A stretch of 64,000 bases of DNA from Denitratisoma oestradiolicum (GTDB taxonomy: Bacteria; Pseudomonadota; Gammaproteobacteria; Burkholderiales; Rhodocyclaceae). Where the stretch lies: NCBI RefSeq assembly GCF_902813185.1, contig NZ_LR778301.1, positions 4,010,001 through 4,074,000 on the forward strand. The letters are read 5' to 3'. Below the pieces are notes generated by a model. The model did not search any database. It was not told the DNA's origin and saw only the letters and a program-made list of their open reading frames with translations. Positions 1-64,000 of the stretch are shown here, piece after piece (positions within the stretch are counted from its first letter, which is position 1; each line of letters begins with the position of its first letter). Both the position numbers and the translations under genes were made by a program.

Positions 1-114
1 TATGGGGGACCCAGAGCGACGTTTTATGGCTTAGGCCCGGAATCAGCCAAAAGACAGGAATTAAGCTTCTGTCATGCAAAGTCGGCTTCCCTGACAAATC
101 ACAAGGACGCGGCT

Positions 115-324
115 TTATGTGCCCCACAAGGTCGACAACGGCGCCGCCCAGATTCCGTCTCCGAGCGGCATCGTCTCGGCACCGTCATAGAGCAATACGC
201 CCATCTTGAATGGGTCGCCCGCGATGCTGGCCAACTTTCTCGGGCCACGCAGATCCCTTTCCTTGACGGTGGCGGCCGCTTTCACCTTGACGCCCACCAG
301 TTTCCCCGCCGCGTTCTCGATCAC
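115..324 (-). pseudogene. C-terminal remnant of a DUF4143-type ATPase
   Basis: This 69-residue frame reads like the extreme C-terminus of AAA ATPases carrying a DUF4143 domain. It has a VGVKVKAAATV segment followed by a DLRGPRKLA stretch, then GVLLYDG and a closing APLSTLW. In the full family (about 400 residues) the 'E/VKA' part is the end of a PD-(D/E)XK-like fold. The ATPase core with its Walker motifs is absent: the sequence upstream on the minus strand runs into low-complexity DNA and then the stop of the methyltransferase gene. I read it as debris of a deleted gene. The assignment rests on motif memory, not on a search. Confidence 0.5.
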
Positions 325-406
325 GACCTCGACCCCTTCTCCACTCGCTGCGACCGAAGGAAGTCCCTGTGGGAGAGAGGGGCCGGGAGAGAGAGGGGAA
401 CTCCCC

Positions 407-1942
407 TTAAACGATCTGCAACGCCCTCAAAATCGGCAACTGCTTCTCCGCAAAAGCCGTGGCCTGGGCGGTGAGTTCGGCGAGGTTTTCCTCCGGGGTT
501 TCCAGGGTCTTGATTTCCTTGACCAGCTTTTGGCCTTGAGCGGCGATGGTCTGCCAGACGAGCTGTGCCCATTCGGCGGGCTGCTTCTTGCCCTGGGCGA
601 TACTCAACAGAAACAGTTGCTGAAAGCGATTGACGGCAAAGCCACCGCCAGTGACCGGGCTGGCCAGATAGCTGATGTCGTTGCTGCCGCGAGCTTTCTG
701 ACACAGGTGAGCGTTGAGCTTGTCGGTTTGCTTCTTGGCCCTGGCTGTCACGGCATCGTCCTGCACCAACGCCAAGTGACCAGCCCCGGTCAGCACCATC
801 GTGGCCTGGGTGATCTGGGCGAAGGCAATCCCCTTGTCTTTCACGGATTGCTCGATCTGGCCGAGGGTTTTGGCCTTGTGGTCGGTGAGGAGGTCGAGGA
901 TGGGAGCGTAGACCGCCTCGCTCATGTCGGCCTCGCCCAGAGCACCGGTGACTTTCAACGATACGTCGGGGCGGTGGGTCACCAAGATGACGTTCTGTTG
1001 TCTGAGCTGCTCGGCCTGCTCCAGCGCAGTGAGCTTGCGTGCACCCTTGACCCAATAGTCACGGCGGAACTGCTGGTTGACCATGAAATCGCGCACCGTC
1101 TCGCGGAACATCGGGTCAGGAATTTCTTTGAGGAAGGCTTGCTGTTCGGCGGTCAGATTGATCGCATCAATATGATCCAGATAATGGGCCGAGCAGGCGT
1201 ATTGAAGTTTGGCTGGCGCCAAGCATTCGGCCATGGTGGCGAAATGCATGGGGTGCCAGTCACGGTTGAAGTACTCGTGCGCCAGGTAGTGGCGGTTGTA
1301 AGCCTTCATGCCTTTGAGGCGGTCTGCCACTAAAGGATTGGCACGGCTAAATGTAGGGTTGGTAGCCAAGAGCTTCTCAGCGAAGTCCAACGCACCATCA
1401 ATGCGGCTGACAATACCCCGCCCTTCGGTTCCCAGCACCTCGGCATGCTCGGTCATCAGGTGGCGCATCGGCGCAAAACTGGCCCAGCCCGGCAGGGTGT
1501 TGTAGCTGATGTAGAGCACACCACCAACCTTTAACTTCTTGCGGATGAAGTCGACGATCACCTGGCGGTTCTCATCGCTAATCCAGCTCCAGATGCCGTG
1601 CAGGCCGATGTAGTCAAAATCTGGCAGGTCTGGACGGTTGGCGAACTCGGCAAAGGCCTCGTCATAGAGCTTGGCACCTGCGCACGAAGCGCCAGCCAGT
1701 TCCTTGGCAAAGCTGGCTTGGCTGGGGTTGAAGTCGGTGCCGTGCCAGTGCGTCACTGAAGCGGCAGCGTGAAAGTTGGCACTCAGGCCTTGACCAAATC
1801 CAAGCTCGCAAGCGCTGCCAACTTCCGGGAAGACCAGCCCCTGGTTCAGAAACGCGAGTTTGACGCGGTGGGGGTTGAGTTCTTGATAGTAGCCAAAGGT
1901 GTAGCCAATGTCGGCCACGTAGCCGGCGGTCCAGTCGGTCAT
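407..1942 (-). CDS. SAM methyltransferase with C-terminal methyltransferase-regulatory domain, copy 1
   Basis: Class I SAM-dependent methyltransferase of about 511 residues. Motif I is visible as CELGFGQG (about residues 45-52). A GTDFNPSQA segment follows as the acidic loop and FDYIGLHGIWSW as motif IV. The C-terminal half matches the regulatory domain found after such methyltransferases. I start it at the ATG at 1940-1942 rather than further upstream: AAGGA lies about 7 bases before it, and the resulting MTDWTAGYVADIG terminus aligns with the paralogue at 15372-16907 (MSDWTSGYVADIG). The two proteins are very similar along their whole length. It lies directly downstream of an S-layer-like gene and its terminator, so protein or glycan methylation on the cell surface is a plausible role. 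The substrate is unknown. Confidence 0.85.
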   Translation of the reverse strand: MTDWTAGYVADIGYTFGYYQELNPHRVKLAFLNQGLVFPEVGSACELGFGQGLSANFHAAASVTHWHGTDFNPSQASFAKELAGASCAGAKLYDEAFAEFANRPDLPDFDYIGLHGIWSWISDENRQVIVDFIRKKLKVGGVLYISYNTLPGWASFAPMRHLMTEHAEVLGTEGRGIVSRIDGALDFAEKLLATNPTFSRANPLVADRLKGMKAYNRHYLAHEYFNRDWHPMHFATMAECLAPAKLQYACSAHYLDHIDAINLTAEQQAFLKEIPDPMFRETVRDFMVNQQFRRDYWVKGARKLTALEQAEQLRQQNVILVTHRPDVSLKVTGALGEADMSEAVYAPILDLLTDHKAKTLGQIEQSVKDKGIAFAQITQATMVLTGAGHLALVQDDAVTARAKKQTDKLNAHLCQKARGSNDISYLASPVTGGGFAVNRFQQLFLLSIAQGKKQPAEWAQLVWQTIAAQGQKLVKEIKTLETPEENLAELTAQATAFAEKQLPILRALQIV

Positions 1943-2005
1943 GGTTTTCCTTCGCAGATTGCAGATGTACGGGGCTTTTCTGAACACATGGGGAGTGTGC
2001 TAAGA

Positions 2006-2038
2006 AAAACCCCGCCTCCTTTTGAGAAGCGGGGTTTT
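2006..2038 (-). terminator. Intrinsic terminator after S-layer-like gene 1
   Basis: The arms aaaaccccgc (2006-2015) and gcggggtttt (2029-2038) form a 10-bp stem. Read on the minus strand it ends in a T-run, just after the stop of the S-layer-like gene and before the methyltransferase gene. An almost identical stem and flank recur at 16977-17009. It probably sets a high-surface-protein, low-enzyme expression ratio by partial termination (inference). Confidence 0.85.
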
Positions 2039-2112
2039 GAGTACTACGCCCTCAATCAGCCGAGGGCTAGGGTGCTGGACTGATTAACTAGGTCCGTTTC
2101 CTATTATCGTCC

Positions 2113-4758
2113 TTACACGAGTGTAATAACTTCAGCGGCCAGCGTGGAACTGGCGAGATCAACCACACCAACCAGTTCGATCACCAAATCGACACCGTCA
2201 GAGTACGTGGCAGCTGCCGCGTTATCGACGGTAACGTAGGTGTTGCCGTTGTACTGGAACCAGTTGGCAATAGCGTTGCCGCTACCGTTACCCGCGTTGG
2301 CTGCATCCAGGTAATTGGCGAATGTGGCTGCACCACCCAGGGTGATTTTGGCGCCCAGGGTCGCTTCTGCCACCAATGTACCTACGCTAGCACCGACCAA
2401 GTCGATCTTATCGCCGGCAGCGATACCGATGATCGAAGGATAGTAACCGGCAGCGCTCGTAACATGGTTGACATCGAACGTATCCACACCCGAACCGAAG
2501 GTGATGACGTTCAGGCCAGCCATAACTGCCGAGGTCGAGACCGTATTCGTACCGGTACCTACATCCACCGTATTGGCGCCTGCGCCGATGGTGATCGTGT
2601 CGTTACCAGCACCACCACTCAGGACGTCATTGCCCGAACCACCGGTAATCGTATCGTTACCAGCACCACCACTGATGGTGTCGGCCTTGCCAGCGGCAGA
2701 ACTACCGGTCAGCGCGTCATTACCAGCACCACCGGTCAGCGTAACACCGGTCGTTGCCGCGGTCGTGACGGTCACCGCACCACCCGCACCCGTCGCCGTC
2801 ACACCACTGGCATCAACTTTCGTCAATGCCGTCAGAGTGGAACCAGCCAGACTCAGGCCAGCGTCACCGGAGATGGTGATGGTCTTAGTAGCAGCAACAA
2901 CCAGCGGGGACACAAATGCGGCCGTAGCAGCTGTCGTATCGGTGTCGTCGGTGGTAATGGTGAGAGTTTCGACGTTGGCGATCGTGTATGCAGCGGAGTT
3001 GGTAAAGCCATCGGTCGCGGCAAACTTAAGATTAACGTTGTCCGTGGTACCACTGTCGACTGCGAGAGCAACGCTACCCGCGACGGTAGTCGCCGCCGTT
3101 TGTACCAGCGTAAAGTCGGCAGCAGCACCTGACACTGTCAATGCAGCAGTCGAACCAGCGATAGACAAGGTGTTCATTCCATCTGCCTTGGACATGTCGA
3201 TGGCAGCGGCACCAGCGGCATCACTCAACGACAGTACTTCAAAGTTTGAGACAGTTGCTGCAAAAGCAGTTGAACCCGTCGCAGTGACACCTTGAGCGCG
3301 TGTCATCACGATCGTATCAGTACCGTCACCAGCATCTACTGAACCACCCGTACCCATCACGCCAGCATAGGTCACGGTATCATTCCCTGCGCCGGTTGTA
3401 ATGGCGGTTGTGCCCGAAGCAGACAGGGTAATCGTATCAGCGCCGCTACCACCCACATATTTCTGACCAGCAAGAATTGCGCCGGTGAATTTCACATCAC
3501 CAGTGCTGGTGCTAGTAATTACAGCAGCCGAATTAAACGTATGACCAGAAACAGTCAGGGCCTTGTCGCCGCTGATGTTCACTGCTTTGGCGCCGGAGGC
3601 CGACAGGCTGTTCAGGGTGCTCGCAGCTGTGCCGGCAGCGACGTTCACCGTCGTGTAATCGCTGTCCAGAGTCACTGCGCCCGTGGTGGTGATGCCGTTC
3701 AGGTTCAACGCCAGGGTGGTGGCAGTCGCGGTGGTCAGCGCGCCCGAGGTTTCGGCAACACTGGTGCCTTTGCCGGCCAGGGTCAGAGTGGCCAACGCAC
3801 CAGAATTGATGGTAGCTGCACCGAAGTTCTCCAGGCTGACCGTGGTGATCTTGCCAGCAGCGGTGGCGGAAGTGGAATTCACGTCAGTGATGGTGACATC
3901 ACCGGCCGCAACGCCCACTACGCCTTGAACAAATGCAGCGCCCTGTGTCGTTACCAACGCATCAATAGCATTTGAAGCATCAGTTTCAGCAAGGTCTGTA
4001 ACGTTTGAACTAGCGGTAGTACTCGTAAAAGTAATAACACCGCCAACGTTTGCACCACTTGAGAAGCCGGTCAGGGTGCCAGAGTATGTACCAGTAGCTG
4101 CAGCACCACCAGTAGTAGCACCAGCAGCCAAACTTGTAAAACCAGCGATCAATTGCGCTTGGGTAGTTACGCCAGTTGATGTATACGTCAATCCGCCAAT
4201 CGTTACTGATTGACCTGCCGTCAAACCAGTCGCATTGATTGTGACCGCCGTTGACTCGGTTACGGCTGTAACACCCGTAACAGCAGCAACCGGAGCAGAC
4301 TCCTTGACGGAAACGCTGGTCGTGTCGGCAGTACCAGTCACAGTAACGGCGCTACCGGTGGCCGTGCCATTGGCACCAACGGCTGCTGCGGTGGAGTTCG
4401 TCGCAGTTTGCGTAACCGAAACGGTCGTGCCGCCCTTGACGGTGATTGCGCCAACAGCAGAAGCGGAGGCAGCGGAGCCCACGCTCGTAACGGTCACTGC
4501 ACCGGTGGGTGCAGTAGTGGCGCCCACAGAGATTGTGCCGGTGGTCTGACCTGCGGTCGTGACGGTAGTAGCAGCAGTCCCGTTCAGCGAGATGTTACCG
4601 GCCACCTGCGCACTGTCATTCAAAATCAGCGAAGTCAGGCCAGTATAGGTGGAGGCATCCAGGGTATAACCAGCGCCCGAGGTGTTGATCTTGAGGGTTT
4701 CAACGTTGGTAACGGTCGCTCCACCGGGTGAAGCTGTACCGATGGTGTTGATGGTCAT
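2113..4758 (-). CDS. RTX/S-layer-like beta-strand repeat protein, copy 1 (start disrupted)
   Basis: Thr/Ala/Gly/Val-rich protein of at least 881 residues with almost no Cys or Trp. The body is repeated 'TLTxxxNVETLTI'-like beta-strand units. Near the C-terminus come calcium-binding RTX nonapeptides (GGAGNDALTG, GGAGNDTITG, GGSGNDVLSGGAGND), then a conserved tail with WFQYNGNTYVTVDN and a final DLVIELVGV. These features fit surface-layer or adhesin-like proteins exported by type I secretion. The frame is open well upstream of the first internal ATG (4758): codons from 4899 down encode an RTX-like TLTTSSDTITGGSGNDTING. The natural ATG with its ribosome-binding site at 4900 is in another frame (next entry). 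Either the gene is frameshifted, or expression depends on slippage, or the base call is wrong. Confidence 0.8.
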   Translation of the reverse strand: MTINTIGTASPGGATVTNVETLKINTSGAGYTLDASTYTGLTSLILNDSAQVAGNISLNGTAATTVTTAGQTTGTISVGATTAPTGAVTVTSVGSAASASAVGAITVKGGTTVSVTQTATNSTAAAVGANGTATGSAVTVTGTADTTSVSVKESAPVAAVTGVTAVTESTAVTINATGLTAGQSVTIGGLTYTSTGVTTQAQLIAGFTSLAAGATTGGAAATGTYSGTLTGFSSGANVGGVITFTSTTASSNVTDLAETDASNAIDALVTTQGAAFVQGVVGVAAGDVTITDVNSTSATAAGKITTVSLENFGAATINSGALATLTLAGKGTSVAETSGALTTATATTLALNLNGITTTGAVTLDSDYTTVNVAAGTAASTLNSLSASGAKAVNISGDKALTVSGHTFNSAAVITSTSTGDVKFTGAILAGQKYVGGSGADTITLSASGTTAITTGAGNDTVTYAGVMGTGGSVDAGDGTDTIVMTRAQGVTATGSTAFAATVSNFEVLSLSDAAGAAAIDMSKADGMNTLSIAGSTAALTVSGAAADFTLVQTAATTVAGSVALAVDSGTTDNVNLKFAATDGFTNSAAYTIANVETLTITTDDTDTTAATAAFVSPLVVAATKTITISGDAGLSLAGSTLTALTKVDASGVTATGAGGAVTVTTAATTGVTLTGGAGNDALTGSSAAGKADTISGGAGNDTITGGSGNDVLSGGAGNDTITIGAGANTVDVGTGTNTVSTSAVMAGLNVITFGSGVDTFDVNHVTSAAGYYPSIIGIAAGDKIDLVGASVGTLVAEATLGAKITLGGAATFANYLDAANAGNGSGNAIANWFQYNGNTYVTVDNAAAATYSDGVDLVIELVGVVDLASSTLAAEVITLV

Positions 4759-4900
4759 GGTGTCAGTGCCCGCACCACCATCAATTGTGTCGAATGCAGA
4801 CCAATTATCGGTCGTGCCGTTAGTACCACCATTGATCGTATCGTTACCCGATCCGCCGGTAATGGTGTCCGAACTGGTGGTGAGCGTATGACTTTGCCAT
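4759..4900 (-). other. Out-of-frame 5' end of S-layer-like gene 1
   Basis: The ATG at 4898-4900 follows a textbook AAGGAGGT seven bases upstream. It encodes only MAKSYAHHQFGHHYRRIG before a TAA. The RTX frame runs one base out of phase through the same DNA as SHTLTTSSDTITGGSGND. Loss of one base, or of one AC from an ACAC tract near the fifth codon, would explain this. The repaired start would be MAKS-(Y)TLTTSSDTITGG, a typical beginning for this protein class. Confidence 0.75.
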
Positions 4901-4942
4901 GAAATACCTCCTTGAATCAGTAGCCACTTTTCCGGTTGCGAT

Positions 4943-4972
4943 GATCATCCCATCAATCTTGCTGGGATGATC
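4943..4972 (-). promoter_or_regulatory. Stem-loop in the 5' leader of S-layer-like gene 1
   Basis: The perfect 10-bp arms gatcatccca (4943-4952) and tgggatgatc (4963-4972) enclose a 10-base loop. The stem sits about 45 bases upstream of the ribosome-binding site on the minus strand. No T-run follows, so a messenger-stabilising or protein-binding leader hairpin is more likely than a terminator. Long structured leaders are common on S-layer transcripts; the link here is inference. Confidence 0.5.
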
Positions 4973-5110
4973 AAGCGGCAACTGCGCTTACTGAGGAGCG
5001 GTGTATTGATTTATTAGGGATATTTCCCTTCCCGGTACCATCCCAGTATCCCATGGGCCTGCAATCCATCTCACAGCCCGCATCGAGGTGGAGTAAGAAC
5101 CTCCTTGCTA

Positions 5111-5131
5111 TGTAGTCTCAGTGTGACTACA
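5111..5131 (+). promoter_or_regulatory. Probable toxin-antitoxin operator
   Basis: The dyad tgtagtc (5111-5117) and gactaca (5125-5131), with a 7-base centre, lies about 33 bases before the antitoxin ATG. RelB/DinJ antitoxins autorepress by binding such dyads over their own promoter. Binding here is inferred from position only. Confidence 0.5.
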
Positions 5132-5163
5132 ATTTACACTGCCAATTGGACTGGAGGTCCATC

Positions 5164-5433
5164 ATGAATACCGCTGCCGACACCTACGTCCGCGCTCGTA
5201 TAGATTCCGCTACCAAGGAGCGTGCCGCCACTGCCCTGGAAGCGATGGGCCTGTCCATCTCTGATGCCATCCGTCTGCTGATGCTGCGGGTTGCTGACGA
5301 GCGCCGGCTACCCTTCGAGGTCAAGGCTCCGAATACCGTTACTCGGAAGGCTATGGCTGAGTTGGAAGCTGGGAAGGGTAAGCGCTTTGCTTCCGTGGAG
5401 GACCTGATGGCGGACCTCCATGCGCACGATTGA
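5164..5433 (+). CDS. RelB/DinJ-family antitoxin
   Basis: 89-residue antitoxin. The N-terminal half has the ribbon-helix-helix pattern of RelB/DinJ proteins (YVRARIDSATKERAATALEAMGL then SISDAIRLLMLRVADE). The C-terminal half, with MAELEAGKGKRFASVEDLMADL, is the flexible part that wraps and neutralises the toxin. I start at the ATG at 5164 because GGAGG lies six bases upstream; a TTG at 5146 is in frame but has no such site. It overlaps the toxin gene by 14 bases, so the two are translationally coupled, and it should autoregulate through the upstream dyad. Confidence 0.9.
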   Translation: MNTAADTYVRARIDSATKERAATALEAMGLSISDAIRLLMLRVADERRLPFEVKAPNTVTRKAMAELEAGKGKRFASVEDLMADLHAHD

Positions 5434-5701
5434 GCGATCCTCAGCGTTTAAGCGCGACTACAAGCGGGAAAGCAAAGGCGCCCACCGGGCATCCTTGGAC
5501 ACAGATTTGGTTCACGTTCTCACAGCATTAGTGCATGACAAACCACTACCAGCAAAGCTGCGTGATCACGATCTCAGCGGCGATTGGGCTGGATATCGTG
5601 AGTGCCATATCAAACCTGATCTACTGCTGATCTATCGAAAGCCCGATGCAGAGACCTTGAGGCTGGCACGCCTTGGCTCTCACAGTGAGCTTTTCGGCTA
5701 A
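5420..5701 (+). CDS. YafQ/RelE-family mRNA interferase toxin
   Basis: 93-residue RelE-superfamily toxin. The YafQ-like pattern is clear: RSSAFKRDYKRESKG at the N-terminus, PLPAKLRDHDLSGDWAGYRECHIKPDLLLIYR in the middle, and a terminal RLGSHSELFG. The conserved His/Asp pairs (RDHDL, ECHI..D and a C-terminal GSHSELF) are those used for ribosome-dependent mRNA cleavage in YafQ. It starts inside the antitoxin gene. The pair lies just outside the integrase end of the 5.8-12.3 kb element, so it may be host DNA or cargo. Confidence 0.9.
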   Translation: MRTIERSSAFKRDYKRESKGAHRASLDTDLVHVLTALVHDKPLPAKLRDHDLSGDWAGYRECHIKPDLLLIYRKPDAETLRLARLGSHSELFG

Positions 5702-5775
5702 CCGAGCCGCTGGCGCGGGGTGGGTTGGTACGGCCAGTGTTGGCCCATCAACAAATCTGACCAACCATGAAAAAA

Positions 5776-5791
5776 CCCCGCCGGAGCGGGG
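5776..5791 (-). terminator. Terminator of the integrase gene
   Basis: The arms ccccgc (5776-5781) and gcgggg (5786-5791) with a 4-base loop are followed, on the minus strand, by six T. It lies 27 bases beyond the integrase stop codon. Confidence 0.8.
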
Positions 5792-5817
5792 TGAGGGTGA
5801 GTCAGTCAACATATGGC

Positions 5818-7020
5818 CTACGCAAAAATACCTGTCGCCTGTACAGCGGCATTGGCCTTATTTTGCTTCCGAGAATCCAACAGATGGAGATATACAGCAG
5901 TCGTCTTCAACTGTGTATGAGCCAAGGCTGCCTGCACATCGATAATGTCAGCGCCGGACTCCAACATCATACTTGCAAACGTGTGACGCAAATCATGGGT
6001 GCGCAATGTCGGCAGCCCAGCCCGTTTCCGAACCATTTCCCACGCGGCGCGGCAGGAATGGTAAGGCTTGCCGGTCTTGGGGTTCGGGAATACCCAACAT
6101 GACGTTGCATTTTGTTGGCGTTTCTTCAACAGGTCGACAACCTCGGCGGCCAGAAATACACTGAAGCCCTGCTTGGCTTTGTCAGCCCAATCGGGTACGG
6201 TCAAAGTTCCGCGCTCCAAATCCAACCAGCTCCATTGCATGGACAGCACATTAGACCTGCGCAATCCAGTGGCAGCGGCTACACGGAGGATGTCGAGAAG
6301 ATCAGGGTTTTCTGATTGCTCTGCGGCGGCCATTAGCCGTTGCAGCTGAGCTGCATTCAGAAATTGGCCAGTCACCTTACGGATCGTTTTCAGTTTGAAG
6401 GATTTGGTCGGGTTCTCAACGACGACGTATTTCCCATTTTCAATCGCCACATTGAAAAGATGCCGAATAAGAATCATGATTCGCTTCACCGTACCCTCTG
6501 ACAAGGTCTTACCCTGCTGAGTCTTCCATCTGCCACCTGCAACCGGTTTGTTCTCCAGTTCATCCTTCAGGACCTGAAGTACCTCCTTGTTGATTTCCCT
6601 AAGGCGCATTTGTCCGAGGGCGTCTTGGAGGTGATTTCTGTATATGGAAGCATGGGTTTCAGCGGATCGACTGTTTGATCTTACCTCCGGCATATAGGTA
6701 TCGAAAAAGAACTCCTCCAGCGTCGGGTTCAGCTTCTTGCGGTCACCAGGCGCCATGATGCCTTTGGCCTTGGCGATATCTTCTAATCGGACTTTAGCCA
6801 AGGACCGGGCAGCTTGTGCTGAGATCTCCCCGACTTTGGCAATCTTTTCCTGCCGTTGTTTGCCGTGAGGATCACGGTAGGAAACGATGTAGGCCTTTGA
6901 TCCGGCCGCTGTTACAACCGCAGCAAAACCAGTCTGTTCTGTATCGAATACTGCAATCCATTTCTTGCCATTCGGAACTTCCAGACGGGACAAAGCAAGT
7001 TCGCTGATGTGAAATTTCAT
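5818..7020 (-). CDS. Tyrosine-type integrase of the integrative element
   Basis: 400-residue site-specific recombinase. The N-terminus carries a DUF4102-like arm-binding fold (SKAYIVSYRDPHGKQRQEKIAKVGE). A SAM-like core-binding region follows, then the catalytic domain. The active-site residues are visible: Arg in ATGLRRSN, the HDLRHTFA box (His and Arg), AHTQ, and the nucleophile Tyr in TTAVYLHL. I use the ATG at 7020 because AGGAGAA lies at good spacing before it. The gene sits at one edge of a replication-gene element whose other edge carries an AlpA-like gene. That is the usual arrangement for an integrase working with an excisionase. I could not find matching att repeats. Confidence 0.93.
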   Translation of the reverse strand: MKFHISELALSRLEVPNGKKWIAVFDTEQTGFAAVVTAAGSKAYIVSYRDPHGKQRQEKIAKVGEISAQAARSLAKVRLEDIAKAKGIMAPGDRKKLNPTLEEFFFDTYMPEVRSNSRSAETHASIYRNHLQDALGQMRLREINKEVLQVLKDELENKPVAGGRWKTQQGKTLSEGTVKRIMILIRHLFNVAIENGKYVVVENPTKSFKLKTIRKVTGQFLNAAQLQRLMAAAEQSENPDLLDILRVAAATGLRRSNVLSMQWSWLDLERGTLTVPDWADKAKQGFSVFLAAEVVDLLKKRQQNATSCWVFPNPKTGKPYHSCRAAWEMVRKRAGLPTLRTHDLRHTFASMMLESGADIIDVQAALAHTQLKTTAVYLHLLDSRKQNKANAAVQATGIFA

Positions 7021-7849
7021 GACGGCTTCTCCTAGCCGCACTCATGGCAAAGCGCCGATACCCCGTTGAGGGGCTATCCAGTCGAAACCGTGCGAAATTT
7101 GACCTACTGCGTATAGGTTCACGAGCAGCTTTAGCCCCCCGAATACGAACAGGGGGCAATTCGATGTCTCCGGATTCTGAAAAACTCCCATCGCACGCGA
7201 CTGGATTTTTCAGGTGCAGGGGCCATGGCAAATGCGAACATCAGCCCTTGGGCTGAGGCAAAGGGCGTCCAGCCCGCGCCAGAGCAAAGCCGCGATTGCG
7301 GCTGCGCAGCGCCCCAGCGCGAAGAGCACCCGTAGGGCAGTGGCGGACCGGCGTCCGACAGTGGATTTGGCAGCGCCCACGCTGACAAATCTGCCCTATG
7401 GGGGGAGCCAACAGACCGGCAATGGCCCGTCCAGGGCCCATTGAGGCGCCCCAAGCGCCGACGGAGTGTTGGGGGGTGGAACAACCCCGGGGCCCCGACC
7501 ACGGTCGGGCAAGGGGGGCACGTCGCAAATCCCTCGGGCCCCGGCTCACCCCGTGAGACAGGGTAGGGATTTAGCGCGGGGGGAATTTTGGCGACCCTGG
7601 TCGGCAACCCCGTGCGGCGGCGTGCGCCCCTTGCCCGAGCGCAGCGGAGGGCCCCCAGCGTGAGCCTGCCCCTAGGCAGGCAATCCCCGTTCTGCCCGTC
7701 CAGGGCAGACGCAGAGGGGATGGTCACGTAGCCCTTCCAAGGAAGGGCGCCTCGCCACGAACGCAAAATGCGTTCGTACCTGTCCGTCATAGTGGGCGAC
7801 GTCGATTCCGGAGCTATACCGGGTATCAACTTGCCCAGGAGCGCCCACC
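7021..7849. other. Non-coding, GC-rich, dyad-rich stretch between integrase and MobC-like gene
   Basis: No credible gene: the open frames on both strands are Arg/Pro/Gly-rich, low-complexity and unlike any family I know. The left 120 bases hold the integrase promoter region, with an accta/taggt dyad near 7098-7116. Further right are several short stems: agccgc/gcggct at 7289-7304, a gcctgcc/ggcaggc pair near 7666-7682, and ctgccc/gggcag near 7692-7710. Such a stretch upstream of a MobC-like gene could hold an origin of transfer or replication, but I see no clear iterons and no confident nick site. Confidence 0.45.
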
Positions 7850-8653
7850 ATGACCAATTTTCTTGCAGCTTCCACCACCGCCAATCAGGACCGCGGGCCT
7901 CGTGGCAAAGCCGCTGATCACCGGCTCCGCGCAATGATCGCTCTGTCGAGATTGGGTTACGCAAGCACCCGCCAATTGGCTCGGATTGTTTGGGGAAAGA
8001 TCACGGCATCCAGCCTCCGCCAGGCCCAGCGGTTGATTGCCGTGCTGTCTGACGAGCGGCTGATCGTTGTTCGGCGTGATTCGATGGCATGTCAGCAGAT
8101 GGTGGCCCTGACGGCCACCGGGGTCCGCTGGCTCTCTTTTGAAATTCCTGGAGACAAGGCCCACGCCCGGGATTGGCTGCGGCATGCTCACGCCCACCGC
8201 ACAGCCTGTAATAGTGTTTTTGCTGCAATTGGGGCACCCGCCTATGGCTACACGGAACTAGAAATCCAAAGCCAGCAGGCACCCTGCAAAAGCCTTTATC
8301 ACAAAGTGCCAGACCTGCTAATTGCAGACAGTTCTGGCTGGACCTGGGTAGAAGTTGAACACAGCTATCGAAGTGCCAAGGATTTTGAGAAGGTCATCCA
8401 GTGGCTACGCTGGGTGTTTAACCAAGAAAACTCTCCGGTTCGAGAGGTCTGGTTCGTCATCACCCGGCCTGGCGCCAGCACCATCGGTCAGCGACTCCGA
8501 ACAGCCCTGACCCATCAGGATTTTAGGGATGGCATTCCTCGGCAGATTCGCGAGCTCGATGCCCGGATTCTTTCCCGCCATATCCAGATCTGGAAGCTGG
8601 ATCACGATAGCCTGGAGCTGGAACCGGTACCGCTGATCCGTTCTGTCAGTTAA
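7850..8653 (+). CDS. Replication-relaxation (MobC-like) family protein
   Basis: 267-residue protein resembling the replication-relaxation/MobC-like family found on mobilisable elements. The N-terminal half is a winged-helix DNA-binding region (ASTRQLARIVWG ... LRQAQRLIAVLSDERLIVV). After a His-rich linker (DWLRHAHAHRTACNSVF) comes a segment with VPDLLIADSSGWTWVEVEHSYRSAKDFEKVIQWL. Its PD...(x)n...EVE spacing recalls PD-(D/E)XK nucleases, although the usual Lys after ExE is replaced by His. The role, probably plasmid relaxation or mobilisation, is inferred from the family and from the RepA/RepC neighbours. It is the only gene of the element on the plus strand. Confidence 0.7.
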   Translation: MTNFLAASTTANQDRGPRGKAADHRLRAMIALSRLGYASTRQLARIVWGKITASSLRQAQRLIAVLSDERLIVVRRDSMACQQMVALTATGVRWLSFEIPGDKAHARDWLRHAHAHRTACNSVFAAIGAPAYGYTELEIQSQQAPCKSLYHKVPDLLIADSSGWTWVEVEHSYRSAKDFEKVIQWLRWVFNQENSPVREVWFVITRPGASTIGQRLRTALTHQDFRDGIPRQIRELDARILSRHIQIWKLDHDSLELEPVPLIRSVS

Positions 8654-8974
8654 GGAGCACTGGCCTTTACTCCCCCCGGCCTGCGGCCGACCCCCAGGGG
8701 TAATGGCCGGCGGGGGAAGGGGATGGCCGGGAACGGCTCCAGCCAGTACAGCAGGACCGACAATTCACCCGCGAGGGCTCATCTTCTTCCCCGCTGGCCC
8801 CACCCTCAGGGTCGCCGGCTTGCCCGGCGGGGTGGTTTGAGAGGCAAGGAAGGGCGGGCCACCAGCCCCGCCCGACCCGCGCAGATAGAGATTCTTAGGG
8901 AATCTTAGAAGGACGGATTGGAATCCGCTGAAACCCTTGTGCCAGAAGGATTTCCATGAATCGCAGCGGGAACG
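8654..8974. other. Convergent intergenic region of the element
   Basis: GC-rich stretch between the convergent MobC-like and repC genes. It holds a long imperfect stem with ccccgc at about 8803 pairing with gcgggg at about 8829, and the short direct repeat attcttag/aatcttag near 8890-8908. No coding signal and no array of 20-bp iterons is visible. Confidence 0.4.
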
Positions 8975-9895
8975 TTATCCAGGGGTTTGGGGAAGGTTAG
9001 CCGGGGGTCGGGGGAATGTTGGCCGGGGGGGGAGCGATGGCTGGGCGCTCTCCTGGGTTCCCGACTTGGGCCGGCATATCCAAAACTTCCCCGGGGCGTA
9101 TTCCTCGACACCCCAGCCAATGTCGGATAGTTCCGCCAGTGCCTTGCGGGCCACCTGCCGGCGCTTCTTCATGGTATCCGGGTTGGCTTGATCCGGCCAG
9201 ACATAGGAACAGAGGGTATCCAGCATTACCCCTTTCCGCTGCCCGGCATTGATCCAGTGCAACCGCTGGTGCATCAACCGGGCTGGGTCGGACTTCAACG
9301 CCCGGACCTCGGCCAGATCAATCCTGAAATACTGCCGATCTCCCAGAATGGACTCGGTCAGTCGGGGATTCAGTGCCACCAGCAGTTGGCCCGATGCCGA
9401 GTCGCTGGCATAGCAGGACAAAATCCGGAACCCCATGCGCCGCCCCTCCCGTTCCACAATGATCGATACCTTCCAGAGCCGTTCAATGCATTCCCGAAGC
9501 TGGCGGGCATCCTCGATGTCGCTGTAACCAATTTCTCGGGCCAGCTGGCGGAAACTGCCTTTGACCACCAGGGCATCTTGATCGGCGGCATCGGATTCTG
9601 CCTCCAACAGCCGCCGCAAAGCCTTGCCTTCATGGGTGGCTGGGGTCGGCGGCAGGACGATGCCTCCGCCTTCTGTCCCACACACAGCTGCCATCGCCAC
9701 CAAACCCTGAAGCACCCGCAGATCATCAGCCCCCAGGGGTTCCGGACCAGAAAACTCAATCCGATCGCTCCCAGACTGATAAACAACCGAGAGTTTCAGG
9801 CGTTTTCGGTCGCCTCGCTTCAGGCTGCGAAACAGGCCAGGAGCCAAGCAATGGGCCGGATCGTGCCGAGCGTGGGTAAGCTCAAAGGGTTTCAT
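8975..9895 (-). CDS. repC: IncQ-type replication initiator RepC
   Basis: 306-residue protein that matches the IncQ (RSF1010) origin-binding initiator RepC across its length. It has HARHDPAHCLAPGLFRSLKRGDRKR, EFSGPEPLGADDLRVLQGLVAMA, DALVVKGSFRQLAREIG, a CIERLWKVSIIVEREGRRMGFR segment, and a closing DTLCSYVWPDQAN...TMKKRRQVARKAL. In IncQ plasmids RepC binds the oriV iterons and melts the origin. The gene starts inside the repA stop region (14-base overlap), as in coupled rep operons. The last 30 residues form a Pro-rich tail. Finding an IncQ initiator beside a tyrosine integrase on a chromosome is unusual. Confidence 0.9.
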   Translation of the reverse strand: MKPFELTHARHDPAHCLAPGLFRSLKRGDRKRLKLSVVYQSGSDRIEFSGPEPLGADDLRVLQGLVAMAAVCGTEGGGIVLPPTPATHEGKALRRLLEAESDAADQDALVVKGSFRQLAREIGYSDIEDARQLRECIERLWKVSIIVEREGRRMGFRILSCYASDSASGQLLVALNPRLTESILGDRQYFRIDLAEVRALKSDPARLMHQRLHWINAGQRKGVMLDTLCSYVWPDQANPDTMKKRRQVARKALAELSDIGWGVEEYAPGKFWICRPKSGTQESAQPSLPPRPTFPRPPANLPQTPG

Positions 9896-10742
9896 AAGCC
9901 CTCCCCCGCTTCCGGCCCTGGTTTGCCGGCTGCAAGGACACCGGCCTCAATATCCCACCCTGTCCCCGCTGGTACCACTGGCCGGCCTCTACCTGACCAT
10001 AGTTCTGTTTGCCGGTCTCGTATCGCACATAAAAACCCCGGTCTCGCTCAGCAATGGGCTGGCCATCAAGGGTCAATTTTTCCGCATCGTCCTGACTCAT
10101 CTTGACCAAGCTGGCGCAGAACCGGGCATTGTCGATGAGCGCCGAGGCCCCCCGGGCCGCCTGCTGCATGGCACCCTGCCCGGCCAGGGCGGTGGCTTTG
10201 CTGGTATGGTGCAGGAAGAGGATCGCTGCTCCGGTTTGGCGTGAAATACTCTCCAGCCGTGCGATCAGCGCGGCCATCTGGCCGTTGTCGTTTTCATCGC
10301 TGCCGTGGCACCGGCTCAGGGTATCCAGGATTACCAGTCTCATACCAGCAGCAGCCTTTAACAGGCCCGCATGGAATTTCGGGTCCATGATGTCCGAGCG
10401 AATACCCTGCCGAGCCGAAAGAGTCAGGTTCCCGGCGACGGCCTGACGAGTGATAAGGTCGAAGCATTGGCCCAAGTAAAAGAGCCGGCGCTGGATCTCT
10501 TCCGGGGGATCTTCAAGGTTCAGGTAGAGCACTTTCCCCTGGCCGTGGATTGCCAAACCAGTTGTATTGGCCTGGGCAGTACCCCCGGCGATGGCGGCAG
10601 CCAACTGAAGCGCGAGGAAGGACTTCCCTGCACCTCCAGGGGAAATCAGCGCACCCACCGTACCTACCAGGAAGCCCGGCAGTACAAAATCCTGTCGGGC
10701 GGGTTCATGTGAAAAGGCATCCAAAATGTCAATGCGCGGCAT
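9882..10742 (-). CDS. repA: IncQ-type hexameric replicative helicase RepA
   Basis: 286-residue RecA-fold ATPase very close to RSF1010 RepA. The N-terminus IDILDAFSHEPARQDFVLPG leads to a Walker A SPGGAGKS (about residues 34-41). A Walker B follows in LVILDTLSRCHG, then ILFLHHTSKA and a QQAARGASALIDNARF segment. In IncQ plasmids RepA is the 5'-3' helicase loaded at oriV with RepC. The ATG at 10742 is chosen because GGGAGG lies eight bases upstream and the resulting N-terminus matches the family. It overlaps the primase gene by 14 bases and repC by 14 bases, so primase-repA-repC form one coupled minus-strand operon. Confidence 0.92.
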   Translation of the reverse strand: MPRIDILDAFSHEPARQDFVLPGFLVGTVGALISPGGAGKSFLALQLAAAIAGGTAQANTTGLAIHGQGKVLYLNLEDPPEEIQRRLFYLGQCFDLITRQAVAGNLTLSARQGIRSDIMDPKFHAGLLKAAAGMRLVILDTLSRCHGSDENDNGQMAALIARLESISRQTGAAILFLHHTSKATALAGQGAMQQAARGASALIDNARFCASLVKMSQDDAEKLTLDGQPIAERDRGFYVRYETGKQNYGQVEAGQWYQRGQGGILRPVSLQPANQGRKRGRAYETL

Positions 10743-11661
10743 GATCAGCCTCCCACCGCAGATAATCCGCGACATCCTTGATACCGGGGGGCGGTAGCCA
10801 AAGTCTCACGTCGTCCGTCAGCACCCGCAGCCGCTCCGCCTGACGTTGGTGCTGGGCGTCGGTCCGAGCCTGTATCTCGTTGGTCGACTCACGATCCCGG
10901 GCGACGATGACAGTGAAGGCCACTGCCAGCAGGGCCTGGATGTGGGGTTGCTCGATCCAGGCCAGGCAGCCCGCGCCCCCTGAAACAATCACCGTGGGTG
11001 GGCTATCTGAATGACGTGTGTGCAGCGCCAGGGCATCGACGCCGCCTTCCACTACCCAGACGGTCTCAGGGCATCCTGGCAGTATCGGGGGGTAAGCCTT
11101 GTCACTCCCGGCCAAATCCCGCTTAGGTACAGGATCAGCAGACAAATACCCCCGGCGGGTGGCGCTCCTGGGCTGATCGCCGTCATAGCCAACAAACAGC
11201 ACCGCCCCGGGGATATAGCGCAGCATGCCGCAGGCCTCGGCCATGTCCAGCGCGGATGGGGCGATGTGGCGGCTGCGCAGATAATCCCGGCCGGCAATTC
11301 GGTCAGCTTCAGTCCCCCGAGGCAGGTGCAGGTGTCGTGGGAGCGCGGATGGCTGGGGAGTCGCCGGGATAGCCGCTTGGCCCAGCAAACATTCCAGTGC
11401 CGGCTTAAAGCTCAGGCTCAGTACTGCCTGGACCAGGGCAAGGTTGTCGCCAATGCCGGTCCCGTCGCGGTGGCACCAAACCATGCGGCCCCCTTTATCG
11501 GTGCCGCGCATTCCGTTCGCAAGCTCGACATGCCTTCCCTGGCGGTGGATTTGGTGGCCCAACAGTTGGGCAACCAGCTCCGCATCCAGAGACCGCGCGA
11601 CTTCCACCGGCAGCCGCACCGGTGACGTGTGGTGCCGTTTCTTGAAGTGATCCAGACTCAT
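10729..11661 (-). CDS. Toprim-domain primase of the element
   Basis: 310-residue protein with a Toprim fold like those of phage and plasmid DnaG-type primases. The first conserved acid is in VWVVEGGVDALAL, the second region in TVIVARDRES, and a final GIKDVADYLRW is typical of this group. The N-terminal part contains MVWCHRDGTGIGDNLALVQ, which resembles the region before Toprim in plasmid primases, but no complete Cys4 zinc ribbon is visible. It replaces the RepB' primase that accompanies RepA/RepC on classical IncQ plasmids. The ribosome-binding site GGGGAGG lies just upstream. First gene of the rep operon. Confidence 0.8.
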   Translation of the reverse strand: MSLDHFKKRHHTSPVRLPVEVARSLDAELVAQLLGHQIHRQGRHVELANGMRGTDKGGRMVWCHRDGTGIGDNLALVQAVLSLSFKPALECLLGQAAIPATPQPSALPRHLHLPRGTEADRIAGRDYLRSRHIAPSALDMAEACGMLRYIPGAVLFVGYDGDQPRSATRRGYLSADPVPKRDLAGSDKAYPPILPGCPETVWVVEGGVDALALHTRHSDSPPTVIVSGGAGCLAWIEQPHIQALLAVAFTVIVARDRESTNEIQARTDAQHQRQAERLRVLTDDVRLWLPPPGIKDVADYLRWEADHAAH

Positions 11662-11973
11662 GCCGCCCCTCCCCTCTGGCGATGGGGGTGGGCATCGGCT
11701 GCTGAAACCTCATGACCCTGAAAAGTCGCGGCCCCGCAGGGGCCAATCTCACTATCTGTGTTTCGCACAGGACGTCTCCAATGACGCCGGGCGATCAATG
11801 TCCAGCGCGGAAATCTTCCGCGCTGGTCTGGTTTGTCCTGTGTGTCGCACTGAGCGACGATTATTTACCTGTGCCCGACTGGGTTTTACCAAGTCAATCT
11901 GACTTGGCAGCTGAGTATAGGAAAAGAATGGTGTTTGGCCGGTTCGTATAGCGAAACACACCGTGCCAGCATG
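11662..11973. promoter_or_regulatory. Dyad- and repeat-rich control or origin region of the rep operon
   Basis: Non-coding stretch upstream of the primase-repA-repC operon. It contains ggcccc/ggggcc (11730-11744), an 11-bp perfect dyad ccagcgcggaa/ttccgcgctgg around an ATC centre (11802-11826), and an 8-bp dyad ccaagtca/tgacttgg around another ATC centre (11889-11907). Three copies of a tgtgtttcgc-like unit are also present: 11757-11766, a tgtgtgtcgc variant at 11839-11848, and 11951-11960 inverted. This could be an iteron origin, an operator set, or both; no function can be proved from the sequence. Confidence 0.55.
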
Positions 11974-12010
11974 AAAAAAACACCGGGGGGCTCCTTGCCT
12001 CCCCCCGGTG
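11974..12010 (-). terminator. Terminator after the excisionase-like gene
   Basis: The 10-bp GC-rich arms caccgggggg (11981-11990) and ccccccggtg (12001-12010) are followed by seven T on the minus strand. It lies 27 bases past the stop of the AlpA-like gene and insulates it from the rep operon. Confidence 0.9.
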
Positions 12011-12036
12011 CCGGGCGCTCGATTACAGCGAAAGAT

Positions 12037-12219
12037 TCAGTTACTTTTTTGGGTGTGGGTGGTCAGCCAGTTCTCGACATCTACCCTTCGGAACCGATGC
12101 AAATTGCCAAGTTTGATACCCGGCGGCAAGGATGCTTTCCTGAGGCGGCGCTGATAAATGGCCTCCACGCGCACGCCCAAAACCCTGGCCAAATCTTTGG
12201 CCGTCAATAGCTCTTCCAT
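12037..12219 (-). CDS. AlpA/excisionase-like helix-turn-helix protein
   Basis: 60-residue MerR/AlpA-type DNA-binding protein: ELLTAKDLARVLGVRVEAIYQRR is the helix-turn-helix, and GIKLGNLHRFRRVDVENWL is the wing with the usual 'R-F-x-x-x-D-V-x-x-W' ending. Proteins of this size and fold act as excisionases or activators of integrase genes on islands and satellite phages. It lies at the opposite end of the element from the integrase, has its own strong terminator, and is preceded by two strong dyads. The exact role (excisionase or regulator) is not resolved. Confidence 0.8.
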   Translation of the reverse strand: MEELLTAKDLARVLGVRVEAIYQRRLRKASLPPGIKLGNLHRFRRVDVENWLTTHTQKSN

Positions 12220-12236
12220 CTCGAAATCTCCTGGTA

Positions 12237-12319
12237 ATTCCCGGCAGTTTTTGCGTCACGCCCGATTGCGTGGCCACCAGGGCATTCCTGCTTGCCGGGA
12301 ATACCCCCCCTGTGGGGGG
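12237..12319. promoter_or_regulatory. Two strong dyads upstream of the excisionase-like gene
   Basis: A 10-bp perfect inverted repeat attcccggca (12237-12246) / tgccgggaat (12293-12302) encloses 46 bases. It is followed at once by cccccc-tgt-gggggg (12305-12319). These may be operator or attachment-region structures at the right edge of the integrative element; no matching core was found at the left edge. Confidence 0.4.
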
Positions 12320-12432
12320 CACTACCGTATAGGGAGATTCCTCGGGTTAGCCTGAGAAATATTTCGGGAATGGAAAATCGTGTGCCATCCCGCTCTGCGG
12401 CGTGGATGAGCGGGTTTTATTGGTTCAATACA

Positions 12433-13101
12433 CTACACTATCGGTGCCGCGAGAATGTGCATGTCACCGTACTCCGAGTAGGGCATCGTATCTTGCTGAA
12501 CCTGTAGGAGCAGGTCGTGTCCCAATGATTTCGGCGAGACCCGTGCGTAAATAAAGCATCCAGGCAGGACATCCCTCTCGGCAACTTGCATTACGGATCG
12601 CTGTATTGGAGCAACCCAGAAGGTGATCCTGGGTTGCTGAGGGCCGTAAGGATTTTCCAGCACGGCATGATATTGACCACCGGGTTTTTCTGGCTTTGGC
12701 GCTTCCACTGGATAGTGTTTGGGGGATGCGAGAAGGTGAGTCGCCACTTGCTGCAAGCGGTCGAGTGTACGGAGGTCAATGCGTGGAATGTTGGTCCTGC
12801 GCTTTATTCCATTCAGCACGGGTGTCGGCTTCTTGATCGAGGGATGGAATGTCAGATGTAGATGATCTGCCACGTCATTCCCAGAAAGACCATCAATCTT
12901 TTCTGGTGCTGTTGTTGGCTGAAATCTGCCATGGTCAAAATTTCCCATGACCTCAAAGAGGTTTCGACCATTGGAAAAGGCACGGGTAACAAGATCACCG
13001 TTGTTTGAGCACCGGAACCAGAGCATGATCCGAGTACGTTCGCCGTCTTTTACATAGAGACGGAACAGGTTGTCAGCAGGAAGATCGTGCACCGGTAGCA
13101 T
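12433..13101 (-). CDS. Hypothetical protein, 222 residues
   Basis: I do not recognise this family. The protein is soluble-looking, with no signal peptide or membrane segment. Two patches look ordered: NLFRLYVKDGERTRIMLWFRCSNNGDLVTRAF at the N-terminus, and RITFWVAPIQRSVMQVAERDVLPGCFIYARV near the end. TAGGAAAAA precedes the ATG, a usable ribosome-binding site. Its base composition is lower in GC than the rep genes beside it. It lies between the integrative element and the glycosyltransferase operon and may be cargo or an adjacent accessory gene. Confidence 0.6.
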   Translation of the reverse strand: MLPVHDLPADNLFRLYVKDGERTRIMLWFRCSNNGDLVTRAFSNGRNLFEVMGNFDHGRFQPTTAPEKIDGLSGNDVADHLHLTFHPSIKKPTPVLNGIKRRTNIPRIDLRTLDRLQQVATHLLASPKHYPVEAPKPEKPGGQYHAVLENPYGPQQPRITFWVAPIQRSVMQVAERDVLPGCFIYARVSPKSLGHDLLLQVQQDTMPYSEYGDMHILAAPIV

Positions 13102-13167
13102 TTTTTCCTAACCTACACAAAGACAACGTCTTAAACGGTGAGTTCGGCAAAGTTTTCTGGAGTGCCT

Positions 13168-15345
13168 TCACGTCGGGAATATCCCCTCCGCCAGTTCTCG
13201 CACAGCACCTTCTTCCATCGGCGCCTTTGTCGCCACAACCCATAAATCCAATGCCGACTCACGCCGTCTTCCTGCAATGGTTCTAAATCCAGCGGATTGC
13301 AAAGCCTGGGTCAGGCTTTTGAGCGTAAATCCGGACTTGTGAGCCATGTATTCATGGCCAGCAGCCAAAGCTGCCCCATGTCCATACAGAATGTCCAGGG
13401 GAGTGATCGGTCCGGCAGGCGATTGATAGGCGGCTTCCGTCAGCTTGTCCTCTGCCACCCAGGCACACACACTCTGCAAATCGGGACAAGTGATAACCGC
13501 ATACCCCTCCGGCTTAAGCACGCGTAAAAACTCCTTCAGCACAACCGGGACTTCATGAGCATAGACATGCTCAATGTTGTGGGCCGAGTAAATGGCATCA
13601 ATGCTGTTATCGGCCACGGCAGACATTTCCTGCATGGACCCAATGATGTCTGGTTCATTGCATGGGTCAATATCCAGTCGAAGTTCCGTCCAACCTGACG
13701 ACCGAAATGCCGCAGGCAGCTTGGCGCCATTATCCCGGTGACCAGTGCCCACATGAAGGATGGTCTTGCTTGTCATGATCTTTTGTTTTTCCTGCGCTTC
13801 GATGCTGCGATAGAGGCTCACTAAGATACCTTCAAGATTCCGGGTAAAGCCTGTGACATCCATCAGGGAGCTATCCCGCATCCGTTGCCGCAGGCTTCTT
13901 CTCAGGTCGATCAGCCGTTGTCTATCCCCGGCCAAGCTGGCAGCTATACGTACGTAGTCCTCTGCATCCTGAGCCGCCAGTTCGGCAAGGCCAATAGCAC
14001 AGAGAAAGGCGTAGGTCTGACGGCTCACCACCCGCCCCTGGGGCCAGGTCACCACTGGCACCCCCATCCATAGGGATTCGCAACTGGTCAGCCCGCCGGT
14101 AAAGGGGAATGGGTCAAGCGCAATATCGATATCCCCATATTCCTTCAGCAAGTCTGCATGAAAGCTAGGTCCACGCAATTCGACTCGTTCTGCTTCAATC
14201 CCTCTTTCGCAAAAGGCGGTCTGGATTGATTGACAAAGGGGTTCGTCATTAAAGGTACGCCACTTCAGCAACAGTCTGGAGTTTGGCACCGCAGTCAGAA
14301 CCTTGGCCCAAACATCAAAGACACCATCGTTCAGCTTGGCTGTATTGTTGAAGCACCCGAAAGTGATATAGCCATTCTCCTCGAATGGGGGTGGAGCCAC
14401 ATCAAAAGGCGCCCAGGGTACAGGCTGATAGCAGAAGCGTCCTCCTGAAAGTCTCAGGATTGGTTCCACGAATTGAGTCTCGATCCCTGGCGGTGCATGC
14501 CACTCATCCAACAAGACAGCATCCAGCGTTGACAGGCCCGTGGTGGCGAAATAACCCAGCCAACTCACCTGCACAGGCGCAGGTCGATGAGCAAAAACAG
14601 TCAGTTTTGATCCTGCCGTATGCCCGGAGAGGTCGACCAGGACGTCGATCTGGTCCACTCGTATTTTCTCAGCCAGGCGCTGGTCATCCAGATGGCGAAC
14701 ATCGATGAATTTGCAGTAGCGGCGTATCGTGGCCGTAACCCAGTCGTCCACTGGCCCGGCACTGTAGGCAAAGACAGTTATCCGTTCAGGTTCGTGTCGG
14801 GCCAGAACTTCTTTGACGAAAAGACCCACAGTATGCTGGCAAAAATCAGCCGATACATAGCCGATGCGCAATCGTCGATGAGTCAACGCACTCATCGCTG
14901 GCCTGGGTCGTGCGCCCCCGGCCTGGGCAATGGCCCAGGCGCCCCAGGTCTTCGCCTGGATCAATCTTGCATCATCACCAATCTCCCCATCGTATTCCTG
15001 GCAAACCAAGGCATTCCGTCGCACGACAGGATGATGGGGGGCCTGTTCCAGCAAGGCTGCATAGCGGCGCCGCGTCTCAGCATGTAGGCCCATCTCACGA
15101 CAGACATTTGCCAGATTGATCTGGCTGGCAATGTCCTTTGGCGTCAGGGACTGGGCTTGCTTAAAACAATCTGCTGCGTCAGTCAGGTAACCCGCGTTCA
15201 GCAGCAAGCCTCCTGTTTCCTGGAGTACCTGCTCGTCTTTACGGAAATCCCGGACCAGTATTCGGCAAGTGGCCGTCAGGTCCTGAAATCGGCCCGATAG
15301 AGCAAACGCACGGGCCGAATGCAGCAAATCTTCAGCAGAAGACAA
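13168..15345 (-). CDS. TPR / GT41 (SPINDLY/OGT-like) glycosyltransferase fused to a SAM methyltransferase
   Basis: 725-residue three-part enzyme. Residues about 1-130 are TPR-like helices (AFALSGRFQDL, DAADCFKQAQSLTPKDIASQINLANVCREMGL). Residues about 155-520 are a GT41 glycosyltransferase with RIGYVSADFCQHTVG, VDLSGHTAG, PVQVSWLGYFATTG, and the UDP-sugar site LDPFPFTGGLTSCESLWMGVPVVT. Residues about 530-705 are a class I methyltransferase (ILHVGTGHRDNG, LRLDIDP, YSAHNIEHVYAHEVPVVLKEFLRVLKPEG). The gene follows the methyltransferase by 26 bases, so the two are probably co-transcribed. The only in-frame start is a TTG. An ATG 20 bases upstream is in another frame, so a start-proximal indel is possible. 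The likely role is O-glycosylation and sugar methylation of the S-layer-like protein (inference). Confidence 0.85.
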   Translation of the reverse strand: MSSAEDLLHSARAFALSGRFQDLTATCRILVRDFRKDEQVLQETGGLLLNAGYLTDAADCFKQAQSLTPKDIASQINLANVCREMGLHAETRRRYAALLEQAPHHPVVRRNALVCQEYDGEIGDDARLIQAKTWGAWAIAQAGGARPRPAMSALTHRRLRIGYVSADFCQHTVGLFVKEVLARHEPERITVFAYSAGPVDDWVTATIRRYCKFIDVRHLDDQRLAEKIRVDQIDVLVDLSGHTAGSKLTVFAHRPAPVQVSWLGYFATTGLSTLDAVLLDEWHAPPGIETQFVEPILRLSGGRFCYQPVPWAPFDVAPPPFEENGYITFGCFNNTAKLNDGVFDVWAKVLTAVPNSRLLLKWRTFNDEPLCQSIQTAFCERGIEAERVELRGPSFHADLLKEYGDIDIALDPFPFTGGLTSCESLWMGVPVVTWPQGRVVSRQTYAFLCAIGLAELAAQDAEDYVRIAASLAGDRQRLIDLRRSLRQRMRDSSLMDVTGFTRNLEGILVSLYRSIEAQEKQKIMTSKTILHVGTGHRDNGAKLPAAFRSSGWTELRLDIDPCNEPDIIGSMQEMSAVADNSIDAIYSAHNIEHVYAHEVPVVLKEFLRVLKPEGYAVITCPDLQSVCAWVAEDKLTEAAYQSPAGPITPLDILYGHGAALAAGHEYMAHKSGFTLKSLTQALQSAGFRTIAGRRRESALDLWVVATKAPMEEGAVRELAEGIFPT

Positions 15346-15371
15346 TGCTTGCTCGCCCAGTCACTCATTCA

Positions 15372-16907
15372 TCAAGCAATCTGCAAGGCCTTCATGATCG
15401 GCAGATGCTTTTCTGCAAATATCGCGGCCTGAGCGGTAAGTTCTGTCAGATTTTCTTCCGGGGCATCCAGCGCCTTTCCTTCCTTGACAAGCTTCTGCCC
15501 CTGCATGGCAAATAGTTGCCACACAAAAGACGCCCATTCGGCAGGTTGTTTCTTGCCTTGGCTTAAGGCTAAAAGGAACAACTGATGAAAGCGCCCCACA
15601 GCGATTCCCCCACCGGTTACCGGGCTGGCCAAATAACTGATATCTCCCCCACCTCTCGCCTTATTCATCAGATAAGCATTAAGCCGGTCACAAACTTTTC
15701 TTGTCTTGGTAATGGCGCTATCTTCCAACACAGCAAACAAATGACCGCTGCCCGTAAGTACCATCACAGCCTGGAGTATTTGGGAGAAAACAATATTCCG
15801 ATCTCGCATTGCCTGTTCTATCTGCCCCAACGTCCTGGGCCTATGATCTGCGAGTAAATCGAGAATCGGATTGTAGATGGACGCATCCATGGTGGCCTCA
15901 CCCAAGGCGCCTCCGACTTTGAGAGGAACATCAGGCCGATGTGTCGCCAGCATAACCTTTTGCAATCGGAGAGCTTCAGCTTGCTCCAGAGTAGATAGTT
16001 TTCTTGCTCCCTTGACCCAATAATCTTTACGGAATTGTTGGTTGATCATGAAATCCCGGGTACTCTCGCGAAACATCGAATCAGGGATTTCCTGCAAAAA
16101 TGCCTGTTGCTCCCCACTCAGATTAATCGCATCAACATGGTCCAGATAATTGGCTGAACAGGCGTATTGAACTTTGGCTGACTCCAGCCATTCCGCCATG
16201 GTGGCGAAATGCATTGGGTGCCAGTCCCGGTTGAAATACTCATGGGCCAGGTAATGGCGATTTTGTTCCTTGATTTTCTTGATTCGATCAGCAATCTGGG
16301 GATTTGCCCGCGCATAAGTTGGATTGGTTGCAAGAAGTTTCTCGGTGAACTCCAAGGCACCATTAATGCGGCTGACGATTCCATGCCCTTCCGAACCAAT
16401 CACTTCGGCATGTTCTGTCATCAGGTGTCGCATAGGGGCAAAAGCGGCCCAACCTGGTAAGGTGTTGTAGCTAATGTAAAGTACGCCCCCGACTTTGAGC
16501 TTACGGCGAATGAAATCCACAATTGTTCTACGGTTCTCGTCGGATATCCAGCTCCAAATGCCGTGAAGACCGATGTAATCGAAATCAGGTAAGTCGCTAC
16601 GATTCGAGAAATCAGCAAAGGCTTCATCATAAAGCCGTGCGCCAGAACCTGAGACAGAAGCCAACTCTTGTGCAAATCCTGCCTGGGAAGGGTTGAAGTC
16701 AGTGCCATGCCAGGAGGTTACGGTCGCAGCAGAATGGAGGTTGGCACTCATCCCCTGACCGAAGCCCAGTTCGCAAGCAGCCCCGACCTCAGGCGCCACC
16801 AGACCTGCATTCAGGAAGGCTAAGCGGACTCTGAGAGGGTTAAGTTCTTGATAATAGCCGAAGGTATAACCGATGTCGGCCACATAGCCGGAAGTCCAGT
16901 CAGACAT
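15372..16907 (-). CDS. SAM methyltransferase with C-terminal regulatory domain, copy 2
   Basis: 511-residue paralogue of the gene at 407-1942, with the same motif I (CELGFGQG), GTDFNPSQA, FDYIGLHGIWSWISDENR and GGVLYISYNTLPGW, and the same C-terminal ALQI ending. It lies 147 bases downstream of S-layer-like gene 2, behind an almost identical terminator, and just ahead of the GT41-methyltransferase fusion. The leader also resembles copy 1 (both carry cggggcttttct before the terminator). That supports duplication of the whole S-layer-terminator-methyltransferase unit. Probably methylates a surface protein or glycan; the substrate is unknown. Confidence 0.88.
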   Translation of the reverse strand: MSDWTSGYVADIGYTFGYYQELNPLRVRLAFLNAGLVAPEVGAACELGFGQGMSANLHSAATVTSWHGTDFNPSQAGFAQELASVSGSGARLYDEAFADFSNRSDLPDFDYIGLHGIWSWISDENRRTIVDFIRRKLKVGGVLYISYNTLPGWAAFAPMRHLMTEHAEVIGSEGHGIVSRINGALEFTEKLLATNPTYARANPQIADRIKKIKEQNRHYLAHEYFNRDWHPMHFATMAEWLESAKVQYACSANYLDHVDAINLSGEQQAFLQEIPDSMFRESTRDFMINQQFRKDYWVKGARKLSTLEQAEALRLQKVMLATHRPDVPLKVGGALGEATMDASIYNPILDLLADHRPRTLGQIEQAMRDRNIVFSQILQAVMVLTGSGHLFAVLEDSAITKTRKVCDRLNAYLMNKARGGGDISYLASPVTGGGIAVGRFHQLFLLALSQGKKQPAEWASFVWQLFAMQGQKLVKEGKALDAPEENLTELTAQAAIFAEKHLPIMKALQIA

Positions 16908-16976
16908 GAGAGGATCCTTTACATATAGCGTAGAGATTCGGGGCTTTTCTTGGCACAGCCTGGTACTGTGCTAAGA

Positions 16977-17009
16977 AAAACCCCGCCTCCTTGTGAGAAG
17001 CGGGGTTTT
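16977..17009 (-). terminator. Intrinsic terminator after S-layer-like gene 2
   Basis: The arms aaaaccccgc (16977-16986) and gcggggtttt (17000-17009) flank a 13-base loop that differs from the copy-1 loop by one base. A T-run follows on the minus strand. It lies between the S-layer-like stop and the methyltransferase. Confidence 0.85.
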
Positions 17010-17054
17010 GAGTACTGCACCCTCGATATGCTGAGGGCTCCTTCACAACATGTA

Positions 17055-20000
17055 TTAGTTGATCTGGATGGAAACGTCGGTGGTATCGAAAGAGGCAGTG
17101 CTCAGATCGACAACGCCGGTCAACTTCACGATCAGGTCGGTGCCGTTAGTGAAGCTGGCGCCATTGCTGATGTTTTCGACAATGTAAGTATTGCCACCGA
17201 AAGCAAACCAAGTGACATCACCCGTATTGGTGTTGTTGATCGCGGCGTTGGCATAGTCCTGGAACACTGCGGTATCCGCCAAAGTCAGCGCGGAAGCGGC
17301 GAATGTCTCGGTCGTGCCCACGACATCGGAGAACGCAATCAAGTCACCCTTGCTCGCATCAGTAATCGTAGCGTACGTATTGACGTTGGTCGAAGCAGTC
17401 AGGATGTGGAACCAGTCATTGCCCGTACCGCCAGTCAAGGTTGCAAGACCCGCATTGGAGTACAGATGGTCAGCACCAGCACCGCCAATCAGGACATCCG
17501 CCACCGTACCGGTGGAAGCCTTCAGGGTGTCAGCACCGGAACCGCCGGTGATGGTTTCAGCTACCGTACCTGCGGCCTGCACCGTCAGCGCGCCAGTCAT
17601 GGAGCCGGCGTTGATAGTCTTCAACGCGGTGTTACCCGTATTGAACAGGATCAGGTCGGCATCGCCATCGATGGTCAGCGTCGTTGCCGAAGTCGCTACC
17701 AAGGTCAGGGTGTGATCGGCATTAATCGTCGTGCCGCTGTCATCTGCTGTGATATTGATGCTTTCGATGCTGGCAGCGGTAACCTTGCCGCCGGTAACCG
17801 TAGCGTCACCCGAGAGGATGATGTTCAGGCTATCGGAAGAACCGGTTGCGTCAGTCAGAGTCACGGTGGAGTCACCCGTACCGGTCAGCATCAGGGTCGC
17901 TGCGTTAGCCACGTTGGAGAGAGTCAGCGCACCTGCGGCGGTGTTGCCGGTCACGGCTCCCTTCGTTGCCACTGCATCTATGGTGTTGGCATCAACAACA
18001 GATGTCGTCGTAGTGAGCGCAATACCAGCAGAGTCGGATGTGATGTTGAGAATACCAGCGGCACCAGCAGCTGCGGTGACCATATTGCCCAGGATCGCAT
18101 CATTATTGATCGCACTGATAATCCCAGCAGCAATAAGCGTGGTGGTCGTATCGGCGGCCGTGGTCGTATATGAAACCGAGTAACCGTTAATGGTTACAGT
18201 AAATTTATCTCCAGCTTCCGCCGTAGTTACCCCCAGGTCGATTTTATCAACTTGCGCAGTGCCGGGGCCACCAGCGCTAATTACGTAGCTGATGTCATCC
18301 AGGTTCGCCAGATTGACCGTCTTGCTTTGGGTAGCAGTCACTGCACCTACGCTCAACTTTTCGAAACCATCAATTTGGGCTTCGAACGTTGCGCTAGCAG
18401 TAGCAGTAGCAGCATCAGCAGCAACCATCACCAAGGTGTCGGTACCGTCACCGCCAGACAGGGTGCTGGTGGAAGCCGTGGTACCGGAAGCCAGCGTCAG
18501 CTTATCGTCACCACCACCAAGGGAGATTGCCTTGGTGGGGGTTGTGGTCGTCACGGTGGTCACGTTGTCCACGCCTGCACCACCGGTATAGGTTGCAGTA
18601 CCGGGGTTCACAGTCGCCGTTACGGTGCCGGTGGTAGCGGAGGTGTTGATGGAGGTGATGGTGTCTGCCTCATCACCATCCAGCGTCAGCCCGGCAGAGC
18701 CGGAAACCGTGACAGTTGCCAGTACGGCCAGGGTCGAGCCGGTCAAATCCAGCTTTTGATCACCGGCAACAGTCAGCGCCGTTACAGCACCGCCAGTGAC
18801 ATCTACATCGGAGGCTGCGCCAGTCGTGGTGATATTCAGTGTGGAATACTTGGCTACACCGTTATCAAGGGTCACTGCGGAAGCTGCACCCAGGTTGTTG
18901 AGGGTCAGGCCCAGCGTTGTGGCGGTGTTGTTGTATACCTTGAGCTCGCCGCCAGTGTTGTTAGCCAAGGACAGGGAGGTCAGAGCATCCGACTTGACTT
19001 CCGAGTTCGTAGCATAACCGCTCACCGTAGCAGTGGTAATGGTGTTGGTGCTCGCACCATAGGCGGCATCAACGATGGTGACGGCGCCGTTCACGATACC
19101 GCCCTTACCTGCTGCGGTAACAGCATTCACGCCATCCGTGGTCACTACGACGGTGGGGTTAGTACCAGTACCGGTATCAGCCAAGTCGGTACGCACGCCA
19201 GCGGAAGTGCCGGTGAAAACAACGGTCGAAGTGCCGGTGACAGCACCGCTAGTCCAGCCCTCTGCACTGAAGGTGCCGGAATAGGTACCCAGTGTCGAGG
19301 CACCCTGCACAGCACCAGCCGACAGATTGGCAAATGCGGCAGCAGTTTGTGCAGCCGTCGTACCAGCAGCACCGGCCGTGAAGGTCAGGCCGTTGATGAT
19401 CTGGGTTTGACCCGCAGTCAACGCAGCGAAGGTCAGCGTGTTGACTTCGGTAACACCTGTCACCGCAGCTGTCGTTGCCACCTTGGATACAGCCGCAGTC
19501 TGAGTAACGGTTGCACTGGTGGTGCTCGTGCCACCGGTCACGGAAATGGCACCAACTGTCGTATCGGTGTTGTTGGTGGCCTGGGTGGCATTCACAGTGA
19601 CGTTGACGCTGGAGCCGCCCACCGTGGTGATCGCACCACCCGTGGTGTTACCAGTACCATTTACATTCTGGACGATAGTAATCGCACCACTAGGTTTGGC
19701 AGTCGCAACAGTGCCGACATCAATGGTTGAGGTCGCAGTATCCGTGGTCGTCACATTGACCGAGGTACCGTTATCGACCTTAATGTTTTTAGTGTTCTGA
19801 TTGGTGACCGTCAGCGAAACAGCACCGGCACCGCCATCAAGAGTAACGTTACCACCAGCCTTGGTAAGGGATACGGTTTGAGTGGAACCACCTGTCACAT
19901 CAACAGTACCGCCGGTTGCCCCACTCAGAGAAACAGCAGTCGTAGTTGCAGCAGTAAGGTCGACATTACCGTTAGCCTTCGTGACATTAAGAGCAGTCAG

Positions 20001-20234
20001 CCCAGTCCAACCACTGGAATCAATAGTCAGAGCACCAGTACCCTGGAAAGTGGCAGTCTCGATATTGGCAATGGTTACACCAGCGCCCACATTCAAACCA
20101 CCAGCGACATCAGAAACATTCAACGAGTCAGTTCCTGACCCGCCATCAAGGGAATCCAGACCCGTCAGCGTGGTGTCTGTGCCGTTATAGACATCATTAC
20201 CCGTACCGCCCTTGAAGGCAGTGCCGCTATCCAC
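17055..20234 (-). CDS. RTX/S-layer-like beta-strand repeat protein, copy 2 (start lost)
   Basis: 1059 residues as drawn from a GTG. Built like copy 1: Thr/Ala/Val-rich repeats with 'ANIETATF', 'FEKLSVGAV' and 'ASIESINIT' beta-strand units. RTX motifs occur at both ends (GGTGNDVYNG near the start; GGSGADTLKAS, GGAGADHLYS and GGTGNDWFHI near the end). The tail WFAFGGNTYIVEN...DLIVKLTGVVDLS matches copy 1. The frame continues seven codons or so upstream as LSFTLTTGV, typical of the second to tenth residues of this family, but then meets TAG (20265-20267). No ATG or ribosome-binding site is present. The true start and promoter therefore seem to have been removed, next to the integrase locus at 20.8 kb. 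Confidence 0.8.
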   Translation of the reverse strand: MDSGTAFKGGTGNDVYNGTDTTLTGLDSLDGGSGTDSLNVSDVAGGLNVGAGVTIANIETATFQGTGALTIDSSGWTGLTALNVTKANGNVDLTAATTTAVSLSGATGGTVDVTGGSTQTVSLTKAGGNVTLDGGAGAVSLTVTNQNTKNIKVDNGTSVNVTTTDTATSTIDVGTVATAKPSGAITIVQNVNGTGNTTGGAITTVGGSSVNVTVNATQATNNTDTTVGAISVTGGTSTTSATVTQTAAVSKVATTAAVTGVTEVNTLTFAALTAGQTQIINGLTFTAGAAGTTAAQTAAAFANLSAGAVQGASTLGTYSGTFSAEGWTSGAVTGTSTVVFTGTSAGVRTDLADTGTGTNPTVVVTTDGVNAVTAAGKGGIVNGAVTIVDAAYGASTNTITTATVSGYATNSEVKSDALTSLSLANNTGGELKVYNNTATTLGLTLNNLGAASAVTLDNGVAKYSTLNITTTGAASDVDVTGGAVTALTVAGDQKLDLTGSTLAVLATVTVSGSAGLTLDGDEADTITSINTSATTGTVTATVNPGTATYTGGAGVDNVTTVTTTTPTKAISLGGGDDKLTLASGTTASTSTLSGGDGTDTLVMVAADAATATASATFEAQIDGFEKLSVGAVTATQSKTVNLANLDDISYVISAGGPGTAQVDKIDLGVTTAEAGDKFTVTINGYSVSYTTTAADTTTTLIAAGIISAINNDAILGNMVTAAAGAAGILNITSDSAGIALTTTTSVVDANTIDAVATKGAVTGNTAAGALTLSNVANAATLMLTGTGDSTVTLTDATGSSDSLNIILSGDATVTGGKVTAASIESINITADDSGTTINADHTLTLVATSATTLTIDGDADLILFNTGNTALKTINAGSMTGALTVQAAGTVAETITGGSGADTLKASTGTVADVLIGGAGADHLYSNAGLATLTGGTGNDWFHILTASTNVNTYATITDASKGDLIAFSDVVGTTETFAASALTLADTAVFQDYANAAINNTNTGDVTWFAFGGNTYIVENISNGASFTNGTDLIVKLTGVVDLSTASFDTTDVSIQIN

Positions 20235-20411
20235 ACCCGTAGTGAGCGTGAAAGACAGGCCGAGCTAAATTTGGATAACTATCAACCCATTAGAAACGCC
20301 GCTAACGCTCTTTATGTGGATTACCTACCACGGTCCTACTTGGCGGTTTCTATCTACCCAGGAAAACTCGGGTACTTTCCGTTTGGAACGGTGCCATCTG
20401 TTTGTATCAAC

Positions 20412-20744
20412 TCAAGATTCTGATGAAGTGCCCGAATCGTTGGTACCTACCAGATTCCGACCCGAACTACCGGCTGCTTCGCTAATGCCCTGTTCGGAAA
20501 CCGTCAACGTATATCCGCCCGGCGGATAGTCATCGGCAATTCTGACGCCGGCAGTTTCTATGGCGGCCTTGAGCTTTGCCAGGGTTGAAAGTCGGGGACT
20601 CATCATGCCCGATTCCATTCGAGCAATTGTTACCAAGGCGACTCCGGAGTTCTTGGCTAAGTCGGGCTGTGTCCAATTGAGTGCAGCGCGTGCTGCACGT
20701 ATGGCCGAGATAATCCGTGTCTCTTGTGAAAAGACAATATTCAT
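20412..20744 (-). CDS. XRE/HipB-like helix-turn-helix regulator
   Basis: 110-residue protein with a Cro/C1-type DNA-binding domain in the first 70 residues: IRAARAALNWTQPDLAKNSGVALVTIARMESGMMSPRLSTLAKLKAAIE, where the TQPDLA...TIARME part is the recognition element. A YPPGGYTLTV segment follows, then a Ser/Gly-rich tail. No toxin partner (HipA or HigB) lies next to it. It is divergent from the integrase at 20802 with 57 bases between, so control of that integrase is a reasonable guess. Confidence 0.8.
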   Translation of the reverse strand: MNIVFSQETRIISAIRAARAALNWTQPDLAKNSGVALVTIARMESGMMSPRLSTLAKLKAAIETAGVRIADDYPPGGYTLTVSEQGISEAAGSSGRNLVGTNDSGTSSES

Positions 20745-20801
20745 ACTACTATGGACACTTATAATGTCTTTAAATGACTTTAGCTTGTCGGAAAATAGAT
20801 T

Positions 20802-22007
20802 ATGCCTGTCGCCGTTCTGTCTGCCAAAGTGCTTAAAACCTTACTTTGTCCTGTGGGGCAAGCAAAGATCGATTACCACGATGCGGGTTGCAAAGGTTTG
20901 ATGCTAGAAATTCGGGCTACCGGGGGGCGAACCTGGTATCTCCGTTATCGGGATGCACGGGGGAAGCAACGTCAGTTTCGCATCGCCGATGCTCAAGATC
21001 TTTCTATCGAGCTGGCGCGCAGGCGAGCCGATGAATTGCGGACCAGGATTGCCATGGGCGAAGATCCCGCTGTTGAGAAGGCCATACTTCGAGCCATGCC
21101 GACCTTCGCTGAATTCATCGCCGATCGCTACATGCCCTTCGTCAAGGGATACAAGCGCTCATGGAGTACAGACGATTCCCTGCTTCGCAATCATCTGTTG
21201 CCGATTTTCGGCTCCCGTTATCTGGATCAGATAAGCAGGGCCGACATTGTGTCCATGCATCATGGACGTCGGGCGGCTGGCGCGGCACCGGGTTCCGCCA
21301 ATCGGTTGCTGATTCTGCTGCGCTATATTTTCAATCTGGCCCTGAAGTGGGAAATACCGGGCATCGCTAAAAATCCCGCCTCGGGGGTGCCGCTCTTTGA
21401 GGAGAACAACAAGCGGGAACGCTATCTCAACAGGGAGGAAGCCCGGCGCCTCTACTCGGCCCTGGAATCCAGTGAGAACGATCTTCTCCGGTTCATCGTG
21501 CCCATGCTGATTCTGACTGGCGCCCGCAAGCGCGAGGTGCTGAATGCCCGTTGGGGGGAGTTTGATATTCCTCGCCGTCTCTGGCGCATTTCAAAATCCA
21601 AGCTGGGGGTGGCGCGATATGTACCCATGTCGGACGGCCTGGTTCGGTTACTGGCGATTGTGCCCCACGTGGCCGACAGTCCCTGGGTGTTTCCTAGTCC
21701 CAAAACAGGCAGGCCATTCGTTTCGATCTATTACAGTTGGAACACTGCTCGCAAGCAGGCGGGAATGCCGGAGTTGAGAATTCATGATCTTCGCCACTCC
21801 TTTGCCAGCTTCCTGATCAACGCGGGCCGTTCTCTCTATGAAGTGCAAAAGATTCTCGGCCATACGCAGATCCACACGACACAGCGCTATGCGCATCTAA
21901 GCCAGGAAACTCTCCTGGACGCGGCCAACGCCGCGGTGGATGCGGTCGGTGGAGCCTTCGGCTTCATTGCGCAGGGGACAATGCCGGCTGCGCAGATTTC
22001 CGCCTGA
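20802..22007 (+). CDS. Tyrosine-type integrase, second locus
   Basis: 401-residue phage/island integrase. The N-terminal arm-binding (DUF4102-like) part has [30 protein letters not shown]. The core-binding part spans about residues 100-190. The catalytic domain shows Arg in [20 protein letters not shown], and Tyr in TTQRYAHLS. It is only distantly similar to the integrase at 5818-7020. Neighbours are an XRE gene upstream and a broken sulfate-binding-protein gene downstream, with no other element genes. It may be the remnant of a decayed island that removed the 5' end of S-layer-like gene 2. Confidence 0.92.
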
Positions 22008-22138
22008 ATTTCAGTTTCCCGCCCTTGGTGGGACCTTGGATGGAGCCGGGAATTTGCATTGCAGAATTTCTTGGTTCCGGGATCAAGCCGCCCCCCGTAA
22101 ATTCCTCTCCGCCAACGCTACCCCAAGGAGAGGAAATC

Positions 22139-22450
22139 ATGTCGCTCAAGAGCCATACCCGTCACACCTTCATCGCCGCTGCCCTGCTTGGCGCCCTGGC
22201 CGGGGACGCCCTTGCCGATGTCACCCTGCTCAATGTCTCCTATGACCCGACCCGGGAGCTGTACCAGGATTTCAACGCCGCCTTCGCCAAATACTGGCAG
22301 GCCAAAACCGGGGAGAAGGTGAGCATCAAGGCTTCCCATGGCGGCTCCGGCAAGCAGGGCCGTGCCGTGATCGACGGCCTGGATGCGGATGTCGTCACGC
22401 CTGATGCGTGCCGCCTATTGGGCCAAACGCTGGAACAGCCGCCTAGTTAG
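22139..22450 (+). pseudogene. sbp: 5' fragment of a sulfate ABC transporter substrate-binding protein gene
   Basis: The first 87 codons match Sbp/CysP-type periplasmic sulfate-binding proteins: a signal peptide ([18 protein letters not shown]), then [52 protein letters not shown]. The SHGGSGKQ sulfate-contact loop is intact. A perfect AAGGAGAGG precedes the ATG. After DADVVT the expected LALAYDID continuation is missing; about 16 unrelated codons follow and then a TAG at 22448-22450. The family is about 330 residues, so this is a truncated copy fused to foreign sequence. Confidence 0.8.
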
Positions 22451-22903
22451 TGCCGGCAACGCCGGCCATACAACGATGTACTGGAAGGGCAGCAAGGCAA
22501 CGTCTGGAGGGACGAGGGCGGCGCCACGGGAACGACCGGCAGTCTGGCGGGCTATCTCGACAACCACGCCGAGTCCTTCAAACTGCTCAGCGCCAACAGC
22601 GGCGAGGCCGTGGATAGGGTCTACCAGGCCCTGACCGGCGAAGCCGCGCCCCAGACCGTGAACGAGTACTACCAGGCCCAGCTCGACAACGGCACCATCA
22701 AACTCAAGGGACTGGTAAACGCCATGCTCAACGATCTGGCCATCATGCCCAGAACCGACGGTAGCCTGGCCGCGCCCAATGGCTGGGCAGTGGACCATCA
22801 CGACGAGATGACCCCAGTGGCCCTGATCGGACTTGTTCACAAACTCAACGCCACCGGACACGCGGACTTCGACAATCTGGATGCCAGCGGCAATCTGATC
22901 TGA
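22451..22903 (+). pseudogene. 3' fragment of an unrelated gene fused in frame behind the sbp fragment
   Basis: The same reading frame reopens directly after the TAG and runs to 22903, from about NDVLEGQQGNVWRDEGG through VYQALTGEAAPQTVNEYYQ to AQLDNGTIKLKGLVNAMLND. The latter segment loosely resembles DUF4214-type domains that occur at the ends of RTX/S-layer-like proteins; this is a weak likeness. It is not part of a sulfate-binding protein. It has no start of its own, so I treat it as the retained tail of a deleted gene. Confidence 0.5.
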
Positions 22904-23046
22904 CCGCTGCCTCGCCCCTGATCGGGTCACAACTTGTCCGACAGTTGGAAGACTGGTTTCAATCTGCCGAGGCCAACGGTTCCCGGCCCTGGAGAAATTC
23001 CCCCGACAATTGCGCTGCTAAGGCCGAGCGCCGGTGCCTACCGCTG

Positions 23047-23406
23047 TCAGCGGGTAATCGGCGCGTTGCGCCCGGAGTATTCGTCGCTCATGCGCATCGC
23101 GGCCGTGGCGACGGTGGCTGCGGCGTGTTCCGCGCAATAGCGATCGACATACAGCGCCACGGCGGCGGCGGAGACTTCGCCGACCTGCCGGGACTGGCTG
23201 GCATAGTTGTGGCCGCTGAGAAAACCGCGCACCCACTGAAGGTAGGGCTCCCGTCGCTCGGGGTCGCCCTTGGTGGCCTTCCATGCCGTGCAGGACATGT
23301 CCTCCAATCCCAGCAGCCTGGGGGGTGCGGCGGACAGGGCACAAAGGGGCAGCAGCACTCCGGCCAGGATCAGGACGACGTGTCGGCTCGATGAGCTCAT
23401 GATCAT
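23047..23406 (-). CDS. Small secreted protein with two cysteines
   Basis: 119 residues with a clear signal peptide (HVVLILAGVLLPLCALSA, cleavage near APP). The mature part has one Cys in MSCTAW and one in DRYCAEH, a spacing compatible with a single disulfide. The helical pattern with YLQWVRGFLSGHNYAS recalls HdeA/Rap1a-type periplasmic proteins, but I cannot assign it firmly. Its ATG overlaps the stop of the REC-HD-GYP gene (ATGA), so it is the last gene of the signalling operon and is probably co-translated. Confidence 0.7.
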   Translation of the reverse strand: MIMSSSSRHVVLILAGVLLPLCALSAAPPRLLGLEDMSCTAWKATKGDPERREPYLQWVRGFLSGHNYASQSRQVGEVSAAAVALYVDRYCAEHAAATVATAAMRMSDEYSGRNAPITR

Positions 23407-24701
23407 GGCTTGGGCGGGCGCACGTAAATCGTCAGGTGGGTGCCGTCGGTCTTTTCGAAATCCCGCAGTTGCAGGATGAGGTTTTCGCTCAGCACGTAGT
23501 CGGCCATCAACAGCACGATGCCCTCCCGGTTCAGCACCGGGCGGGCCAGGCGCATGCCGGGCATCAGTGCCAGGGTGGACAGCTCCAACTCCTCCGGCGG
23601 CAGGGCGTCGGCCTTGCCGGCCTTGCCCAGGAAGGCATCCACCACGGTCGGATCGTAGCGCTTGCCACGGGCCTTGGCGATGAACTGGCGGGCCTCCTGT
23701 TCGGGCAAACGCTTGCCGATCAGGTTGCCATGAACCAGTCCGTCGAACTCGTTGACCACCGCCAGGATGCGGGCGCCCAGGGGAATGGTCAGCCCCGAGA
23801 GACCGTCCGGATAGCCTTCGCCGTCGAAGCGCTCGTGATGGGCGCGGATGATGCCGGCCACGTCGCGCAGTTCCTCCAGGGCCATGAGGGCCTGCTCACC
23901 CTTGATCGGGTGGCGCCGCCAGCGGCCGAATTCCTCGCCATTCATCTGGTTCACCGGCTTGTTGAGCAGGTCGTCGGGCAGGCCGATCTTGCCGATATCG
24001 TGCAGCAGGGCGGCCAGGAACACGTCCTGGCTGTCCTTCTCGCTGAGGCCCATGTCGTTGGCCAGCTTGCGGGCGAAGGCCGCCACCCGGCTGGAATGTC
24101 CGGCCAGATAGCCCTCCCGCAACTCGGTCAGGTTGGAAAAGACCTGGATCGAGGTGAAGAAATTGCGCTTCAACTGCTCATTGAGCTGACGCAGTTCCTG
24201 GGTACGGGCCTGGACCTTCTCTTCCAGGCTGGTATTGAGATTGCGAAGTTCCTCGTTCTGCTGCCGGGTGAGGGCTTCGAGCCGGGCCTTCTCCTTGGAC
24301 AGGGCGCGATGGGCCAGGGCGTCCCGCACTGTCAGCAGCACGTCGCTGTCGTTCCAGGGCTTGGCGATGTAGCGGTAGATCTGTCCTTCGTTGATGGCAG
24401 CCACCGTGGCATCGATCTCGGCAAAGCCGGTAAGCAGGATGCGGATCACGTCGGGCCAGCTCTGGCGCACCTGGGACAGGAAGCGGGTGCCATCCATTTC
24501 CGGCATGCGCATGTCGGAAATCACCAGATCGATATTGCCCGCCTCTTCCTCCAGCAGGCGCAAGCCCTCGGCGCCGCTGCCGGCAGTCAGGATGCGGTAG
24601 CCGGTGGGTCGGAACAGTCGCTTGAGGGCCGAGAGGATGTTGGCCTCGTCGTCCACGCACAACAGGGTGGCGGGCTTTTCGGTCTCGGCGGCGTCGGTCA
24701 T
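23403..24701 (-). CDS. Response regulator with HD-GYP c-di-GMP phosphodiesterase domain
   Basis: 432 residues from the ATG at 24701 (GGGAGGG about nine bases before it). The REC domain, residues 10-130, has phospho-acceptor Asp63 in VISDMRMPEMDG and Lys in AKPW. A coiled coil at about 135-180 (QNEELRNLNTSLEEKVQARTQELRQ) joins it to the HD-GYP domain, residues 190-370. That domain has H202, the LLHDIGKIG pair His234-Asp235, HH at 288-289, and HERFDGEGYPDG containing the GYP motif. The metal ligands look complete, so an active phosphodiesterase that degrades c-di-GMP on phosphorylation is likely. The histidine kinase at 24877-26646 just upstream is the natural partner. Confidence 0.92.
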   Translation of the reverse strand: MTDAAETEKPATLLCVDDEANILSALKRLFRPTGYRILTAGSGAEGLRLLEEEAGNIDLVISDMRMPEMDGTRFLSQVRQSWPDVIRILLTGFAEIDATVAAINEGQIYRYIAKPWNDSDVLLTVRDALAHRALSKEKARLEALTRQQNEELRNLNTSLEEKVQARTQELRQLNEQLKRNFFTSIQVFSNLTELREGYLAGHSSRVAAFARKLANDMGLSEKDSQDVFLAALLHDIGKIGLPDDLLNKPVNQMNGEEFGRWRRHPIKGEQALMALEELRDVAGIIRAHHERFDGEGYPDGLSGLTIPLGARILAVVNEFDGLVHGNLIGKRLPEQEARQFIAKARGKRYDPTVVDAFLGKAGKADALPPEELELSTLALMPGMRLARPVLNREGIVLLMADYVLSENLILQLRDFEKTDGTHLTIYVRPPKP

Positions 24702-24708
24702 TGGAGAA

Positions 24709-24812
24709 CCCTCCCCCCAGCCCCCTCCCCGAGGGAGGGGGTTCGCGGGGCGAACCCCGTGGGGAACTGGAGAGCCCACCCCCCGGCCCCCTCCCCGAGG
24801 GAGGGGGTGACG
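24709..24812. repeat. Two tandem GC-rich palindromic repeats
   Basis: The hairpin ccccctcccc-gagggaggggg occurs at 24721-24741 and 24788-24808, each within a longer shared context (cc[ct]ccccc..ccccctcccc). Related hairpins recur at 54120-54196. The repeats separate the histidine kinase gene from the REC-HD-GYP gene and provide the run just before its ribosome-binding site. They look like the REP-type intergenic repeats seen in many betaproteobacterial genomes. Confidence 0.75.
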
Positions 24813-24876
24813 AAGGTTCGCCGCGTTGCGGCTCCGGACTGTGTGATGCGTCCCTTCGGACGGCCGTGTGGGGCGC

Positions 24877-26646
24877 TCATGGGGACTGCCTCTCGGTTTC
24901 GCTCTGCTTGATCGGCAGGGTCACGCGGAAGGTGGTGCCCTGTTCAATCTGGCTTTTCACTTCGATGCGGCCATGATGTTTCTGAACGATGCCATAGGAA
25001 AGGGACAGGCCCAGCCCGGTGCCCTTGCCCACGGGCTTGGTAGTGAAGAAGGGATCGAAGATGCGCCCCAGGTTCTCGGGCGGAATGCCACAGCCGTTAT
25101 CGGCCACTTCCACCCAGACGTCGCTGCCCTCCCGGCCAGTGCGCAGCGTGATCAGACCCCGGTTGGCCTTGATGGAGTGGGCGGCATTCACCAAAAGATT
25201 CATGAAGACTTGATTGAGCTGGGAGGAAAGGCATTCGACTTCCGGCAGATCGCCGTATTCCTTGACCACATCGGCCTTGTACTTGATTTCGTTATTGACG
25301 ATGTTGAGGGTGCTGTCGAGGCCCCGGTGCAAATCGGTCCATTGCCAGGTCTGGTCGGAATCCACCCGGGAGAAGTCCTTGAGGTCGGCGACGATCTTGC
25401 GCACCCGCCCGATGCCCTCCTGGGATTCCCCCATCAGGTTGGGCACATCCTGCCGCAGAAAATCCAGGTCCTTCTCTCGGCGCAGGGCGGTGGCTGCCAG
25501 CAGGGCCGGGTGATCGGCCGGCAGGGCCGCCGCCGCCGCCTCGTAGGCGGCCAGCAGCTCGAACAGGTCCTGGAGATAGGAGTCCAGGGAGCCCAGATTG
25601 GACTGGACGTAGCCGATGGGATTGTTGATCTCGTGGGCCACGCCTGCCGCCAATTGGCCGATGGAGGCGAGTTTTTCCGACTGCACCAGTTGTTCGTGGG
25701 CGCTTTGCAGTTGCTGGTTAAGCTTGCTTAGCTCGGTATATTGACGCATCAGTTTTGTCTCCGAAACCTCCCGGCGGTGCACGTCGGCTTCCAGATCGGC
25801 CTTGGCCAGGGCGAGTTGCTCGGTGCGCTGGCGCACCTGGATTTCCAGGTTGTCGTGGGCGCGGCGCAGGGATTCCTCCGCCTGCTTGCGCCGGGTGATG
25901 TCGTAGGCGGTGGCGACGGTCGTGGGCTCGCCGGCGTGTTCGACGATGGCCATGTTCAGCGCTACCCAGCGATGCTCGCCATTCTTGGTGATGATCGGTA
26001 TTTCCCGGCTCAGCAGGCCCTTGCCGCCGTCCTGCCAGTCCCGAATTTCCTGATTGATTTTGTCGCGTACGTCCGGGTGGATGAAAAACCCGATCGGGTT
26101 GCTGTCCATTTCCTTTCTGCTATAGCCGGTCAGGGTTTCCAGGGCATGGTTGGTGTAGAGCAGGCGCCGGCCCCGGCGCAGGGTGATGGAAGTACTGAGG
26201 GTGTCGGTGATGCCCCGGAAAATGACTTTCTGTTCTTCCAGACGCTGCTCGGTCTCGATCAGTTCGGAAATGTCGGTGCCGAAGCCCAGGCACATCCCCT
26301 CTTCTTCCCCGGCAGCGGAGAGCGGGATCATCGTCATCGCTTCCCAGAGGACGCTGCCGTCATGGCGACGAAAGGCGAAGCGGCCGTGCCAGTCCCGGCC
26401 GGTGATGATGCTCTGGCGGAGTTCCTCCAGCAACTGGGGCGGGTTCAGGTCGCTGCCCAGTTCAACCCACTCGCGCCCCATCAAATCTTCGGCGCGGTAG
26501 CCGGTGCTCTGGCAGAAAAGTTCGTTCACATAGACGATCCGGTGCTGTGTGTCGGCGACGCTCACCAGGAAATGATGGGCTATGGGGTGCTCAATCAGGC
26601 GGACGAGCTCAGGTGGTGAGCGCACGGCAGGTCTCCTCGAAATCAT
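24877..26646 (-). CDS. PAS-PAS sensor histidine kinase
   Basis: 589 residues, soluble. PAS 1 spans about residues 20-130 ([30 protein letters not shown]). PAS 2 spans 140-255 ([29 protein letters not shown]). A coiled coil follows at 255-325. The dimerisation/phosphoacceptor helix has His338 in [16 protein letters not shown]. The ATPase has [13 protein letters not shown] (N box), [24 protein letters not shown] (G1/F box) and [15 protein letters not shown] (G2). No receiver or membrane segment is present. The ATG overlaps the HDOD gene by 38 bases; a GTG at 26625 behind GAGGAG is an alternative start. Probably phosphorylates the adjacent REC-HD-GYP protein. Confidence 0.9.
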
Positions 26647-27466
26647 TCTCCACCTTCCGCAGTATGGGGCCCAGATCGGTCTGTTTCAGACCCAGCCGTT
26701 CCCAGGCCATGGAGGACAGGGGCGGCAGCGCCACTGGTGCAGTCTCGGCCGGCGTCAGGGCCAGGGCCAGGGCGTTGGCGAAATGGACGATGTCGGTGAG
26801 GCGGGCCGGCGGGCCATCGTCGGGTACCGGATGGCGGACGATGGCATCGGCGATGGCAGGGGGAAAATTCCATTGGTGGGCGATCAGGCCTCCCACCACC
26901 GCGTGATCAGTACCGATGACCGCCCGCTCGGCCACACGGGTGGGGCAGTCATGGCTGTTGCGCCACTCCAGGATTTCGGTGTACTGGCCGGGAAAGCAGG
27001 CGGCAAGCAGCAACTGGCCCATATCGTGGATCAGGCCGGCGGTGAACGCGGTTTCGGCATTTCCCCTCAACGCCAGGGCGATTTGCCGGGCGCACAGGGC
27101 GGTGCCCACGGAGTGGCGCCAGAAGGCGCCGGCATCGATGCCCTGGTTGCCGAGCCGGGACAGGGAGTCCACCATGGCGGCGGACAGGGCCAGGGAGCGC
27201 ACGGTGCGAAAGCCCAGCACCACGATGGCGTCGCCAATGGTGCCCACCTTGCCCGACAGGCCGTAGAACGGCGAATTGGCGATGCGCAGCATCCGGGCCA
27301 GCAGGGACTGGTCGGCGCTGATGCGGCGGGCCAGGGTGGACACGTCCAGGTCTTCCTGGTCGAAGCTGGCCAGCAGATCGGTGGTCAGGGCCGGCAAGGC
27401 CGGCAGGGCGGCGATGCGTTTTGTCAGGACGGCCTGGGGGATGGGGTGGGTAGGGCGGTCCATCAT
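26609..27466 (-). CDS. HDOD-domain signalling protein
   Basis: 285 residues from the ATG at 27464-27466, which overlaps the upstream gene's stop. The HDOD domain fills residues about 10-210: LPALPALTTDLL, SLLARMLRIANSPFYG, GTIGDAIVVLGFRTVRSLALSAAM, then AFTAGLIHDMGQLLLA. HDOD proteins resemble HD-GYP enzymes but usually lack phosphodiesterase activity and act as scaffolds or regulators. An 'HD' does remain in GLIHDMGQ, but the GYP-type second half is absent. Its place inside a cluster of HD-GYP, GGDEF-EAL and kinase genes points to c-di-GMP or two-component signalling. Confidence 0.88.
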   Translation of the reverse strand: MMDRPTHPIPQAVLTKRIAALPALPALTTDLLASFDQEDLDVSTLARRISADQSLLARMLRIANSPFYGLSGKVGTIGDAIVVLGFRTVRSLALSAAMVDSLSRLGNQGIDAGAFWRHSVGTALCARQIALALRGNAETAFTAGLIHDMGQLLLAACFPGQYTEILEWRNSHDCPTRVAERAVIGTDHAVVGGLIAHQWNFPPAIADAIVRHPVPDDGPPARLTDIVHFANALALALTPAETAPVALPPLSSMAWERLGLKQTDLGPILRKVENDFEETCRALTT

Positions 27467-27795
27467 TTTTGGGTCATCCTCGGTGCGCCCGCCCGGGATC
27501 CGAGGCGATGCTCGAAAATGGCCTGGCGCAGGGCTTCTACCGCAGGCCCGCTCCCGGCGTGGCGGAAGAGCTGGTCCAGATGCAAGCGCAGCCTGGCTTC
27601 CCTCTCGTCCGCGTTGGCTTCCGGCGGCTCCACTGGAGCCACGGGCAATTCGCGGATGCCGCGATTTGCCAGGCGGCTCAGCAGGGGGCCGGTGAGCAGG
27701 GTGCCGGCGGGCAACAGGACGCGGCCTTCCTCGTCCAGCAGGGATTCCGCCAGAGGCGTGTCGGGGGGAATGGACGGGATCGGAGTCATCACCAT
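27463..27795 (-). CDS. Small barrel-like protein between GGDEF-EAL and HDOD genes
   Basis: 110 residues. The N-terminal half reads LAESLLDEEGRVLLPAGTLLTGPLLSRLANRGIRELPV. This is the 'deeGRvLLpaGt.l' beta-barrel unit that often precedes HD-GYP or HDOD domains. Here it is a free-standing protein with a short helical C-terminus (REARLRLHLDQLFRHAGSG..VEALRQAIFEH). The ATG follows the stop of the GGDEF-EAL gene directly, and its own stop overlaps the HDOD start, so the three are coupled. Function unknown; possibly the split-off N-terminal domain of the HDOD protein. Confidence 0.75.
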   Translation of the reverse strand: MVMTPIPSIPPDTPLAESLLDEEGRVLLPAGTLLTGPLLSRLANRGIRELPVAPVEPPEANADEREARLRLHLDQLFRHAGSGPAVEALRQAIFEHRLGSRAGAPRMTQK

Positions 27796-30348
27796 TCAAT
27801 CCACTCCTTGGGGGCAAAGCAGGACGATTGTCCCCCGGCTGCCGGAAGAGCGGCCCATGGGGCGGCACAGGACACGATAGACGCCACCTCGGACCGTCAG
27901 GGTCTGGCAGGCGGTGGCGTCACCGTGGAGGAAGGCGAGCACCTCGGGCGGGAAAAAATCAGCTACCCGTGCGCCGAGCAGCAGGCTGCCGCTGCCGAGC
28001 AGGGCTTCCGCCTCGCCGTTGGCGACGGCGACCATGTCGTTGTCGTCGAGGCCCAGCAGGGGCCAGGGCAGCACTTGCAGGGCCTCGTGGAGCACGTCCA
28101 GGATGGTCTCGTCGCGCCGAACCTCGTGCCCCTTCTCCGAGAGCAGGGCCTGAAGCCGGGCGTTGCTTTCGGCCAAACTGCGGTTGGCGGTCCTGACCTC
28201 CTCGGCCAGACGCAGGTTCTCGTCGGACAGGCTCTTGCGTCTGAAGGCCTCGCGGATGTTGGCAAGCAACTGCTCATCGTCCCAGGGCTTGGTGAGAAAC
28301 TTGTAGATGGCCCCCTCGTTGATGGCGCTGGTGACCGATTGCAGTTCCGTGTAGCCGGACAGTACCAGCCGCACCGTCTGGGGATAGAGGTCCTTGACCC
28401 GGCGCAGGAACTCCACTCCGGTCATGCCCGGCATGCGCTGGTCGGAAACGATCACATCCACCTCGTTCCTGGCCAGCACGTCCAGGCCCTCACCGCCGCT
28501 GCTGGCGGTGAGCACCCGGTAGCCCTCGCGCCGCAGCAGCCGCCTGAGGGCCGAAAGGATGTTCTCCTCGTCATCCACCAGCAGCAGCGTGGGCTCCCTC
28601 TTGCTCTGGCGCAGGTCCTGCTGGGTCAATCCTCTGTCTTCAGTCAGCATACATAAGGCCTCGTCAGCCGGTAGCGGCCGGCTGAAATAATAGCCCTGGA
28701 TTTCGTCGCAATGGTTGGCGATCAGCAGACCCAGTTGGCCCTCGGTCTCCACTCCGACGGCCGCGACCTTGAGGTGCAGGGCGTGGGCCATGTCGATGAT
28801 GGCCCGGGTGATGGAGGCGTCACCGGGATCGGCGATGATGTCGGTGACGAAGGCGCGGCCCACCTTCAGGGAATCGATGGGGAAGCGCCGCAGGTAGCCC
28901 AGGCTGGAATAGCCGGTGCCGAAATTGCCTACCGAAAGCCGGACTCCCAGTGTTTTGACCTGGCCCAGAATCATCGCGGTTTCCTCGGCATTTTCCATCA
29001 GCATGCTCTCGGTCAGCTCCAGTTCGAGCTGGTGGGCGGGCAGCCCCGTCTCCGCCAGGATGCCTTCGACTTCCGCCACCAGTTCCCGTCGCAACTGCCG
29101 CGCCGAGAGATTCACCGTCACCGGCACCGGTGCCATGCCCTGGGCCATCCAGGTCTTCATCTGGACGCAGGCGGTGCGCAGGACCCAGTTTCCCACGGGG
29201 ATCACCAACCCGGTTTGCTCCAGGGCGGCGAAGAAGTCGGTGGGGGTCAGCAGGCCCCGTTGCGGATGTTGCCAGCGTATCAGGGCTTCCAGGGCGACGA
29301 TGCGGCCATGCTGGCAACTGACCTTGGGCTGGTAATGCAGCAGGAATTCCCCCTGGGCCAGGGCCTGGTGCAGTTCGGCCTCCAGTCGCTGGCAGGCCCG
29401 GGCCCTTTCGTTGAGTTCCGGGACATTGAATTCGAGGGAACCGGGTCCCTTCTCCAGGGCGCGCAACAGGGCCAGTTCGGCCCCATGCAGTAGGGCCTCG
29501 CCGTCGTCGCCGTCGTCGGGAAACATCGCGACGCCCATGCTCGCCGTGATCTGATGGCGCTGGCCGTCCAGTTCCAGGGGCGCCGCCACCGCTTCCAGCA
29601 GCCGCCTGACGGCGTGGGAAATATGCGCGACATCGCCGACCTCGGCCAGGATCATGGCGAAATGGTCCTCCCCCAGGCAACCCAGAATATCCTCGTCGCG
29701 CAAGGTGTCGTGCAGACGCCGGCCCAGAGCCGCCAGAATCCGGTCGCTGGTGGCGTAGCCCCAGTTGTCGCTCTGAAGCTTGAAGCGGTCGATGGCCAGG
29801 GTGGCCAGGGCCATGGGCTGCTTGTGGCGCCGGCTTCGGCCCAGGGCATCGTGCAGCCGTTCCAGGAACAGGGTCCGGTTGGGCAGGCCGGTGACGCTGT
29901 CGAAATGGGACAGATGCTGGATATGGGCCTCGGCCAGCACGGCGGGGGTAATGTCGTAGGCAATGCCGGCGATCGTATGGGGCCGGTCCCCTTCACCCAC
30001 GGTGAAACTGCGCAGACGCAGCCAGCGCAGCTCGCCATCGGGACGGATGATGCGGATCTGCTCGTCAATACCGCCATAGGGATTCTGGACCACCACGGAG
30101 CGGATGCGGTCCCGGTCGTCGGGATGGATGTAGTTCAGCCAGGAGAAACGATCCTGGAGCAGCTCCTCGGGCCGGGCGCCCCATATGGTTTCGTAGGCGG
30201 GATTGACGTAGGCCACCCTTCGTTCTGCCACGTCGATCAGCCAGAAGCTCTCCGGCATGTTGTCGGCGAGCAGGCTGAACTGCTCCCGCAGCCGGTGGCT
30301 GGAACCCGGATCACTGCCGGGCGCGCTGTTTTCCCTGTCCATCACCAT
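27796..30348 (-). CDS. PAS-GGDEF-EAL-REC protein with degenerate c-di-GMP motifs
   Basis: 850 residues from the ATG at 30348; a TTG start at 30441 is possible but less likely. Order: PAS with PAC (about 20-135), GGDEF (about 145-310), EAL (about 320-570), REC (about 586-700, phospho-acceptor Asp636 in VSDQRMPGMTG), and a C-terminal PAS-like tail. GGDEF reads GEDHF (226-230). In EAL, the EAL and ELTES motifs remain, but DDFGTGYSS has become GNFGTGYSS (474-475), LKxD has become LKVG, and the AEGVET Glu is Val531. Loss of these metal-binding acids predicts no phosphodiesterase activity. A receiver placed after EAL is also unusual. It probably senses or binds c-di-GMP rather than turning it over. 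Confidence 0.88.
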   Translation of the reverse strand: MVMDRENSAPGSDPGSSHRLREQFSLLADNMPESFWLIDVAERRVAYVNPAYETIWGARPEELLQDRFSWLNYIHPDDRDRIRSVVVQNPYGGIDEQIRIIRPDGELRWLRLRSFTVGEGDRPHTIAGIAYDITPAVLAEAHIQHLSHFDSVTGLPNRTLFLERLHDALGRSRRHKQPMALATLAIDRFKLQSDNWGYATSDRILAALGRRLHDTLRDEDILGCLGEDHFAMILAEVGDVAHISHAVRRLLEAVAAPLELDGQRHQITASMGVAMFPDDGDDGEALLHGAELALLRALEKGPGSLEFNVPELNERARACQRLEAELHQALAQGEFLLHYQPKVSCQHGRIVALEALIRWQHPQRGLLTPTDFFAALEQTGLVIPVGNWVLRTACVQMKTWMAQGMAPVPVTVNLSARQLRRELVAEVEGILAETGLPAHQLELELTESMLMENAEETAMILGQVKTLGVRLSVGNFGTGYSSLGYLRRFPIDSLKVGRAFVTDIIADPGDASITRAIIDMAHALHLKVAAVGVETEGQLGLLIANHCDEIQGYYFSRPLPADEALCMLTEDRGLTQQDLRQSKREPTLLLVDDEENILSALRRLLRREGYRVLTASSGGEGLDVLARNEVDVIVSDQRMPGMTGVEFLRRVKDLYPQTVRLVLSGYTELQSVTSAINEGAIYKFLTKPWDDEQLLANIREAFRRKSLSDENLRLAEEVRTANRSLAESNARLQALLSEKGHEVRRDETILDVLHEALQVLPWPLLGLDDNDMVAVANGEAEALLGSGSLLLGARVADFFPPEVLAFLHGDATACQTLTVRGGVYRVLCRPMGRSSGSRGTIVLLCPQGVD

Positions 30349-30478
30349 GAAAGATATTTTCCCCGGGTCGGTCGGAGTTTCCCCGATAGTAACCGAGTTC
30401 TTCGTTCCGGAGCAGCCGAAAAACCGGCTGTCATTCACCAACCGGGAAAGCGTTGGCCTTGCGCCACCGCGCTGGCGC

Positions 30479-32560
30479 TCAAGCTCCGGGGAGTGACAGC
30501 CATTTCAGCAGGGTTATAAACAGCGTCACCGGGTCCACTGGCTTGGCGATGAAATCATTCATCCCGGCGGCCATGCAGCGGGACTTGTCCTCGGAGAAGG
30601 CGTTGGCGGTCATGGCAAGGATCGGAACTCCTGCGTACCCGGGCAGTTGGCGGATGCGGCGCGTGGCTTCCAGGCCGTCCAGATTCGGCATCTGCATGTC
30701 CATCAGGATCAGGTCGTAATCGTTCTGGCCGGCCAGGGCCAGGGCCTCGGCGCCGTCCTCGGCGATGTCGATAATCTGGCCGGTGGACCGCAGCAGGTCC
30801 CGGGTGACTTCTCGATTGATCGGTTCGTCCTCCGCCAGCAGGATCCGTCGGCCCCGGTAATCCCGCGCCAGCCGTGCTTCGGCGGCGCCGCTCGGCAGCG
30901 GAGTTGTCGTGCTGGTGGCGACGTTGTCCTTTCTCAGCCGGACCGTAAACCAGAAAGTGCTGCCACTCCCGGGACGGCTTTCCACGCCGGCATCTCCGCC
31001 CATCAACTGAGCCAGGCGCCGGGTGATGGCAAGGCCAAGGCCGGTGCCGCCGTATTGGCGGGTGGTCGAGTTGTCGGCTTGCTCGAAAGCCGAGAACAGC
31101 TTGGGCAGCGCCGCCGCGTCGATACCGATACCGGTGTCCTGGACTTCGAAGCGCACCAGTACGCTGTCCGCGCCCTCTTCCGCCGCCATGGCGCGCAGGG
31201 TGACGGTGCCGGTTTCGGTGAACTTGATCCCGTTGCTGGCGTAGTTCAGCAGCGCCTGCTGGAGCCGGGTGGGATCCCCCAGAAGACGGTGGGGCAGGGG
31301 CTGGGTCTCGACGATCAGCTTGAGTCCCTTGGCCTGGGCTCGCTCATAGAGCATGGAGGCCACATTGGCGACGATGCTGCCGACGTTGACTTCGGTGGTC
31401 TCCAGGGTGAACTTGCCGGCCTCGATCTTGGACAGGTCGAGGACGGCATTGATGATTTCCAGCAGGTGCTGGCCGGCGGCATTGATCTTGTCCAGGCGCT
31501 CGGCCTGTTCCTGCGTGATGCCGGAGCGCCGGACCAGATGGGCCATGCCGGTAATGGCATTGAGGGGGGTGCGGATCTCGTGGGACATGTTGGCCAGGAA
31601 GGCGCTCTTGGCGACGTTGGCCGTCTCGGCTGCCGCCTTGGCCGCGGCCAGCTCCCGCGTCCGCTCCGCGACAAGCTGCTCCAGGTGATGGCGATGGCGC
31701 TCCAGTTCGGCGGCGACCTGCTGGCGCCCGGTGATGTCCTGGGCGATCTTCGAGGCGCCGATGATCCGGCCCTCCCGGTCGCGGATGGGCGAAACCGTGA
31801 CCGAAACGGCGATCCGGCTACCGTCCTGGCGCAGGCGTTCGGTCTCGAATTGCTGGATGGCTTCGCCGCGCCGGATGGCGGCCAGCATCATCGCTTCCTC
31901 GCCGTGGCGCTCGGCAGGAACCAGCGCGAGCGCCGAGCGTCCCACGATTTCCCTGGCCGGGTAGCCGAAAATCCTTTCCGCGGCCCGGTTCCAACTGGTG
32001 ATGATCCCGTCCAGGGATTTGCCGATGATGGCCTCCTCGGAGGATTCGACGATGGCCGCCATCAGCACGCGCTCCTTCTGCAGGCCCGCTTCCGCCGCCT
32101 CCTTTGCCAGTCGCAGGGCTTCCTCGGCGCGGCGGCGAATGGCGATCTCGGCTTGCAGTGCTTCATTGACCCGCTGCAACTGGTCGGGGCTGGGCAGTTT
32201 CAGGGCGTGGGGGAGCAGGGGCCAGAGCATCACGGCAGTGATCACCGAGGCGACGGCGGTGATCGCCTTGACCAGGGCGTCCAGGCCGTAAAGGGGCTGC
32301 CACAGCACGATGGCGCCCATCAGATGGGTGGCGCCGCAGGCCATGATGAAGGCGGCGAACATCCACAACAGCCAGCGGTAAGGGAAGTCCCGGCGCTTGC
32401 GCGCGAAATAGCCCAGGGCCAGGGGCATGGAAAAATAGGAAAGGAAGATCAGCAGGTCGCTGACGACATAGGTCAGCAGCAGCGGCCGGGACCAACTGAT
32501 GCAGTAGCCGTGTGGAAGAAAGCCGTTCACGGCCAGTAGTTTGACCAATTCGTCGATCAT
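30479..32560 (-). CDS. Hybrid histidine kinase with ethylene-receptor-like membrane domain
   Basis: 693 residues from the ATG at 32560 (GAGGGTGGG upstream). The first 120 residues are three membrane helices that match the ethylene-binding domain of ETR1-type receptors: [44 protein letters not shown], then a third helix to about 115. Cys75 and His79 stand where ETR1 binds its copper cofactor, and an Asp of helix 1 (D34) is also kept. A PAS domain follows (165-285), then a HisKA domain with His327 ([14 protein letters not shown]), an HATPase ([18 protein letters not shown]), and a C-terminal receiver with its Asp in [13 protein letters not shown]. Ligand and targets are unknown; the downstream c-di-GMP genes are candidates. 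Confidence 0.92.
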
Positions 32561-32731
32561 GATCCCACCCTCTGATGGATGGCGTCCCAAGTCGTCTGGC
32601 CGACGCCAAGATGTTCCCGTTGTGCAAATACATTACCAGAAGGCTCCCTCCTCCAGCATCCCGCCTGGCTAGTGGGGCCGGTGCGGGCGTCGCTACAATT
32701 GATGCTGGCATTCCGATGGGCCGGCACAACC

Positions 32732-35413
32732 ATGAGCCTTTGCGATCCGAGGATAGAAAGCCAGTCACCCGAGGCTGCCCTGAGCAGTTTCGGGAGCGGT
32801 TCAGAGGGCCTGACCCGGGAAGAGGCGGTGCGGCGGCGGGCTGAATTCGGCCCCAATCGGGTCGAGGCCGTGACTCGCATACCCTTGTGGCGGACCTTTC
32901 TGCGGGAGTTCAGCGATTTTTTCGCCCTGATCCTCTGGCTGGCGGCGGGCATGGCCTTCGTCTCCGAAGGCGCCAATCCGGGCCAGGGCATGGCCGGCCT
33001 GGGCTTTGCCATCATCGGCGTCATCCTCGTCAATGGATGTTTCTCCTTCTGGCAGGCCTACCGGGCCGAGCAGGCCCTGGCCGCATTGCGCCAACTGCTG
33101 CCCCAGGTTGCGCATGTGCGTCGATCCGGCGAGACCCTGGCGCTAAACGTCGAGGATCTGGTGCCGGGAGATCTGGTGTTGCTGGCGGAGGGGGACAAGG
33201 TGCCCGCCGACTGCCGCATCGTCGCGGCCTGGGGGCTGCGCGTGAACCTGGCGACCTTGACGGGGGAGTCCCGTCCCAAGGCGCGCAGCGCGAAAGCGGA
33301 TGCCGCCGCAGGGGGCAATGTCCTGGTGGCGCGCAATCTGCTGCTGGCCGGCACCCTGATCGTCTCCGGAGGCTGCCGCGCCGTGGTGTACGCCACCGGA
33401 ATGCGTACCGAATTCGGCCGTATCGCCCATCTGACCCAGACGGTGGGGGCGGCCGAGTCGCCCCTGCAGCGGGAGATCCGTCGCGTGTCCCATCTGGTTG
33501 CCCTGCTCGCCCTGGGCCTGGGCCTGGTCTTTTTCCTCATCGGCGACTGGATCGGCCTGCCCTTCTGGGCCAACGCCATGTTCGCCATCGGCATCATCGT
33601 CGCCAATGTGCCGGAAGGTCTGCTGCCCACGGTAACCCTGGCCCTAGCTCTGGCAACCCAGCGCATGGCCAGACGCAACGCCCTGGTCCGCCATCTCCCG
33701 GCAGTCGAGGCCCTGGGCAGCACCACCGTGATCCTTACCGACAAGACCGGCACCCTGACCCGGAATTCCATGGCGGTGCGGGAGCTGTATGTAGCCGGTG
33801 CCCATCATCTGGCGGCGCCTCGCTGGCCCCGGGGGGCCGACCTGAGACTGCGCAGCGTCGCCCGCTTCTGTCATGCCCTCAAGTTTCCCGGGGGGCAGCC
33901 AAGCGGAGACCCGATGGAAATCGCCCTATGGCAGTTCGCCGGCGAGATTCCCGAGCCGGGCGGGCGGATCGGCGACATGCCTTTCGATGCGGAGCGGCGG
34001 CGCATGTCGGTGCTCATGGCGGAACCCGGCGGTGGGGCCTCCCTGTGGTGCAAAGGTGCCCCGGAGACGGTGCTGCCCCTGTGCCTGAGCTGGCTCGACG
34101 GAGATGCGGAGCGCCCCTTCGATGATGCTGCCTGGCAGGCCTTCCGGTGTGCCCACGAAGACATGGCCAATCGAGGTCTGAGGGTGCTGGCCCTGGCCTG
34201 GAAGCCGGTAGCGGAGGTGGCTGGCGCCGACGAGAGCGGACTCCGGCTTTGCGGCCTGATCGGTCTGGAGGACCCGCCCCGCCCGGATGTGCGCGAGGCT
34301 GTGACCCGCTGCCACGAGGCAGGCCTGCGGGTGATCATGGTCACCGGGGACCATCCCCGCACCGCCGTGGCCCTGGCCCGGGAGGTGGATCTGATTCGCA
34401 CGCCGGCTCCCGTCGTGCTGAACGGCGAGGAAGTGCGGAAGATGAGTCCGGCGGCCTTGCAACTGGCCCTGGATGCGCCGGAAATCCTCTTCGCCCGGGT
34501 GACGGCGGAGCAAAAGATGGTCATCGTCCAGGCCCTGCAACGCAAGGGCGAGATCGTGGCCGTCACCGGCGACGGCGTCAACGACGCGCCGGCCCTCAAG
34601 ACCGCGGACATCGGCATCGCCATGGGCCGCTCAGGTACCGACGTGGCCCGGGAGGCGGCCGACATCGTGCTGCTGGACGACCACTTCGCCACCATCGTCA
34701 ATGCCGTCGAGGAGGGGCGGACGGTGTTCGAGAACATCCGCAAATTCCTTACCTACATCCTCACCTCCAATATTCCCGAGATCGTGCCCTATCTGGCCTT
34801 CGTGCTGTTCCGCATTCCCCTGCCCCTCACCGTCATCCAGATCCTGGCCGTGGACCTGGGCACCGATATCCTCCCGGCCCTGGCCCTGGGGGCGGAACGG
34901 CCCCACCCGGACATCATGCGCCTGCCGCCCCGTCCTCGGCAGGAGCGCCTGCTGTCCTGGCCCCTGCTGGCGCGAGCTTATCTTTTCCTCGGGCCCCTGG
35001 AGGCTTTCGGGGCGATGATGGTCTTCTTCCATGTGCTGGGGGCGGGCGGCTGGAGCCCCGGGCAGCAACTGGCGGTTGCCGATCCCCTTTACCTGCGGGG
35101 AACCACGGCCTGCCTGCTTGCCATCGTGTTGACCCAGATGGCGAATGTCTTCGTCTGCCGCCATCCGCTCCTGCCGACATGGCGCTTCCCGCTGCTCTCG
35201 AACCCCCTGCTGCTGCTGGGTCTGGTGGTGGAGGCTCTGTTGTTGCTGGCGCTGGTCTACACCCCCTGGGGCAACCTGCTGTTTGGCACCGTGCCTCTGG
35301 CGGGTTCCGCCTGGCTGTACGCAATGCCCTTTGGCTTGCTGCTCCTGGTGGCGGAGGAAATGCGCAAGGGTATCGTCAGAGGGCGGCAGGGCGCCCCGCT
35401 TCCCCGTTCCTGA
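32732..35413 (+). CDS. P-type cation ATPase, P2C-like (Na/K-ATPase-like)
   Basis: 893-residue pump. N-terminal cation-ATPase domain (EGLTREEAVRRRAEFGPNRV); A domain with LTGES; phosphorylation site DKTGTLTRN; nucleotide-binding KGAPE; hinge TGDGVNDAPALK; about ten membrane helices. The M4 motif IGIIVANVPEGLLPTVTLALA and the adjoining RMARRNALVRHLPAVEALGST, plus LTSNIPEIVPYL in M5, resemble Na/K- and H/K-ATPases (P2C) more than Ca2+ or Mg2+ pumps. No beta subunit is needed in bacterial relatives. The transported ion is not certain. I start at MSLCDPRIES; an ATG at 32702 is also in frame and neither has a strong ribosome-binding site. Confidence 0.88.
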   Translation: MSLCDPRIESQSPEAALSSFGSGSEGLTREEAVRRRAEFGPNRVEAVTRIPLWRTFLREFSDFFALILWLAAGMAFVSEGANPGQGMAGLGFAIIGVILVNGCFSFWQAYRAEQALAALRQLLPQVAHVRRSGETLALNVEDLVPGDLVLLAEGDKVPADCRIVAAWGLRVNLATLTGESRPKARSAKADAAAGGNVLVARNLLLAGTLIVSGGCRAVVYATGMRTEFGRIAHLTQTVGAAESPLQREIRRVSHLVALLALGLGLVFFLIGDWIGLPFWANAMFAIGIIVANVPEGLLPTVTLALALATQRMARRNALVRHLPAVEALGSTTVILTDKTGTLTRNSMAVRELYVAGAHHLAAPRWPRGADLRLRSVARFCHALKFPGGQPSGDPMEIALWQFAGEIPEPGGRIGDMPFDAERRRMSVLMAEPGGGASLWCKGAPETVLPLCLSWLDGDAERPFDDAAWQAFRCAHEDMANRGLRVLALAWKPVAEVAGADESGLRLCGLIGLEDPPRPDVREAVTRCHEAGLRVIMVTGDHPRTAVALAREVDLIRTPAPVVLNGEEVRKMSPAALQLALDAPEILFARVTAEQKMVIVQALQRKGEIVAVTGDGVNDAPALKTADIGIAMGRSGTDVAREAADIVLLDDHFATIVNAVEEGRTVFENIRKFLTYILTSNIPEIVPYLAFVLFRIPLPLTVIQILAVDLGTDILPALALGAERPHPDIMRLPPRPRQERLLSWPLLARAYLFLGPLEAFGAMMVFFHVLGAGGWSPGQQLAVADPLYLRGTTACLLAIVLTQMANVFVCRHPLLPTWRFPLLSNPLLLLGLVVEALLLLALVYTPWGNLLFGTVPLAGSAWLYAMPFGLLLLVAEEMRKGIVRGRQGAPLPRS

Positions 35414-35482
35414 TCCGGCGGCCCCCATGGGGCTGCGGATTGGGGTAAAAACGGGTTCGCAAGACTTTCCGGAGCTTCGATC

Positions 35483-35827
35483 ATGACCCTGCTGCTCATC
35501 TGGCTCATCAATTCCGTCGCGCTGATGGCGGTGGCCTGGCTGTTGCCCTCTATCCGGATTGCGGACTTCACCACGGCCCTGGTCGCCGCCCTGGTGCTGG
35601 GACTGGTGAATGCCTTCATCCGTCCCCTGCTGGTGCTGCTGACCCTGCCGGTGACCGTTCTCACCCTGGGGCTGTTCATCTTCGTGATCAACGGCCTCCT
35701 GTTCTGGTTCGTCGGCTCCTTCATCCGGGGCTTCGTGGTGGAGGGTTTCTGGTCCGGCGTGATCGGCGCGATCCTCTACAGCTTGATCTCCTGGCTGCTT
35801 TCGGCCCTGGTGTCGGGCCGTTCCTGA
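35483..35827 (+). CDS. Phage-holin-4-superfamily (YvlD-like) membrane protein
   Basis: 114 residues, nearly all membrane: four helices (LLLIWLINSVALMAVAWLLP, TALVAALVLGLVNAFIRPLLVLL, LGLFIFVINGLLFWFVGSFI, FWSGVIGAILYSLISWLLSALV). The NAFIRPLL and NGLLFW signatures are those of the conserved bacterial YvlD-like family. That family is named after a phage holin but is not a holin in bacteria, and its function is not established. It lies nine bases before the GluQRS gene and 69 after the ATPase gene. Confidence 0.88.
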   Translation: MTLLLIWLINSVALMAVAWLLPSIRIADFTTALVAALVLGLVNAFIRPLLVLLTLPVTVLTLGLFIFVINGLLFWFVGSFIRGFVVEGFWSGVIGAILYSLISWLLSALVSGRS

Positions 35828-35835
35828 GCGCCCCG

Positions 35836-36795
35836 ATGCTGCTTTCCTTCCCGCAAATCCCGTCTTATTGCGGCCGTTTCGCCCCCAGCCCCACCGGCCC
35901 CCTGCACTTCGGTTCCCTGGCGGCGGCGCTTGGCAGTTGTCTGGAGGCCCGCGCCCGGGGCGGACTGTGGCGGGTGCGCATGGAAGACGTGGACCTGCCC
36001 CGCTGCCGCCCCGGCGCCGACCGACAGATCCTGTCCACCCTGGAAGCCTTCGGTTTTGCCTGGGATGGGGAGGTGATCTATCAGACTGCCCGTCATGAGG
36101 CCTACCGGGCCGTCCTGGAGCGCCTGAAAGCCGGCGGCCGGGTGTTTCCCTGCGCCTGCACCCGGCGCGAGCTGGCCGACTCGGCCCTGGCCCCCGATGG
36201 CGCCCACCTTTATCCGGGCACTTGCCGCAACGGCCTGCCGCCGGGCCGGAAGGCCCGGGCCTGGCGCCTGGCGGTGCCCGAGGTCGAGGTGGATTTCCTG
36301 GACGCCATCCAGGGGCCTCAGCACCAGAACCTGGCCCGGGAGGCGGGGGACTTCGTGCTGCTGCGGGCCGACGGCCTCTTCGCCTACCAGCTGGCCGTGG
36401 TGGTGGATGACGCCGAGCAGGGCATCACCCATGTGCTGCGGGGCGCCGACCTGCTGGACTCGACCCCGCGCCAGATCCATCTCCAGCACCTGCTGGGCTA
36501 TCCCACGCCGGCCTATGCCCACCTGCCGGTGGCGGTGAATGAACTCGGCGAGAAACTCTCCAAGCAGACCCAGGCCGCGCCGGTGGACCCGACGCAGCCA
36601 GTCCCCGCCCTGGTGGCGGCCCTGAATTTCCTCGGTCAAAAGCCCCCGACGGAACTGGCGAGGGCCGATCTGCGGGAAGTCTGGCAATGGGCCCTGGCCC
36701 ACTGGGACCTGACCCGGGTACCCCGCCAGCGCAGCCTGCCGGCGCCGGATTCGGCGATCCAGGTGGAGCGAGGGATGGCGAGTGGAAGTTCGTAA
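35836..36795 (+). CDS. gluQ: Glutamyl-Q tRNA(Asp) synthetase
   Basis: 319 residues, the length of GluQRS, which lacks the anticodon-binding domain of full GluRS. It activates glutamate and attaches it to queuosine at position 34 of tRNA(Asp). Visible signatures: GRFAPSPTGPLHFGSL (HIGH-like PLHFG), RMEDVDLPRC, the zinc-site CACTRRE with a later CRNG, YQLAVVVDDAEQGITHVLRGADLL, and the KLSKQ version of KMSKS. The C-terminus after about residue 300 (IQVERGMASGSS) is ordinary. The next gene on this strand starts 237 bases later and has a different base composition. Confidence 0.95.
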   Translation: MLLSFPQIPSYCGRFAPSPTGPLHFGSLAAALGSCLEARARGGLWRVRMEDVDLPRCRPGADRQILSTLEAFGFAWDGEVIYQTARHEAYRAVLERLKAGGRVFPCACTRRELADSALAPDGAHLYPGTCRNGLPPGRKARAWRLAVPEVEVDFLDAIQGPQHQNLAREAGDFVLLRADGLFAYQLAVVVDDAEQGITHVLRGADLLDSTPRQIHLQHLLGYPTPAYAHLPVAVNELGEKLSKQTQAAPVDPTQPVPALVAALNFLGQKPPTELARADLREVWQWALAHWDLTRVPRQRSLPAPDSAIQVERGMASGSS

Positions 36796-37032
36796 TGCTG
36801 TGCGAGTATGGCGCTGACTCTCTCGGTTCGGCCAAAAACGGACACTCGTTCCGTTCGTATGATCGGCGATTGATATGGAAGCCGGGCCAGGTTAATCTCC
36901 ATGTCATTCAATGCGGCAAGGATATTTTCTTCATGTCTTTATCATTAGCGATAACCCAGATGTTTCTGTGCCTGAATAACTGCTAGCCACCTTCAGCACC
37001 TCGCCATACTTATCGCAAGGGAGATACAAAAC

Positions 37033-38109
37033 ATGACCGATAGCACAGATGCAATTGACAAACCGAAGGGTTCGGCTACCCCGTTGATATTCATCAGCCA
37101 CGACACGAGGGACGGCGACTTAGCCGAAGCGTTTAGTAAGTTACTCAAGAGCGTTAGCGCGGGAATGCTCAAATCATTCCGATCTTCCGACAAAAAGGGC
37201 GCAGAAGGAATCGAATTCGGTGATGAATGGTACAAGGCTCTGATGACAAAGCTGCACTCTGCGTCAGACGTTGTGTGTCTGCTTACTGAGCGTAGCTTGG
37301 AGCGTCCATGGATACTGTACGAGGCCGGGGTGGCAAAGGGAAAGCTTGATACTCCTGTGCATGGTCTAGCACTCGGAGTGCCGTTAAGTCGCGTCAGTAC
37401 CGGGCCTTTCTATCAATTTCAAAACAGTGACGATAGCGAAGACCTTCTTTCTAAGCTAACACTGCAACTGTGTCGTCGTGTTCCGGGATTGGAACCCGAT
37501 ACAGACGTAGTGAAGGCACAGGTTCAAATATTCAAGACGACCGCTGCCGAAATCCTGAAGAGCCTAGGAACAACAAAAGAACCCGAGAAGAAAGAGTCCA
37601 TCGAAGAGGGCGCTGTCGCCAAGGTTTTGGAAGAAATGAAATTGCTCGTTCGAGAGTTGCCCATCCGTCTAGAGCAGAGAATGGTAGATGGCCCGGATCG
37701 TTTCCGCTCTCGCCGCCCGCGCCGCTTTCATCCAATGATGATTGACGAAATGTCCCACATGATCGCTCGTCGCTCCGACGATCCTGTCGGAATTCTCTTA
37801 ATTGCCGGCTTTCTTCGCGATGATTTTCCGTGGCTCTACGAAATTGGCATGGAAGCATACCGAGTTGCGAAGGCCGAAGGTTCCGAGGCTGCACACGACG
37901 CGCTACACATGTTTCGAAACGCTTGCGAGGTGACTATGCACGGTCCGTTCCTCGATGAACTCGGGTTGTCGAACAAAGAAGCTCACATGATGTTTAGGGA
38001 GCTGCCGATGATTATTGACCACTACATGCATCGCATACTTGACGATAAGCCAGTTAGGAAGCGCAACCGCATGCAAAAAAGTGATGAATCACAATCCAAT
38101 GGCAGATAA
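37033..38109 (+). CDS. TIR-domain protein, possible antiphage effector
   Basis: 358 residues. The first 150 form a TIR domain: LIFISHDTRDGDLAEAFSKLL, then SDVVCLLTERSLERPWILYEAG, with Glu97 in the place of the NADase catalytic Glu. The middle (about 175-220) is a charged coiled-coil-like linker. The C-terminal 130 residues are helical (RPRRFHPMMIDEMSHMIARRSDDPVGILLIAGFLRDDFPWLYEIGMEAYRVAK) with no domain I recognise; they may sense an invader signal. Its GC content and codon use are lower than in the genes on both sides, and it ends in its own terminator, which suggests acquisition. It stands alone, with no Argonaute, Thoeris or CBASS partner. NAD-depleting defence is inference. Confidence 0.8.
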   Translation: MTDSTDAIDKPKGSATPLIFISHDTRDGDLAEAFSKLLKSVSAGMLKSFRSSDKKGAEGIEFGDEWYKALMTKLHSASDVVCLLTERSLERPWILYEAGVAKGKLDTPVHGLALGVPLSRVSTGPFYQFQNSDDSEDLLSKLTLQLCRRVPGLEPDTDVVKAQVQIFKTTAAEILKSLGTTKEPEKKESIEEGAVAKVLEEMKLLVRELPIRLEQRMVDGPDRFRSRRPRRFHPMMIDEMSHMIARRSDDPVGILLIAGFLRDDFPWLYEIGMEAYRVAKAEGSEAAHDALHMFRNACEVTMHGPFLDELGLSNKEAHMMFRELPMIIDHYMHRILDDKPVRKRNRMQKSDESQSNGR

Positions 38110-38130
38110 CCCATCATCGAGAAAACCTCC

Positions 38131-38147
38131 AACGAGGATCCCTCGTT
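38131..38147 (+). terminator. Terminator of the TIR gene
   Basis: The arms aacgagg (38131-38137) and cctcgtt (38141-38147) have a 3-base loop and are followed by ttcagatttt. It lies 21 bases past the TIR gene's stop. Confidence 0.65.
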
Positions 38148-38245
38148 TCAGATTTTGAAGGTCTGTTTATCTGAAGTCAGAAGGACAGCTTTGGGTCGGG
38201 TGCCGCCACCCGTAAGTCATCGCCAACGCATCACCAGATGACGGA

Positions 38246-39415
38246 TCATTCCCGGTATTCGCTGCCGACGCCGTAGCGGCTCAGGCCCACCGCCGCTCGC
38301 ACCAGGATGTAGGCGCCCTGGCTCAGCAGCCGCTGCCACCAGGGCCGCTGTCGGGGGGCATCCACCGCCACGACGTGGGCGCCCAGGGCCATGGCCCGCG
38401 CCAGGCTGGCCGCGAGGGCGGCGGCGAAACCCTTGTCCCACACCACCACGTTGGCCTCCCGGGCCAGCAGCAAGCTGAAGGGATCGATGTTGGAGGAGCC
38501 TACCGTGGCCCACTGGCCGTCGATCACGGCCACCTTGGCATGGAGAAAGCTGCGGTGGTATTCGACGATGCGGATGCCCGCCCCCAGCAGCCGGCCATAG
38601 AGGGACTGGGTGGCGTAATGGAGCAGCAGATATTCCACCCGCCCCTGCAACAGCAGGGTCACCCGCACCCCGCGATGGGCGGCGGCAGCCAGGGCCAGTC
38701 GGAAGCGCCGACCGGGGAGGAAATAGGCGCTGGCGATCAGGATATCCTCCCGAGCGCCGTTGATCGCTTCCAGATAGGCCTCCTCGATGTCGCGCCGATG
38801 GCGCAGATTGTCCCGGATCAGGAAGGCAGCCCGAGTCTCCCCCTGGGGCAGGGATTCGATTTTCGGAGCGGGTGTCTTGGGCACATGCCAGCGCAGGGCC
38901 GCGGTGGCCACCAGGCGCCAGAGGTGATGGACCGCCTGATGGATTTCGGCCACCAGAGGACCTTCCACGGAGACGGCATAGTCGTGACGGGGCGGCACCT
39001 GGCCCGGCGTGTCCAGGTCGTCGATTATGTTGATGCCGCCGATGAAGGCGATGGCGCCATCCACCACCACCAGCTTGCGGTGCAGTCGTCGCAGCCGGTG
39101 GCGCCGCAGCCTTAGCCGCGCCACCTCGGGGCGATAGACCAGCACCTCGACACCGGCCTGATTCAGCTCCCGGCCCAGGCCATCGGGAAAATCCCGGGCG
39201 CCGAAGCCATCCACCAGCACCCGCACCGCCACGCCCCGCGTCGCCGCGCGGCCCAGGGCTGCCGCCACCCGCCGACCGGCCGCATCGTCGGCGAAGATGT
39301 AGGTCTCCAGGTGAATCTCCCGCCGGGCGGCGTCGATGGCCTCGATCAGCGTGGGAAAATACTCGCTGCCGTTCTCCAGCAGCCGTACCCGGTTGCCCTC
39401 GATGAACGCGGTCAT
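38246..39415 (-). CDS. clsB: Cardiolipin synthase B-type phospholipase-D-family enzyme
   Basis: 389 residues from the ATG at 39415, which overlaps the stop of the EEP gene (ATGA). Two HKD phospholipase-D motifs are complete: HRKLVVVDGAIAFIGGIN and HAKVAVIDGQWATVGSSNID. MTAFIEGNRVRLLENGSEYFPTLIEAI is the usual ClsB N-terminus, with no membrane helices there. It condenses phosphatidylglycerol with phosphatidylethanolamine or a second phosphatidylglycerol to make cardiolipin. ClsB is commonly paired with an upstream endonuclease/exonuclease/phosphatase gene, as in E. coli clsB-ybhP, and that pairing is present here. Confidence 0.92.
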   Translation of the reverse strand: MTAFIEGNRVRLLENGSEYFPTLIEAIDAARREIHLETYIFADDAAGRRVAAALGRAATRGVAVRVLVDGFGARDFPDGLGRELNQAGVEVLVYRPEVARLRLRRHRLRRLHRKLVVVDGAIAFIGGINIIDDLDTPGQVPPRHDYAVSVEGPLVAEIHQAVHHLWRLVATAALRWHVPKTPAPKIESLPQGETRAAFLIRDNLRHRRDIEEAYLEAINGAREDILIASAYFLPGRRFRLALAAAAHRGVRVTLLLQGRVEYLLLHYATQSLYGRLLGAGIRIVEYHRSFLHAKVAVIDGQWATVGSSNIDPFSLLLAREANVVVWDKGFAAALAASLARAMALGAHVVAVDAPRQRPWWQRLLSQGAYILVRAAVGLSRYGVGSEYRE

Positions 39416-40176
39416 GCCGGATCGTCCGGCGTCAGCAGCGCCGTCAGGGCGGCATGATCGGAAATCCGCGACCAGGGGGCGCCGTGATGCACTTCGGTCG
39501 CCTCGACCCCGAATCCGCGCACGTAGATGCGGTCCAGCCGCAACAGGGGCAGGGTGGCTGGATAGCTGCGGGCCGGCCTGCCTCCCGCCTCTCCGCCGAA
39601 TACCTCGGCCAGTCCCAGGCGCTCGGCCAGGTGGTCGTGGGCCCGATTGCGCCAATCGTTGAAGTCACCGGCAATGATCAGGGGCGCCTCGGCGGGGATG
39701 ATCCGCTCCAGGCGCTCGGCCAGGGCCGCCATCTGGTGGCGGCGGGAGCGGCCGAACAGGGACAGATGGACGCAGACGCAGTGCAGGGGCCGGGGCCAGC
39801 CCGGCACCTGGATGGTCGCGTGGAGCAGGCCCCGGCGTTCGAAGCGCAGGCGGGTCACATCCTGATTGTGGCTGTGGGCGATGGGAAAGCGGGAGAGGAT
39901 GGCGTTGCCGTGGTGGCCGTGGTCGTAGATCATGTTGCGGCCGTAGGCGGTGCTGTGCCACACCTCATCGGCCAGGAACTCGTGCTGGGGTTGCTTCGGC
40001 CAGGTCGCGTGATGCTCCGCGTGGCCCAGGTGCAGGCCCTGCACCTCCTGCAGGAAGACGATGTCCGAATCCAGTGCCCGCAGTCGATCCCGCAACTCAT
40101 GGACCACCATGCGGCGATTGAACTGGGAGAAGCCCTTGTGGATGTTGTAGGTGGTGATGCGGATGGTTGGCTGCAT
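39412..40176 (-). CDS. Endonuclease/exonuclease/phosphatase-family hydrolase (YbhP-like)
   Basis: 254-residue EEP-fold protein. Metal and catalytic residues follow the family: TYNIHKGF (Asn), FLQEVQG (Glu), VHLSLFGRSR (His), IIAGDFNDWRN (Asp/Asn pair), LDRIYVR (Asp) and a final SDHAAL (Asp-His). It has no signal peptide, so it acts in the cytoplasm or at the inner leaflet. Its overlap with clsB suggests a lipid phosphodiesterase or phosphatase role linked to cardiolipin synthesis. The substrate is unknown. Confidence 0.88.
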   Translation of the reverse strand: MQPTIRITTYNIHKGFSQFNRRMVVHELRDRLRALDSDIVFLQEVQGLHLGHAEHHATWPKQPQHEFLADEVWHSTAYGRNMIYDHGHHGNAILSRFPIAHSHNQDVTRLRFERRGLLHATIQVPGWPRPLHCVCVHLSLFGRSRRHQMAALAERLERIIPAEAPLIIAGDFNDWRNRAHDHLAERLGLAEVFGGEAGGRPARSYPATLPLLRLDRIYVRGFGVEATEVHHGAPWSRISDHAALTALLTPDDPA

Positions 40177-40283
40177 GGCGCAGGCTGGGGCGGTGTCTAT
40201 ATTTTCACCAGTTTGGCAGGCGGGCCAGGATTCTCCACCCCAGGCCGGGACCCGCGGCCCCGGCTGAGGGCTTGGGTTCTTGA

Positions 40284-41378
40284 TCAGGCTTGATACCGGG
40301 GATAATCGACATAACCTCCCTCCCTGCCGCCATAGGCGCCTGTCGGATCTGCCATCGGACTCAGAGGAGCGCCCAGGGCAAACCTCTCGACCAGATCCGG
40401 ATTGGCGATATAGGGTCGACCAAAGGACACCGCCTGGGCTTTGGACTGGAGCAGCGCTTTCTCGGAACTCTCGGCGTTGTACCCCCCGTTGATTACCAGC
40501 CGGCCTCCGTACACGGCGAGAATGTCGTCAATACTGAACTCGCTGGTGGCGCCTCCGGTGCTGATGCCCGCCGATTCATTGATGTTCTCCACCACTTCCA
40601 GAAACGCCAGATCCCGCTGGTTCAATTCGGCGGCGGCGTGCGTGAAGAGCGCCTTGAGATTGCTGTCGTGGCAGTCCCAGTTAACGGAAAAAGGGGAGAT
40701 GCGTAGCGCAGTGCGGGCCGAACCAATGGCACCGCACACCGCATCGGTAACCTCCAGCAGGAAGCGGCAGCGATTTTCTATCGGGCCACCGTATCGGTCA
40801 TTTCGCTGATTGACGCCATCGCGGAGGAACTGATCAATCAGATAGCCATTGGCGCCGTGAATTTCCACGCCATCAAAGCCTGCGGCAATGGCATTGAGTG
40901 CCCCTTGTCTGAACTGCTCGACAACACCCGGAATTTCCTCCAGCTTCAGGGCGCGAGGCTCGGGGGTTGGAACAAAGCCGGTGTCGATAAAAGTCTTGAC
41001 GTCGCCCCTGACCGCCGATGAAGACACAGGCAATTCACCGTTTTTCTGGAAGAACGGGTGGGAGACTCGCCCCGAATGCCATATCTGGCAGAAAATCTTG
41101 CCGCCAGCTTCATGAACCGCGTCAGTGACGAGTCTCCAGCCGGCAATCTGCTCCGGTGTGTAGATGCCCGGTGTCGCCCAGGAGCCAGTACCCTGCACCG
41201 AGACCTGAGTGGCCTCGGTGATGATGAGGCCGGCACTGGCACGCTGACCGTAATAGGTAACGTTCAAAGGATTGGGAACGGTCGATGGTGTGCGCGCACG
41301 AGTCATGGGTGCCATGACGATGCGATTTTTCAGTTCGACAGAGCCGAGCAGTACTGGAGAAAGCAAAGTGCTTGTCAT
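40284..41378 (-). CDS. nemA: Old yellow enzyme family NADH:flavin oxidoreductase (NemA-like alkene reductase)
   Basis: 364-residue FMN-dependent TIM barrel. FMN and substrate residues are visible: LKNRIVMAPMTRAR at the start, GLIITEATQVS, CQIWHSGR, the catalytic EIHGANGYLIDQFLRDGVNQR (His/Asn pair), NRCRFLLEVTDAV, and SFGRPYIANPDLVERF at the phosphate site. Members reduce activated C=C bonds, N-ethylmaleimide and nitrate esters. It stands alone; the upstream region shows no clear NemR operator, and the gene upstream is ubiJ. Confidence 0.92.
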   Translation of the reverse strand: MTSTLLSPVLLGSVELKNRIVMAPMTRARTPSTVPNPLNVTYYGQRASAGLIITEATQVSVQGTGSWATPGIYTPEQIAGWRLVTDAVHEAGGKIFCQIWHSGRVSHPFFQKNGELPVSSSAVRGDVKTFIDTGFVPTPEPRALKLEEIPGVVEQFRQGALNAIAAGFDGVEIHGANGYLIDQFLRDGVNQRNDRYGGPIENRCRFLLEVTDAVCGAIGSARTALRISPFSVNWDCHDSNLKALFTHAAAELNQRDLAFLEVVENINESAGISTGGATSEFSIDDILAVYGGRLVINGGYNAESSEKALLQSKAQAVSFGRPYIANPDLVERFALGAPLSPMADPTGAYGGREGGYVDYPRYQA

Positions 41379-41460
41379 GGCGATAGTTTTTTAGTTGGGT
41401 ACATTGGGTTGATATTTCACGCACACAGATGACACAGGAGCAGAAAAGATGCAGGCCGCC

Positions 41461-42027
41461 TCAGCGGGACAGTCTGCCTATCCGCTGTTCCAGTCGGGCC
41501 AAATCGGCTCGGAGCTGGTTCAGGTCGTCGGTGAAGGCCGATATCTCCGATGGACGCAGCAGTACGCCCTGTTCCTCGGCCAGATATTCGCTGAGGTTTT
41601 CCCCCAGCCGCGCCGCAGTTTCCCGCTGCCAGGCAAACAGGCCGGTCAGCAGGCCGGCGATGCGGTGGGCGGCGATATCCCCCACCAGGCGGGAAAGGTC
41701 TTCCTCGAAATCCCAGCGCAGGTTGCGCAGCACGAAGCCCAGGCTGTCGGCAAAATCGGCGTTGCCGCTGATGTGGGCCTGCTTGAACGCCTGTTCCGGG
41801 TTCCCCAGGGCCAGCAGGGGCAAGGCGGACAGGATGATGGAGACATCGGCGCCACCCTCCTCCGTGCTCCGCAGATAGCCTTCCTCATCCACCGCGAAGG
41901 ACAGGGTGGGCAGGGGCGGCAGCTCGATCCGGGCCTGGCGCCCTGCAAAGGGCCGCAGCCGCCCCCGCGCCCAGTCCGCCTGGGCCAGGAGGTGGTTGAG
42001 GGCGGTCAGGACGGGGCTTTGCAGCAT
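41461..42027 (-). CDS. ubiJ: Ubiquinone biosynthesis accessory factor UbiJ
   Basis: 188-residue SCP2-fold protein. It has an LPTLSFAVDEEGYLRSTEEGGADVSIILSALPLLALGN core, a GNADFADSLGFVLRNLRWDFEEDLSRLVGDIAAHR helix segment typical of UbiJ, and a coiled-coil C-terminus (TDDLNQLRADLARLEQRIGRL). UbiJ carries the isoprenoid intermediates for the ubiquinone hydroxylases and methylases. Here it lies in the same direction as ubiE, separated by the Tim44-like gene. The usual next gene, ubiB, is absent, and an old-yellow-enzyme gene follows instead. Confidence 0.88.
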   Translation of the reverse strand: MLQSPVLTALNHLLAQADWARGRLRPFAGRQARIELPPLPTLSFAVDEEGYLRSTEEGGADVSIILSALPLLALGNPEQAFKQAHISGNADFADSLGFVLRNLRWDFEEDLSRLVGDIAAHRIAGLLTGLFAWQRETAARLGENLSEYLAEEQGVLLRPSEISAFTDDLNQLRADLARLEQRIGRLSR

Positions 42028-42070
42028 TAAGGAAACTCCGAACGGGAGTGGCTTAATCAGCGCTTTCTTA
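42028..42070. repeat. Degenerate copy of the TTAAGGAAnGCnGATTAAG repeat
   Basis: Taaggaaa at 42028 and the inverted end ...cttaatcagcgctttctta (42051-42070) frame a short stem (ctccgaacgggag). The right end supplies the TAA stop codon of the Tim44-like gene. It is related to the copies at 43005-43072 and 54003-54110. Confidence 0.55.
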
Positions 42071-42934
42071 AGCCAGTTGCTGGATGCCGGCCACGCGCCA
42101 GCCGCCGCTGCCGTCGGCGGGCTTGACCAGATGCCAGACTTCCTCGAAGGCTTCCGGCGCGGCGTTGGCGGTTTCCCGGATCAGGCCGTGGAAGCGCACG
42201 CTGGCGATGTGGCGCTTTTCCTCGCTGGCGACATCCAGCAGGCCCGCTTCCAGTTGCACCACGTCGGTCTGCTGGGGGGCCGCGCTCCGCTCCCGGTACT
42301 GCATTTCGATTTCCGCATAGACCTCGGGCTGGGTGAAGGCCTTGATGTCCTCCATATTGCCGGTGTCATTGGCGGCCTGGAGTCGGATGAAATTCAGTTT
42401 GGCCTGACGCAGGAAGCCCTCCACGTCGAAGTCGGCGGGGATGCCGGTGATTTCGGCTGCGGGAGCCGCACCACCCGCCACTGCCAGCGGCTCGAAACGA
42501 ACAGGTTCCGGTGCAGCGCCGGCCCCGGCGTACTGGGGCACGGCCTGGGGCTGACTGCGACGGAACAGCAGGCGGATGACGAAGAAGGCCACCATGGCCA
42601 GAAGCGCCATCATGGCGAAGTTGGCCATGCCCTCGCCCATACCGAAGTGGGAGAACAGGGCCGCCAGGCCGATGCCTGCCGCCAGACCGGCCAGGGGGCC
42701 CATCCAGCGGCTCATGCCCGAGGGCTGGGGTGCGGTCGGCTTCGCGCCGGCGGCCGGGGCCGCGCTCTGGGTGGGTGCCGCCGGCTTGGCCGGGATGGCG
42801 TCCCGCTTCATCACGGAAGAATCCCGGCTCATGCCGAAGGAGCGACTGCCCCCCAGGCGCCGGGCTTCGGCGTCCTGGACCAGCAGACCCAGGCCGACCA
42901 CGGTGGCGAACAGTGCGATGAAAAGACGTTTCAT
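42068..42934 (-). CDS. Tim44-like domain membrane protein
   Basis: 288 residues. A signal-like N-terminus (MKRLFIALFATVVGLGLLVQDAEA) is followed by an Arg/Ser segment with RRLGGSRSFGMSRD, an Ala/Pro-rich linker, and two membrane helices (WMGPLAGLAAGIGLAALFSHF, MANFAMMALLAMVAFFVIRLLF). The Tim44-like fold starts near residue 160: FDVEGFLRQAKLNFIRLQAANDTGNMEDIKAFTQPEVYAEI, ending EEVWHLVKPADGSGGWRVAGIQQ. Such proteins are widespread in proteobacteria near ubi genes and are thought to act in membrane protein handling; the role is not settled. Confidence 0.88.
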   Translation of the reverse strand: MKRLFIALFATVVGLGLLVQDAEARRLGGSRSFGMSRDSSVMKRDAIPAKPAAPTQSAAPAAGAKPTAPQPSGMSRWMGPLAGLAAGIGLAALFSHFGMGEGMANFAMMALLAMVAFFVIRLLFRRSQPQAVPQYAGAGAAPEPVRFEPLAVAGGAAPAAEITGIPADFDVEGFLRQAKLNFIRLQAANDTGNMEDIKAFTQPEVYAEIEMQYRERSAAPQQTDVVQLEAGLLDVASEEKRHIASVRFHGLIRETANAAPEAFEEVWHLVKPADGSGGWRVAGIQQLA

Positions 42935-43004
42935 GTTTTTCCTTTAACGAAAAAAATATCAACGGAGCCGAGTGTGACCGTCGAGCGTAGCGAGTTAGTG
43001 AAAA

Positions 43005-43072
43005 CGCTGAACAAGTCCCAATGCGTCATTCCGGCGAACGCCGGTGTGACGGACTTAATCAGCATTTCCTTA
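43005..43072. repeat. Palindromic dispersed repeat, copy A
   Basis: A gtcattccggcgaacgccgg core stem lies within flanks that read, on the minus strand, taaggaaatgctgattaagt at one end and cttgttcagcg at the other. The same arrangement is found at 54003-54110. The taa of the end forms the stop codon of ubiE. Confidence 0.75.
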
Positions 43073-43816
43073 AAGCTTGTAACCCCGGTGCAGGGCAACG
43101 ACGCCCCCCGTCAGGTTGAAGTAGTCGACCCGGGACAGGCCCGCTTGTTCCATCATGCCCTTCAAAGTTTCCTGGTCCGGATGCATGCGGATGGATTCGG
43201 CCAGGTAGCGGTAGCTCTCGGCGTCCCCCGCCACCTTCTGCCCCAGCCAGGGCAGCACCTTGAAGGAATAGAAATCGTAGGCGGTCTCCAGGGGCTTCCA
43301 GACCTTGGAGAATTCCAGCACCAGCAGCCGCCCGCCGGGTTTGAGCACGCGCCGCATCTCGGCCAGGGCCTGGTCCTTGTGGGTCATGTTGCGCAGACCG
43401 AAAGCCACGCTGACGCAGTCGAAGTGGTTGTCCGGGAAGGGCAGCTTCTCGGCGTCGCACTGGGCTGTGGGAGCCACCACGCCCTCGTCCAGCAGGCGGT
43501 CGCGGCCCACGGTGAGCATGGCGTTGTTGATGTCGGTGAGCCAGACCTGGCCGCCGCCAGGCAGGCCCATGCCGACCCGGCGCGCAAAGGCGGAGGAAAG
43601 GTCGGCGGTGCCGCCGGCCACGTCCAACACCCGGTCGCCATGACGCAGGGCCGCCACCTCGATGGTGAAGCGCTTCCATATCCGGTGCAGGCCGGCGGAC
43701 ATCAGGTCGTTCATGATGTCGTACTTGCTGGCAACGGAGGAGAAGACGCCGGCGACGCGCTGGGCTTTTTCTTCCTCGGCCACGGTCTCGAAGCCGAAGT
43801 GGGTTTCCTTGCTCAT
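43070..43816 (-). CDS. ubiE: Ubiquinone/menaquinone C-methyltransferase
   Basis: 248 residues, standard for UbiE. It methylates the ring of 2-octaprenyl-6-methoxy-benzoquinol (and demethylmenaquinol) with SAM. Signatures: [44 protein letters not shown], motif [46 protein letters not shown], and [15 protein letters not shown]. The C-terminal [17 protein letters not shown] is intact. The stop codon lies in a dispersed repeat. It sits three bases after the DUF971 gene, in an operon towards the Tim44-like and ubiJ genes. Confidence 0.97.
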
Positions 43817-43819
43817 GAT

Positions 43820-44242
43820 CTAGTGCTTTCCGCAGCCGCCGCTCTTGGGGGCTGCCTGAGTGGTGGTGTCGATGTCGCGGCTGGCGCCGGCGGCCTCCAG
43901 TCGGGCCAGGTAGTCCTGCCAGTGCCACTCCTGGCGCGCCCCCAGGTCGTAGAGGATGTCCCAGGAGTAGAGGCCGGTGTCGTGGCCGTCGGAGAACACC
44001 GGCTTGATGGCGTAATTGCCCACGGGCTCCACGCTCTGGATGTCCACATTGCGCTTGCCGGTCTGCAACACCGCCTGGTCGGGGCTATGGCCCCGCACGG
44101 CGGCCGAGGGCGAACAGACCCGCAGCAACTCGTAGGGAATGCGGAAGCTGGCGCCATCGCTGAAGCTGACTTCCAGCAGGCGGGACTTCTGGTGCAGCTT
44201 GATTTCGGTGGGGATGGGGGTGTTTTTATCTATGCCTGCCAT
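43820..44242 (-). CDS. DUF971 family protein
   Basis: 140 residues from the ATG at 44242. The DUF971 core is clear: PTEIKLHQKSRLLEVSFSDGASFRIPYELLRVCSPSAAVRGH, NVDIQSVEPVGNYAIKPVFSDGHDTGLYSWDILYDLG. The C-terminus extends to a GGCGKH tail. DUF971 proteins are often linked to iron-sulfur or Mrp-like metal trafficking, but no reaction is established. It is placed directly before ubiE (3-base gap), a common betaproteobacterial pairing. Confidence 0.9.
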   Translation of the reverse strand: MAGIDKNTPIPTEIKLHQKSRLLEVSFSDGASFRIPYELLRVCSPSAAVRGHSPDQAVLQTGKRNVDIQSVEPVGNYAIKPVFSDGHDTGLYSWDILYDLGARQEWHWQDYLARLEAAGASRDIDTTTQAAPKSGGCGKH

Positions 44243-44298
44243 GGTGATAGGGCACGATTGGGGAGGGGGCCTATCATAGCGCGCCCGGCCCGGCGGAG

Positions 44299-45876
44299 CT
44301 ATGCGTAGCCGGCCCGTTCGTGGTCGTCGCCCCGGCTCAACAGGGCGGTGAGCCGGCACTGGCTGGTCTTGCCGCCTTCCTGTACCTCCACTACCCGCCC
44401 CAGGCGGAAGCTGCCGGGGGGCAGGATCAGGCTGGAGGCCTCCCCTGCCGCCGCCGGGGGCAGACGAAAGCCTGGCCGCAGCGCTTCCTTGGCCTCGGTG
44501 CGCACCCCCACCGGAATCGCCGGTCCGGGCAGCAACAGCAGGCCCACATGAAGGCTGCCATCGGTTTCTGTCAACAGCCAGCGAGCCATGGCCAGGGTAT
44601 AGGTTTTGGCGCCGGGGGGCACCACCGCAAACAAGCGGCCAGGGCCGATGCGGGCTCCTGTCGTCGCGGCCGGCCGCACCAGGCGCAGGCCGGTGGCGCT
44701 GGCGTTGATCAGTTCCCAGGCGTCTTCCGGCTCGAATTCGGGATGGGCTTCCGCGACAAGGTCCTTCTGAATGAACTGGCTGGTGCCGAAGGTGGCCATG
44801 CGCTCCCGTTCCTGGCGCAGTTGCTCGACGCTCTTGACCACGGGCTGTTTTAGGATCTTGCGTCCGTAGAGCTGATAGTGGGCCGCCGCCAGGCCGGGCA
44901 CCAGGGGGCAGGGGCCGCTGCCGGCGTTGCGTTCCTGCTGGCGCGGCATGGCCCCTTTGCACCAGCGTTGGTAGAGCTGGGCCAGGAGCTGGCCGCAAGC
45001 GGGCTGGGGGCAGTCATCCCCCAGTTGCAATTCACCCGGAGCCACCCCCTGCTCCAGTTGGGCCATACGCTGTTTGATGCTCTTGCGCAGAGCCATCGTA
45101 TCCAGATAGCGACTGTCCGCGTCCTTGCCGGGCATGACTACGGGCGGCCGGTCCCCTCCCAGGGCTACGCACAGGGGCAAGGCATCCATCAGGGTCGGCG
45201 GCGAGGAGAGCAGGCGCAGTTTGCCCCCCCAGCGTCTGGCCCAGCGCAGCATCCAGGGCAACTGCCGCTGGGAAATCTCATGGGGGCCAGCGGCCTGAAT
45301 CAGCAGGGCAGCGCCGTAAGCCGCCAGGGGCGTGATCAAATGGCTATGGCCCGGCACATCCACCTCCTGCTCCACCACCCCCTGCTGTTCCGCCAGGGCA
45401 ATCAACCCATGGAGGGTCCGCCAATGGCTGGCACCAGGCTGACGCCGGGCCAGAATCAGGATCTGCTGCACGTCCACCTGGGCCGCCAGTGCCCGTTGCA
45501 GGGCCAGGGCCGAGTTTGGGCCGGGCTCCACGGTCTCGACGCAACGCAGATAGCCATCCACCCGTGCCCGGCCCAGGGCCAGGGCCGCTTCCAGGGCCAT
45601 CTGTTCGGCCACTGCCAAGGGCAGGGGCTTGCCGATGAAGCGCTGGCCGAGGCTCTGCTGCAATTCTCCAATCGCCGGCGCCAGGGCATCGAGCAGTGCC
45701 CTGCGGGCACCGGGCTCCAGGGGATGGCGGTTCAGTATCCCAATCTGCTCCGTCAGTCGCGCCGCCGCCTCGGTCGGGTTGGCCAGGGGGAGGTCCGCGA
45801 GCCACGCCAGGCCGCCGGCTGGGTCGATGAAGGCCGGTGTCTGGCGGCCGTCGAGAAGTGGGAGATCGAAGGCCAT
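44299..45876 (-). CDS. Betaproteobacterial protein with C-terminal PilZ-like fold
   Basis: 525 residues, soluble. I recognise it only loosely. The first 300 residues are helical (PTEAAARLTEQIGILNRHPLEPGARRALLDALAP, QRFIGKPLPLAVAEQMALEAALALGRA). The last 150 have a beta-rich pattern, WELINASATGLRLVRP...IGPGRLFAVVPP...TLAMARWLLTETDGSLHVGLLLL. That recalls PilZ domains but lacks a clear RxxxR c-di-GMP motif; 'NASATGLRL' stands where D/NxSxxG is expected. It may be a c-di-GMP-related adaptor of type IV pili or motility; this is inference. Confidence 0.65.
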   Translation of the reverse strand: MAFDLPLLDGRQTPAFIDPAGGLAWLADLPLANPTEAAARLTEQIGILNRHPLEPGARRALLDALAPAIGELQQSLGQRFIGKPLPLAVAEQMALEAALALGRARVDGYLRCVETVEPGPNSALALQRALAAQVDVQQILILARRQPGASHWRTLHGLIALAEQQGVVEQEVDVPGHSHLITPLAAYGAALLIQAAGPHEISQRQLPWMLRWARRWGGKLRLLSSPPTLMDALPLCVALGGDRPPVVMPGKDADSRYLDTMALRKSIKQRMAQLEQGVAPGELQLGDDCPQPACGQLLAQLYQRWCKGAMPRQQERNAGSGPCPLVPGLAAAHYQLYGRKILKQPVVKSVEQLRQERERMATFGTSQFIQKDLVAEAHPEFEPEDAWELINASATGLRLVRPAATTGARIGPGRLFAVVPPGAKTYTLAMARWLLTETDGSLHVGLLLLPGPAIPVGVRTEAKEALRPGFRLPPAAAGEASSLILPPGSFRLGRVVEVQEGGKTSQCRLTALLSRGDDHERAGYA

Positions 45877-45889
45877 GGGATGCTCCTCT

Positions 45890-45922
45890 CAAGAAAACGA
45901 AGGGCCGCCCCGAGTTTTCTTG
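45890..45922. promoter_or_regulatory. Stem-loop upstream of the PilZ-like gene
   Basis: A perfect 9-bp stem caagaaaac (45890-45898) / gttttcttg (45914-45922) competes with a second stem formed by ggccgcccc (45903-45911) and the ggggcggcc just downstream. Two exclusive stems between the HIT gene and this one could be a simple terminator or an attenuator. Confidence 0.4.
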
Positions 45923-45958
45923 CCCCCCGGGGGCGGCCGCAAGGCGGTCTGGGGGTGC

Positions 45959-46396
45959 TCAATTGTTGCAGACTTCCGCCAGGGCCTGCATCAGTGCTTG
46001 ACGCAGGGCGGCGCTGGTGGGGGCCGGCCGGTCAGGGGGCGGGCGGCTGGCCGGTGCCCAGATGGGCGCGGGGAAATGACTGTCGTCGCGCCAGCGGGGA
46101 ATCACGTGCCAGTGCAGGTGGGGCACCACATTGCCCAGGCTGGCCAGATTGATCTTGTCGGGGGCCAGGAGACTGCGCAGGGCAATTTCCGTCGCCAGCA
46201 CCACGTTGAACAGGTGACGTTGTTCGGTGGGTGCCAGATCGCTCATCTCGCTCGCATGGCCATGCCAGACGACCCGACAGAAGCCGGGGAAAGCACTGCC
46301 TTCCGGGCCCTCGACACGGATCACCCGGCACAGGGCATCCTCCCAGAGCAGTTCTCCTCCGGGATGGGTACACAGATCGCAATCAGCTTTGTTCAT
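45959..46396 (-). CDS. HIT-family nucleotide hydrolase
   Basis: 145 residues from the ATG at 46396; a GTG at 46411 that overlaps the RND stop is an alternative. The histidine triad is HLHWHVIPR, preceded by NLASLGNVVP. CDLCTHPGGELLWEDALCRVI is the usual N-terminus with the Cys pair. HIT enzymes hydrolyse dinucleotide or nucleoside-phosphoramidate bonds. The C-terminus has a Pro/Ala-rich stretch (PIWAPASRPPPDRPAP), longer than in most. It lies at the end of the RND pump genes but is probably functionally independent. Confidence 0.9.
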   Translation of the reverse strand: MNKADCDLCTHPGGELLWEDALCRVIRVEGPEGSAFPGFCRVVWHGHASEMSDLAPTEQRHLFNVVLATEIALRSLLAPDKINLASLGNVVPHLHWHVIPRWRDDSHFPAPIWAPASRPPPDRPAPTSAALRQALMQALAEVCNN

Positions 46397-46407
46397 GGCC
46401 AGGTCTT

Positions 46408-49400
46408 TCACGCCAGTGGAGGGCTGTCCGTTGCCGGTTTAAAGGTGGCCCGCCGGGCCAGCCGATCCAGGTAAACATAGATCACCGGGGTCAGGTAGAG
46501 GGTAAGAAACTGGGATACCACCAAACCGCCTACCACCGCCAGGCCCAGGGGCCGCCGCACCTCGGCGCCGGCGCCGAGACCGATGGCGATGGGCAGGGTG
46601 CCGGCCAGGGCGGCCATGGTGGTCATCATGATGGGCCGGAAACGGACCAGGCAGGCCTGGAAGATGGCCTCCCGGGCGGGCAGGTCGCTGCTGCGCTGTT
46701 TCTCCAGGGCGAAGTCGATCATCATGATGGCGTTCTTCTTGACGATGCCCACCAGCATGATCACCCCGACGAAGGCGTAGAGGGACAGGTCGGTGCGGAA
46801 CAGCACCAAGGTCAGCAGGGCGCCCAGGGCCGCCGCCGGCAGGCCCGAGAGAATGGTCAGGGGATGGATGAAGCTCTCGTAGAGAATGCCCAGCACCAGA
46901 TAAACCACCAGCACGGCGAGCAGCAACAACACGCCCAGGCCCTGCATCGAGGAAGCGAAGGCCTGGGCGGTGCCCTGGAGGCTGGTGGTCAGGGATACCG
47001 GCAGGCGCAATTCCTTTTCCAGGGCACGGATGCGGTTCACCGCCTCGCCCAGGGAGACTCCGGGCAGCAGGTTGAAGGAAATGGTCACCGAAGGCAGTTG
47101 GCCCTGGTGGTTCACCATCAGGGCCTGGGTCTTGCGGCTGATCCGGGCCACGGTGTCCAGGGGCACCAGCTGGCCGTTGGCGGCGCGCACGTGAAGCTTG
47201 CCCAGGGCGGTCGGGTCGGCCTGGAAGGCGGGGGCCACTTCCAGGATCACCTGGTACTGGTTGGTGGCGCCGTAGATGGTGGATACCTGGCGGGCGCTGA
47301 AGGCGCTCTGCAGGGCATCCTCCACCTGGCCGAAGGACAGGCCCAGGGCGGCGATCTTGTCCCTATCCACGTCCAGGGCCAGCACCGGGCTCTGGTTCTT
47401 GAGGTTGCTATTGACGTCCACCAAGCCCGGCAGCTGGCGGATCTTCGCCAGCAGGGTGTCGTTCCACTGGTACAGCTCGTCCAGGTCGGTGTCCTGAAGA
47501 GTGTATTGGTACTGGGCCGAGGTGAGCTGGCCGCCGATGTTGATGGGCGGAGGATTCTGCAGGAAGACCTTGATGCCGTGGATTTCCGCCAGCCGGGGAC
47601 GCAGCTGCTGGATGATCTGGTCGGGGCTGACGGAACGCTCCTCCTGGGACTTGAGGGCGATGTACATACTGCCGGTGCTGAGGGTGGGGCGCGAGCCACT
47701 GGTGCCGACGACGGACATCACCCGCGCCACGCCCGAATGGGCGCGCACCACGTCGGCCACCACCTGCTGCCGCTCCACCATGGCGGGGAAGGAGACTTCC
47801 TGGGGGCCTTCGGTGAAGGCGATGATGTAACCCGCATCGCCGCCGGGCAGGAAATCCTTGGATACCAGAACGAACAGGCCCGCTGTGGCCACCAAGGTGG
47901 TGAGGAAGCTGATCAGCACCAGGCGGGGCCGCGCCATGACCCAGGCCAGGCTGCTGCGGTAGGCCCCCAGCAGGGCGTCGAAGAAGTGCTCGAAGGCCTG
48001 ATAGATCCTTCCGTGATGCTGGCCATGGCCAGCATCGTGTTTCAGGTAGCGGCTGCACAGCATGGGTGTCAGGGTCAGGGAGACCAGGCCGGAGACCAGG
48101 ATCGCGGCGCAGATGGTGACGGCGAATTCGTGCAGCAGGCGGCCGACGATGCCCCCCATGAATAGCACCGGGATGAATACCGCCACCAGGGAGATCGTCA
48201 TCGACAGGATGGTGAAGCCGATTTCCTTCGACCCCCGCAGGGCGGCCTGGAAGGGGGATTCCCCAGCTTCCATGTGGCGCACGATGTTTTCCAGCATCAC
48301 GATGGCATCGTCCACGACAAAGCCCACCGAAAGGGTCAGGGCCAGCAAGGAGAGATTGTCCAGGCTGTAGTCCATCAGATGCATGACGGCGAAGGTGCCC
48401 ACCACGGAAATGGGCAGGGCGATGCCGGGGATCAGGGTCGCCGAAATATTGCGCAGGAACAGCAGGATCACCAGGATCACCAGGCAGCCCGAGAGCAGCA
48501 GGGTGAACTGGACATCGGCGATGGCATCCCGGATGGTAACGCTGCGATCGTAGTGGATGTTCAGTTCCACTGACGCGGGCAACTTTTCCTTGAATACGGG
48601 CAGCATGCGCTTGATGGCATCCACCGTCTCCACGGTGTTGGCCCCAGGCTGACGCTGCACCGCCAGGACTATCGCCTCCTTGCCATTGAACCAGGCACTG
48701 GACTTGGTGTTCTCGATGCTGTCCAGCACCGTCGCCACTTCCTCCAGCCGTACCGGGGCGCCGTTGCGCCAGGCCACCACCAGAGGGCGATAGGCCGCTG
48801 CGGTTTCCAGCTGGCCGTTGGCCTTGATGGCCAGACGCTGGTAGGCGCCATCCAGGGTGCCCATGGGCTGGTTCACATTGGCGCTTCTTACCGCCTGAGC
48901 CAGTTCGTCGATGCCGATGCCCCGGGAGGCCAGTTGCGCCGGGTCGGCCTGGACCCGCACGGCGAACTTGCGGCCGCCGAACACCATCACCTGGGCGACG
49001 CCGGAAATAGTGGACAGGCGTTGGGCCAGCTGGGTTTGGGCATAGTCGTCCACCGCCGACATGGGTAGGGTGGACGAGGACATGGCGATGAAAAAGATCG
49101 GCGAATCCGCCGGGTTGACCTTGCGGAAGGATGGCGGCGTCGGCATGTCCGTCGGCAGCTTGCGGGCGGCCGAGGCGATGGCTGACTGCACGTCCTGGGC
49201 GGCGGCATCGATATCCCGGTCCAGATCGAACTGGAGGGTGATGGAGGTCAGTCCTTGGGCGCTGACGGAGTTCATCGAAGCGAGGCCGGCGATGGTGGAG
49301 AACTGGGCCTCCAGGGGCGTGGCCACGGCCGAGGCCATGGTTTCCGGGGGGGCACCGGGCAGGCTGGCCGATACCGCGATGGTGGGGAAATCCACGCTGG

Positions 49401-49512
49401 GTAGTTCCGACACAGGCAGGGCCCGGTAGGCGAACAGGCCGAAGATGAGGATGGCCGCCATCAGCAGCGTGGTCATTACCGGCCGGCGGATGGAAAGCTC
49501 AGGCAGTTGCAT
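46408..49512 (-). CDS. HAE1-type RND multidrug efflux pump (MdtB/MdtC-like)
   Basis: 1034 residues, full length for AcrB-type pumps. It starts with the cytoplasmic/TM1 segment LSIRRPVMTTLLMAAILIFGLFAYRALPVSELPSVDFPTI, which is characteristic of the MdtB/MdtC branch. Twelve helices with two large periplasmic loops follow. Conserved patches include FRKVNPADSPIFFIAMSS, IDAINPxx-like VDAIKRMLPVF, FVVDDAIVMLENIVRHMEAGE (proton-relay Asp pair in TM4), and GIVKKNAIMMIDFALE. It exports drugs or other amphiphiles by proton antiport, with the adaptor at 49522-50592. The partner outer-membrane channel is probably the divergent TolC-like protein at 50746. Confidence 0.95.
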   Translation of the reverse strand: MQLPELSIRRPVMTTLLMAAILIFGLFAYRALPVSELPSVDFPTIAVSASLPGAPPETMASAVATPLEAQFSTIAGLASMNSVSAQGLTSITLQFDLDRDIDAAAQDVQSAIASAARKLPTDMPTPPSFRKVNPADSPIFFIAMSSSTLPMSAVDDYAQTQLAQRLSTISGVAQVMVFGGRKFAVRVQADPAQLASRGIGIDELAQAVRSANVNQPMGTLDGAYQRLAIKANGQLETAAAYRPLVVAWRNGAPVRLEEVATVLDSIENTKSSAWFNGKEAIVLAVQRQPGANTVETVDAIKRMLPVFKEKLPASVELNIHYDRSVTIRDAIADVQFTLLLSGCLVILVILLFLRNISATLIPGIALPISVVGTFAVMHLMDYSLDNLSLLALTLSVGFVVDDAIVMLENIVRHMEAGESPFQAALRGSKEIGFTILSMTISLVAVFIPVLFMGGIVGRLLHEFAVTICAAILVSGLVSLTLTPMLCSRYLKHDAGHGQHHGRIYQAFEHFFDALLGAYRSSLAWVMARPRLVLISFLTTLVATAGLFVLVSKDFLPGGDAGYIIAFTEGPQEVSFPAMVERQQVVADVVRAHSGVARVMSVVGTSGSRPTLSTGSMYIALKSQEERSVSPDQIIQQLRPRLAEIHGIKVFLQNPPPINIGGQLTSAQYQYTLQDTDLDELYQWNDTLLAKIRQLPGLVDVNSNLKNQSPVLALDVDRDKIAALGLSFGQVEDALQSAFSARQVSTIYGATNQYQVILEVAPAFQADPTALGKLHVRAANGQLVPLDTVARISRKTQALMVNHQGQLPSVTISFNLLPGVSLGEAVNRIRALEKELRLPVSLTTSLQGTAQAFASSMQGLGVLLLLAVLVVYLVLGILYESFIHPLTILSGLPAAALGALLTLVLFRTDLSLYAFVGVIMLVGIVKKNAIMMIDFALEKQRSSDLPAREAIFQACLVRFRPIMMTTMAALAGTLPIAIGLGAGAEVRRPLGLAVVGGLVVSQFLTLYLTPVIYVYLDRLARRATFKPATDSPPLA

Positions 49513-49521
49513 CGCGCTTCC

Positions 49522-50592
49522 CTACTGACCGGCAGCAGGCGCAGGTTTCTTGACCTGGGCCAGGGCGCCCGGGGTCAGGCGCAACTGGCCTTCGCTCACC
49601 ACGGTATCGCCGGCGGTGATCCCTTTGGCGATAGCGACCTGTCCCTGGTACTGGGCCGCTACTTCCACCGGGCGCAACTCCACATGCTGATCGGCCTTGA
49701 CCACATAGACATAGCTGCCTTCCGGTCCCTGCTGGATGGCCTGGGCGGGCAAGGTCACTGCGCCGCGCAGTATGTCGAGCACCAGACGCACCTGGACAAA
49801 CTGGCCCGGCAGCAGGGTCTCCTGGGTGTTGGACAGGGTGGCCTTGAGCTGGATGGTGCCGGTGGCACGATCCACGCCATTGTCGAGAAAGCGCACCGGG
49901 CCTTCCCAGGCTGCGCCACCTGGGGCGGTGATCGTGGCCGTCAGGCTGCCCTTGCTCAGGGCGGTCTGCAGGGCCGGCAGATGTTTCTCCGCCACGGTAA
50001 AGCTCACCTTCAGGGGACGTACCCGATTGACCACGGCCAGGGCCGTGTCGTTGGCCTTTACCGCCGTCCCGGGAAACACCAGGCGGGCACCGATGATGCC
50101 GTCGAAAGGTGCTCTTATCGTGGTGTAGCTCAGTTGCAGCCGTGCCAGTTCCGCTGCGGCGGCCTGGGCCTCGGCGCTGGCCCGGACGTCAGCCAATTTT
50201 TCTGCGGAGACAAAGCCCTTGTCCTTCAGCTCCTCGTAGCGCCTTGCATCCAGCCGGGCCTTCTGGGCCAGGGCCTCCACCTGCCGCAGGCGTGCGGCGT
50301 AGTCGGCGGGGTCCAGGTGGATCAGGGCCTCGCCCTTTTTCACATGTTGGCCCTCGGTGAAGGGCACCGCCAACACCTGTCCTTCCACCCGGGCGCGCAG
50401 GGTCACGGTTTCCTCGGCCTCGGTACGTCCTGTCAGGTCCAGCACCACGGGCAGCTCATTCGAGCTTGCCACCACCGTGACTACCGGCACTGCCTGGGGC
50501 GTCGGACTTTGCGCCGATGAGGGCTGCCGGGTGAACCAATAGGCGCCGACGGCCAGGAGGACAATAGCAATCAGGAAGGGGGCTTTCTTCAT
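49522..50592 (-). CDS. RND periplasmic adaptor (MdtA-like)
   Basis: 356 residues. The N-terminal anchor APFLIAIVLLAVGAYWFTR is followed by the beta-barrel/lipoyl/hairpin order of membrane-fusion proteins: VVLDLTGRTEAEETVTLRARVEGQVLAVPFTEGQHVKKGEALIHLDPADYAARL, a helical hairpin (LAQKARLDARRYEELKDKGFVSAEKLADVRAS), and SYTTIRAPFDGIIGARLVFPGT. The C-terminal part VRLVLDILRGAVTLPAQAIQQGPEGSYVYVV closes the barrel. It links the inner-membrane RND pump nine bases downstream to an outer-membrane channel. Confidence 0.94.
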   Translation of the reverse strand: MKKAPFLIAIVLLAVGAYWFTRQPSSAQSPTPQAVPVVTVVASSNELPVVLDLTGRTEAEETVTLRARVEGQVLAVPFTEGQHVKKGEALIHLDPADYAARLRQVEALAQKARLDARRYEELKDKGFVSAEKLADVRASAEAQAAAAELARLQLSYTTIRAPFDGIIGARLVFPGTAVKANDTALAVVNRVRPLKVSFTVAEKHLPALQTALSKGSLTATITAPGGAAWEGPVRFLDNGVDRATGTIQLKATLSNTQETLLPGQFVQVRLVLDILRGAVTLPAQAIQQGPEGSYVYVVKADQHVELRPVEVAAQYQGQVAIAKGITAGDTVVSEGQLRLTPGALAQVKKPAPAAGQ

Positions 50593-50745
50593 GGGGCGGC
50601 AGTGGAGGGGTTTGGGGAGGCGGAACCGGGCCAGCCGATTTTACGCCCCAGACTTGCCAGTGGAATGAGGACAATTACCCAGCGTAACAATCCCTGTCCA
50701 CATTCCGGACCGATAGGGCCGGTTGGCAGAGGTAAACTTGTGCCC

Positions 50746-52113
50746 ATGCTTTCACGAACCCTATCGACGTGCCTGCTCATCGGCCTGGCGCTTTCCGCAG
50801 GAGCGGAAGAGGGTTGGGATCCCTTGGCCGTCGGCAGCTTGACCGCCTCCCCGCCCTCCCCCTGCCAGGCGCTGGACCCCGGTCGGGAACTGACCCTGGC
50901 CGACGCCATCGACGGCGCCCTCTGTGCCAATCCCCAGAGCCGTGAAGCCTGGGCCAATGCCCGGGTGCAGGCGGCCCAGGTGGGTGTGGCCCGGGCGGCC
51001 TACCTGCCCAGCCTGAACGCGACGGCCGCCACGGCCAGGGTCCGGACCGGGGATACCACCCGGGACCAGCGCAGCATTGCCGCCAGTCTGTCCTGGCTGA
51101 TCCTCGATTTCGGTGGCCGGGCTGCCGGCCTGGAAAGCGCCCGCCAATTGCTCGCTGCCGCCAACGCCACCCAGGACGCCACGGTGCAGTCCCTGCTGCT
51201 GGCGACCCTCCAGGCCTACTATCAGACCCAGGCCCTGGGAGCCTCCCGGGAGGCGGCCCTGGCCTCGGAGCGGGCGGCGGAAACCAGCTTCCGCGCCGCC
51301 GAGGCCCGCTACAAGGTCGGCAGCGCGGCTCCCGCCGATCAGCTCCAGGCCAGGACCGCCTGGTCCCAGGCCCAGCTCAACCGGATTGCTGTCGAAGGAA
51401 GACTGAAGACCGCCCAGGGAGCCCTGAACACCCTGATGGGCCGGGATGCCCAGCGCCCCCTGCTGCTGGCGGGCCTGGCCCAGGGAGCGCTGCCGGCGAA
51501 CTTCGAACAGGATCTGGATGCCCTGGTGGCGGAAGCCCGCCGCCGCCGTCCCGACCTGATGGCCGCCGCCGCCCAGACCCAGGCGGCCCGGGCCGGCATC
51601 GACGGGGCGCGGGCCGCCCATTTGCCCAGCCTGAGTCTGGGACTCACGGCCAGCGACACCCATAACGCCGGGCTGGGAGACACTCGCGGCGGCACGGTGG
51701 GCCTGACCCTGAACGTGCCCCTCTTCGCCGGCTTTGCCACCACCTACAAAGTGCGGGCCGCCGAGGCCCAGGCCGAGTCCCGGATGGCGGCCCAGGAACG
51801 GCTGAACCTCCAGGTGGCCCAGGATGTCTGGAATGCCTATCAGGCTTTGGTCACCGCCACCCAGACCACCCGCAGCAGCGCCGATCTGCTGGCCAGTGCC
51901 GAGCAGGCGGACAAGGTGGCCCGGGGCCGCTACCAGGCTGGTGTGGGCAGCCTGCTGGACTTGCTCAATGCCCAGAGCGCCCTGGCCTCGGCCCGGCAGC
52001 AGCGGGTACAGTCCCTCTTTGACTGGAATGTGTCCCGGGCCGCCCTGGCCCAGTCCATGGGTGCCCTGGACCTGGGGCTGATCCAAAACTTGCAGGAAGG
52101 CAGCACGCCATGA
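50746..52113 (+). CDS. TolC-family outer-membrane efflux channel
   Basis: 455 residues from the ATG at 50746; the longer upstream frame is not coding. The signal peptide is RTLSTCLLIGLALSAGA. Two internally repeated OEP halves follow, with LTLADAIDGALCANPQSREAWANARVQAAQVGVARAAYLPSL and later ARRRRPDLMAAAAQTQAARAGIDGARAAHLPSLSL. This is the trimeric helical barrel that spans the periplasm. It overlaps the MacA-like gene by four bases and is divergent from the RND genes, so it may serve both pumps. Confidence 0.93.
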   Translation: MLSRTLSTCLLIGLALSAGAEEGWDPLAVGSLTASPPSPCQALDPGRELTLADAIDGALCANPQSREAWANARVQAAQVGVARAAYLPSLNATAATARVRTGDTTRDQRSIAASLSWLILDFGGRAAGLESARQLLAAANATQDATVQSLLLATLQAYYQTQALGASREAALASERAAETSFRAAEARYKVGSAAPADQLQARTAWSQAQLNRIAVEGRLKTAQGALNTLMGRDAQRPLLLAGLAQGALPANFEQDLDALVAEARRRRPDLMAAAAQTQAARAGIDGARAAHLPSLSLGLTASDTHNAGLGDTRGGTVGLTLNVPLFAGFATTYKVRAAEAQAESRMAAQERLNLQVAQDVWNAYQALVTATQTTRSSADLLASAEQADKVARGRYQAGVGSLLDLLNAQSALASARQQRVQSLFDWNVSRAALAQSMGALDLGLIQNLQEGSTP

Positions 52114-53272
52114 AATTCAAATCCGCCTGGCGCTGGCCGGCCGTCGCCCTTGTCGTGGTTCTTGCCGCCGGGCTCTATTTCGCCTTCGGCCCCCTCGGCA
52201 AGGGTGGCAAGGAACAGCGCTACCAGCAGCAGGCCCTGGAGCGGGGCAACCTGACCCAGAGCGTCTCCGCCAACGGCACCCTCAATCCGGTCACCCTGGT
52301 CAGCGTCGGCACCCAGGTGTCGGGCACGGTGAAAAAACTCCATGTGGATTACAACGCCCGGGTGGATAAAAACCAGGTACTGGCGGAACTGGACGACGTG
52401 CTCTTCGCTGCCCAGGTGGGTCAGGACCAGGCCAGCCTGAAATCGGCCCAGGCCAATCTGGAGTTGACCAGCGCCAACGAAAAACGGGCCCAGTCCCTGT
52501 TCGCCCAGGAATACATTTCCCGCCAGGAACTGGACCAGGCCGTCCAGGCCCGGAAGGCCGCCGTCGCTCAGGTGGAGCAGGTGGGTGCGGCCCTGCGGCG
52601 CAGCCGGGCCAACCTGGGTTATTCGGTGATCCGTTCCCCGGTCTCCGGGGTGGTGGTGGATCGCAGCGTGGACGTGGGTCAGACCGTGGCGGCCAGCTTC
52701 CAGACCCCCACCCTGTTCAAGATCGCCCAGGACCTGTCGAAGATGCAGATCGACTCGGCCTTCGCCGAGGCCGACATCGGCCTGATCCGCCAGGGGCAGA
52801 AAGTGCGTTTCAATGTGGACGCCTTTCCTGACCGGGCCTTCCATGGCGTGGTGCGGCTGATCCGTCTCAACCCGACCACGGTGCAGAACGTGGTGACCTA
52901 CGACGTGGTGATCGCCGTGGACAACCCGGACCAGGTGCTGCTGCCGGGCATGACGGCCTATGTGAATATCGGCGTGGCCCGGCGCGAGGATGCCCTGCTG
53001 GTGCCCAATGCCGCCCTGCGTTTCAAGCCCGCCGAAGCGCCGCCTGCCGCCAAGCCCGGCGAAGGCAAGAAGAAGCGCGATGCCGCCAGTGGCACCGTCT
53101 GGGTGCTGCGTGCCGGCAAGCTCACTCCCGTCACCCTCACCCTGGGCATCAGCGACGGCCGCAATACCGAAATGCTGGCGGGCGAGCTGAAGGCGGGCGA
53201 CCAGGTCATCATCGCCGAGAACGGCCAGGTCAAGGGCAAGTCCGGCGGCGGGCTGCAACTGCGTCCCTTCTG

Positions 53273-53273
<1 letters not shown>
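52110..53273 (+). CDS. macA: MacA-like adaptor of an ABC exporter
   Basis: 387 residues. The inner-membrane anchor is WPAVALVVVLAAGLYFAFG. The adaptor core has SVSANGTLNPVTLVSVGTQVSGTVKKLHVDYNARVDKNQVLAELDDVLF, the helical hairpin QASLKSAQANLELTSANEKRAQSLFAQEYISRQELDQAV, and VIRSPVSGVVVDRSVDVGQTV. The membrane-proximal part has an unusual Lys-rich insert (PAAKPGEGKKKRDAASG). MacA stimulates the MacB ATPase and docks onto TolC. It overlaps the channel gene before it and the ATPase gene after it by a base or a few bases. Confidence 0.92.
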
Positions 53274-53989
<716 letters not shown>

Positions 53990-54002
53990 TTGCACGCAGC
54001 AC

Positions 54003-54110
54003 TAAGGAACGCCGATTAAGTCCGTCACACCGGCGAAGGCCGGTGTCCAGTTTGTTGATTTCCTGGATTCCGGTGTTCGCCGGAATGACGCATGGGGACT
54101 TGTTCGGCGC
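54003..54110. repeat. Palindromic dispersed repeat, copy B
   Basis: It begins taaggaacgccgattaagtc, shared with copy A read in the opposite direction. It contains two further palindromic blocks (caccggcgaaggccggtg; ccggtgttcgccgg) and ends gacgcatggggacttgttcggcg. Compared with copy A it carries an extra internal block of about 40 bases (gtccagtttgttgatttcctggattcc). It lies between the two halves of the MacB transporter. Confidence 0.75.
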
Positions 54111-54119
54111 TTCCCCAAT

Positions 54120-54196
54120 TCCCCCATCCCCCTTCCCCGGGAAGGGGGTGACTAGTCGCCTCCCCCTCCTGGAGGGGGAGGATGGGAGGGGGTGCT
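54120..54196. repeat. GC-rich palindromic repeats between MacB ATPase and permease genes
   Basis: Two hairpins, cccccttccccgggaaggggg and ctccccctcctggagggggag, lie about 20 bases apart. They are the same general kind as the pair at 24.7 kb. Confidence 0.65.
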
Positions 54197-54281
54197 CATC
54201 AATTTGCCAAGGCGCCGCAGGCGCCAATGGCATGCCAGGCCGTATTTATCGCTGGATTTATACCCCGGCAGGATTTTCCAA

Positions 54282-55502
54282 ATGATCACCACCCTCCTCG
54301 GCCAAGCCTGGCATGCCATGGGTGCCAACAAGCTGCGTACCTTTTTGACCATGCTGGGCATGGTCATCGGGGTGTCGGCGGTGGTGCTGATGATGGCCAT
54401 CGGCCAGGGCGCCCAGCTGGCGGTGGCGCAATCCATCAGTTCCATGGGGGCCAATCTGTTCATCGTGCTCTCCGGCTCCACCACTTCCGGCGGTGTGCGC
54501 ATGGGCGGCGGCGCGGCACCCACCCTGACCGTGGCCGATGCCCAGGCCATCGCCGAACTGCCCGGCATCCAATTCGTGGCGCCCATTCATCCGGGTACGG
54601 CCCAGGTGGTCTATGGCAGCAACAACTGGAGCACCGCCGTCTATGGCGTGACGCCGGGCTATCTTGATGTGCGGAACTGGAACCTGGCAGCGGGCATGCC
54701 CTTCGCCGATTCGGATCTGCGCTCCGCCACCCGGGTCGCCCTGCTGGGTCAGACCGTGGCCCACAACCTGTTCGGCGACGAGGACCCGGTGGGCAAGTCC
54801 CTGCGCATCCGCAACAGCCCCTTCGTGGTGGTCGGCGTACTGGCCGCCAAGGGCCAGAGTCTGGACGGCCGGGACCAGGACGACACCATCCTGATCCCCC
54901 TTACCACGGCGCAGCGCAAGGTCTATGGCACCCAGTTCCAGGGCTCCGTGCGCCTGATCAACGTCCAGGCCACCTCGGCCGAAATGATGGATGAGGTGCA
55001 GCGGAGCATGACCGCCCTGCTGCGTCAGCGTCATCGCATCCGCGAGGGTCAGGACAACGATTTCTCGGTGCGCAACCTGACCGCTCTGGCGGATTCGGCG
55101 GCGGAGACCACCCGTGTCATGTCCCTGCTGTTGGGGGCCATCGCCTCGGTCTCCCTGTTGGTGGGGGGCATAGGCATCATGAACATCATGCTGGTCTCGG
55201 TGACCGAGCGTACCCGTGAGATCGGCATCCGCATGGCCATTGGCGCCCGGGAGCGGGACATCCTGCTCCAGTTCCTGCTGGAGGCCGTCATCATCTCGGT
55301 GGTGGGCTGTCTGATCGGCCTGGCCCTGGGGGTGGGCGGTGCCGTCCTGGTGCATTTCGTCACCGAGACGGCAGTCGTGATATCCGGCAGCTCGGTGCTG
55401 ATCGCCTTCGGCGTCGCCGCCACTGTGGGCATCTTCTTCGGCTTCTATCCGGCCAGGAAGGCTGCTCGCCTCGATCCCATCGAGGCCCTGCGCTACCAGT
55501 AA
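54282..55502 (+). CDS. macB: MacB-type ABC transporter permease
   Basis: 406 residues from the ATG at 54282 (CAGGA before it). It shows the MacB/LolC layout: helix 1 LRTFLTMLGMVIGVSAVVLMMAIG, a large periplasmic domain (residues about 45-270) with VGKSLRIRNSPFVVVGVLAAKG, then three C-terminal helices. The FtsX core motif is ...LLLGAIASVSLLVGGIGIMNIMLVSVTERTREIGIRMAIGAR, and the last helix ends FGFYPARKAARLDPIEALRYQ. With the ATPase at 53273, MacA and the TolC-like channel it makes a complete tripartite ABC exporter. The substrate (macrolide, lipopeptide, siderophore) is not predictable. Confidence 0.93.
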   Translation: MITTLLGQAWHAMGANKLRTFLTMLGMVIGVSAVVLMMAIGQGAQLAVAQSISSMGANLFIVLSGSTTSGGVRMGGGAAPTLTVADAQAIAELPGIQFVAPIHPGTAQVVYGSNNWSTAVYGVTPGYLDVRNWNLAAGMPFADSDLRSATRVALLGQTVAHNLFGDEDPVGKSLRIRNSPFVVVGVLAAKGQSLDGRDQDDTILIPLTTAQRKVYGTQFQGSVRLINVQATSAEMMDEVQRSMTALLRQRHRIREGQDNDFSVRNLTALADSAAETTRVMSLLLGAIASVSLLVGGIGIMNIMLVSVTERTREIGIRMAIGARERDILLQFLLEAVIISVVGCLIGLALGVGGAVLVHFVTETAVVISGSSVLIAFGVAATVGIFFGFYPARKAARLDPIEALRYQ

Positions 55503-55503
55503 C

Positions 55504-55529
55504 CTCTGATTCGGATTATTGAATCAGAG
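55504..55529. terminator. Shared terminator between convergent genes
   Basis: The 9-bp perfect arms ctctgattc (55504-55512) and gaatcagag (55521-55529) lie between the end of the MacB permease gene and the last codons of the acyl-CoA ligase gene. The T-runs are short, so efficiency is uncertain. Confidence 0.5.
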
Positions 55530-56967
55530 AAATCCTTTCCGCACGTAGCTCTGAGCGGCGTACTTTCCCCGCTTCGTTGAAGAGGGCCGTCTGAACAAAT
55601 TCAAAACTATGGGGAATCTTATAGCGGATCAGCAGATGCTCTAGATGTTGTCGCAGAGCTTCCTCTGTGACCGGTTTTGAGTTTTCTACAATTGCGTGAA
55701 TCTTTTGCCCCATATCATCGTCGGGGAGGCCAACAACAACGCTGGCTTTGACTGATGGATGGGAATTCAGGGCTGCTTCAATCTCGGCAGGAAAGATGTT
55801 GCGACCGCCACATAGAATCATGTCGGTCCTCCGGTCGGCAATATAGAGATAACCCTCGGAGTCCAGATACCCCATGTCACCGACGGATTCCCATCCGTCC
55901 TCCGTCATGCGGCGCTCCGCACCGCGATAGATAAATGTGGACGCTGTTCCTGCTGCAGGCATCATGTAGATTTCGCCAACAGTCCCGACAGGAACCTCCT
56001 GCCTGTATTCGTCGAGTATCCGGATACTGCAGCCGTCCATGGCTTTGCCAACGGAACCGGGGTGCCGTAGCCATTCCGTACCGGTGATAAAAGTTCTGCC
56101 GATACGCTCGCTGGGGCCATATCCTTCGAACATGCGTTCTGGACCTAGCCATTCGATCCAGGCCCGGAACAGCCACTGAGGGCAGGGCGCACCACCGCTG
56201 CCGACAAATTTGAGGGACGAGATATCGTAACTGAGGCGTACCTTCTCGGGCAGGCGCCAGATTCTGTTCAGCATCGTGGGCACAAAAAACACCCGGTCAA
56301 TACGATGCTTCTCAATCAGGCGCAGGCACTGCTCTGGATCGAAGCGACGCATCACGACGGCACATCCGCCAGAAAATACGCCGCCCCACGCAGTACTGTA
56401 TCCCCCCGCATGGTAAAGGGGCCCCGGTACCAGAATGGTTTTCTCTGGTGTGAATAATTGCGGTGGATTCTGTTGGTCATAAATCGCGGGGTTTGCCGGG
56501 ATGATGAGTTTGGGCCGTCCGGTACTCCCGCCGGAGGTCATGGCCCGCTCATGGGGCGATATCTTTTCTGGAAGCGGTTGGTCTGAGAAGGATTCGTCCG
56601 GTTCGTAGTCGGCCGGCAATGTCTTGTAGCCAAGCAAGGAGGCCATGCCGACGATCAAGCTCGGTTTGGCCTCGGCCAATATTGCCGCGAACTCGGCTGT
56701 AGGGAGTCCTACCGATAGTGGGTTGGGAATCGCCCCCAGCTTCCATATGGCGACGCAGGCATAAAAATACTCTGCATCGTTGGGCAGGCAGACGGTTACG
56801 ACATCCCCCTCGGAAACGCCTTGGGCCGCATATGCCCGTGCCAGACGGTTAGATCGTTTTTCCAGCGCTTCACAGGTAATGTTGCCGCTATCACAGACAA
56901 TGACAGTCCGTTGCGGGGTCTCCTCCGAGAATCTCCGAATAAGCCGGACATAAGGAATTTTGGACAC
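55516..56967 (-). CDS. AMP-forming acyl-CoA ligase (bile-acid/steroid-CoA-ligase-like)
   Basis: 483-residue ANL-superfamily enzyme. The P-loop is MTSGGSTGRPKLI, adenylation motifs include PGPLYHAGGYSTAWGGVFSGG and FEGYGPSERIG, then the hinge ...DMGYLDSEGYLYIADRRTDMILCGGRNIFPAEIEAAL and the catalytic Lys in FNEAGKVRRSEL. The TSGGSTGRPK form and short length recall bacterial bile-acid or steroid side-chain CoA ligases more than fatty-acid FadD. It activates a carboxylate to its CoA thioester in two steps. The AraC regulator upstream is divergent. The SDR, CaiB and MFS genes nearby suggest a catabolic gene set. Confidence 0.88.
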   Translation of the reverse strand: MSKIPYVRLIRRFSEETPQRTVIVCDSGNITCEALEKRSNRLARAYAAQGVSEGDVVTVCLPNDAEYFYACVAIWKLGAIPNPLSVGLPTAEFAAILAEAKPSLIVGMASLLGYKTLPADYEPDESFSDQPLPEKISPHERAMTSGGSTGRPKLIIPANPAIYDQQNPPQLFTPEKTILVPGPLYHAGGYSTAWGGVFSGGCAVVMRRFDPEQCLRLIEKHRIDRVFFVPTMLNRIWRLPEKVRLSYDISSLKFVGSGGAPCPQWLFRAWIEWLGPERMFEGYGPSERIGRTFITGTEWLRHPGSVGKAMDGCSIRILDEYRQEVPVGTVGEIYMMPAAGTASTFIYRGAERRMTEDGWESVGDMGYLDSEGYLYIADRRTDMILCGGRNIFPAEIEAALNSHPSVKASVVVGLPDDDMGQKIHAIVENSKPVTEEALRQHLEHLLIRYKIPHSFEFVQTALFNEAGKVRRSELRAERISLIQ

Positions 56968-57371
56968 GGATCACTCTCCACATTGATTCGGGCAAGCACT
57001 ACCTGGAACAACCACTTCTCTAGACGCAAGACTTGGTGACGTGGAAATGATAGAGAGTGGCGTCATGGATGGGGCTTGCCACCTGAATGCCTAATTAACA
57101 AAATTCGGGTCAATTTAGGCATTTGGGTTGTAGTGCCGGTTTATAAGCGGTGCTTGCTCAACATGTGTCGTACCCACGATGTTGTCAAAACACGGAATAC
57201 CCGCTTTCAGAGCGGTTTGTGCGTTGCACTATCTGTCATCTCCTGGGATTTCCTGATCGCTAGAGAATTGACTGGGCAACGTGCCCACAATTACATGGCA
57301 AGCACTTACAATCGTCTGACTAAATCAATAAAGTCAATTCGCGCTTATTTCAATGCACTGGGAAATAAGAC
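56968..57371. other. Divergent intergenic region between the acyl-CoA ligase and AraC genes
   Basis: AT-richer than its surroundings. It holds the divergent promoters; aaatcaataaagtcaattcg near 57323-57342 looks like part of an AT-rich control site. The 99-codon open frame at 57076-57375 has no ribosome-binding site and no family resemblance, so I do not call it a gene. No strong dyad found. Confidence 0.4.
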
Positions 57372-58523
57372 ATGAATTCTGAGCAGTCACTTACCGTGAG
57401 CAGTGATGGGCGCTCAATGACAGGAGGAGTTTCCATGGATGGCGGCATTTCATTAGCATCGACGATCCCTTTCAAGGGGGTGAAAAGAAGTTGTTCGTTG
57501 AATGAACAAAATTCGGCTGATATGGACGCCGATATGGCTGGGGGGCAACTGGGCGGAAACAGGATTGTTTTTTACTTGGCTAGAATGCGTGCCCGTGGAT
57601 TTAGCAGCCAGGAGGTCCTGAGTGGCACTGGACTGACAGAGGAGCAGATTCAGGGTTTCTTCCTGGGCTCATCTGCGGTTTACCGACAAATCATCAGCAA
57701 CATGATCCGGCTGACGGGTAACGAGTTCATCGGGGTTGAACTGGGTGCGGAATTCAAGATCAGCGACTTCGGTGTTCTGGGTTATGCGTCCCTCAGCAGT
57801 TCCACCCTGCGCCAGTCACGGAGAGTCCTGGCTCAGTACTGCCTGCTTAATCAACATATCATCCGCCCGGTCTCCACGATCACCGAGAAGCTATGGCTTG
57901 TAGAGATTTTAGAAATCCATCCCCTGGATAACTTGATCGCTTTTGCGGTGGAGGAATATGTCAGCAGGGCAATGGAATTGGCGTTTCATCTTACGAACCG
58001 GTATTTCCCAGTGCTGGAAATGCGGGTCACCTATGATGCGCCGAGTGATCTTTCCGTCTACCAAGAACGGTTCAATTGCCCCATTTATTTCAATCAGAAA
58101 AAAAATGTAATCCGGTTTGATCCGGATCACATTGACGATCCCATCAGCCTGGCCAACCCCGAAGTGTTCCGGATATGTGAGCAACAGTGCCAGCTGATAT
58201 CCAGCAAAATATCCAAACGCGACTCCCTGGAGAGAAAGGTGCGGGATATGTTGATCAGCCGGCCGGGAAATTTCCCACCGGTGGACGACATGGCAGACCT
58301 GCTGGCAATCAAGCCCAGAACCCTCCGCCGCCAGTTGCAGGCTGAGGGCATAAGCTACCAACAAATTCTCGATGAAACCCGCCGCGATCTGGCATTGCAA
58401 TACCTTGAGTACACGGCATTGACGCCCAAAGAAATCGGGTTTCTTCTTGGTTATAACGATGTGAGCAATTTCCGGCGGGCGTTCCGCAGCTGGACCGGAA
58501 GCAAGTTGTCCGATTATCGCTAA
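57372..58523 (+). CDS. AraC-family transcriptional regulator (Arabinose-binding-domain type)
   Basis: 383 residues. The N-terminal ligand-binding half belongs to the group with ...GFSSQEVLSGTGLTEEQI and ISDFGVLGYASLSSSTLRQSRRVLAQYCLL, as in OruR/ArgR-like regulators. The C-terminal half holds two helix-turn-helices: VDDMADLLAIKPRTLRRQLQAEG and LTPKEIGFLLGYNDVSNFRRAFRSWTGSKLSDYR. The first 55 residues are low-complexity and poorly conserved, so the true start may be one of the internal ATGs (for example the one encoding MDGGISLAS). Placed between divergent catabolic genes, it is the likely local activator, perhaps responding to a CoA ester or steroid. Confidence 0.9.
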   Translation: MNSEQSLTVSSDGRSMTGGVSMDGGISLASTIPFKGVKRSCSLNEQNSADMDADMAGGQLGGNRIVFYLARMRARGFSSQEVLSGTGLTEEQIQGFFLGSSAVYRQIISNMIRLTGNEFIGVELGAEFKISDFGVLGYASLSSSTLRQSRRVLAQYCLLNQHIIRPVSTITEKLWLVEILEIHPLDNLIAFAVEEYVSRAMELAFHLTNRYFPVLEMRVTYDAPSDLSVYQERFNCPIYFNQKKNVIRFDPDHIDDPISLANPEVFRICEQQCQLISSKISKRDSLERKVRDMLISRPGNFPPVDDMADLLAIKPRTLRRQLQAEGISYQQILDETRRDLALQYLEYTALTPKEIGFLLGYNDVSNFRRAFRSWTGSKLSDYR

Positions 58524-58550
58524 GGTTTATCGCCAGGTGTTTTACCGGGG

Positions 58551-59336
58551 CTAATCACTCATCTGGGTCGAGCGCGTGTTCAGCTGGCAGGTCTTTCCCC
58601 CGTCCACCGTCAAGGTCGTTCCCGTGATGTAGGAGGCTTCTTCGGAAGCCAGGAAAAGGATGGCTGAGGCAATCTCCTCTGGTTTGGCGATGCGCTTCAG
58701 AGGGATGGCCCTCAGGGATGCTGCCATGGAGTTGGCATCAGACAACGCGGCTGCTGTGGGCGGTGTCATCACTGTCCCAGGCACGACGACATTGACTCGG
58801 ATATTGTCAGGAGCCCCTTCCAGAGCGGCCACTCGGGAAAACCCAATCATTCCCGCCTTGGCGGCGCTATAGGCGCCCATGGCGGGTGCGCCGAGCAGGC
58901 CGCAGACCGAGGAGATGTTGACGATGGCGCCATACTGCTGGCGTTTCATATAGGGTAGTGTGGCGCGGATGCAAAAATAGATGCTGGATAGGGAGCCTTG
59001 CAGACATGAAAACCAGTCTGCAGAAGCGCTGCCATCTATTTGTCCTCGAATGACGGTTGCAGCATTGTTGATCAATACATCGAGACTTCCGTGGCGTTTG
59101 ATGGTTTCGGCAATGGCATCATTGACGGCCGTCTCATCAGTGATATCTGCAATCAACCAGTCAGCCTTGCCGCCTTGAGCGCGTATTTCTTTGACTACCT
59201 GCTCCAGGGGCTCCTGACGGCGGCCGCATATCACGGCCGTTCCCCCCTCTGCAGCAAGGCGCTTTGCGGTGGCAGCGCCAATTCCGCTGGCCCCGCCAGA
59301 AATAAATGCGATTCGATCGGTAAAGCGTGCGCTCAT
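58551..59336 (-). CDS. Short-chain dehydrogenase/reductase (SDR), intact
   Basis: 261 residues from the ATG at 59336. Classical SDR: cofactor loop AFISGGASGIGAATAKRLAAEGG, an ICGRR motif after beta-2 that favours NADP(H), VLINNAATVI, and catalytic Ser in IVNISSVCG with YSAAKAG (Tyr/Lys). The ending ITGTTLTVDGGKTCQL is standard. Probably a hydroxysteroid or 3-hydroxyacyl-type dehydrogenase within the cluster. The interrupted SDR lies directly upstream with a 16-base gap. Confidence 0.92.
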   Translation of the reverse strand: MSARFTDRIAFISGGASGIGAATAKRLAAEGGTAVICGRRQEPLEQVVKEIRAQGGKADWLIADITDETAVNDAIAETIKRHGSLDVLINNAATVIRGQIDGSASADWFSCLQGSLSSIYFCIRATLPYMKRQQYGAIVNISSVCGLLGAPAMGAYSAAKAGMIGFSRVAALEGAPDNIRVNVVVPGTVMTPPTAAALSDANSMAASLRAIPLKRIAKPEEIASAILFLASEEASYITGTTLTVDGGKTCQLNTRSTQMSD

Positions 59337-59352
59337 GAAGTTCACCTCGTTG

Positions 59353-60119
59353 TCAGAGTAAGTAACTACCGCCATTGGCCGCCAGGGTCTGTCCGGTAAA
59401 TGCTGTTCCCTCATCCGAGGCCAGGAAGGCAACCGTTGCCGCGATCTCATTCGGTTCGCAAAGACGATTGATCAGGGTTCCCTCAATCAAAGCCTGAGCT
59501 CTTGTCGCGCCCAGGGCACTGATTCTGGTGGTGTTGGTTGGGCCAGGGCAGACAGCATTGACCCGGATGTGACGGGGGGCCAACTCACGGGCCAGGCTTT
59601 TGGTTAGCCCCAGCATCGCAGCCTTGGCGCTTGCGTAATGGACTGCCCCCTCCCCGCTGAGTGCAGAGGTGCTGGCGATATTGATGATGCTGCCCGGCGA
59701 CTCGGCGGCAATCATTAATCGCGTGGCCTCTCTACAGAAATAGAAAGTGCCCCCTAAATTGATTTCCATCAGCTTCCAGAAGCCCCTATCTTCCATATCG
59801 ATGATTCTGTCGGGGAATATGGTCGGCTTTTCTCCGCGTCCAACCTGCTCGAGATATTGCTGACGACGTAACTTGTGCGCCTCGAATGCATCGCCCGGGA
59901 CAGTCCCGACCCCGGCGTTGTTGACCAGAATATCCAATCGCCCATAGCGTTGCGTGACTTGAGCCATGACTTGGGCAACATCCTTGCTGCTGGCCACATC
60001 GCAGGTGATCGCCAGGTTATTTTCTGGATGTTTCATTAGCCTGCAGGTCTCATCTGCTGTGACCTGATCAATATCGACAACGACTACGCTTGCCCCTTCA
60101 CTCTCAAGTCTTAGCGCTA
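59353..60119 (-). pseudogene. SDR gene split by an insertion element: C-terminal part
   Basis: This part encodes residues from IALRLESEGASVVVVDIDQVTADE to the natural C-terminus ...FTGQTLAANGGSYLL, with ILVNNAGVG, INIASTSALSG and YASAKAAMLGL (catalytic Tyr/Lys) all present. Only the N-terminal nucleotide-binding loop is missing, and it is found on the other side of the element (61159-61227). The sequence between the active-site Ser and the NNAG motif is longer than usual, with the insert RQQYLEQVGRGEKPTIFPDRIIDMEDRG. Inactive unless the element excises. Confidence 0.93.
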
Positions 60120-61158
60120 TCTGATTACCGATGAGTCTCAGCCAACCTAATCGCGCTTTCATTGTGCGGCAGCATCCTGGCGCAATCACTGATGAGGCTC
60201 ACGACGATGGTTCGGAGATCGAATCGGCGGTTGAAGCGGTAGGCGTATTCGGCGAAATAGCGCTTGGCGTATTTGGCGAAGCGGAAGGCATGATAGGTTC
60301 CCGACAGAGCGGTCTTGAAATTCGAGATCAAGGTATTCACCCAGCGGAACTTTGGATGCTGGGCCGCCTGCTTGCCGGAGCCGACCACGATGGCCTCGTG
60401 TGTCTCGACCGAATTCGCCAGTACCGAGAAACTCGGCAAGCCATCCGACAACGCGTGGGTGGTCGGCGCCAGCGTCTTGCTGGCCCAGGCGTCGATCCGC
60501 TCGTGAGTGAAAGGCATGGGGTCGAAACGGACGAAAAGAGGCCGACCATCGGCGGTCGTTTCCACCGCCGCCACGAACGGTACCTTATTCTCGGAACCCC
60601 GGCCCACCTTGCCGGCACGGGCACCGCCAAGATAAGCGTCGTCGATCTCGACACGAACATCCAGCGCCCGACCGGCCTCGGCATCGCCCATCACCGCCAT
60701 CAGCTTGTGCTTGAGCAGCCAAGCAGTGTCGTAGCTGACGCCGAGGTGGCGCTTCAACGACAGCGCCGAGATGTTGTTCTTGGACTGGGTCATGAAGAAC
60801 ATGGCCAGGAACCATTTGGTCAAGGGCAGCTTGGTGTTCTCGAAGATCGTTCCGGCGGTGACGCTCACTTGGTGGCGGCAGCGATGGCATTGCCACAGCC
60901 TTTTTCCACCTCTCTCAAAACGGGAGTGCCGGGTGTCCCGGCAGCACGGACAGACGAATCCCGAGGGCCAACGCTGTTCGACCAGCGCCGTCTCGCATTT
61001 CGCCTCCGTTCCGTACCGCTCCATAAACTCGGCCATCGACAGCCCTTGTTGAAATTGCACCCGATTTTTCATGGCAGACCTCCGTCTCAATGTCTGCACT
61101 ATTTTCAAACCCTTACTAGCTCACTACGTGAGCCGGCTGAGACTTGTCGGTAATCAGA
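60120..61158 (-). mobile_element. IS1595-family insertion sequence
   Basis: A 1039-bp element with one transposase gene. The terminal inverted repeats are 24 bases (60120-60143 and 61135-61158) with two mismatches, beginning tctgattaccga and ending agtctcagcc. The 8-bp direct repeat tagcgcta on both sides (60112-60119 and 61159-61166) is the target duplication, the size typical of IS1595. Removing the element and one repeat restores an open SDR frame. Confidence 0.95.
60125..61072 (-). CDS. IS1595-family transposase
   Basis: 315 residues from the ATG at 61072 (GGAGGT before it). A zinc-ribbon N-terminus has CPCCRDTRH...LWQCHRCRHQ, followed by TAGTIFENTKLPLTKWFLAMFFMTQSK, which is specific to IS1595/ISXO2-type transposases. 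The catalytic domain has the DDE-type Asp in RVEIDDAYLGGAR, the second Asp in HALSDGLPSF, and a C-terminal H-N region (WVNTLISNFKTALSGTYHAF). The stop codon lies inside the left terminal repeat. The frame is intact, so the element may be active. Confidence 0.95.
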   Translation of the reverse strand: MKNRVQFQQGLSMAEFMERYGTEAKCETALVEQRWPSGFVCPCCRDTRHSRFERGGKRLWQCHRCRHQVSVTAGTIFENTKLPLTKWFLAMFFMTQSKNNISALSLKRHLGVSYDTAWLLKHKLMAVMGDAEAGRALDVRVEIDDAYLGGARAGKVGRGSENKVPFVAAVETTADGRPLFVRFDPMPFTHERIDAWASKTLAPTTHALSDGLPSFSVLANSVETHEAIVVGSGKQAAQHPKFRWVNTLISNFKTALSGTYHAFRFAKYAKRYFAEYAYRFNRRFDLRTIVVSLISDCARMLPHNESAIRLAETHR

Positions 61159-61227
61159 TAGCGCTATGGATCTCCCGATGCCTACCCCTGCGCCTGTTAC
61201 CAGTGCAATCTTCCCATTGAGTTTCAT
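61159..61227 (-). pseudogene. SDR gene split by an insertion element: N-terminal part
   Basis: It encodes MKLNGKIALVTGAGVGIGRSIAL, the TGxxxGIG dinucleotide-binding start of the SDR whose remainder lies at 59353-60119. The two halves join in frame at the palindromic tagcgcta target. The start ATG is at 61227; its ribosome-binding site is weak. Confidence 0.9.
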
Positions 61228-61365
61228 AAAGTCATCCGTGTGTTTTCTGATTACTGACGCAATGTCTATCGCATCCCCACCTGGGGGATTTCATGCGGGA
61301 AGACATAAGCGTAGCGAAGCCGGCATGGGTTGCGTGCAGGTACAACATCCCATGACTTGTTCTGA

Positions 61366-61425
61366 CCGGATATGACCCTAGCAGGATATTCATAGGGTCA
61401 TTACTGGCGGGGCCGGATATGACCC
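61366..61425. promoter_or_regulatory. Direct repeats in the SDR/CoA-transferase divergent region
   Basis: Ccggatatgaccc occurs twice in direct orientation (61366-61378 and 61413-61425, 47 bases apart). An inverted half agggtca (61394-61400) pairs with tgaccct (61373-61379). The region lies between the divergent SDR and CoA-transferase genes and is a good candidate for a regulator-binding region. The rest of 61228-61549 shows no gene. Confidence 0.5.
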
Positions 61426-61549
61426 ATTTTGGTAGCTTATGCCTTGGGATTTCCAGAACAAATGGATTTCGAAAATTTAAAATCAATTATCTGAAGCGAG
61501 AAATTTTGATCGTCTTGCCTTTTGCACAGAGAGGCGTGTTTGGATCGGT

Positions 61550-62821
61550 ATGCAGGGTAAGGCCATGAAACTGGGTGATGTCAGTAACGAAACCGCGATG
61601 AAATTTGGTAAACCGCTTACCGGAGTGCGCATTCTCGCCCTGGAGCAAATGCAGTCCTTGCCCTGGGCAACGCAATTGCTAGCGCGTTTGGGCGCGGAGG
61701 TAGTGAAAGTCGAGCAGCCCGGAAATGGGGATCCAAGCCGCTTGGCTCATCCCGGTGTGCTGGACCCTCAAGGGCGCCCGTTGGGCGCCACGTTTTTGCG
61801 CAACAATCTGAACAAGCGCAGCATCTGCATCGACTTCAAGCACGAGGAAGGACGAGCTTTGCTGAAGCGTATGCTTGCGCGCTACGATGTTTTCTGTGAG
61901 AACTTCAAGCCTGGCACATTGGCGGCGCTAGGATTGGATTATCCGAGCCTGTCGGCGGACAACCCGCGGCTGATTTATTTTTCTCTTTCCGGGTTTGGCC
62001 AGACAAGGGCATCGCCCTACAAGAACTGGCCTGCCTATGCAGCCGTGGCCGAGGCCATGTCCGGCGTTTACGAACATGCTCGCCTGCCCCATCAGCCCCC
62101 GATTCCCAACCCGGTCGCCGGCCTGGGTGATACCAGTGCGGGCATGTTCGGGGTGATCGGGGTACTGGCTGCTCTGCGGCATCGGGACCGGATCGGTCAG
62201 GGCCAGCATGTCGATATCGCCATGTTCGATGCGATGCTGGCCATGGCGGATTACGGGTTGAACGTATGGTCTCTCGGGCTGCGGCGCGAACCCGATGAGG
62301 AGTTCATCCAGCCGGGCATTCATCAACCCTTTCGCGCCCAGGATGGCTGGTTCATGTTGCAGGTGGTGCGGGAGCACCAGTTTGCGAGCTTAGTGAGACT
62401 GATCGGATGCGAATCCTGGCTGAGTGATGAGCGATTGAGTACCAGGCTCGGTTGGGGGCGGCACATCGAATCGCTGATCCGGCCAGGTATTGAGGGTTGG
62501 GCTGCGACCCGAACGCGCATGGAGGTTTGTCGGTTGCTGGCAGCCCAGGGTGTGGCTGCTGGGCCGTGCCTGTTCCATAAGGAACTTGTGGATGATGCCC
62601 ATGTGTGCGCCCACGACGCACTGGTCGAAATTCCCCGTCCGAATGGCGACGGGCCACCGGTGCTGGTGGCTGGCAATCCGATCAAGATGTCTGCCGTCAG
62701 CGAAGGGCCGGAATCCCGTATGCCCTGGGTTGGAGAGCATACGGCGGGAATCTTGCAAGCCGATCTGGGACTTGACAGCGATGAACTCACCAGTCTTTAT
62801 CGCAACGGTGTCATTGGCTGA
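61550..62821 (+). CDS. CaiB/BaiF-family (class III) CoA-transferase
   Basis: 423 residues. The class III fold is evident: LTGVRILALEQMQSLPWATQLLARLGAEVVKVEQPGNGDPSR, then FLRNNLNKRSICIDFKHEEGRALLKRMLARYDVFCENFKPGTLAALGLDYPSL, YFSLSGFGQTRASPYKNWPAYAAVAEAMSGVYE, and VAGLGDTSAGMFGVIGVLAALRHRDRIGQGQHVDIAMFDAMLAM with the catalytic Asp in LGDTSAG. It moves CoA between acyl groups without ATP. The start could also be the ATG at 61565 (AGGGTAAGG before it) or 61598. With the CoA ligase and SDRs this suits side-chain or ring-fragment degradation of a steroid or terpenoid acid. Confidence 0.93.
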   Translation: MQGKAMKLGDVSNETAMKFGKPLTGVRILALEQMQSLPWATQLLARLGAEVVKVEQPGNGDPSRLAHPGVLDPQGRPLGATFLRNNLNKRSICIDFKHEEGRALLKRMLARYDVFCENFKPGTLAALGLDYPSLSADNPRLIYFSLSGFGQTRASPYKNWPAYAAVAEAMSGVYEHARLPHQPPIPNPVAGLGDTSAGMFGVIGVLAALRHRDRIGQGQHVDIAMFDAMLAMADYGLNVWSLGLRREPDEEFIQPGIHQPFRAQDGWFMLQVVREHQFASLVRLIGCESWLSDERLSTRLGWGRHIESLIRPGIEGWAATRTRMEVCRLLAAQGVAAGPCLFHKELVDDAHVCAHDALVEIPRPNGDGPPVLVAGNPIKMSAVSEGPESRMPWVGEHTAGILQADLGLDSDELTSLYRNGVIG

Positions 62822-62856
62822 ACCATGGTATCCATAACTTCATGGGTCGTCCGCTG

Positions 62857-64000
62857 TTAAGTTTCCGCCATGGCGATGCTGCAAGCCGCTTTCTGCTTCG
62901 CGCCTTTTTCATCAATGGGCGCATTGGTGCCTTCTTCCGTACTCTTGGTTTCGGCCAGGGCCTTGGCATAGGGTTTCAGGCATGAGGCAAGTAGCAGCAC
63001 ACCGCCCAAGCAGGAAGCACCAGCCACCAAGGCCAAGGAATAATGAATGGAGTTGTCGTCGTGAAAGACGAAATCGTTCAGTGCGGCAATCGATGATGCA
63101 CCCACCGCCAGGCCGATGATATTGCCGAAGAATATTTGCAACGCGGATACCTGAGCGCGCATCTGGTTGGGCGTTACCAATTGCATCGCCGTGCCGGTGC
63201 TGCCGTAATAGCTGCATTTGAGAAAAATCGTCGGTATCAGCATCGCCAGCGCCAAAGGCGCCGAGGGCATCAGTGGCCCTAGCACGCCCGGTACGATCAT
63301 CACCAGAGCGGAAATCATCACGAAACGGATATGGATATCGGGATATTTTTTCTGAAGACTCTCGGCAATGCGGGCGCCAAAGTAGGTCCCCAGGGTGCCG
63401 ACGAACAAGTATGTCAGCCCGAAATATGTGCCGGACTCACCGATCGACATGCCGAAAGTGCGAATCAGGAACGTCGGGTACCAGGCCATCAGTCCAAAGG
63501 AGAAAATGCCGAGAAAGCCGGTGGCAATCGGGAAAACGAGATAGAGACGCCAGCGAGTCAGCAGGAAACGCAAGGTTTCCCGCATCTTGAGCTTTTGTGT
63601 TTGGCCCGAAGGGTCGTGCAGTGCACCACGACGCTCCGGCTCCCCGACGTACGCCATCAGCAAGGCAATCAGCAAGCCGGGTAAGCCGACGATGATGAAG
63701 ACCGCCTGCCAGGGTTTCATGGCCCCCAGCAGCGGTAGTTCGATGACGGATATTTTGGAAACCGCTTCCATGAGCAGGCCGCCCGCCAGGTAGGCCAGTC
63801 CGCTACCCAGGCTGATGCCGAGGCTGTAGATGGCGACCGCCCGCGCCAGGCGTTGCTTCGAGAAATAGTCGCTCAGCAGCGAATAGGCTGCGGGAGAAAG
63901 GGCCGCTTCTCCGACACCGACGCCGACGCGCGCCAGAAATAAGGTGCCATAGGAACGGGCCAACCCGCAACTGATTGTCATTATGCTCCACAGCGCGATG
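62857..64000 (-). CDS. MFS transporter (spinster/sugar-phosphate-like), 5' end beyond window
   Basis: At least 380 residues; the frame is still open at the right edge (IALWSIMTISCGLARSYGTLFLARVGVGVGEAALSPAAYSLLSDYF), so roughly the first one or two helices are missing. Conserved MFS features: the motif around ARVGVGVGEA in helix 4, AVAIYSLGISLGSGLAYLAGG, and YVGEPERRG at the central loop. At least nine helices are visible. The charged C-terminus (AETKSTEEGTNAPIDEKGAKQKA) is cytoplasmic. Probably the uptake system for the compound handled by the neighbouring CoA ligase and transferase. Confidence 0.9.
   Translation of the reverse strand, partial: IALWSIMTISCGLARSYGTLFLARVGVGVGEAALSPAAYSLLSDYFSKQRLARAVAIYSLGISLGSGLAYLAGGLLMEAVSKISVIELPLLGAMKPWQAVFIIVGLPGLLIALLMAYVGEPERRGALHDPSGQTQKLKMRETLRFLLTRWRLYLVFPIATGFLGIFSFGLMAWYPTFLIRTFGMSIGESGTYFGLTYLFVGTLGTYFGARIAESLQKKYPDIHIRFVMISALVMIVPGVLGPLMPSAPLALAMLIPTIFLKCSYYGSTGTAMQLVTPNQMRAQVSALQIFFGNIIGLAVGASSIAALNDFVFHDDNSIHYSLALVAGASCLGGVLLLASCLKPYAKALAETKSTEEGTNAPIDEKGAKQKAACSIAMAET

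Follow-up and report, generated by a model that had tools for sequence, protein, structure and literature searches.

A chromosomal locus of Denitratisoma oestradiolicum with an IncQ-2/IncQ-3 type replicon and a stand-alone primase-like protein, probably a small integrative element

Introduction

Plasmids of the IncQ family often couple the priming of replication to transfer through a primase-relaxase fusion. In RSF1010 (IncQ-1) the primase is of the RepB type and the iterons are 20 bp long. The plasmid pAHH04 is described as IncQ-3, and whether the IncQ MobA-primase fusion works as one or two polypeptides is treated as still unsettled (PMC7557826). The plasmids pGNB2 and pKAM330_7 belong to the same IncQ-3 type by exact motif match, and MOB-suite types all three as IncQ2 (PLSDB). 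These plasmids are mobilizable and carry an 813-aa MobA-primase ORF, MobC and an oriT.

IncQ replication genes have also been described in chromosomes. The GIsul2 island combines int, alpA, repA and repC (PMC9376610, PMC5704250), so that the broad idea of an integrated IncQ form, put forward in the preliminary description of the present DNA, is not new. The guaA islands GIsul2 and ICERspD18B are chromosomal and join a tyrosine integrase, AlpA and IncQ RepA-RepC to a guaA target and TrbJ/TrbL. The combination described here, found at 5818-12376 of the window (the whole 64,000-nucleotide stretch of Denitratisoma oestradiolicum DNA that was analysed), is an unusual version of this known type of integrated IncQ RepA-RepC element.

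Results

Gene content and the IncQ proteins

The locus holds genes for a tyrosine integrase and a Replic_Relax-like protein, followed by repC, repA, the gene of a stand-alone Toprim protein and an alpA-like gene (Table 1); all six ORFs proved open in an ORF check. RepC is single-copy in the genome, on a 4.17-Mb contig. The matches in Table 1 bear out much of the preliminary description, namely an integrase at one end and an AlpA-like gene at the other, a true IncQ replication module sited in the chromosome, and RepC and RepA as close IncQ relatives beyond a general likeness of fold. Features that go beyond it are the Replic_Relax-like ORF, the origin of iterons and A+T box, the folded stretch at 7450-7740 and a probable right limit near 12376.

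Table 1. Features of the locus (window coordinates)
Feature	Position	Strand	Evidence
Terminator-like hairpin 3' of integrase gene	5775..5792	-	Terminator scan
Tyrosine integrase, 407 aa	5818..7041	-	PF00589 E 3.2e-28, Arm-DNA-bind_3; R, HxxR, H-Y motifs found
G+C-rich, strongly folded non-coding stretch, integrase to Replic_Relax-like gene	7450..7740		DNA fold z -7.3; 0/200 shuffles as good
Replic_Relax (PF13814)-like protein, 267 aa	7850..8653	+	PD and ExE residues invariant
A+T-rich box of oriV	8888..8913	-	Sequence match to IncQ plasmids, collinear
22-bp iterons, 2.8 copies, across end of repC	8968..9029	-	TRF score 68; 82% matches
RepC, IncQ initiator	8975..9895	-	PF06504 395.6 bits, E 1.3e-118 (cut-off 22.8 bits)
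RepA, IncQ helicase	9882..10775	-	AAA_25 E 1.8e-35; PDB 1g8y E 2.3e-66
Toprim primase-like protein, stand-alone	10729..11661	-	Homologous to C-terminal part of IncQ-3-type MobA
rep operon upstream region, inverted repeats (putative operators)	11755..11960		Repeat search
Perfect 11-bp inverted repeat	11802-11826		Repeat search
Hairpin downstream of alpA	11981-12010		Inverted repeat search
AlpA-like DNA-binding protein, putative excisionase	12037..12219	-	PF12728 (HTH_17) E 2.1e-8; PHROG 66 excisionase E 3.1e-7
Probable right end of element	12213..12376		90% identical copy elsewhere in chromosome (L020 10538-10702)

Judged by sequence, RepC and RepA are true IncQ proteins, nearest by identity to those of IncQ-2/IncQ-3 plasmids. 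RepC is 60-65% identical to four IncQ-2/3-type RepC proteins and 56.5% identical to those of common small IncQ plasmid records, presumably IncQ-1/RSF1010-like; RSF1010 itself shares the RepA and RepC families. In RepA a Walker B motif was found, and the GGAGKS loop is the same in alignment as in 1g8y, which we take to be RSF1010 RepA. With pAHH04, pGNB2 and pKAM330_7 the locus shares the primase-RepA-RepC order at identities of 60-63% (RepC), 48% (RepA) and 45% (Toprim), and repA and repC overlap by 14 nt, as in pAHH04. The RepC tree, drawn from 12 of 13 rows with L003 left out, shows a long branch and weak placement (63/28). A relative from the same order (L045) carries a Relaxase-RepB_primase fusion beside RepA-RepC.

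An oriV-like region at the end of repC

New here is an array of 22-bp iterons that runs over the stop codon of repC and has an A+T box next to it, the two being collinear with four reference IncQ oriV regions; the replicon looks complete for this reason. Iteron cores resembling TAAC-TTCCC lie at 9021, 8999 and 8977. Position and period are the same in L011, L012, L013 and L006, and pAHH04 and pKAM330_7 likewise have an A+T box as well as 22-bp iterons where repC ends, whereas the iterons of L007 and pGNB2 lie away from repC. Against pKAM330_7 and pAHH04 the A+T box scores higher than any of 1495 other positions of the window and any of 500 shuffles; the match is weaker against pTC-F14 (8 of 1495 positions equally good) and nothing special against L006 (739 of 1495). 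The 15-bp motif and palindromes of IncQ-3 are not kept (3-5 mismatches), and the same is true of pTC-F14 and L006.

A primase-like domain standing alone

The primase of the locus had been regarded as a replacement. This idea is rejected, given that the Toprim protein has its counterpart in the C-terminal domain of IncQ-3-type MobA, being 45% identical to residues 480-772 of the MobA-Toprim fusion of pGNB2 and pAHH04; in all four plasmids checked (L007, L011, L013, L035) the MobA-primase is a single 813-aa ORF. Although the Toprim ORF falls under the Pfam cut-off (Toprim_3 E 0.0012), its homologues are clear, with a VEGG.DAL core almost invariant in 21 sequences. From these likenesses the protein is predicted to be a dedicated IncQ-type primase, the part taken elsewhere by RepB or, in IncQ-3, by the MobA tail.

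No complete sibling element was seen, because the Toprim protein occurred in no other sampled genome (1 of 399 and 1 of 369, its own genome both times, among searches in which only some first-look candidates were scored). A scan of viral contigs with the Toprim alignment gave 64 pattern stretches and no relatives. Three of seven other RepC-bearing genomes hold an element of the GIsul2 type, and this primase is in none of the seven stretches read.

Transfer functions

MobA residues 1-470 have no match in 4760-13160 or in the rest of the window, MobC gave only matches of 10-17 aa (E 0.13 or worse), and the best candidate for an IncQ-3 oriT has 3 mismatches in 12. At 1e-3 the window yields neither TrbJ nor TrbL, none of the conjugation genes tested was found, and the PF03432 relaxase is absent from the whole genome in a search whose control was positive in 1 of 14 genomes. 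The suggestion of a plasmid/ICE intermediate is rejected on these grounds, as far as tested. The element is apparently a plasmid replicon without its transfer enzyme, now chromosomal, and it probably cannot transfer itself, having neither the MobA relaxase nor MobC nor the oriT.

Integrase, ends and the Replic_Relax-like gene

An integrase of the same clade (L026) is 57% identical and adjoins a divergent Replic_Relax-like gene; the hairpin zone at 5767-5803 recurs 3' of it (84%, blastn E 0.002), and the L026 sequence stops short of any rep gene. At E 1e-60 the integrase was found in 2 of 399 genomes, its own included. A search within one family found it in none of 379 genomes, an empty answer that carries no weight in a search of this kind, and viral contigs held two relatives at 22-23% identity.

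At the other end, a 164-bp copy of the alpA end, 90% identical, lies at a second site of the same chromosome (L020) and suggests past movement. This copy is without an alpA match, and a nearby integrase shares no more than 28.7% identity with that of the window. Part of the repeated end, used to scan viral contigs, gave no matches. If bounded by the integrase terminator and 12376, the element measures about 6.6 kb. No empty site was found in two congeners, where the flanks are missing except for one weak 91-bp match. Insertion at a tRNA gene is ruled out, the 64-kb window being without a tRNA; an Rfam scan gave no matches. The neighbouring orf12433 was considered as cargo and dropped, being present in 1 of 61 genomes, its own, and without a plasmid match.

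PF13814 is matched by 8 of 12 aligned relatives of the Replic_Relax-like protein, though not by the window protein itself; identities run from 41 to 91% among the best 120 of its 186 homologues. The gap in L026 that corresponds to the folded stretch is folded as well (z -4.4; 0 of 100 shuffles as good). A further element (G128, L047) has an integrase, RepC and a Replic_Relax-like gene nearby (30% to that of the window, E 4e-11); it differs in its RepC (41%), in another integrase and in giving no match at 1e-4 to RepA or to the Toprim protein.

Discussion

The locus is probably a small integrative element with an IncQ-2/IncQ-3 type replicon as its maintenance module. In the life cycle that we propose, AlpA and the integrase would cut the element out as a circle, RepC would bind the 22-bp iterons in which its own gene ends, RepA would unwind from the adjoining A+T box, and each displaced strand would be primed by the Toprim protein or a host primase; the circle would replicate by strand displacement and then re-integrate. 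Autonomous replication after excision is plausible. The rep operon probably descends from an IncQ-3-like plasmid with a primase-like domain as the tail of MobA, of which the element would have retained that domain and lost the MobA relaxase, MobC and oriT. The integrase, AlpA and Replic_Relax-like genes, on the other hand, set it apart from plasmids of that type. The Replic_Relax-like protein may form, with the adjacent folded DNA, a separate transfer or replication aid; this arrangement is common to the same-clade L026 integrase. Several results speak against the reading as an integrative element: no att repeat and no empty site came to light, the iterons are few and divergent and in L007 and pGNB2 do not adjoin repC, the 164-bp copy has neither an alpA match nor a similar integrase nearby, RepC is weakly placed on a long branch, and no complete sibling was seen.

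It is unlikely, yet deserves thought, that the locus is a decayed or captured plasmid fragment, in which an IncQ-like replicon recombined beside an unrelated integrase and is now immobile and non-replicating. Such a history would fit the lack of att repeats (no direct repeat stood out, the flank zones have no exact word longer than 11 bp in common, and they align locally no better than shuffles), the 2.8 divergent iteron copies (82% matches vs 98-100% in pKAM330_7 and pTC-F14) and the unlike G+C of the integrase (0.516) and the rep operon (0.618), while the alpA end, present as a solo copy elsewhere, shows that such elements can decay here. However, all six genes are open, and the integrase and Replic_Relax-like gene adjoin in L026 too. 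Moreover, the Toprim protein appears to be a maintained gene, because its homologues keep a similar length at 44-85% identity among 20 aligned, in a search that admits only proteins 0.55-1.75 times the query length.

Equally doubtful is a bolder version of the integrative element, a self-sufficient IncQ replicon that would exit the chromosome, replicate without any relaxase from its own oriV by strand displacement with RepA, RepC and Toprim, and move between cells by means of the folded DNA and the Replic_Relax-like protein; if this version is true, the clade of integrases would share a new transfer or single-strand-origin module.

A mobilizable island of the GIsul2 type, its rep genes serving maintenance after excision and its transfer depending on the machinery of a helper plasmid, is improbable. 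The int, alpA, repA and repC genes of GIsul2 recur here, AlpA and RepA-RepC among them, and the guaA elements L006, L041, L042 and L046 also have 22-bp arrays at the repC end. But the window is without a match to GuaA, TrbJ or TrbL, and a P4-like integrase at the 3' end of guaA was not found; the integrase of the locus shares just 21% identity with that of the guaA type in L006, and the Toprim query has no match in the guaA-island relatives read. Improbable, too, is an integrase belonging to the neighbouring surface-protein-like locus and not to the rep operon: at two more such loci in the chromosome a tyrosine recombinase does lie no more than about 600 bp away, with integrases beside paralogous large genes at window 20802-22007 and L020 4358-5617, but those two are transcribed divergently from the large gene, whereas 5818-7041 points towards its own, and the identity of 28.7% to the L020 integrase contrasts with 57% to the L026 integrase, which adjoins a Replic_Relax-like gene.

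As a probable small integrative element with an IncQ-type replicon, the locus bears on how IncQ replication relates to transfer. A natural primase part that stands alone, without the MobA relaxase, would show that priming is independent of the relaxase. Further, the element would provide a small, defined system in which to study a plasmid origin inside a chromosome and its silencing there.

Replication proteins of the integrated element

The gene content given in the preliminary description (integrase, RepC, RepA, Toprim and AlpA-like genes) is borne out, and the observation was right and understated. RepC and RepA are indeed IncQ proteins, RepC scoring 395.6 bits against PF06504 in Pfam and RepA matching one distinct PDB sequence, RepA 1g8y (E 2.3e-66), which we take to be RepA of RSF1010. 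The host genome holds a single RepC copy, on the 4.17-Mb contig.

Genes of the element and large surface-protein-like genes nearby or elsewhere on the chromosome (window positions; L020 is another part of the same chromosome)
Feature	Position	Strand	Basis
alpA-like gene	12219-12037	minus	gene calls and profile matches
Toprim gene	11661-10729	minus	gene calls and homologues
repA	10775-9882	minus	gene calls and profile matches
repC	9895-8975	minus	gene calls and PF06504
Replic_Relax-like ORF	7850-8653	plus	gene calls
tyrosine integrase gene	7041-5818	minus	gene calls and profile matches
large repetitive gene, surface-protein-like	2113-4758		RTX repeats by Pfam
large repetitive gene, surface-protein-like	17055-20234		label by eye
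large repetitive gene, surface-protein-like	L020 6201-8696		label by eye

RepC matches occur in 1155 of 72,556 plasmid records, 52 at 60-80% identity and 1103 below 60%, and the top matches include pKAM330_7 (66%), pTC-F14 (65%) and the pGNB2/pAHH04 group (63%), all IncQ-2/IncQ-3-type reference plasmids. Many common records, in a listing sampled across all ranks, stand at 56.5% identity and are presumably IncQ-1. In a tree of 12 of the 13 collected sequences, the window RepC forms a long branch beside pKAM330_7 and pTC-F14 with weak support (63/28), and owing to this placement we claim only that it appears nearer IncQ-2/3 by identity.

The Toprim primase-like protein

Pfam gives only a sub-threshold match for the Toprim ORF (Toprim_3, E 0.0012). 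The protein matches 52 of the 72,556 plasmid records, every one below 60% identity, and 50 of these matches span at least 80% of the query; the last two deviate, one falling in a MobF relaxase region and the other in a stretch without annotation. In all four plasmids opened (L007, L011, L013, L035) the homologue forms the C-terminal part of an 813-aa ORF, whose N-terminus in L007, the one scanned, is a PF03432 relaxase. The pGNB2 homologue is annotated by its depositors as a relaxase-primase fusion, and such a fusion is described for IncQ-3 plasmids (PMC7557826). In the L007 protein, residues 480-772 align with the window protein at 45%, and residues 1-470 have no match within 4760-13160.

A search of a large protein set returned 240 proteins, known from protein sequences alone; since it accepts no lengths outside 0.55-1.75 times that of the query, fusions are excluded from it by construction. 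At least one homologue among the best 120 listed is named 'relaxase, partial', and 20 aligned homologues are 44-85% identical. An order relative (L045, an 8.8-kb contig) shows another solution, a Relaxase-RepB_primase fusion adjoining RepA-RepC.

Origin region

Tandem Repeats Finder reports a single array in 4800-13200, of 22 bp in 2.8 copies (8968-9029), spanning the repC stop. Arrays of 22 bp are found at the corresponding position in pKAM330_7 (3.5 copies), pTC-F14 (4.9), pAHH04 (2.0) and the guaA element L006 (4.5), whereas p9M_1 (L007) has its array at 45-114, far from repC, and pGNB2 an iteron motif near 6444, away from repC. The 120 nt that follow repC resemble the A+T boxes of pKAM330_7 and pAHH04 more closely than do any of 1495 random window positions or 500 shuffles; against pTC-F14 they are equalled by 8 of the 1495 positions and by 3 of the 500 shuffles, and against L006 the score is unremarkable (739/1495; 168/500). 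A five-way alignment places iterons, G+C stretch, A+T box and GCGC end in collinear order. Neither the 15-bp motif nor the palindromes published for IncQ-3 are preserved in the window, where they carry 3-5 mismatches; pTC-F14 and L006 do not conserve them either, and the best window match to the 12-bp oriT has 3 mismatches. Beyond the A+T box the single-stranded DNA fold is unremarkable (z -1.4). Upstream of the rep operon, 11755-11960 holds TGTGTTTCGC/GCGAAACACA inverted repeats together with an inverted repeat that is perfect over 11 bp, all possibly control sites.

Putative integrase module, ends and flanks

Between the integrase gene and the divergent Replic_Relax-like gene, single-stranded DNA at 7450-7740 folds far above shuffles (z -7.3). 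The protein encoded by the latter gene does not itself match PF13814 (Replic_Relax), while 8 of 12 relatives do; P-D and E-x-E residues are invariant, and plasmid records hold no match. L026, an 18,289-bp contig that stops before any rep gene, carries an integrase 57% identical to that of the window, which also adjoins a divergent Replic_Relax-like gene (28% to the window's; Pfam E 0.05 only) across a folded gap (z -4.4). Given this recurrence, the locus looks bipartite, with the integrase, the Replic_Relax-like gene and the folded DNA as one module and the IncQ operon as a second.

On the left, the outermost feature in common with L026 is the integrase terminator (5775-5792). The adjoining RelB/DinJ-YafQ toxin-antitoxin pair (5146-5701), whose DNA has a 70% identical copy on a 124.8-kb contig (G000:C2:60583-61174), could lie inside or outside the element. 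On the right, 12376 is the probable end of the element. The 164 bp between this point and the start of alpA have one other chromosomal copy (90% identity; L020 10538-10702), which lies close to a paralogous methyltransferase locus, has no alpA match and is read as a decayed sibling. L020 8870-10702 is a possible rearrangement hot spot, clustering a methyltransferase frame that stops after codon 143 with an IS200-like transposase gene (9690-10412), a 24-bp methyltransferase-start fragment and the 164-bp copy. No att repeats stand out at the flanks; flanking DNA is absent from two congeners save one weak hit, with no empty site readable. A 222-aa ORF (12433-13101) is without matches in any of Pfam, PHROG, NCBIfam, the plasmid records and 60 relatives.

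A methyltransferase gene adjoins each of the three large repetitive genes, and at two a divergent tyrosine recombinase lies within about 600 bp (window 20802-22007, L020 4358-5617); large genes and recombinases could form a switching or spreading system.

Occurrence in other genomes and prior work

RepC is present in 4 of 61 relatives (E 1e-3) and 5 of 320 order members (E 1e-30), own genome counted, and stretches from all seven other RepC genomes were compared. Three (G035, G011, G347) are guaA islands with integrases 89-93% identical to that of L006; two hold TrbJ and TrbL, and in the third a fragment of TrbJ lies at the stretch edge. Of the others, G142 has RepA-RepC with TrbJ and TrbL at the start of a contig, G112 the RepB-primase fusion noted above, G010 distant RepA/RepC near a MobA/MobL gene, and G128 a P4-like integrase, RepC and a Replic_Relax-like gene. 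The integrase-RepC-RepA-Toprim-AlpA synteny proposed for a search of other genomes was not recovered, the Toprim protein having no match at 1e-4 in any of the seven stretches. From this survey, the existence of integrated IncQ RepA-RepC is established; in the small sample of seven genomes it mostly takes the form of guaA islands, and a primase-helicase-initiator-origin set without relaxase is seen only at the window locus.

The guaA islands L041, L042, L046 and L006 retain 22-bp arrays where repC ends and do not match the Toprim query. In G128, an order relative, L047 2218-10553 is a different integrative element, with P4-like integrase, RepC, no RepA detected, the Replic_Relax-like gene and two large ORFs between, and it adjoins a large RecC-like ORF (by eye).

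One study describes GIsul2, sited at guaA, as carrying int, alpA, repA and repC; deletion of int abolished integration, whereas that of alpA/repA/C left it intact, and nested PCR revealed circles (PMC9376610). GIsul2 RepA and RepC are listed among possible post-excision maintenance functions in a review of IMEs (PMC5704250), and ICERspD18B carries repA and repC and formed a circle by PCR (PMC7775301). Within a literature coverage that mostly leaves out subscription papers, no paper combined RepC, IncQ, Toprim and integrase, and no title or abstract opening concerned a relaxase-free integrated IncQ replicon.

Overall, the initial interpretation was half right. Excision, replication and transfer are inferred, and the locus is best read as an integrative element whose IncQ-2/3 replicon is nearly complete and has shed mobilization.
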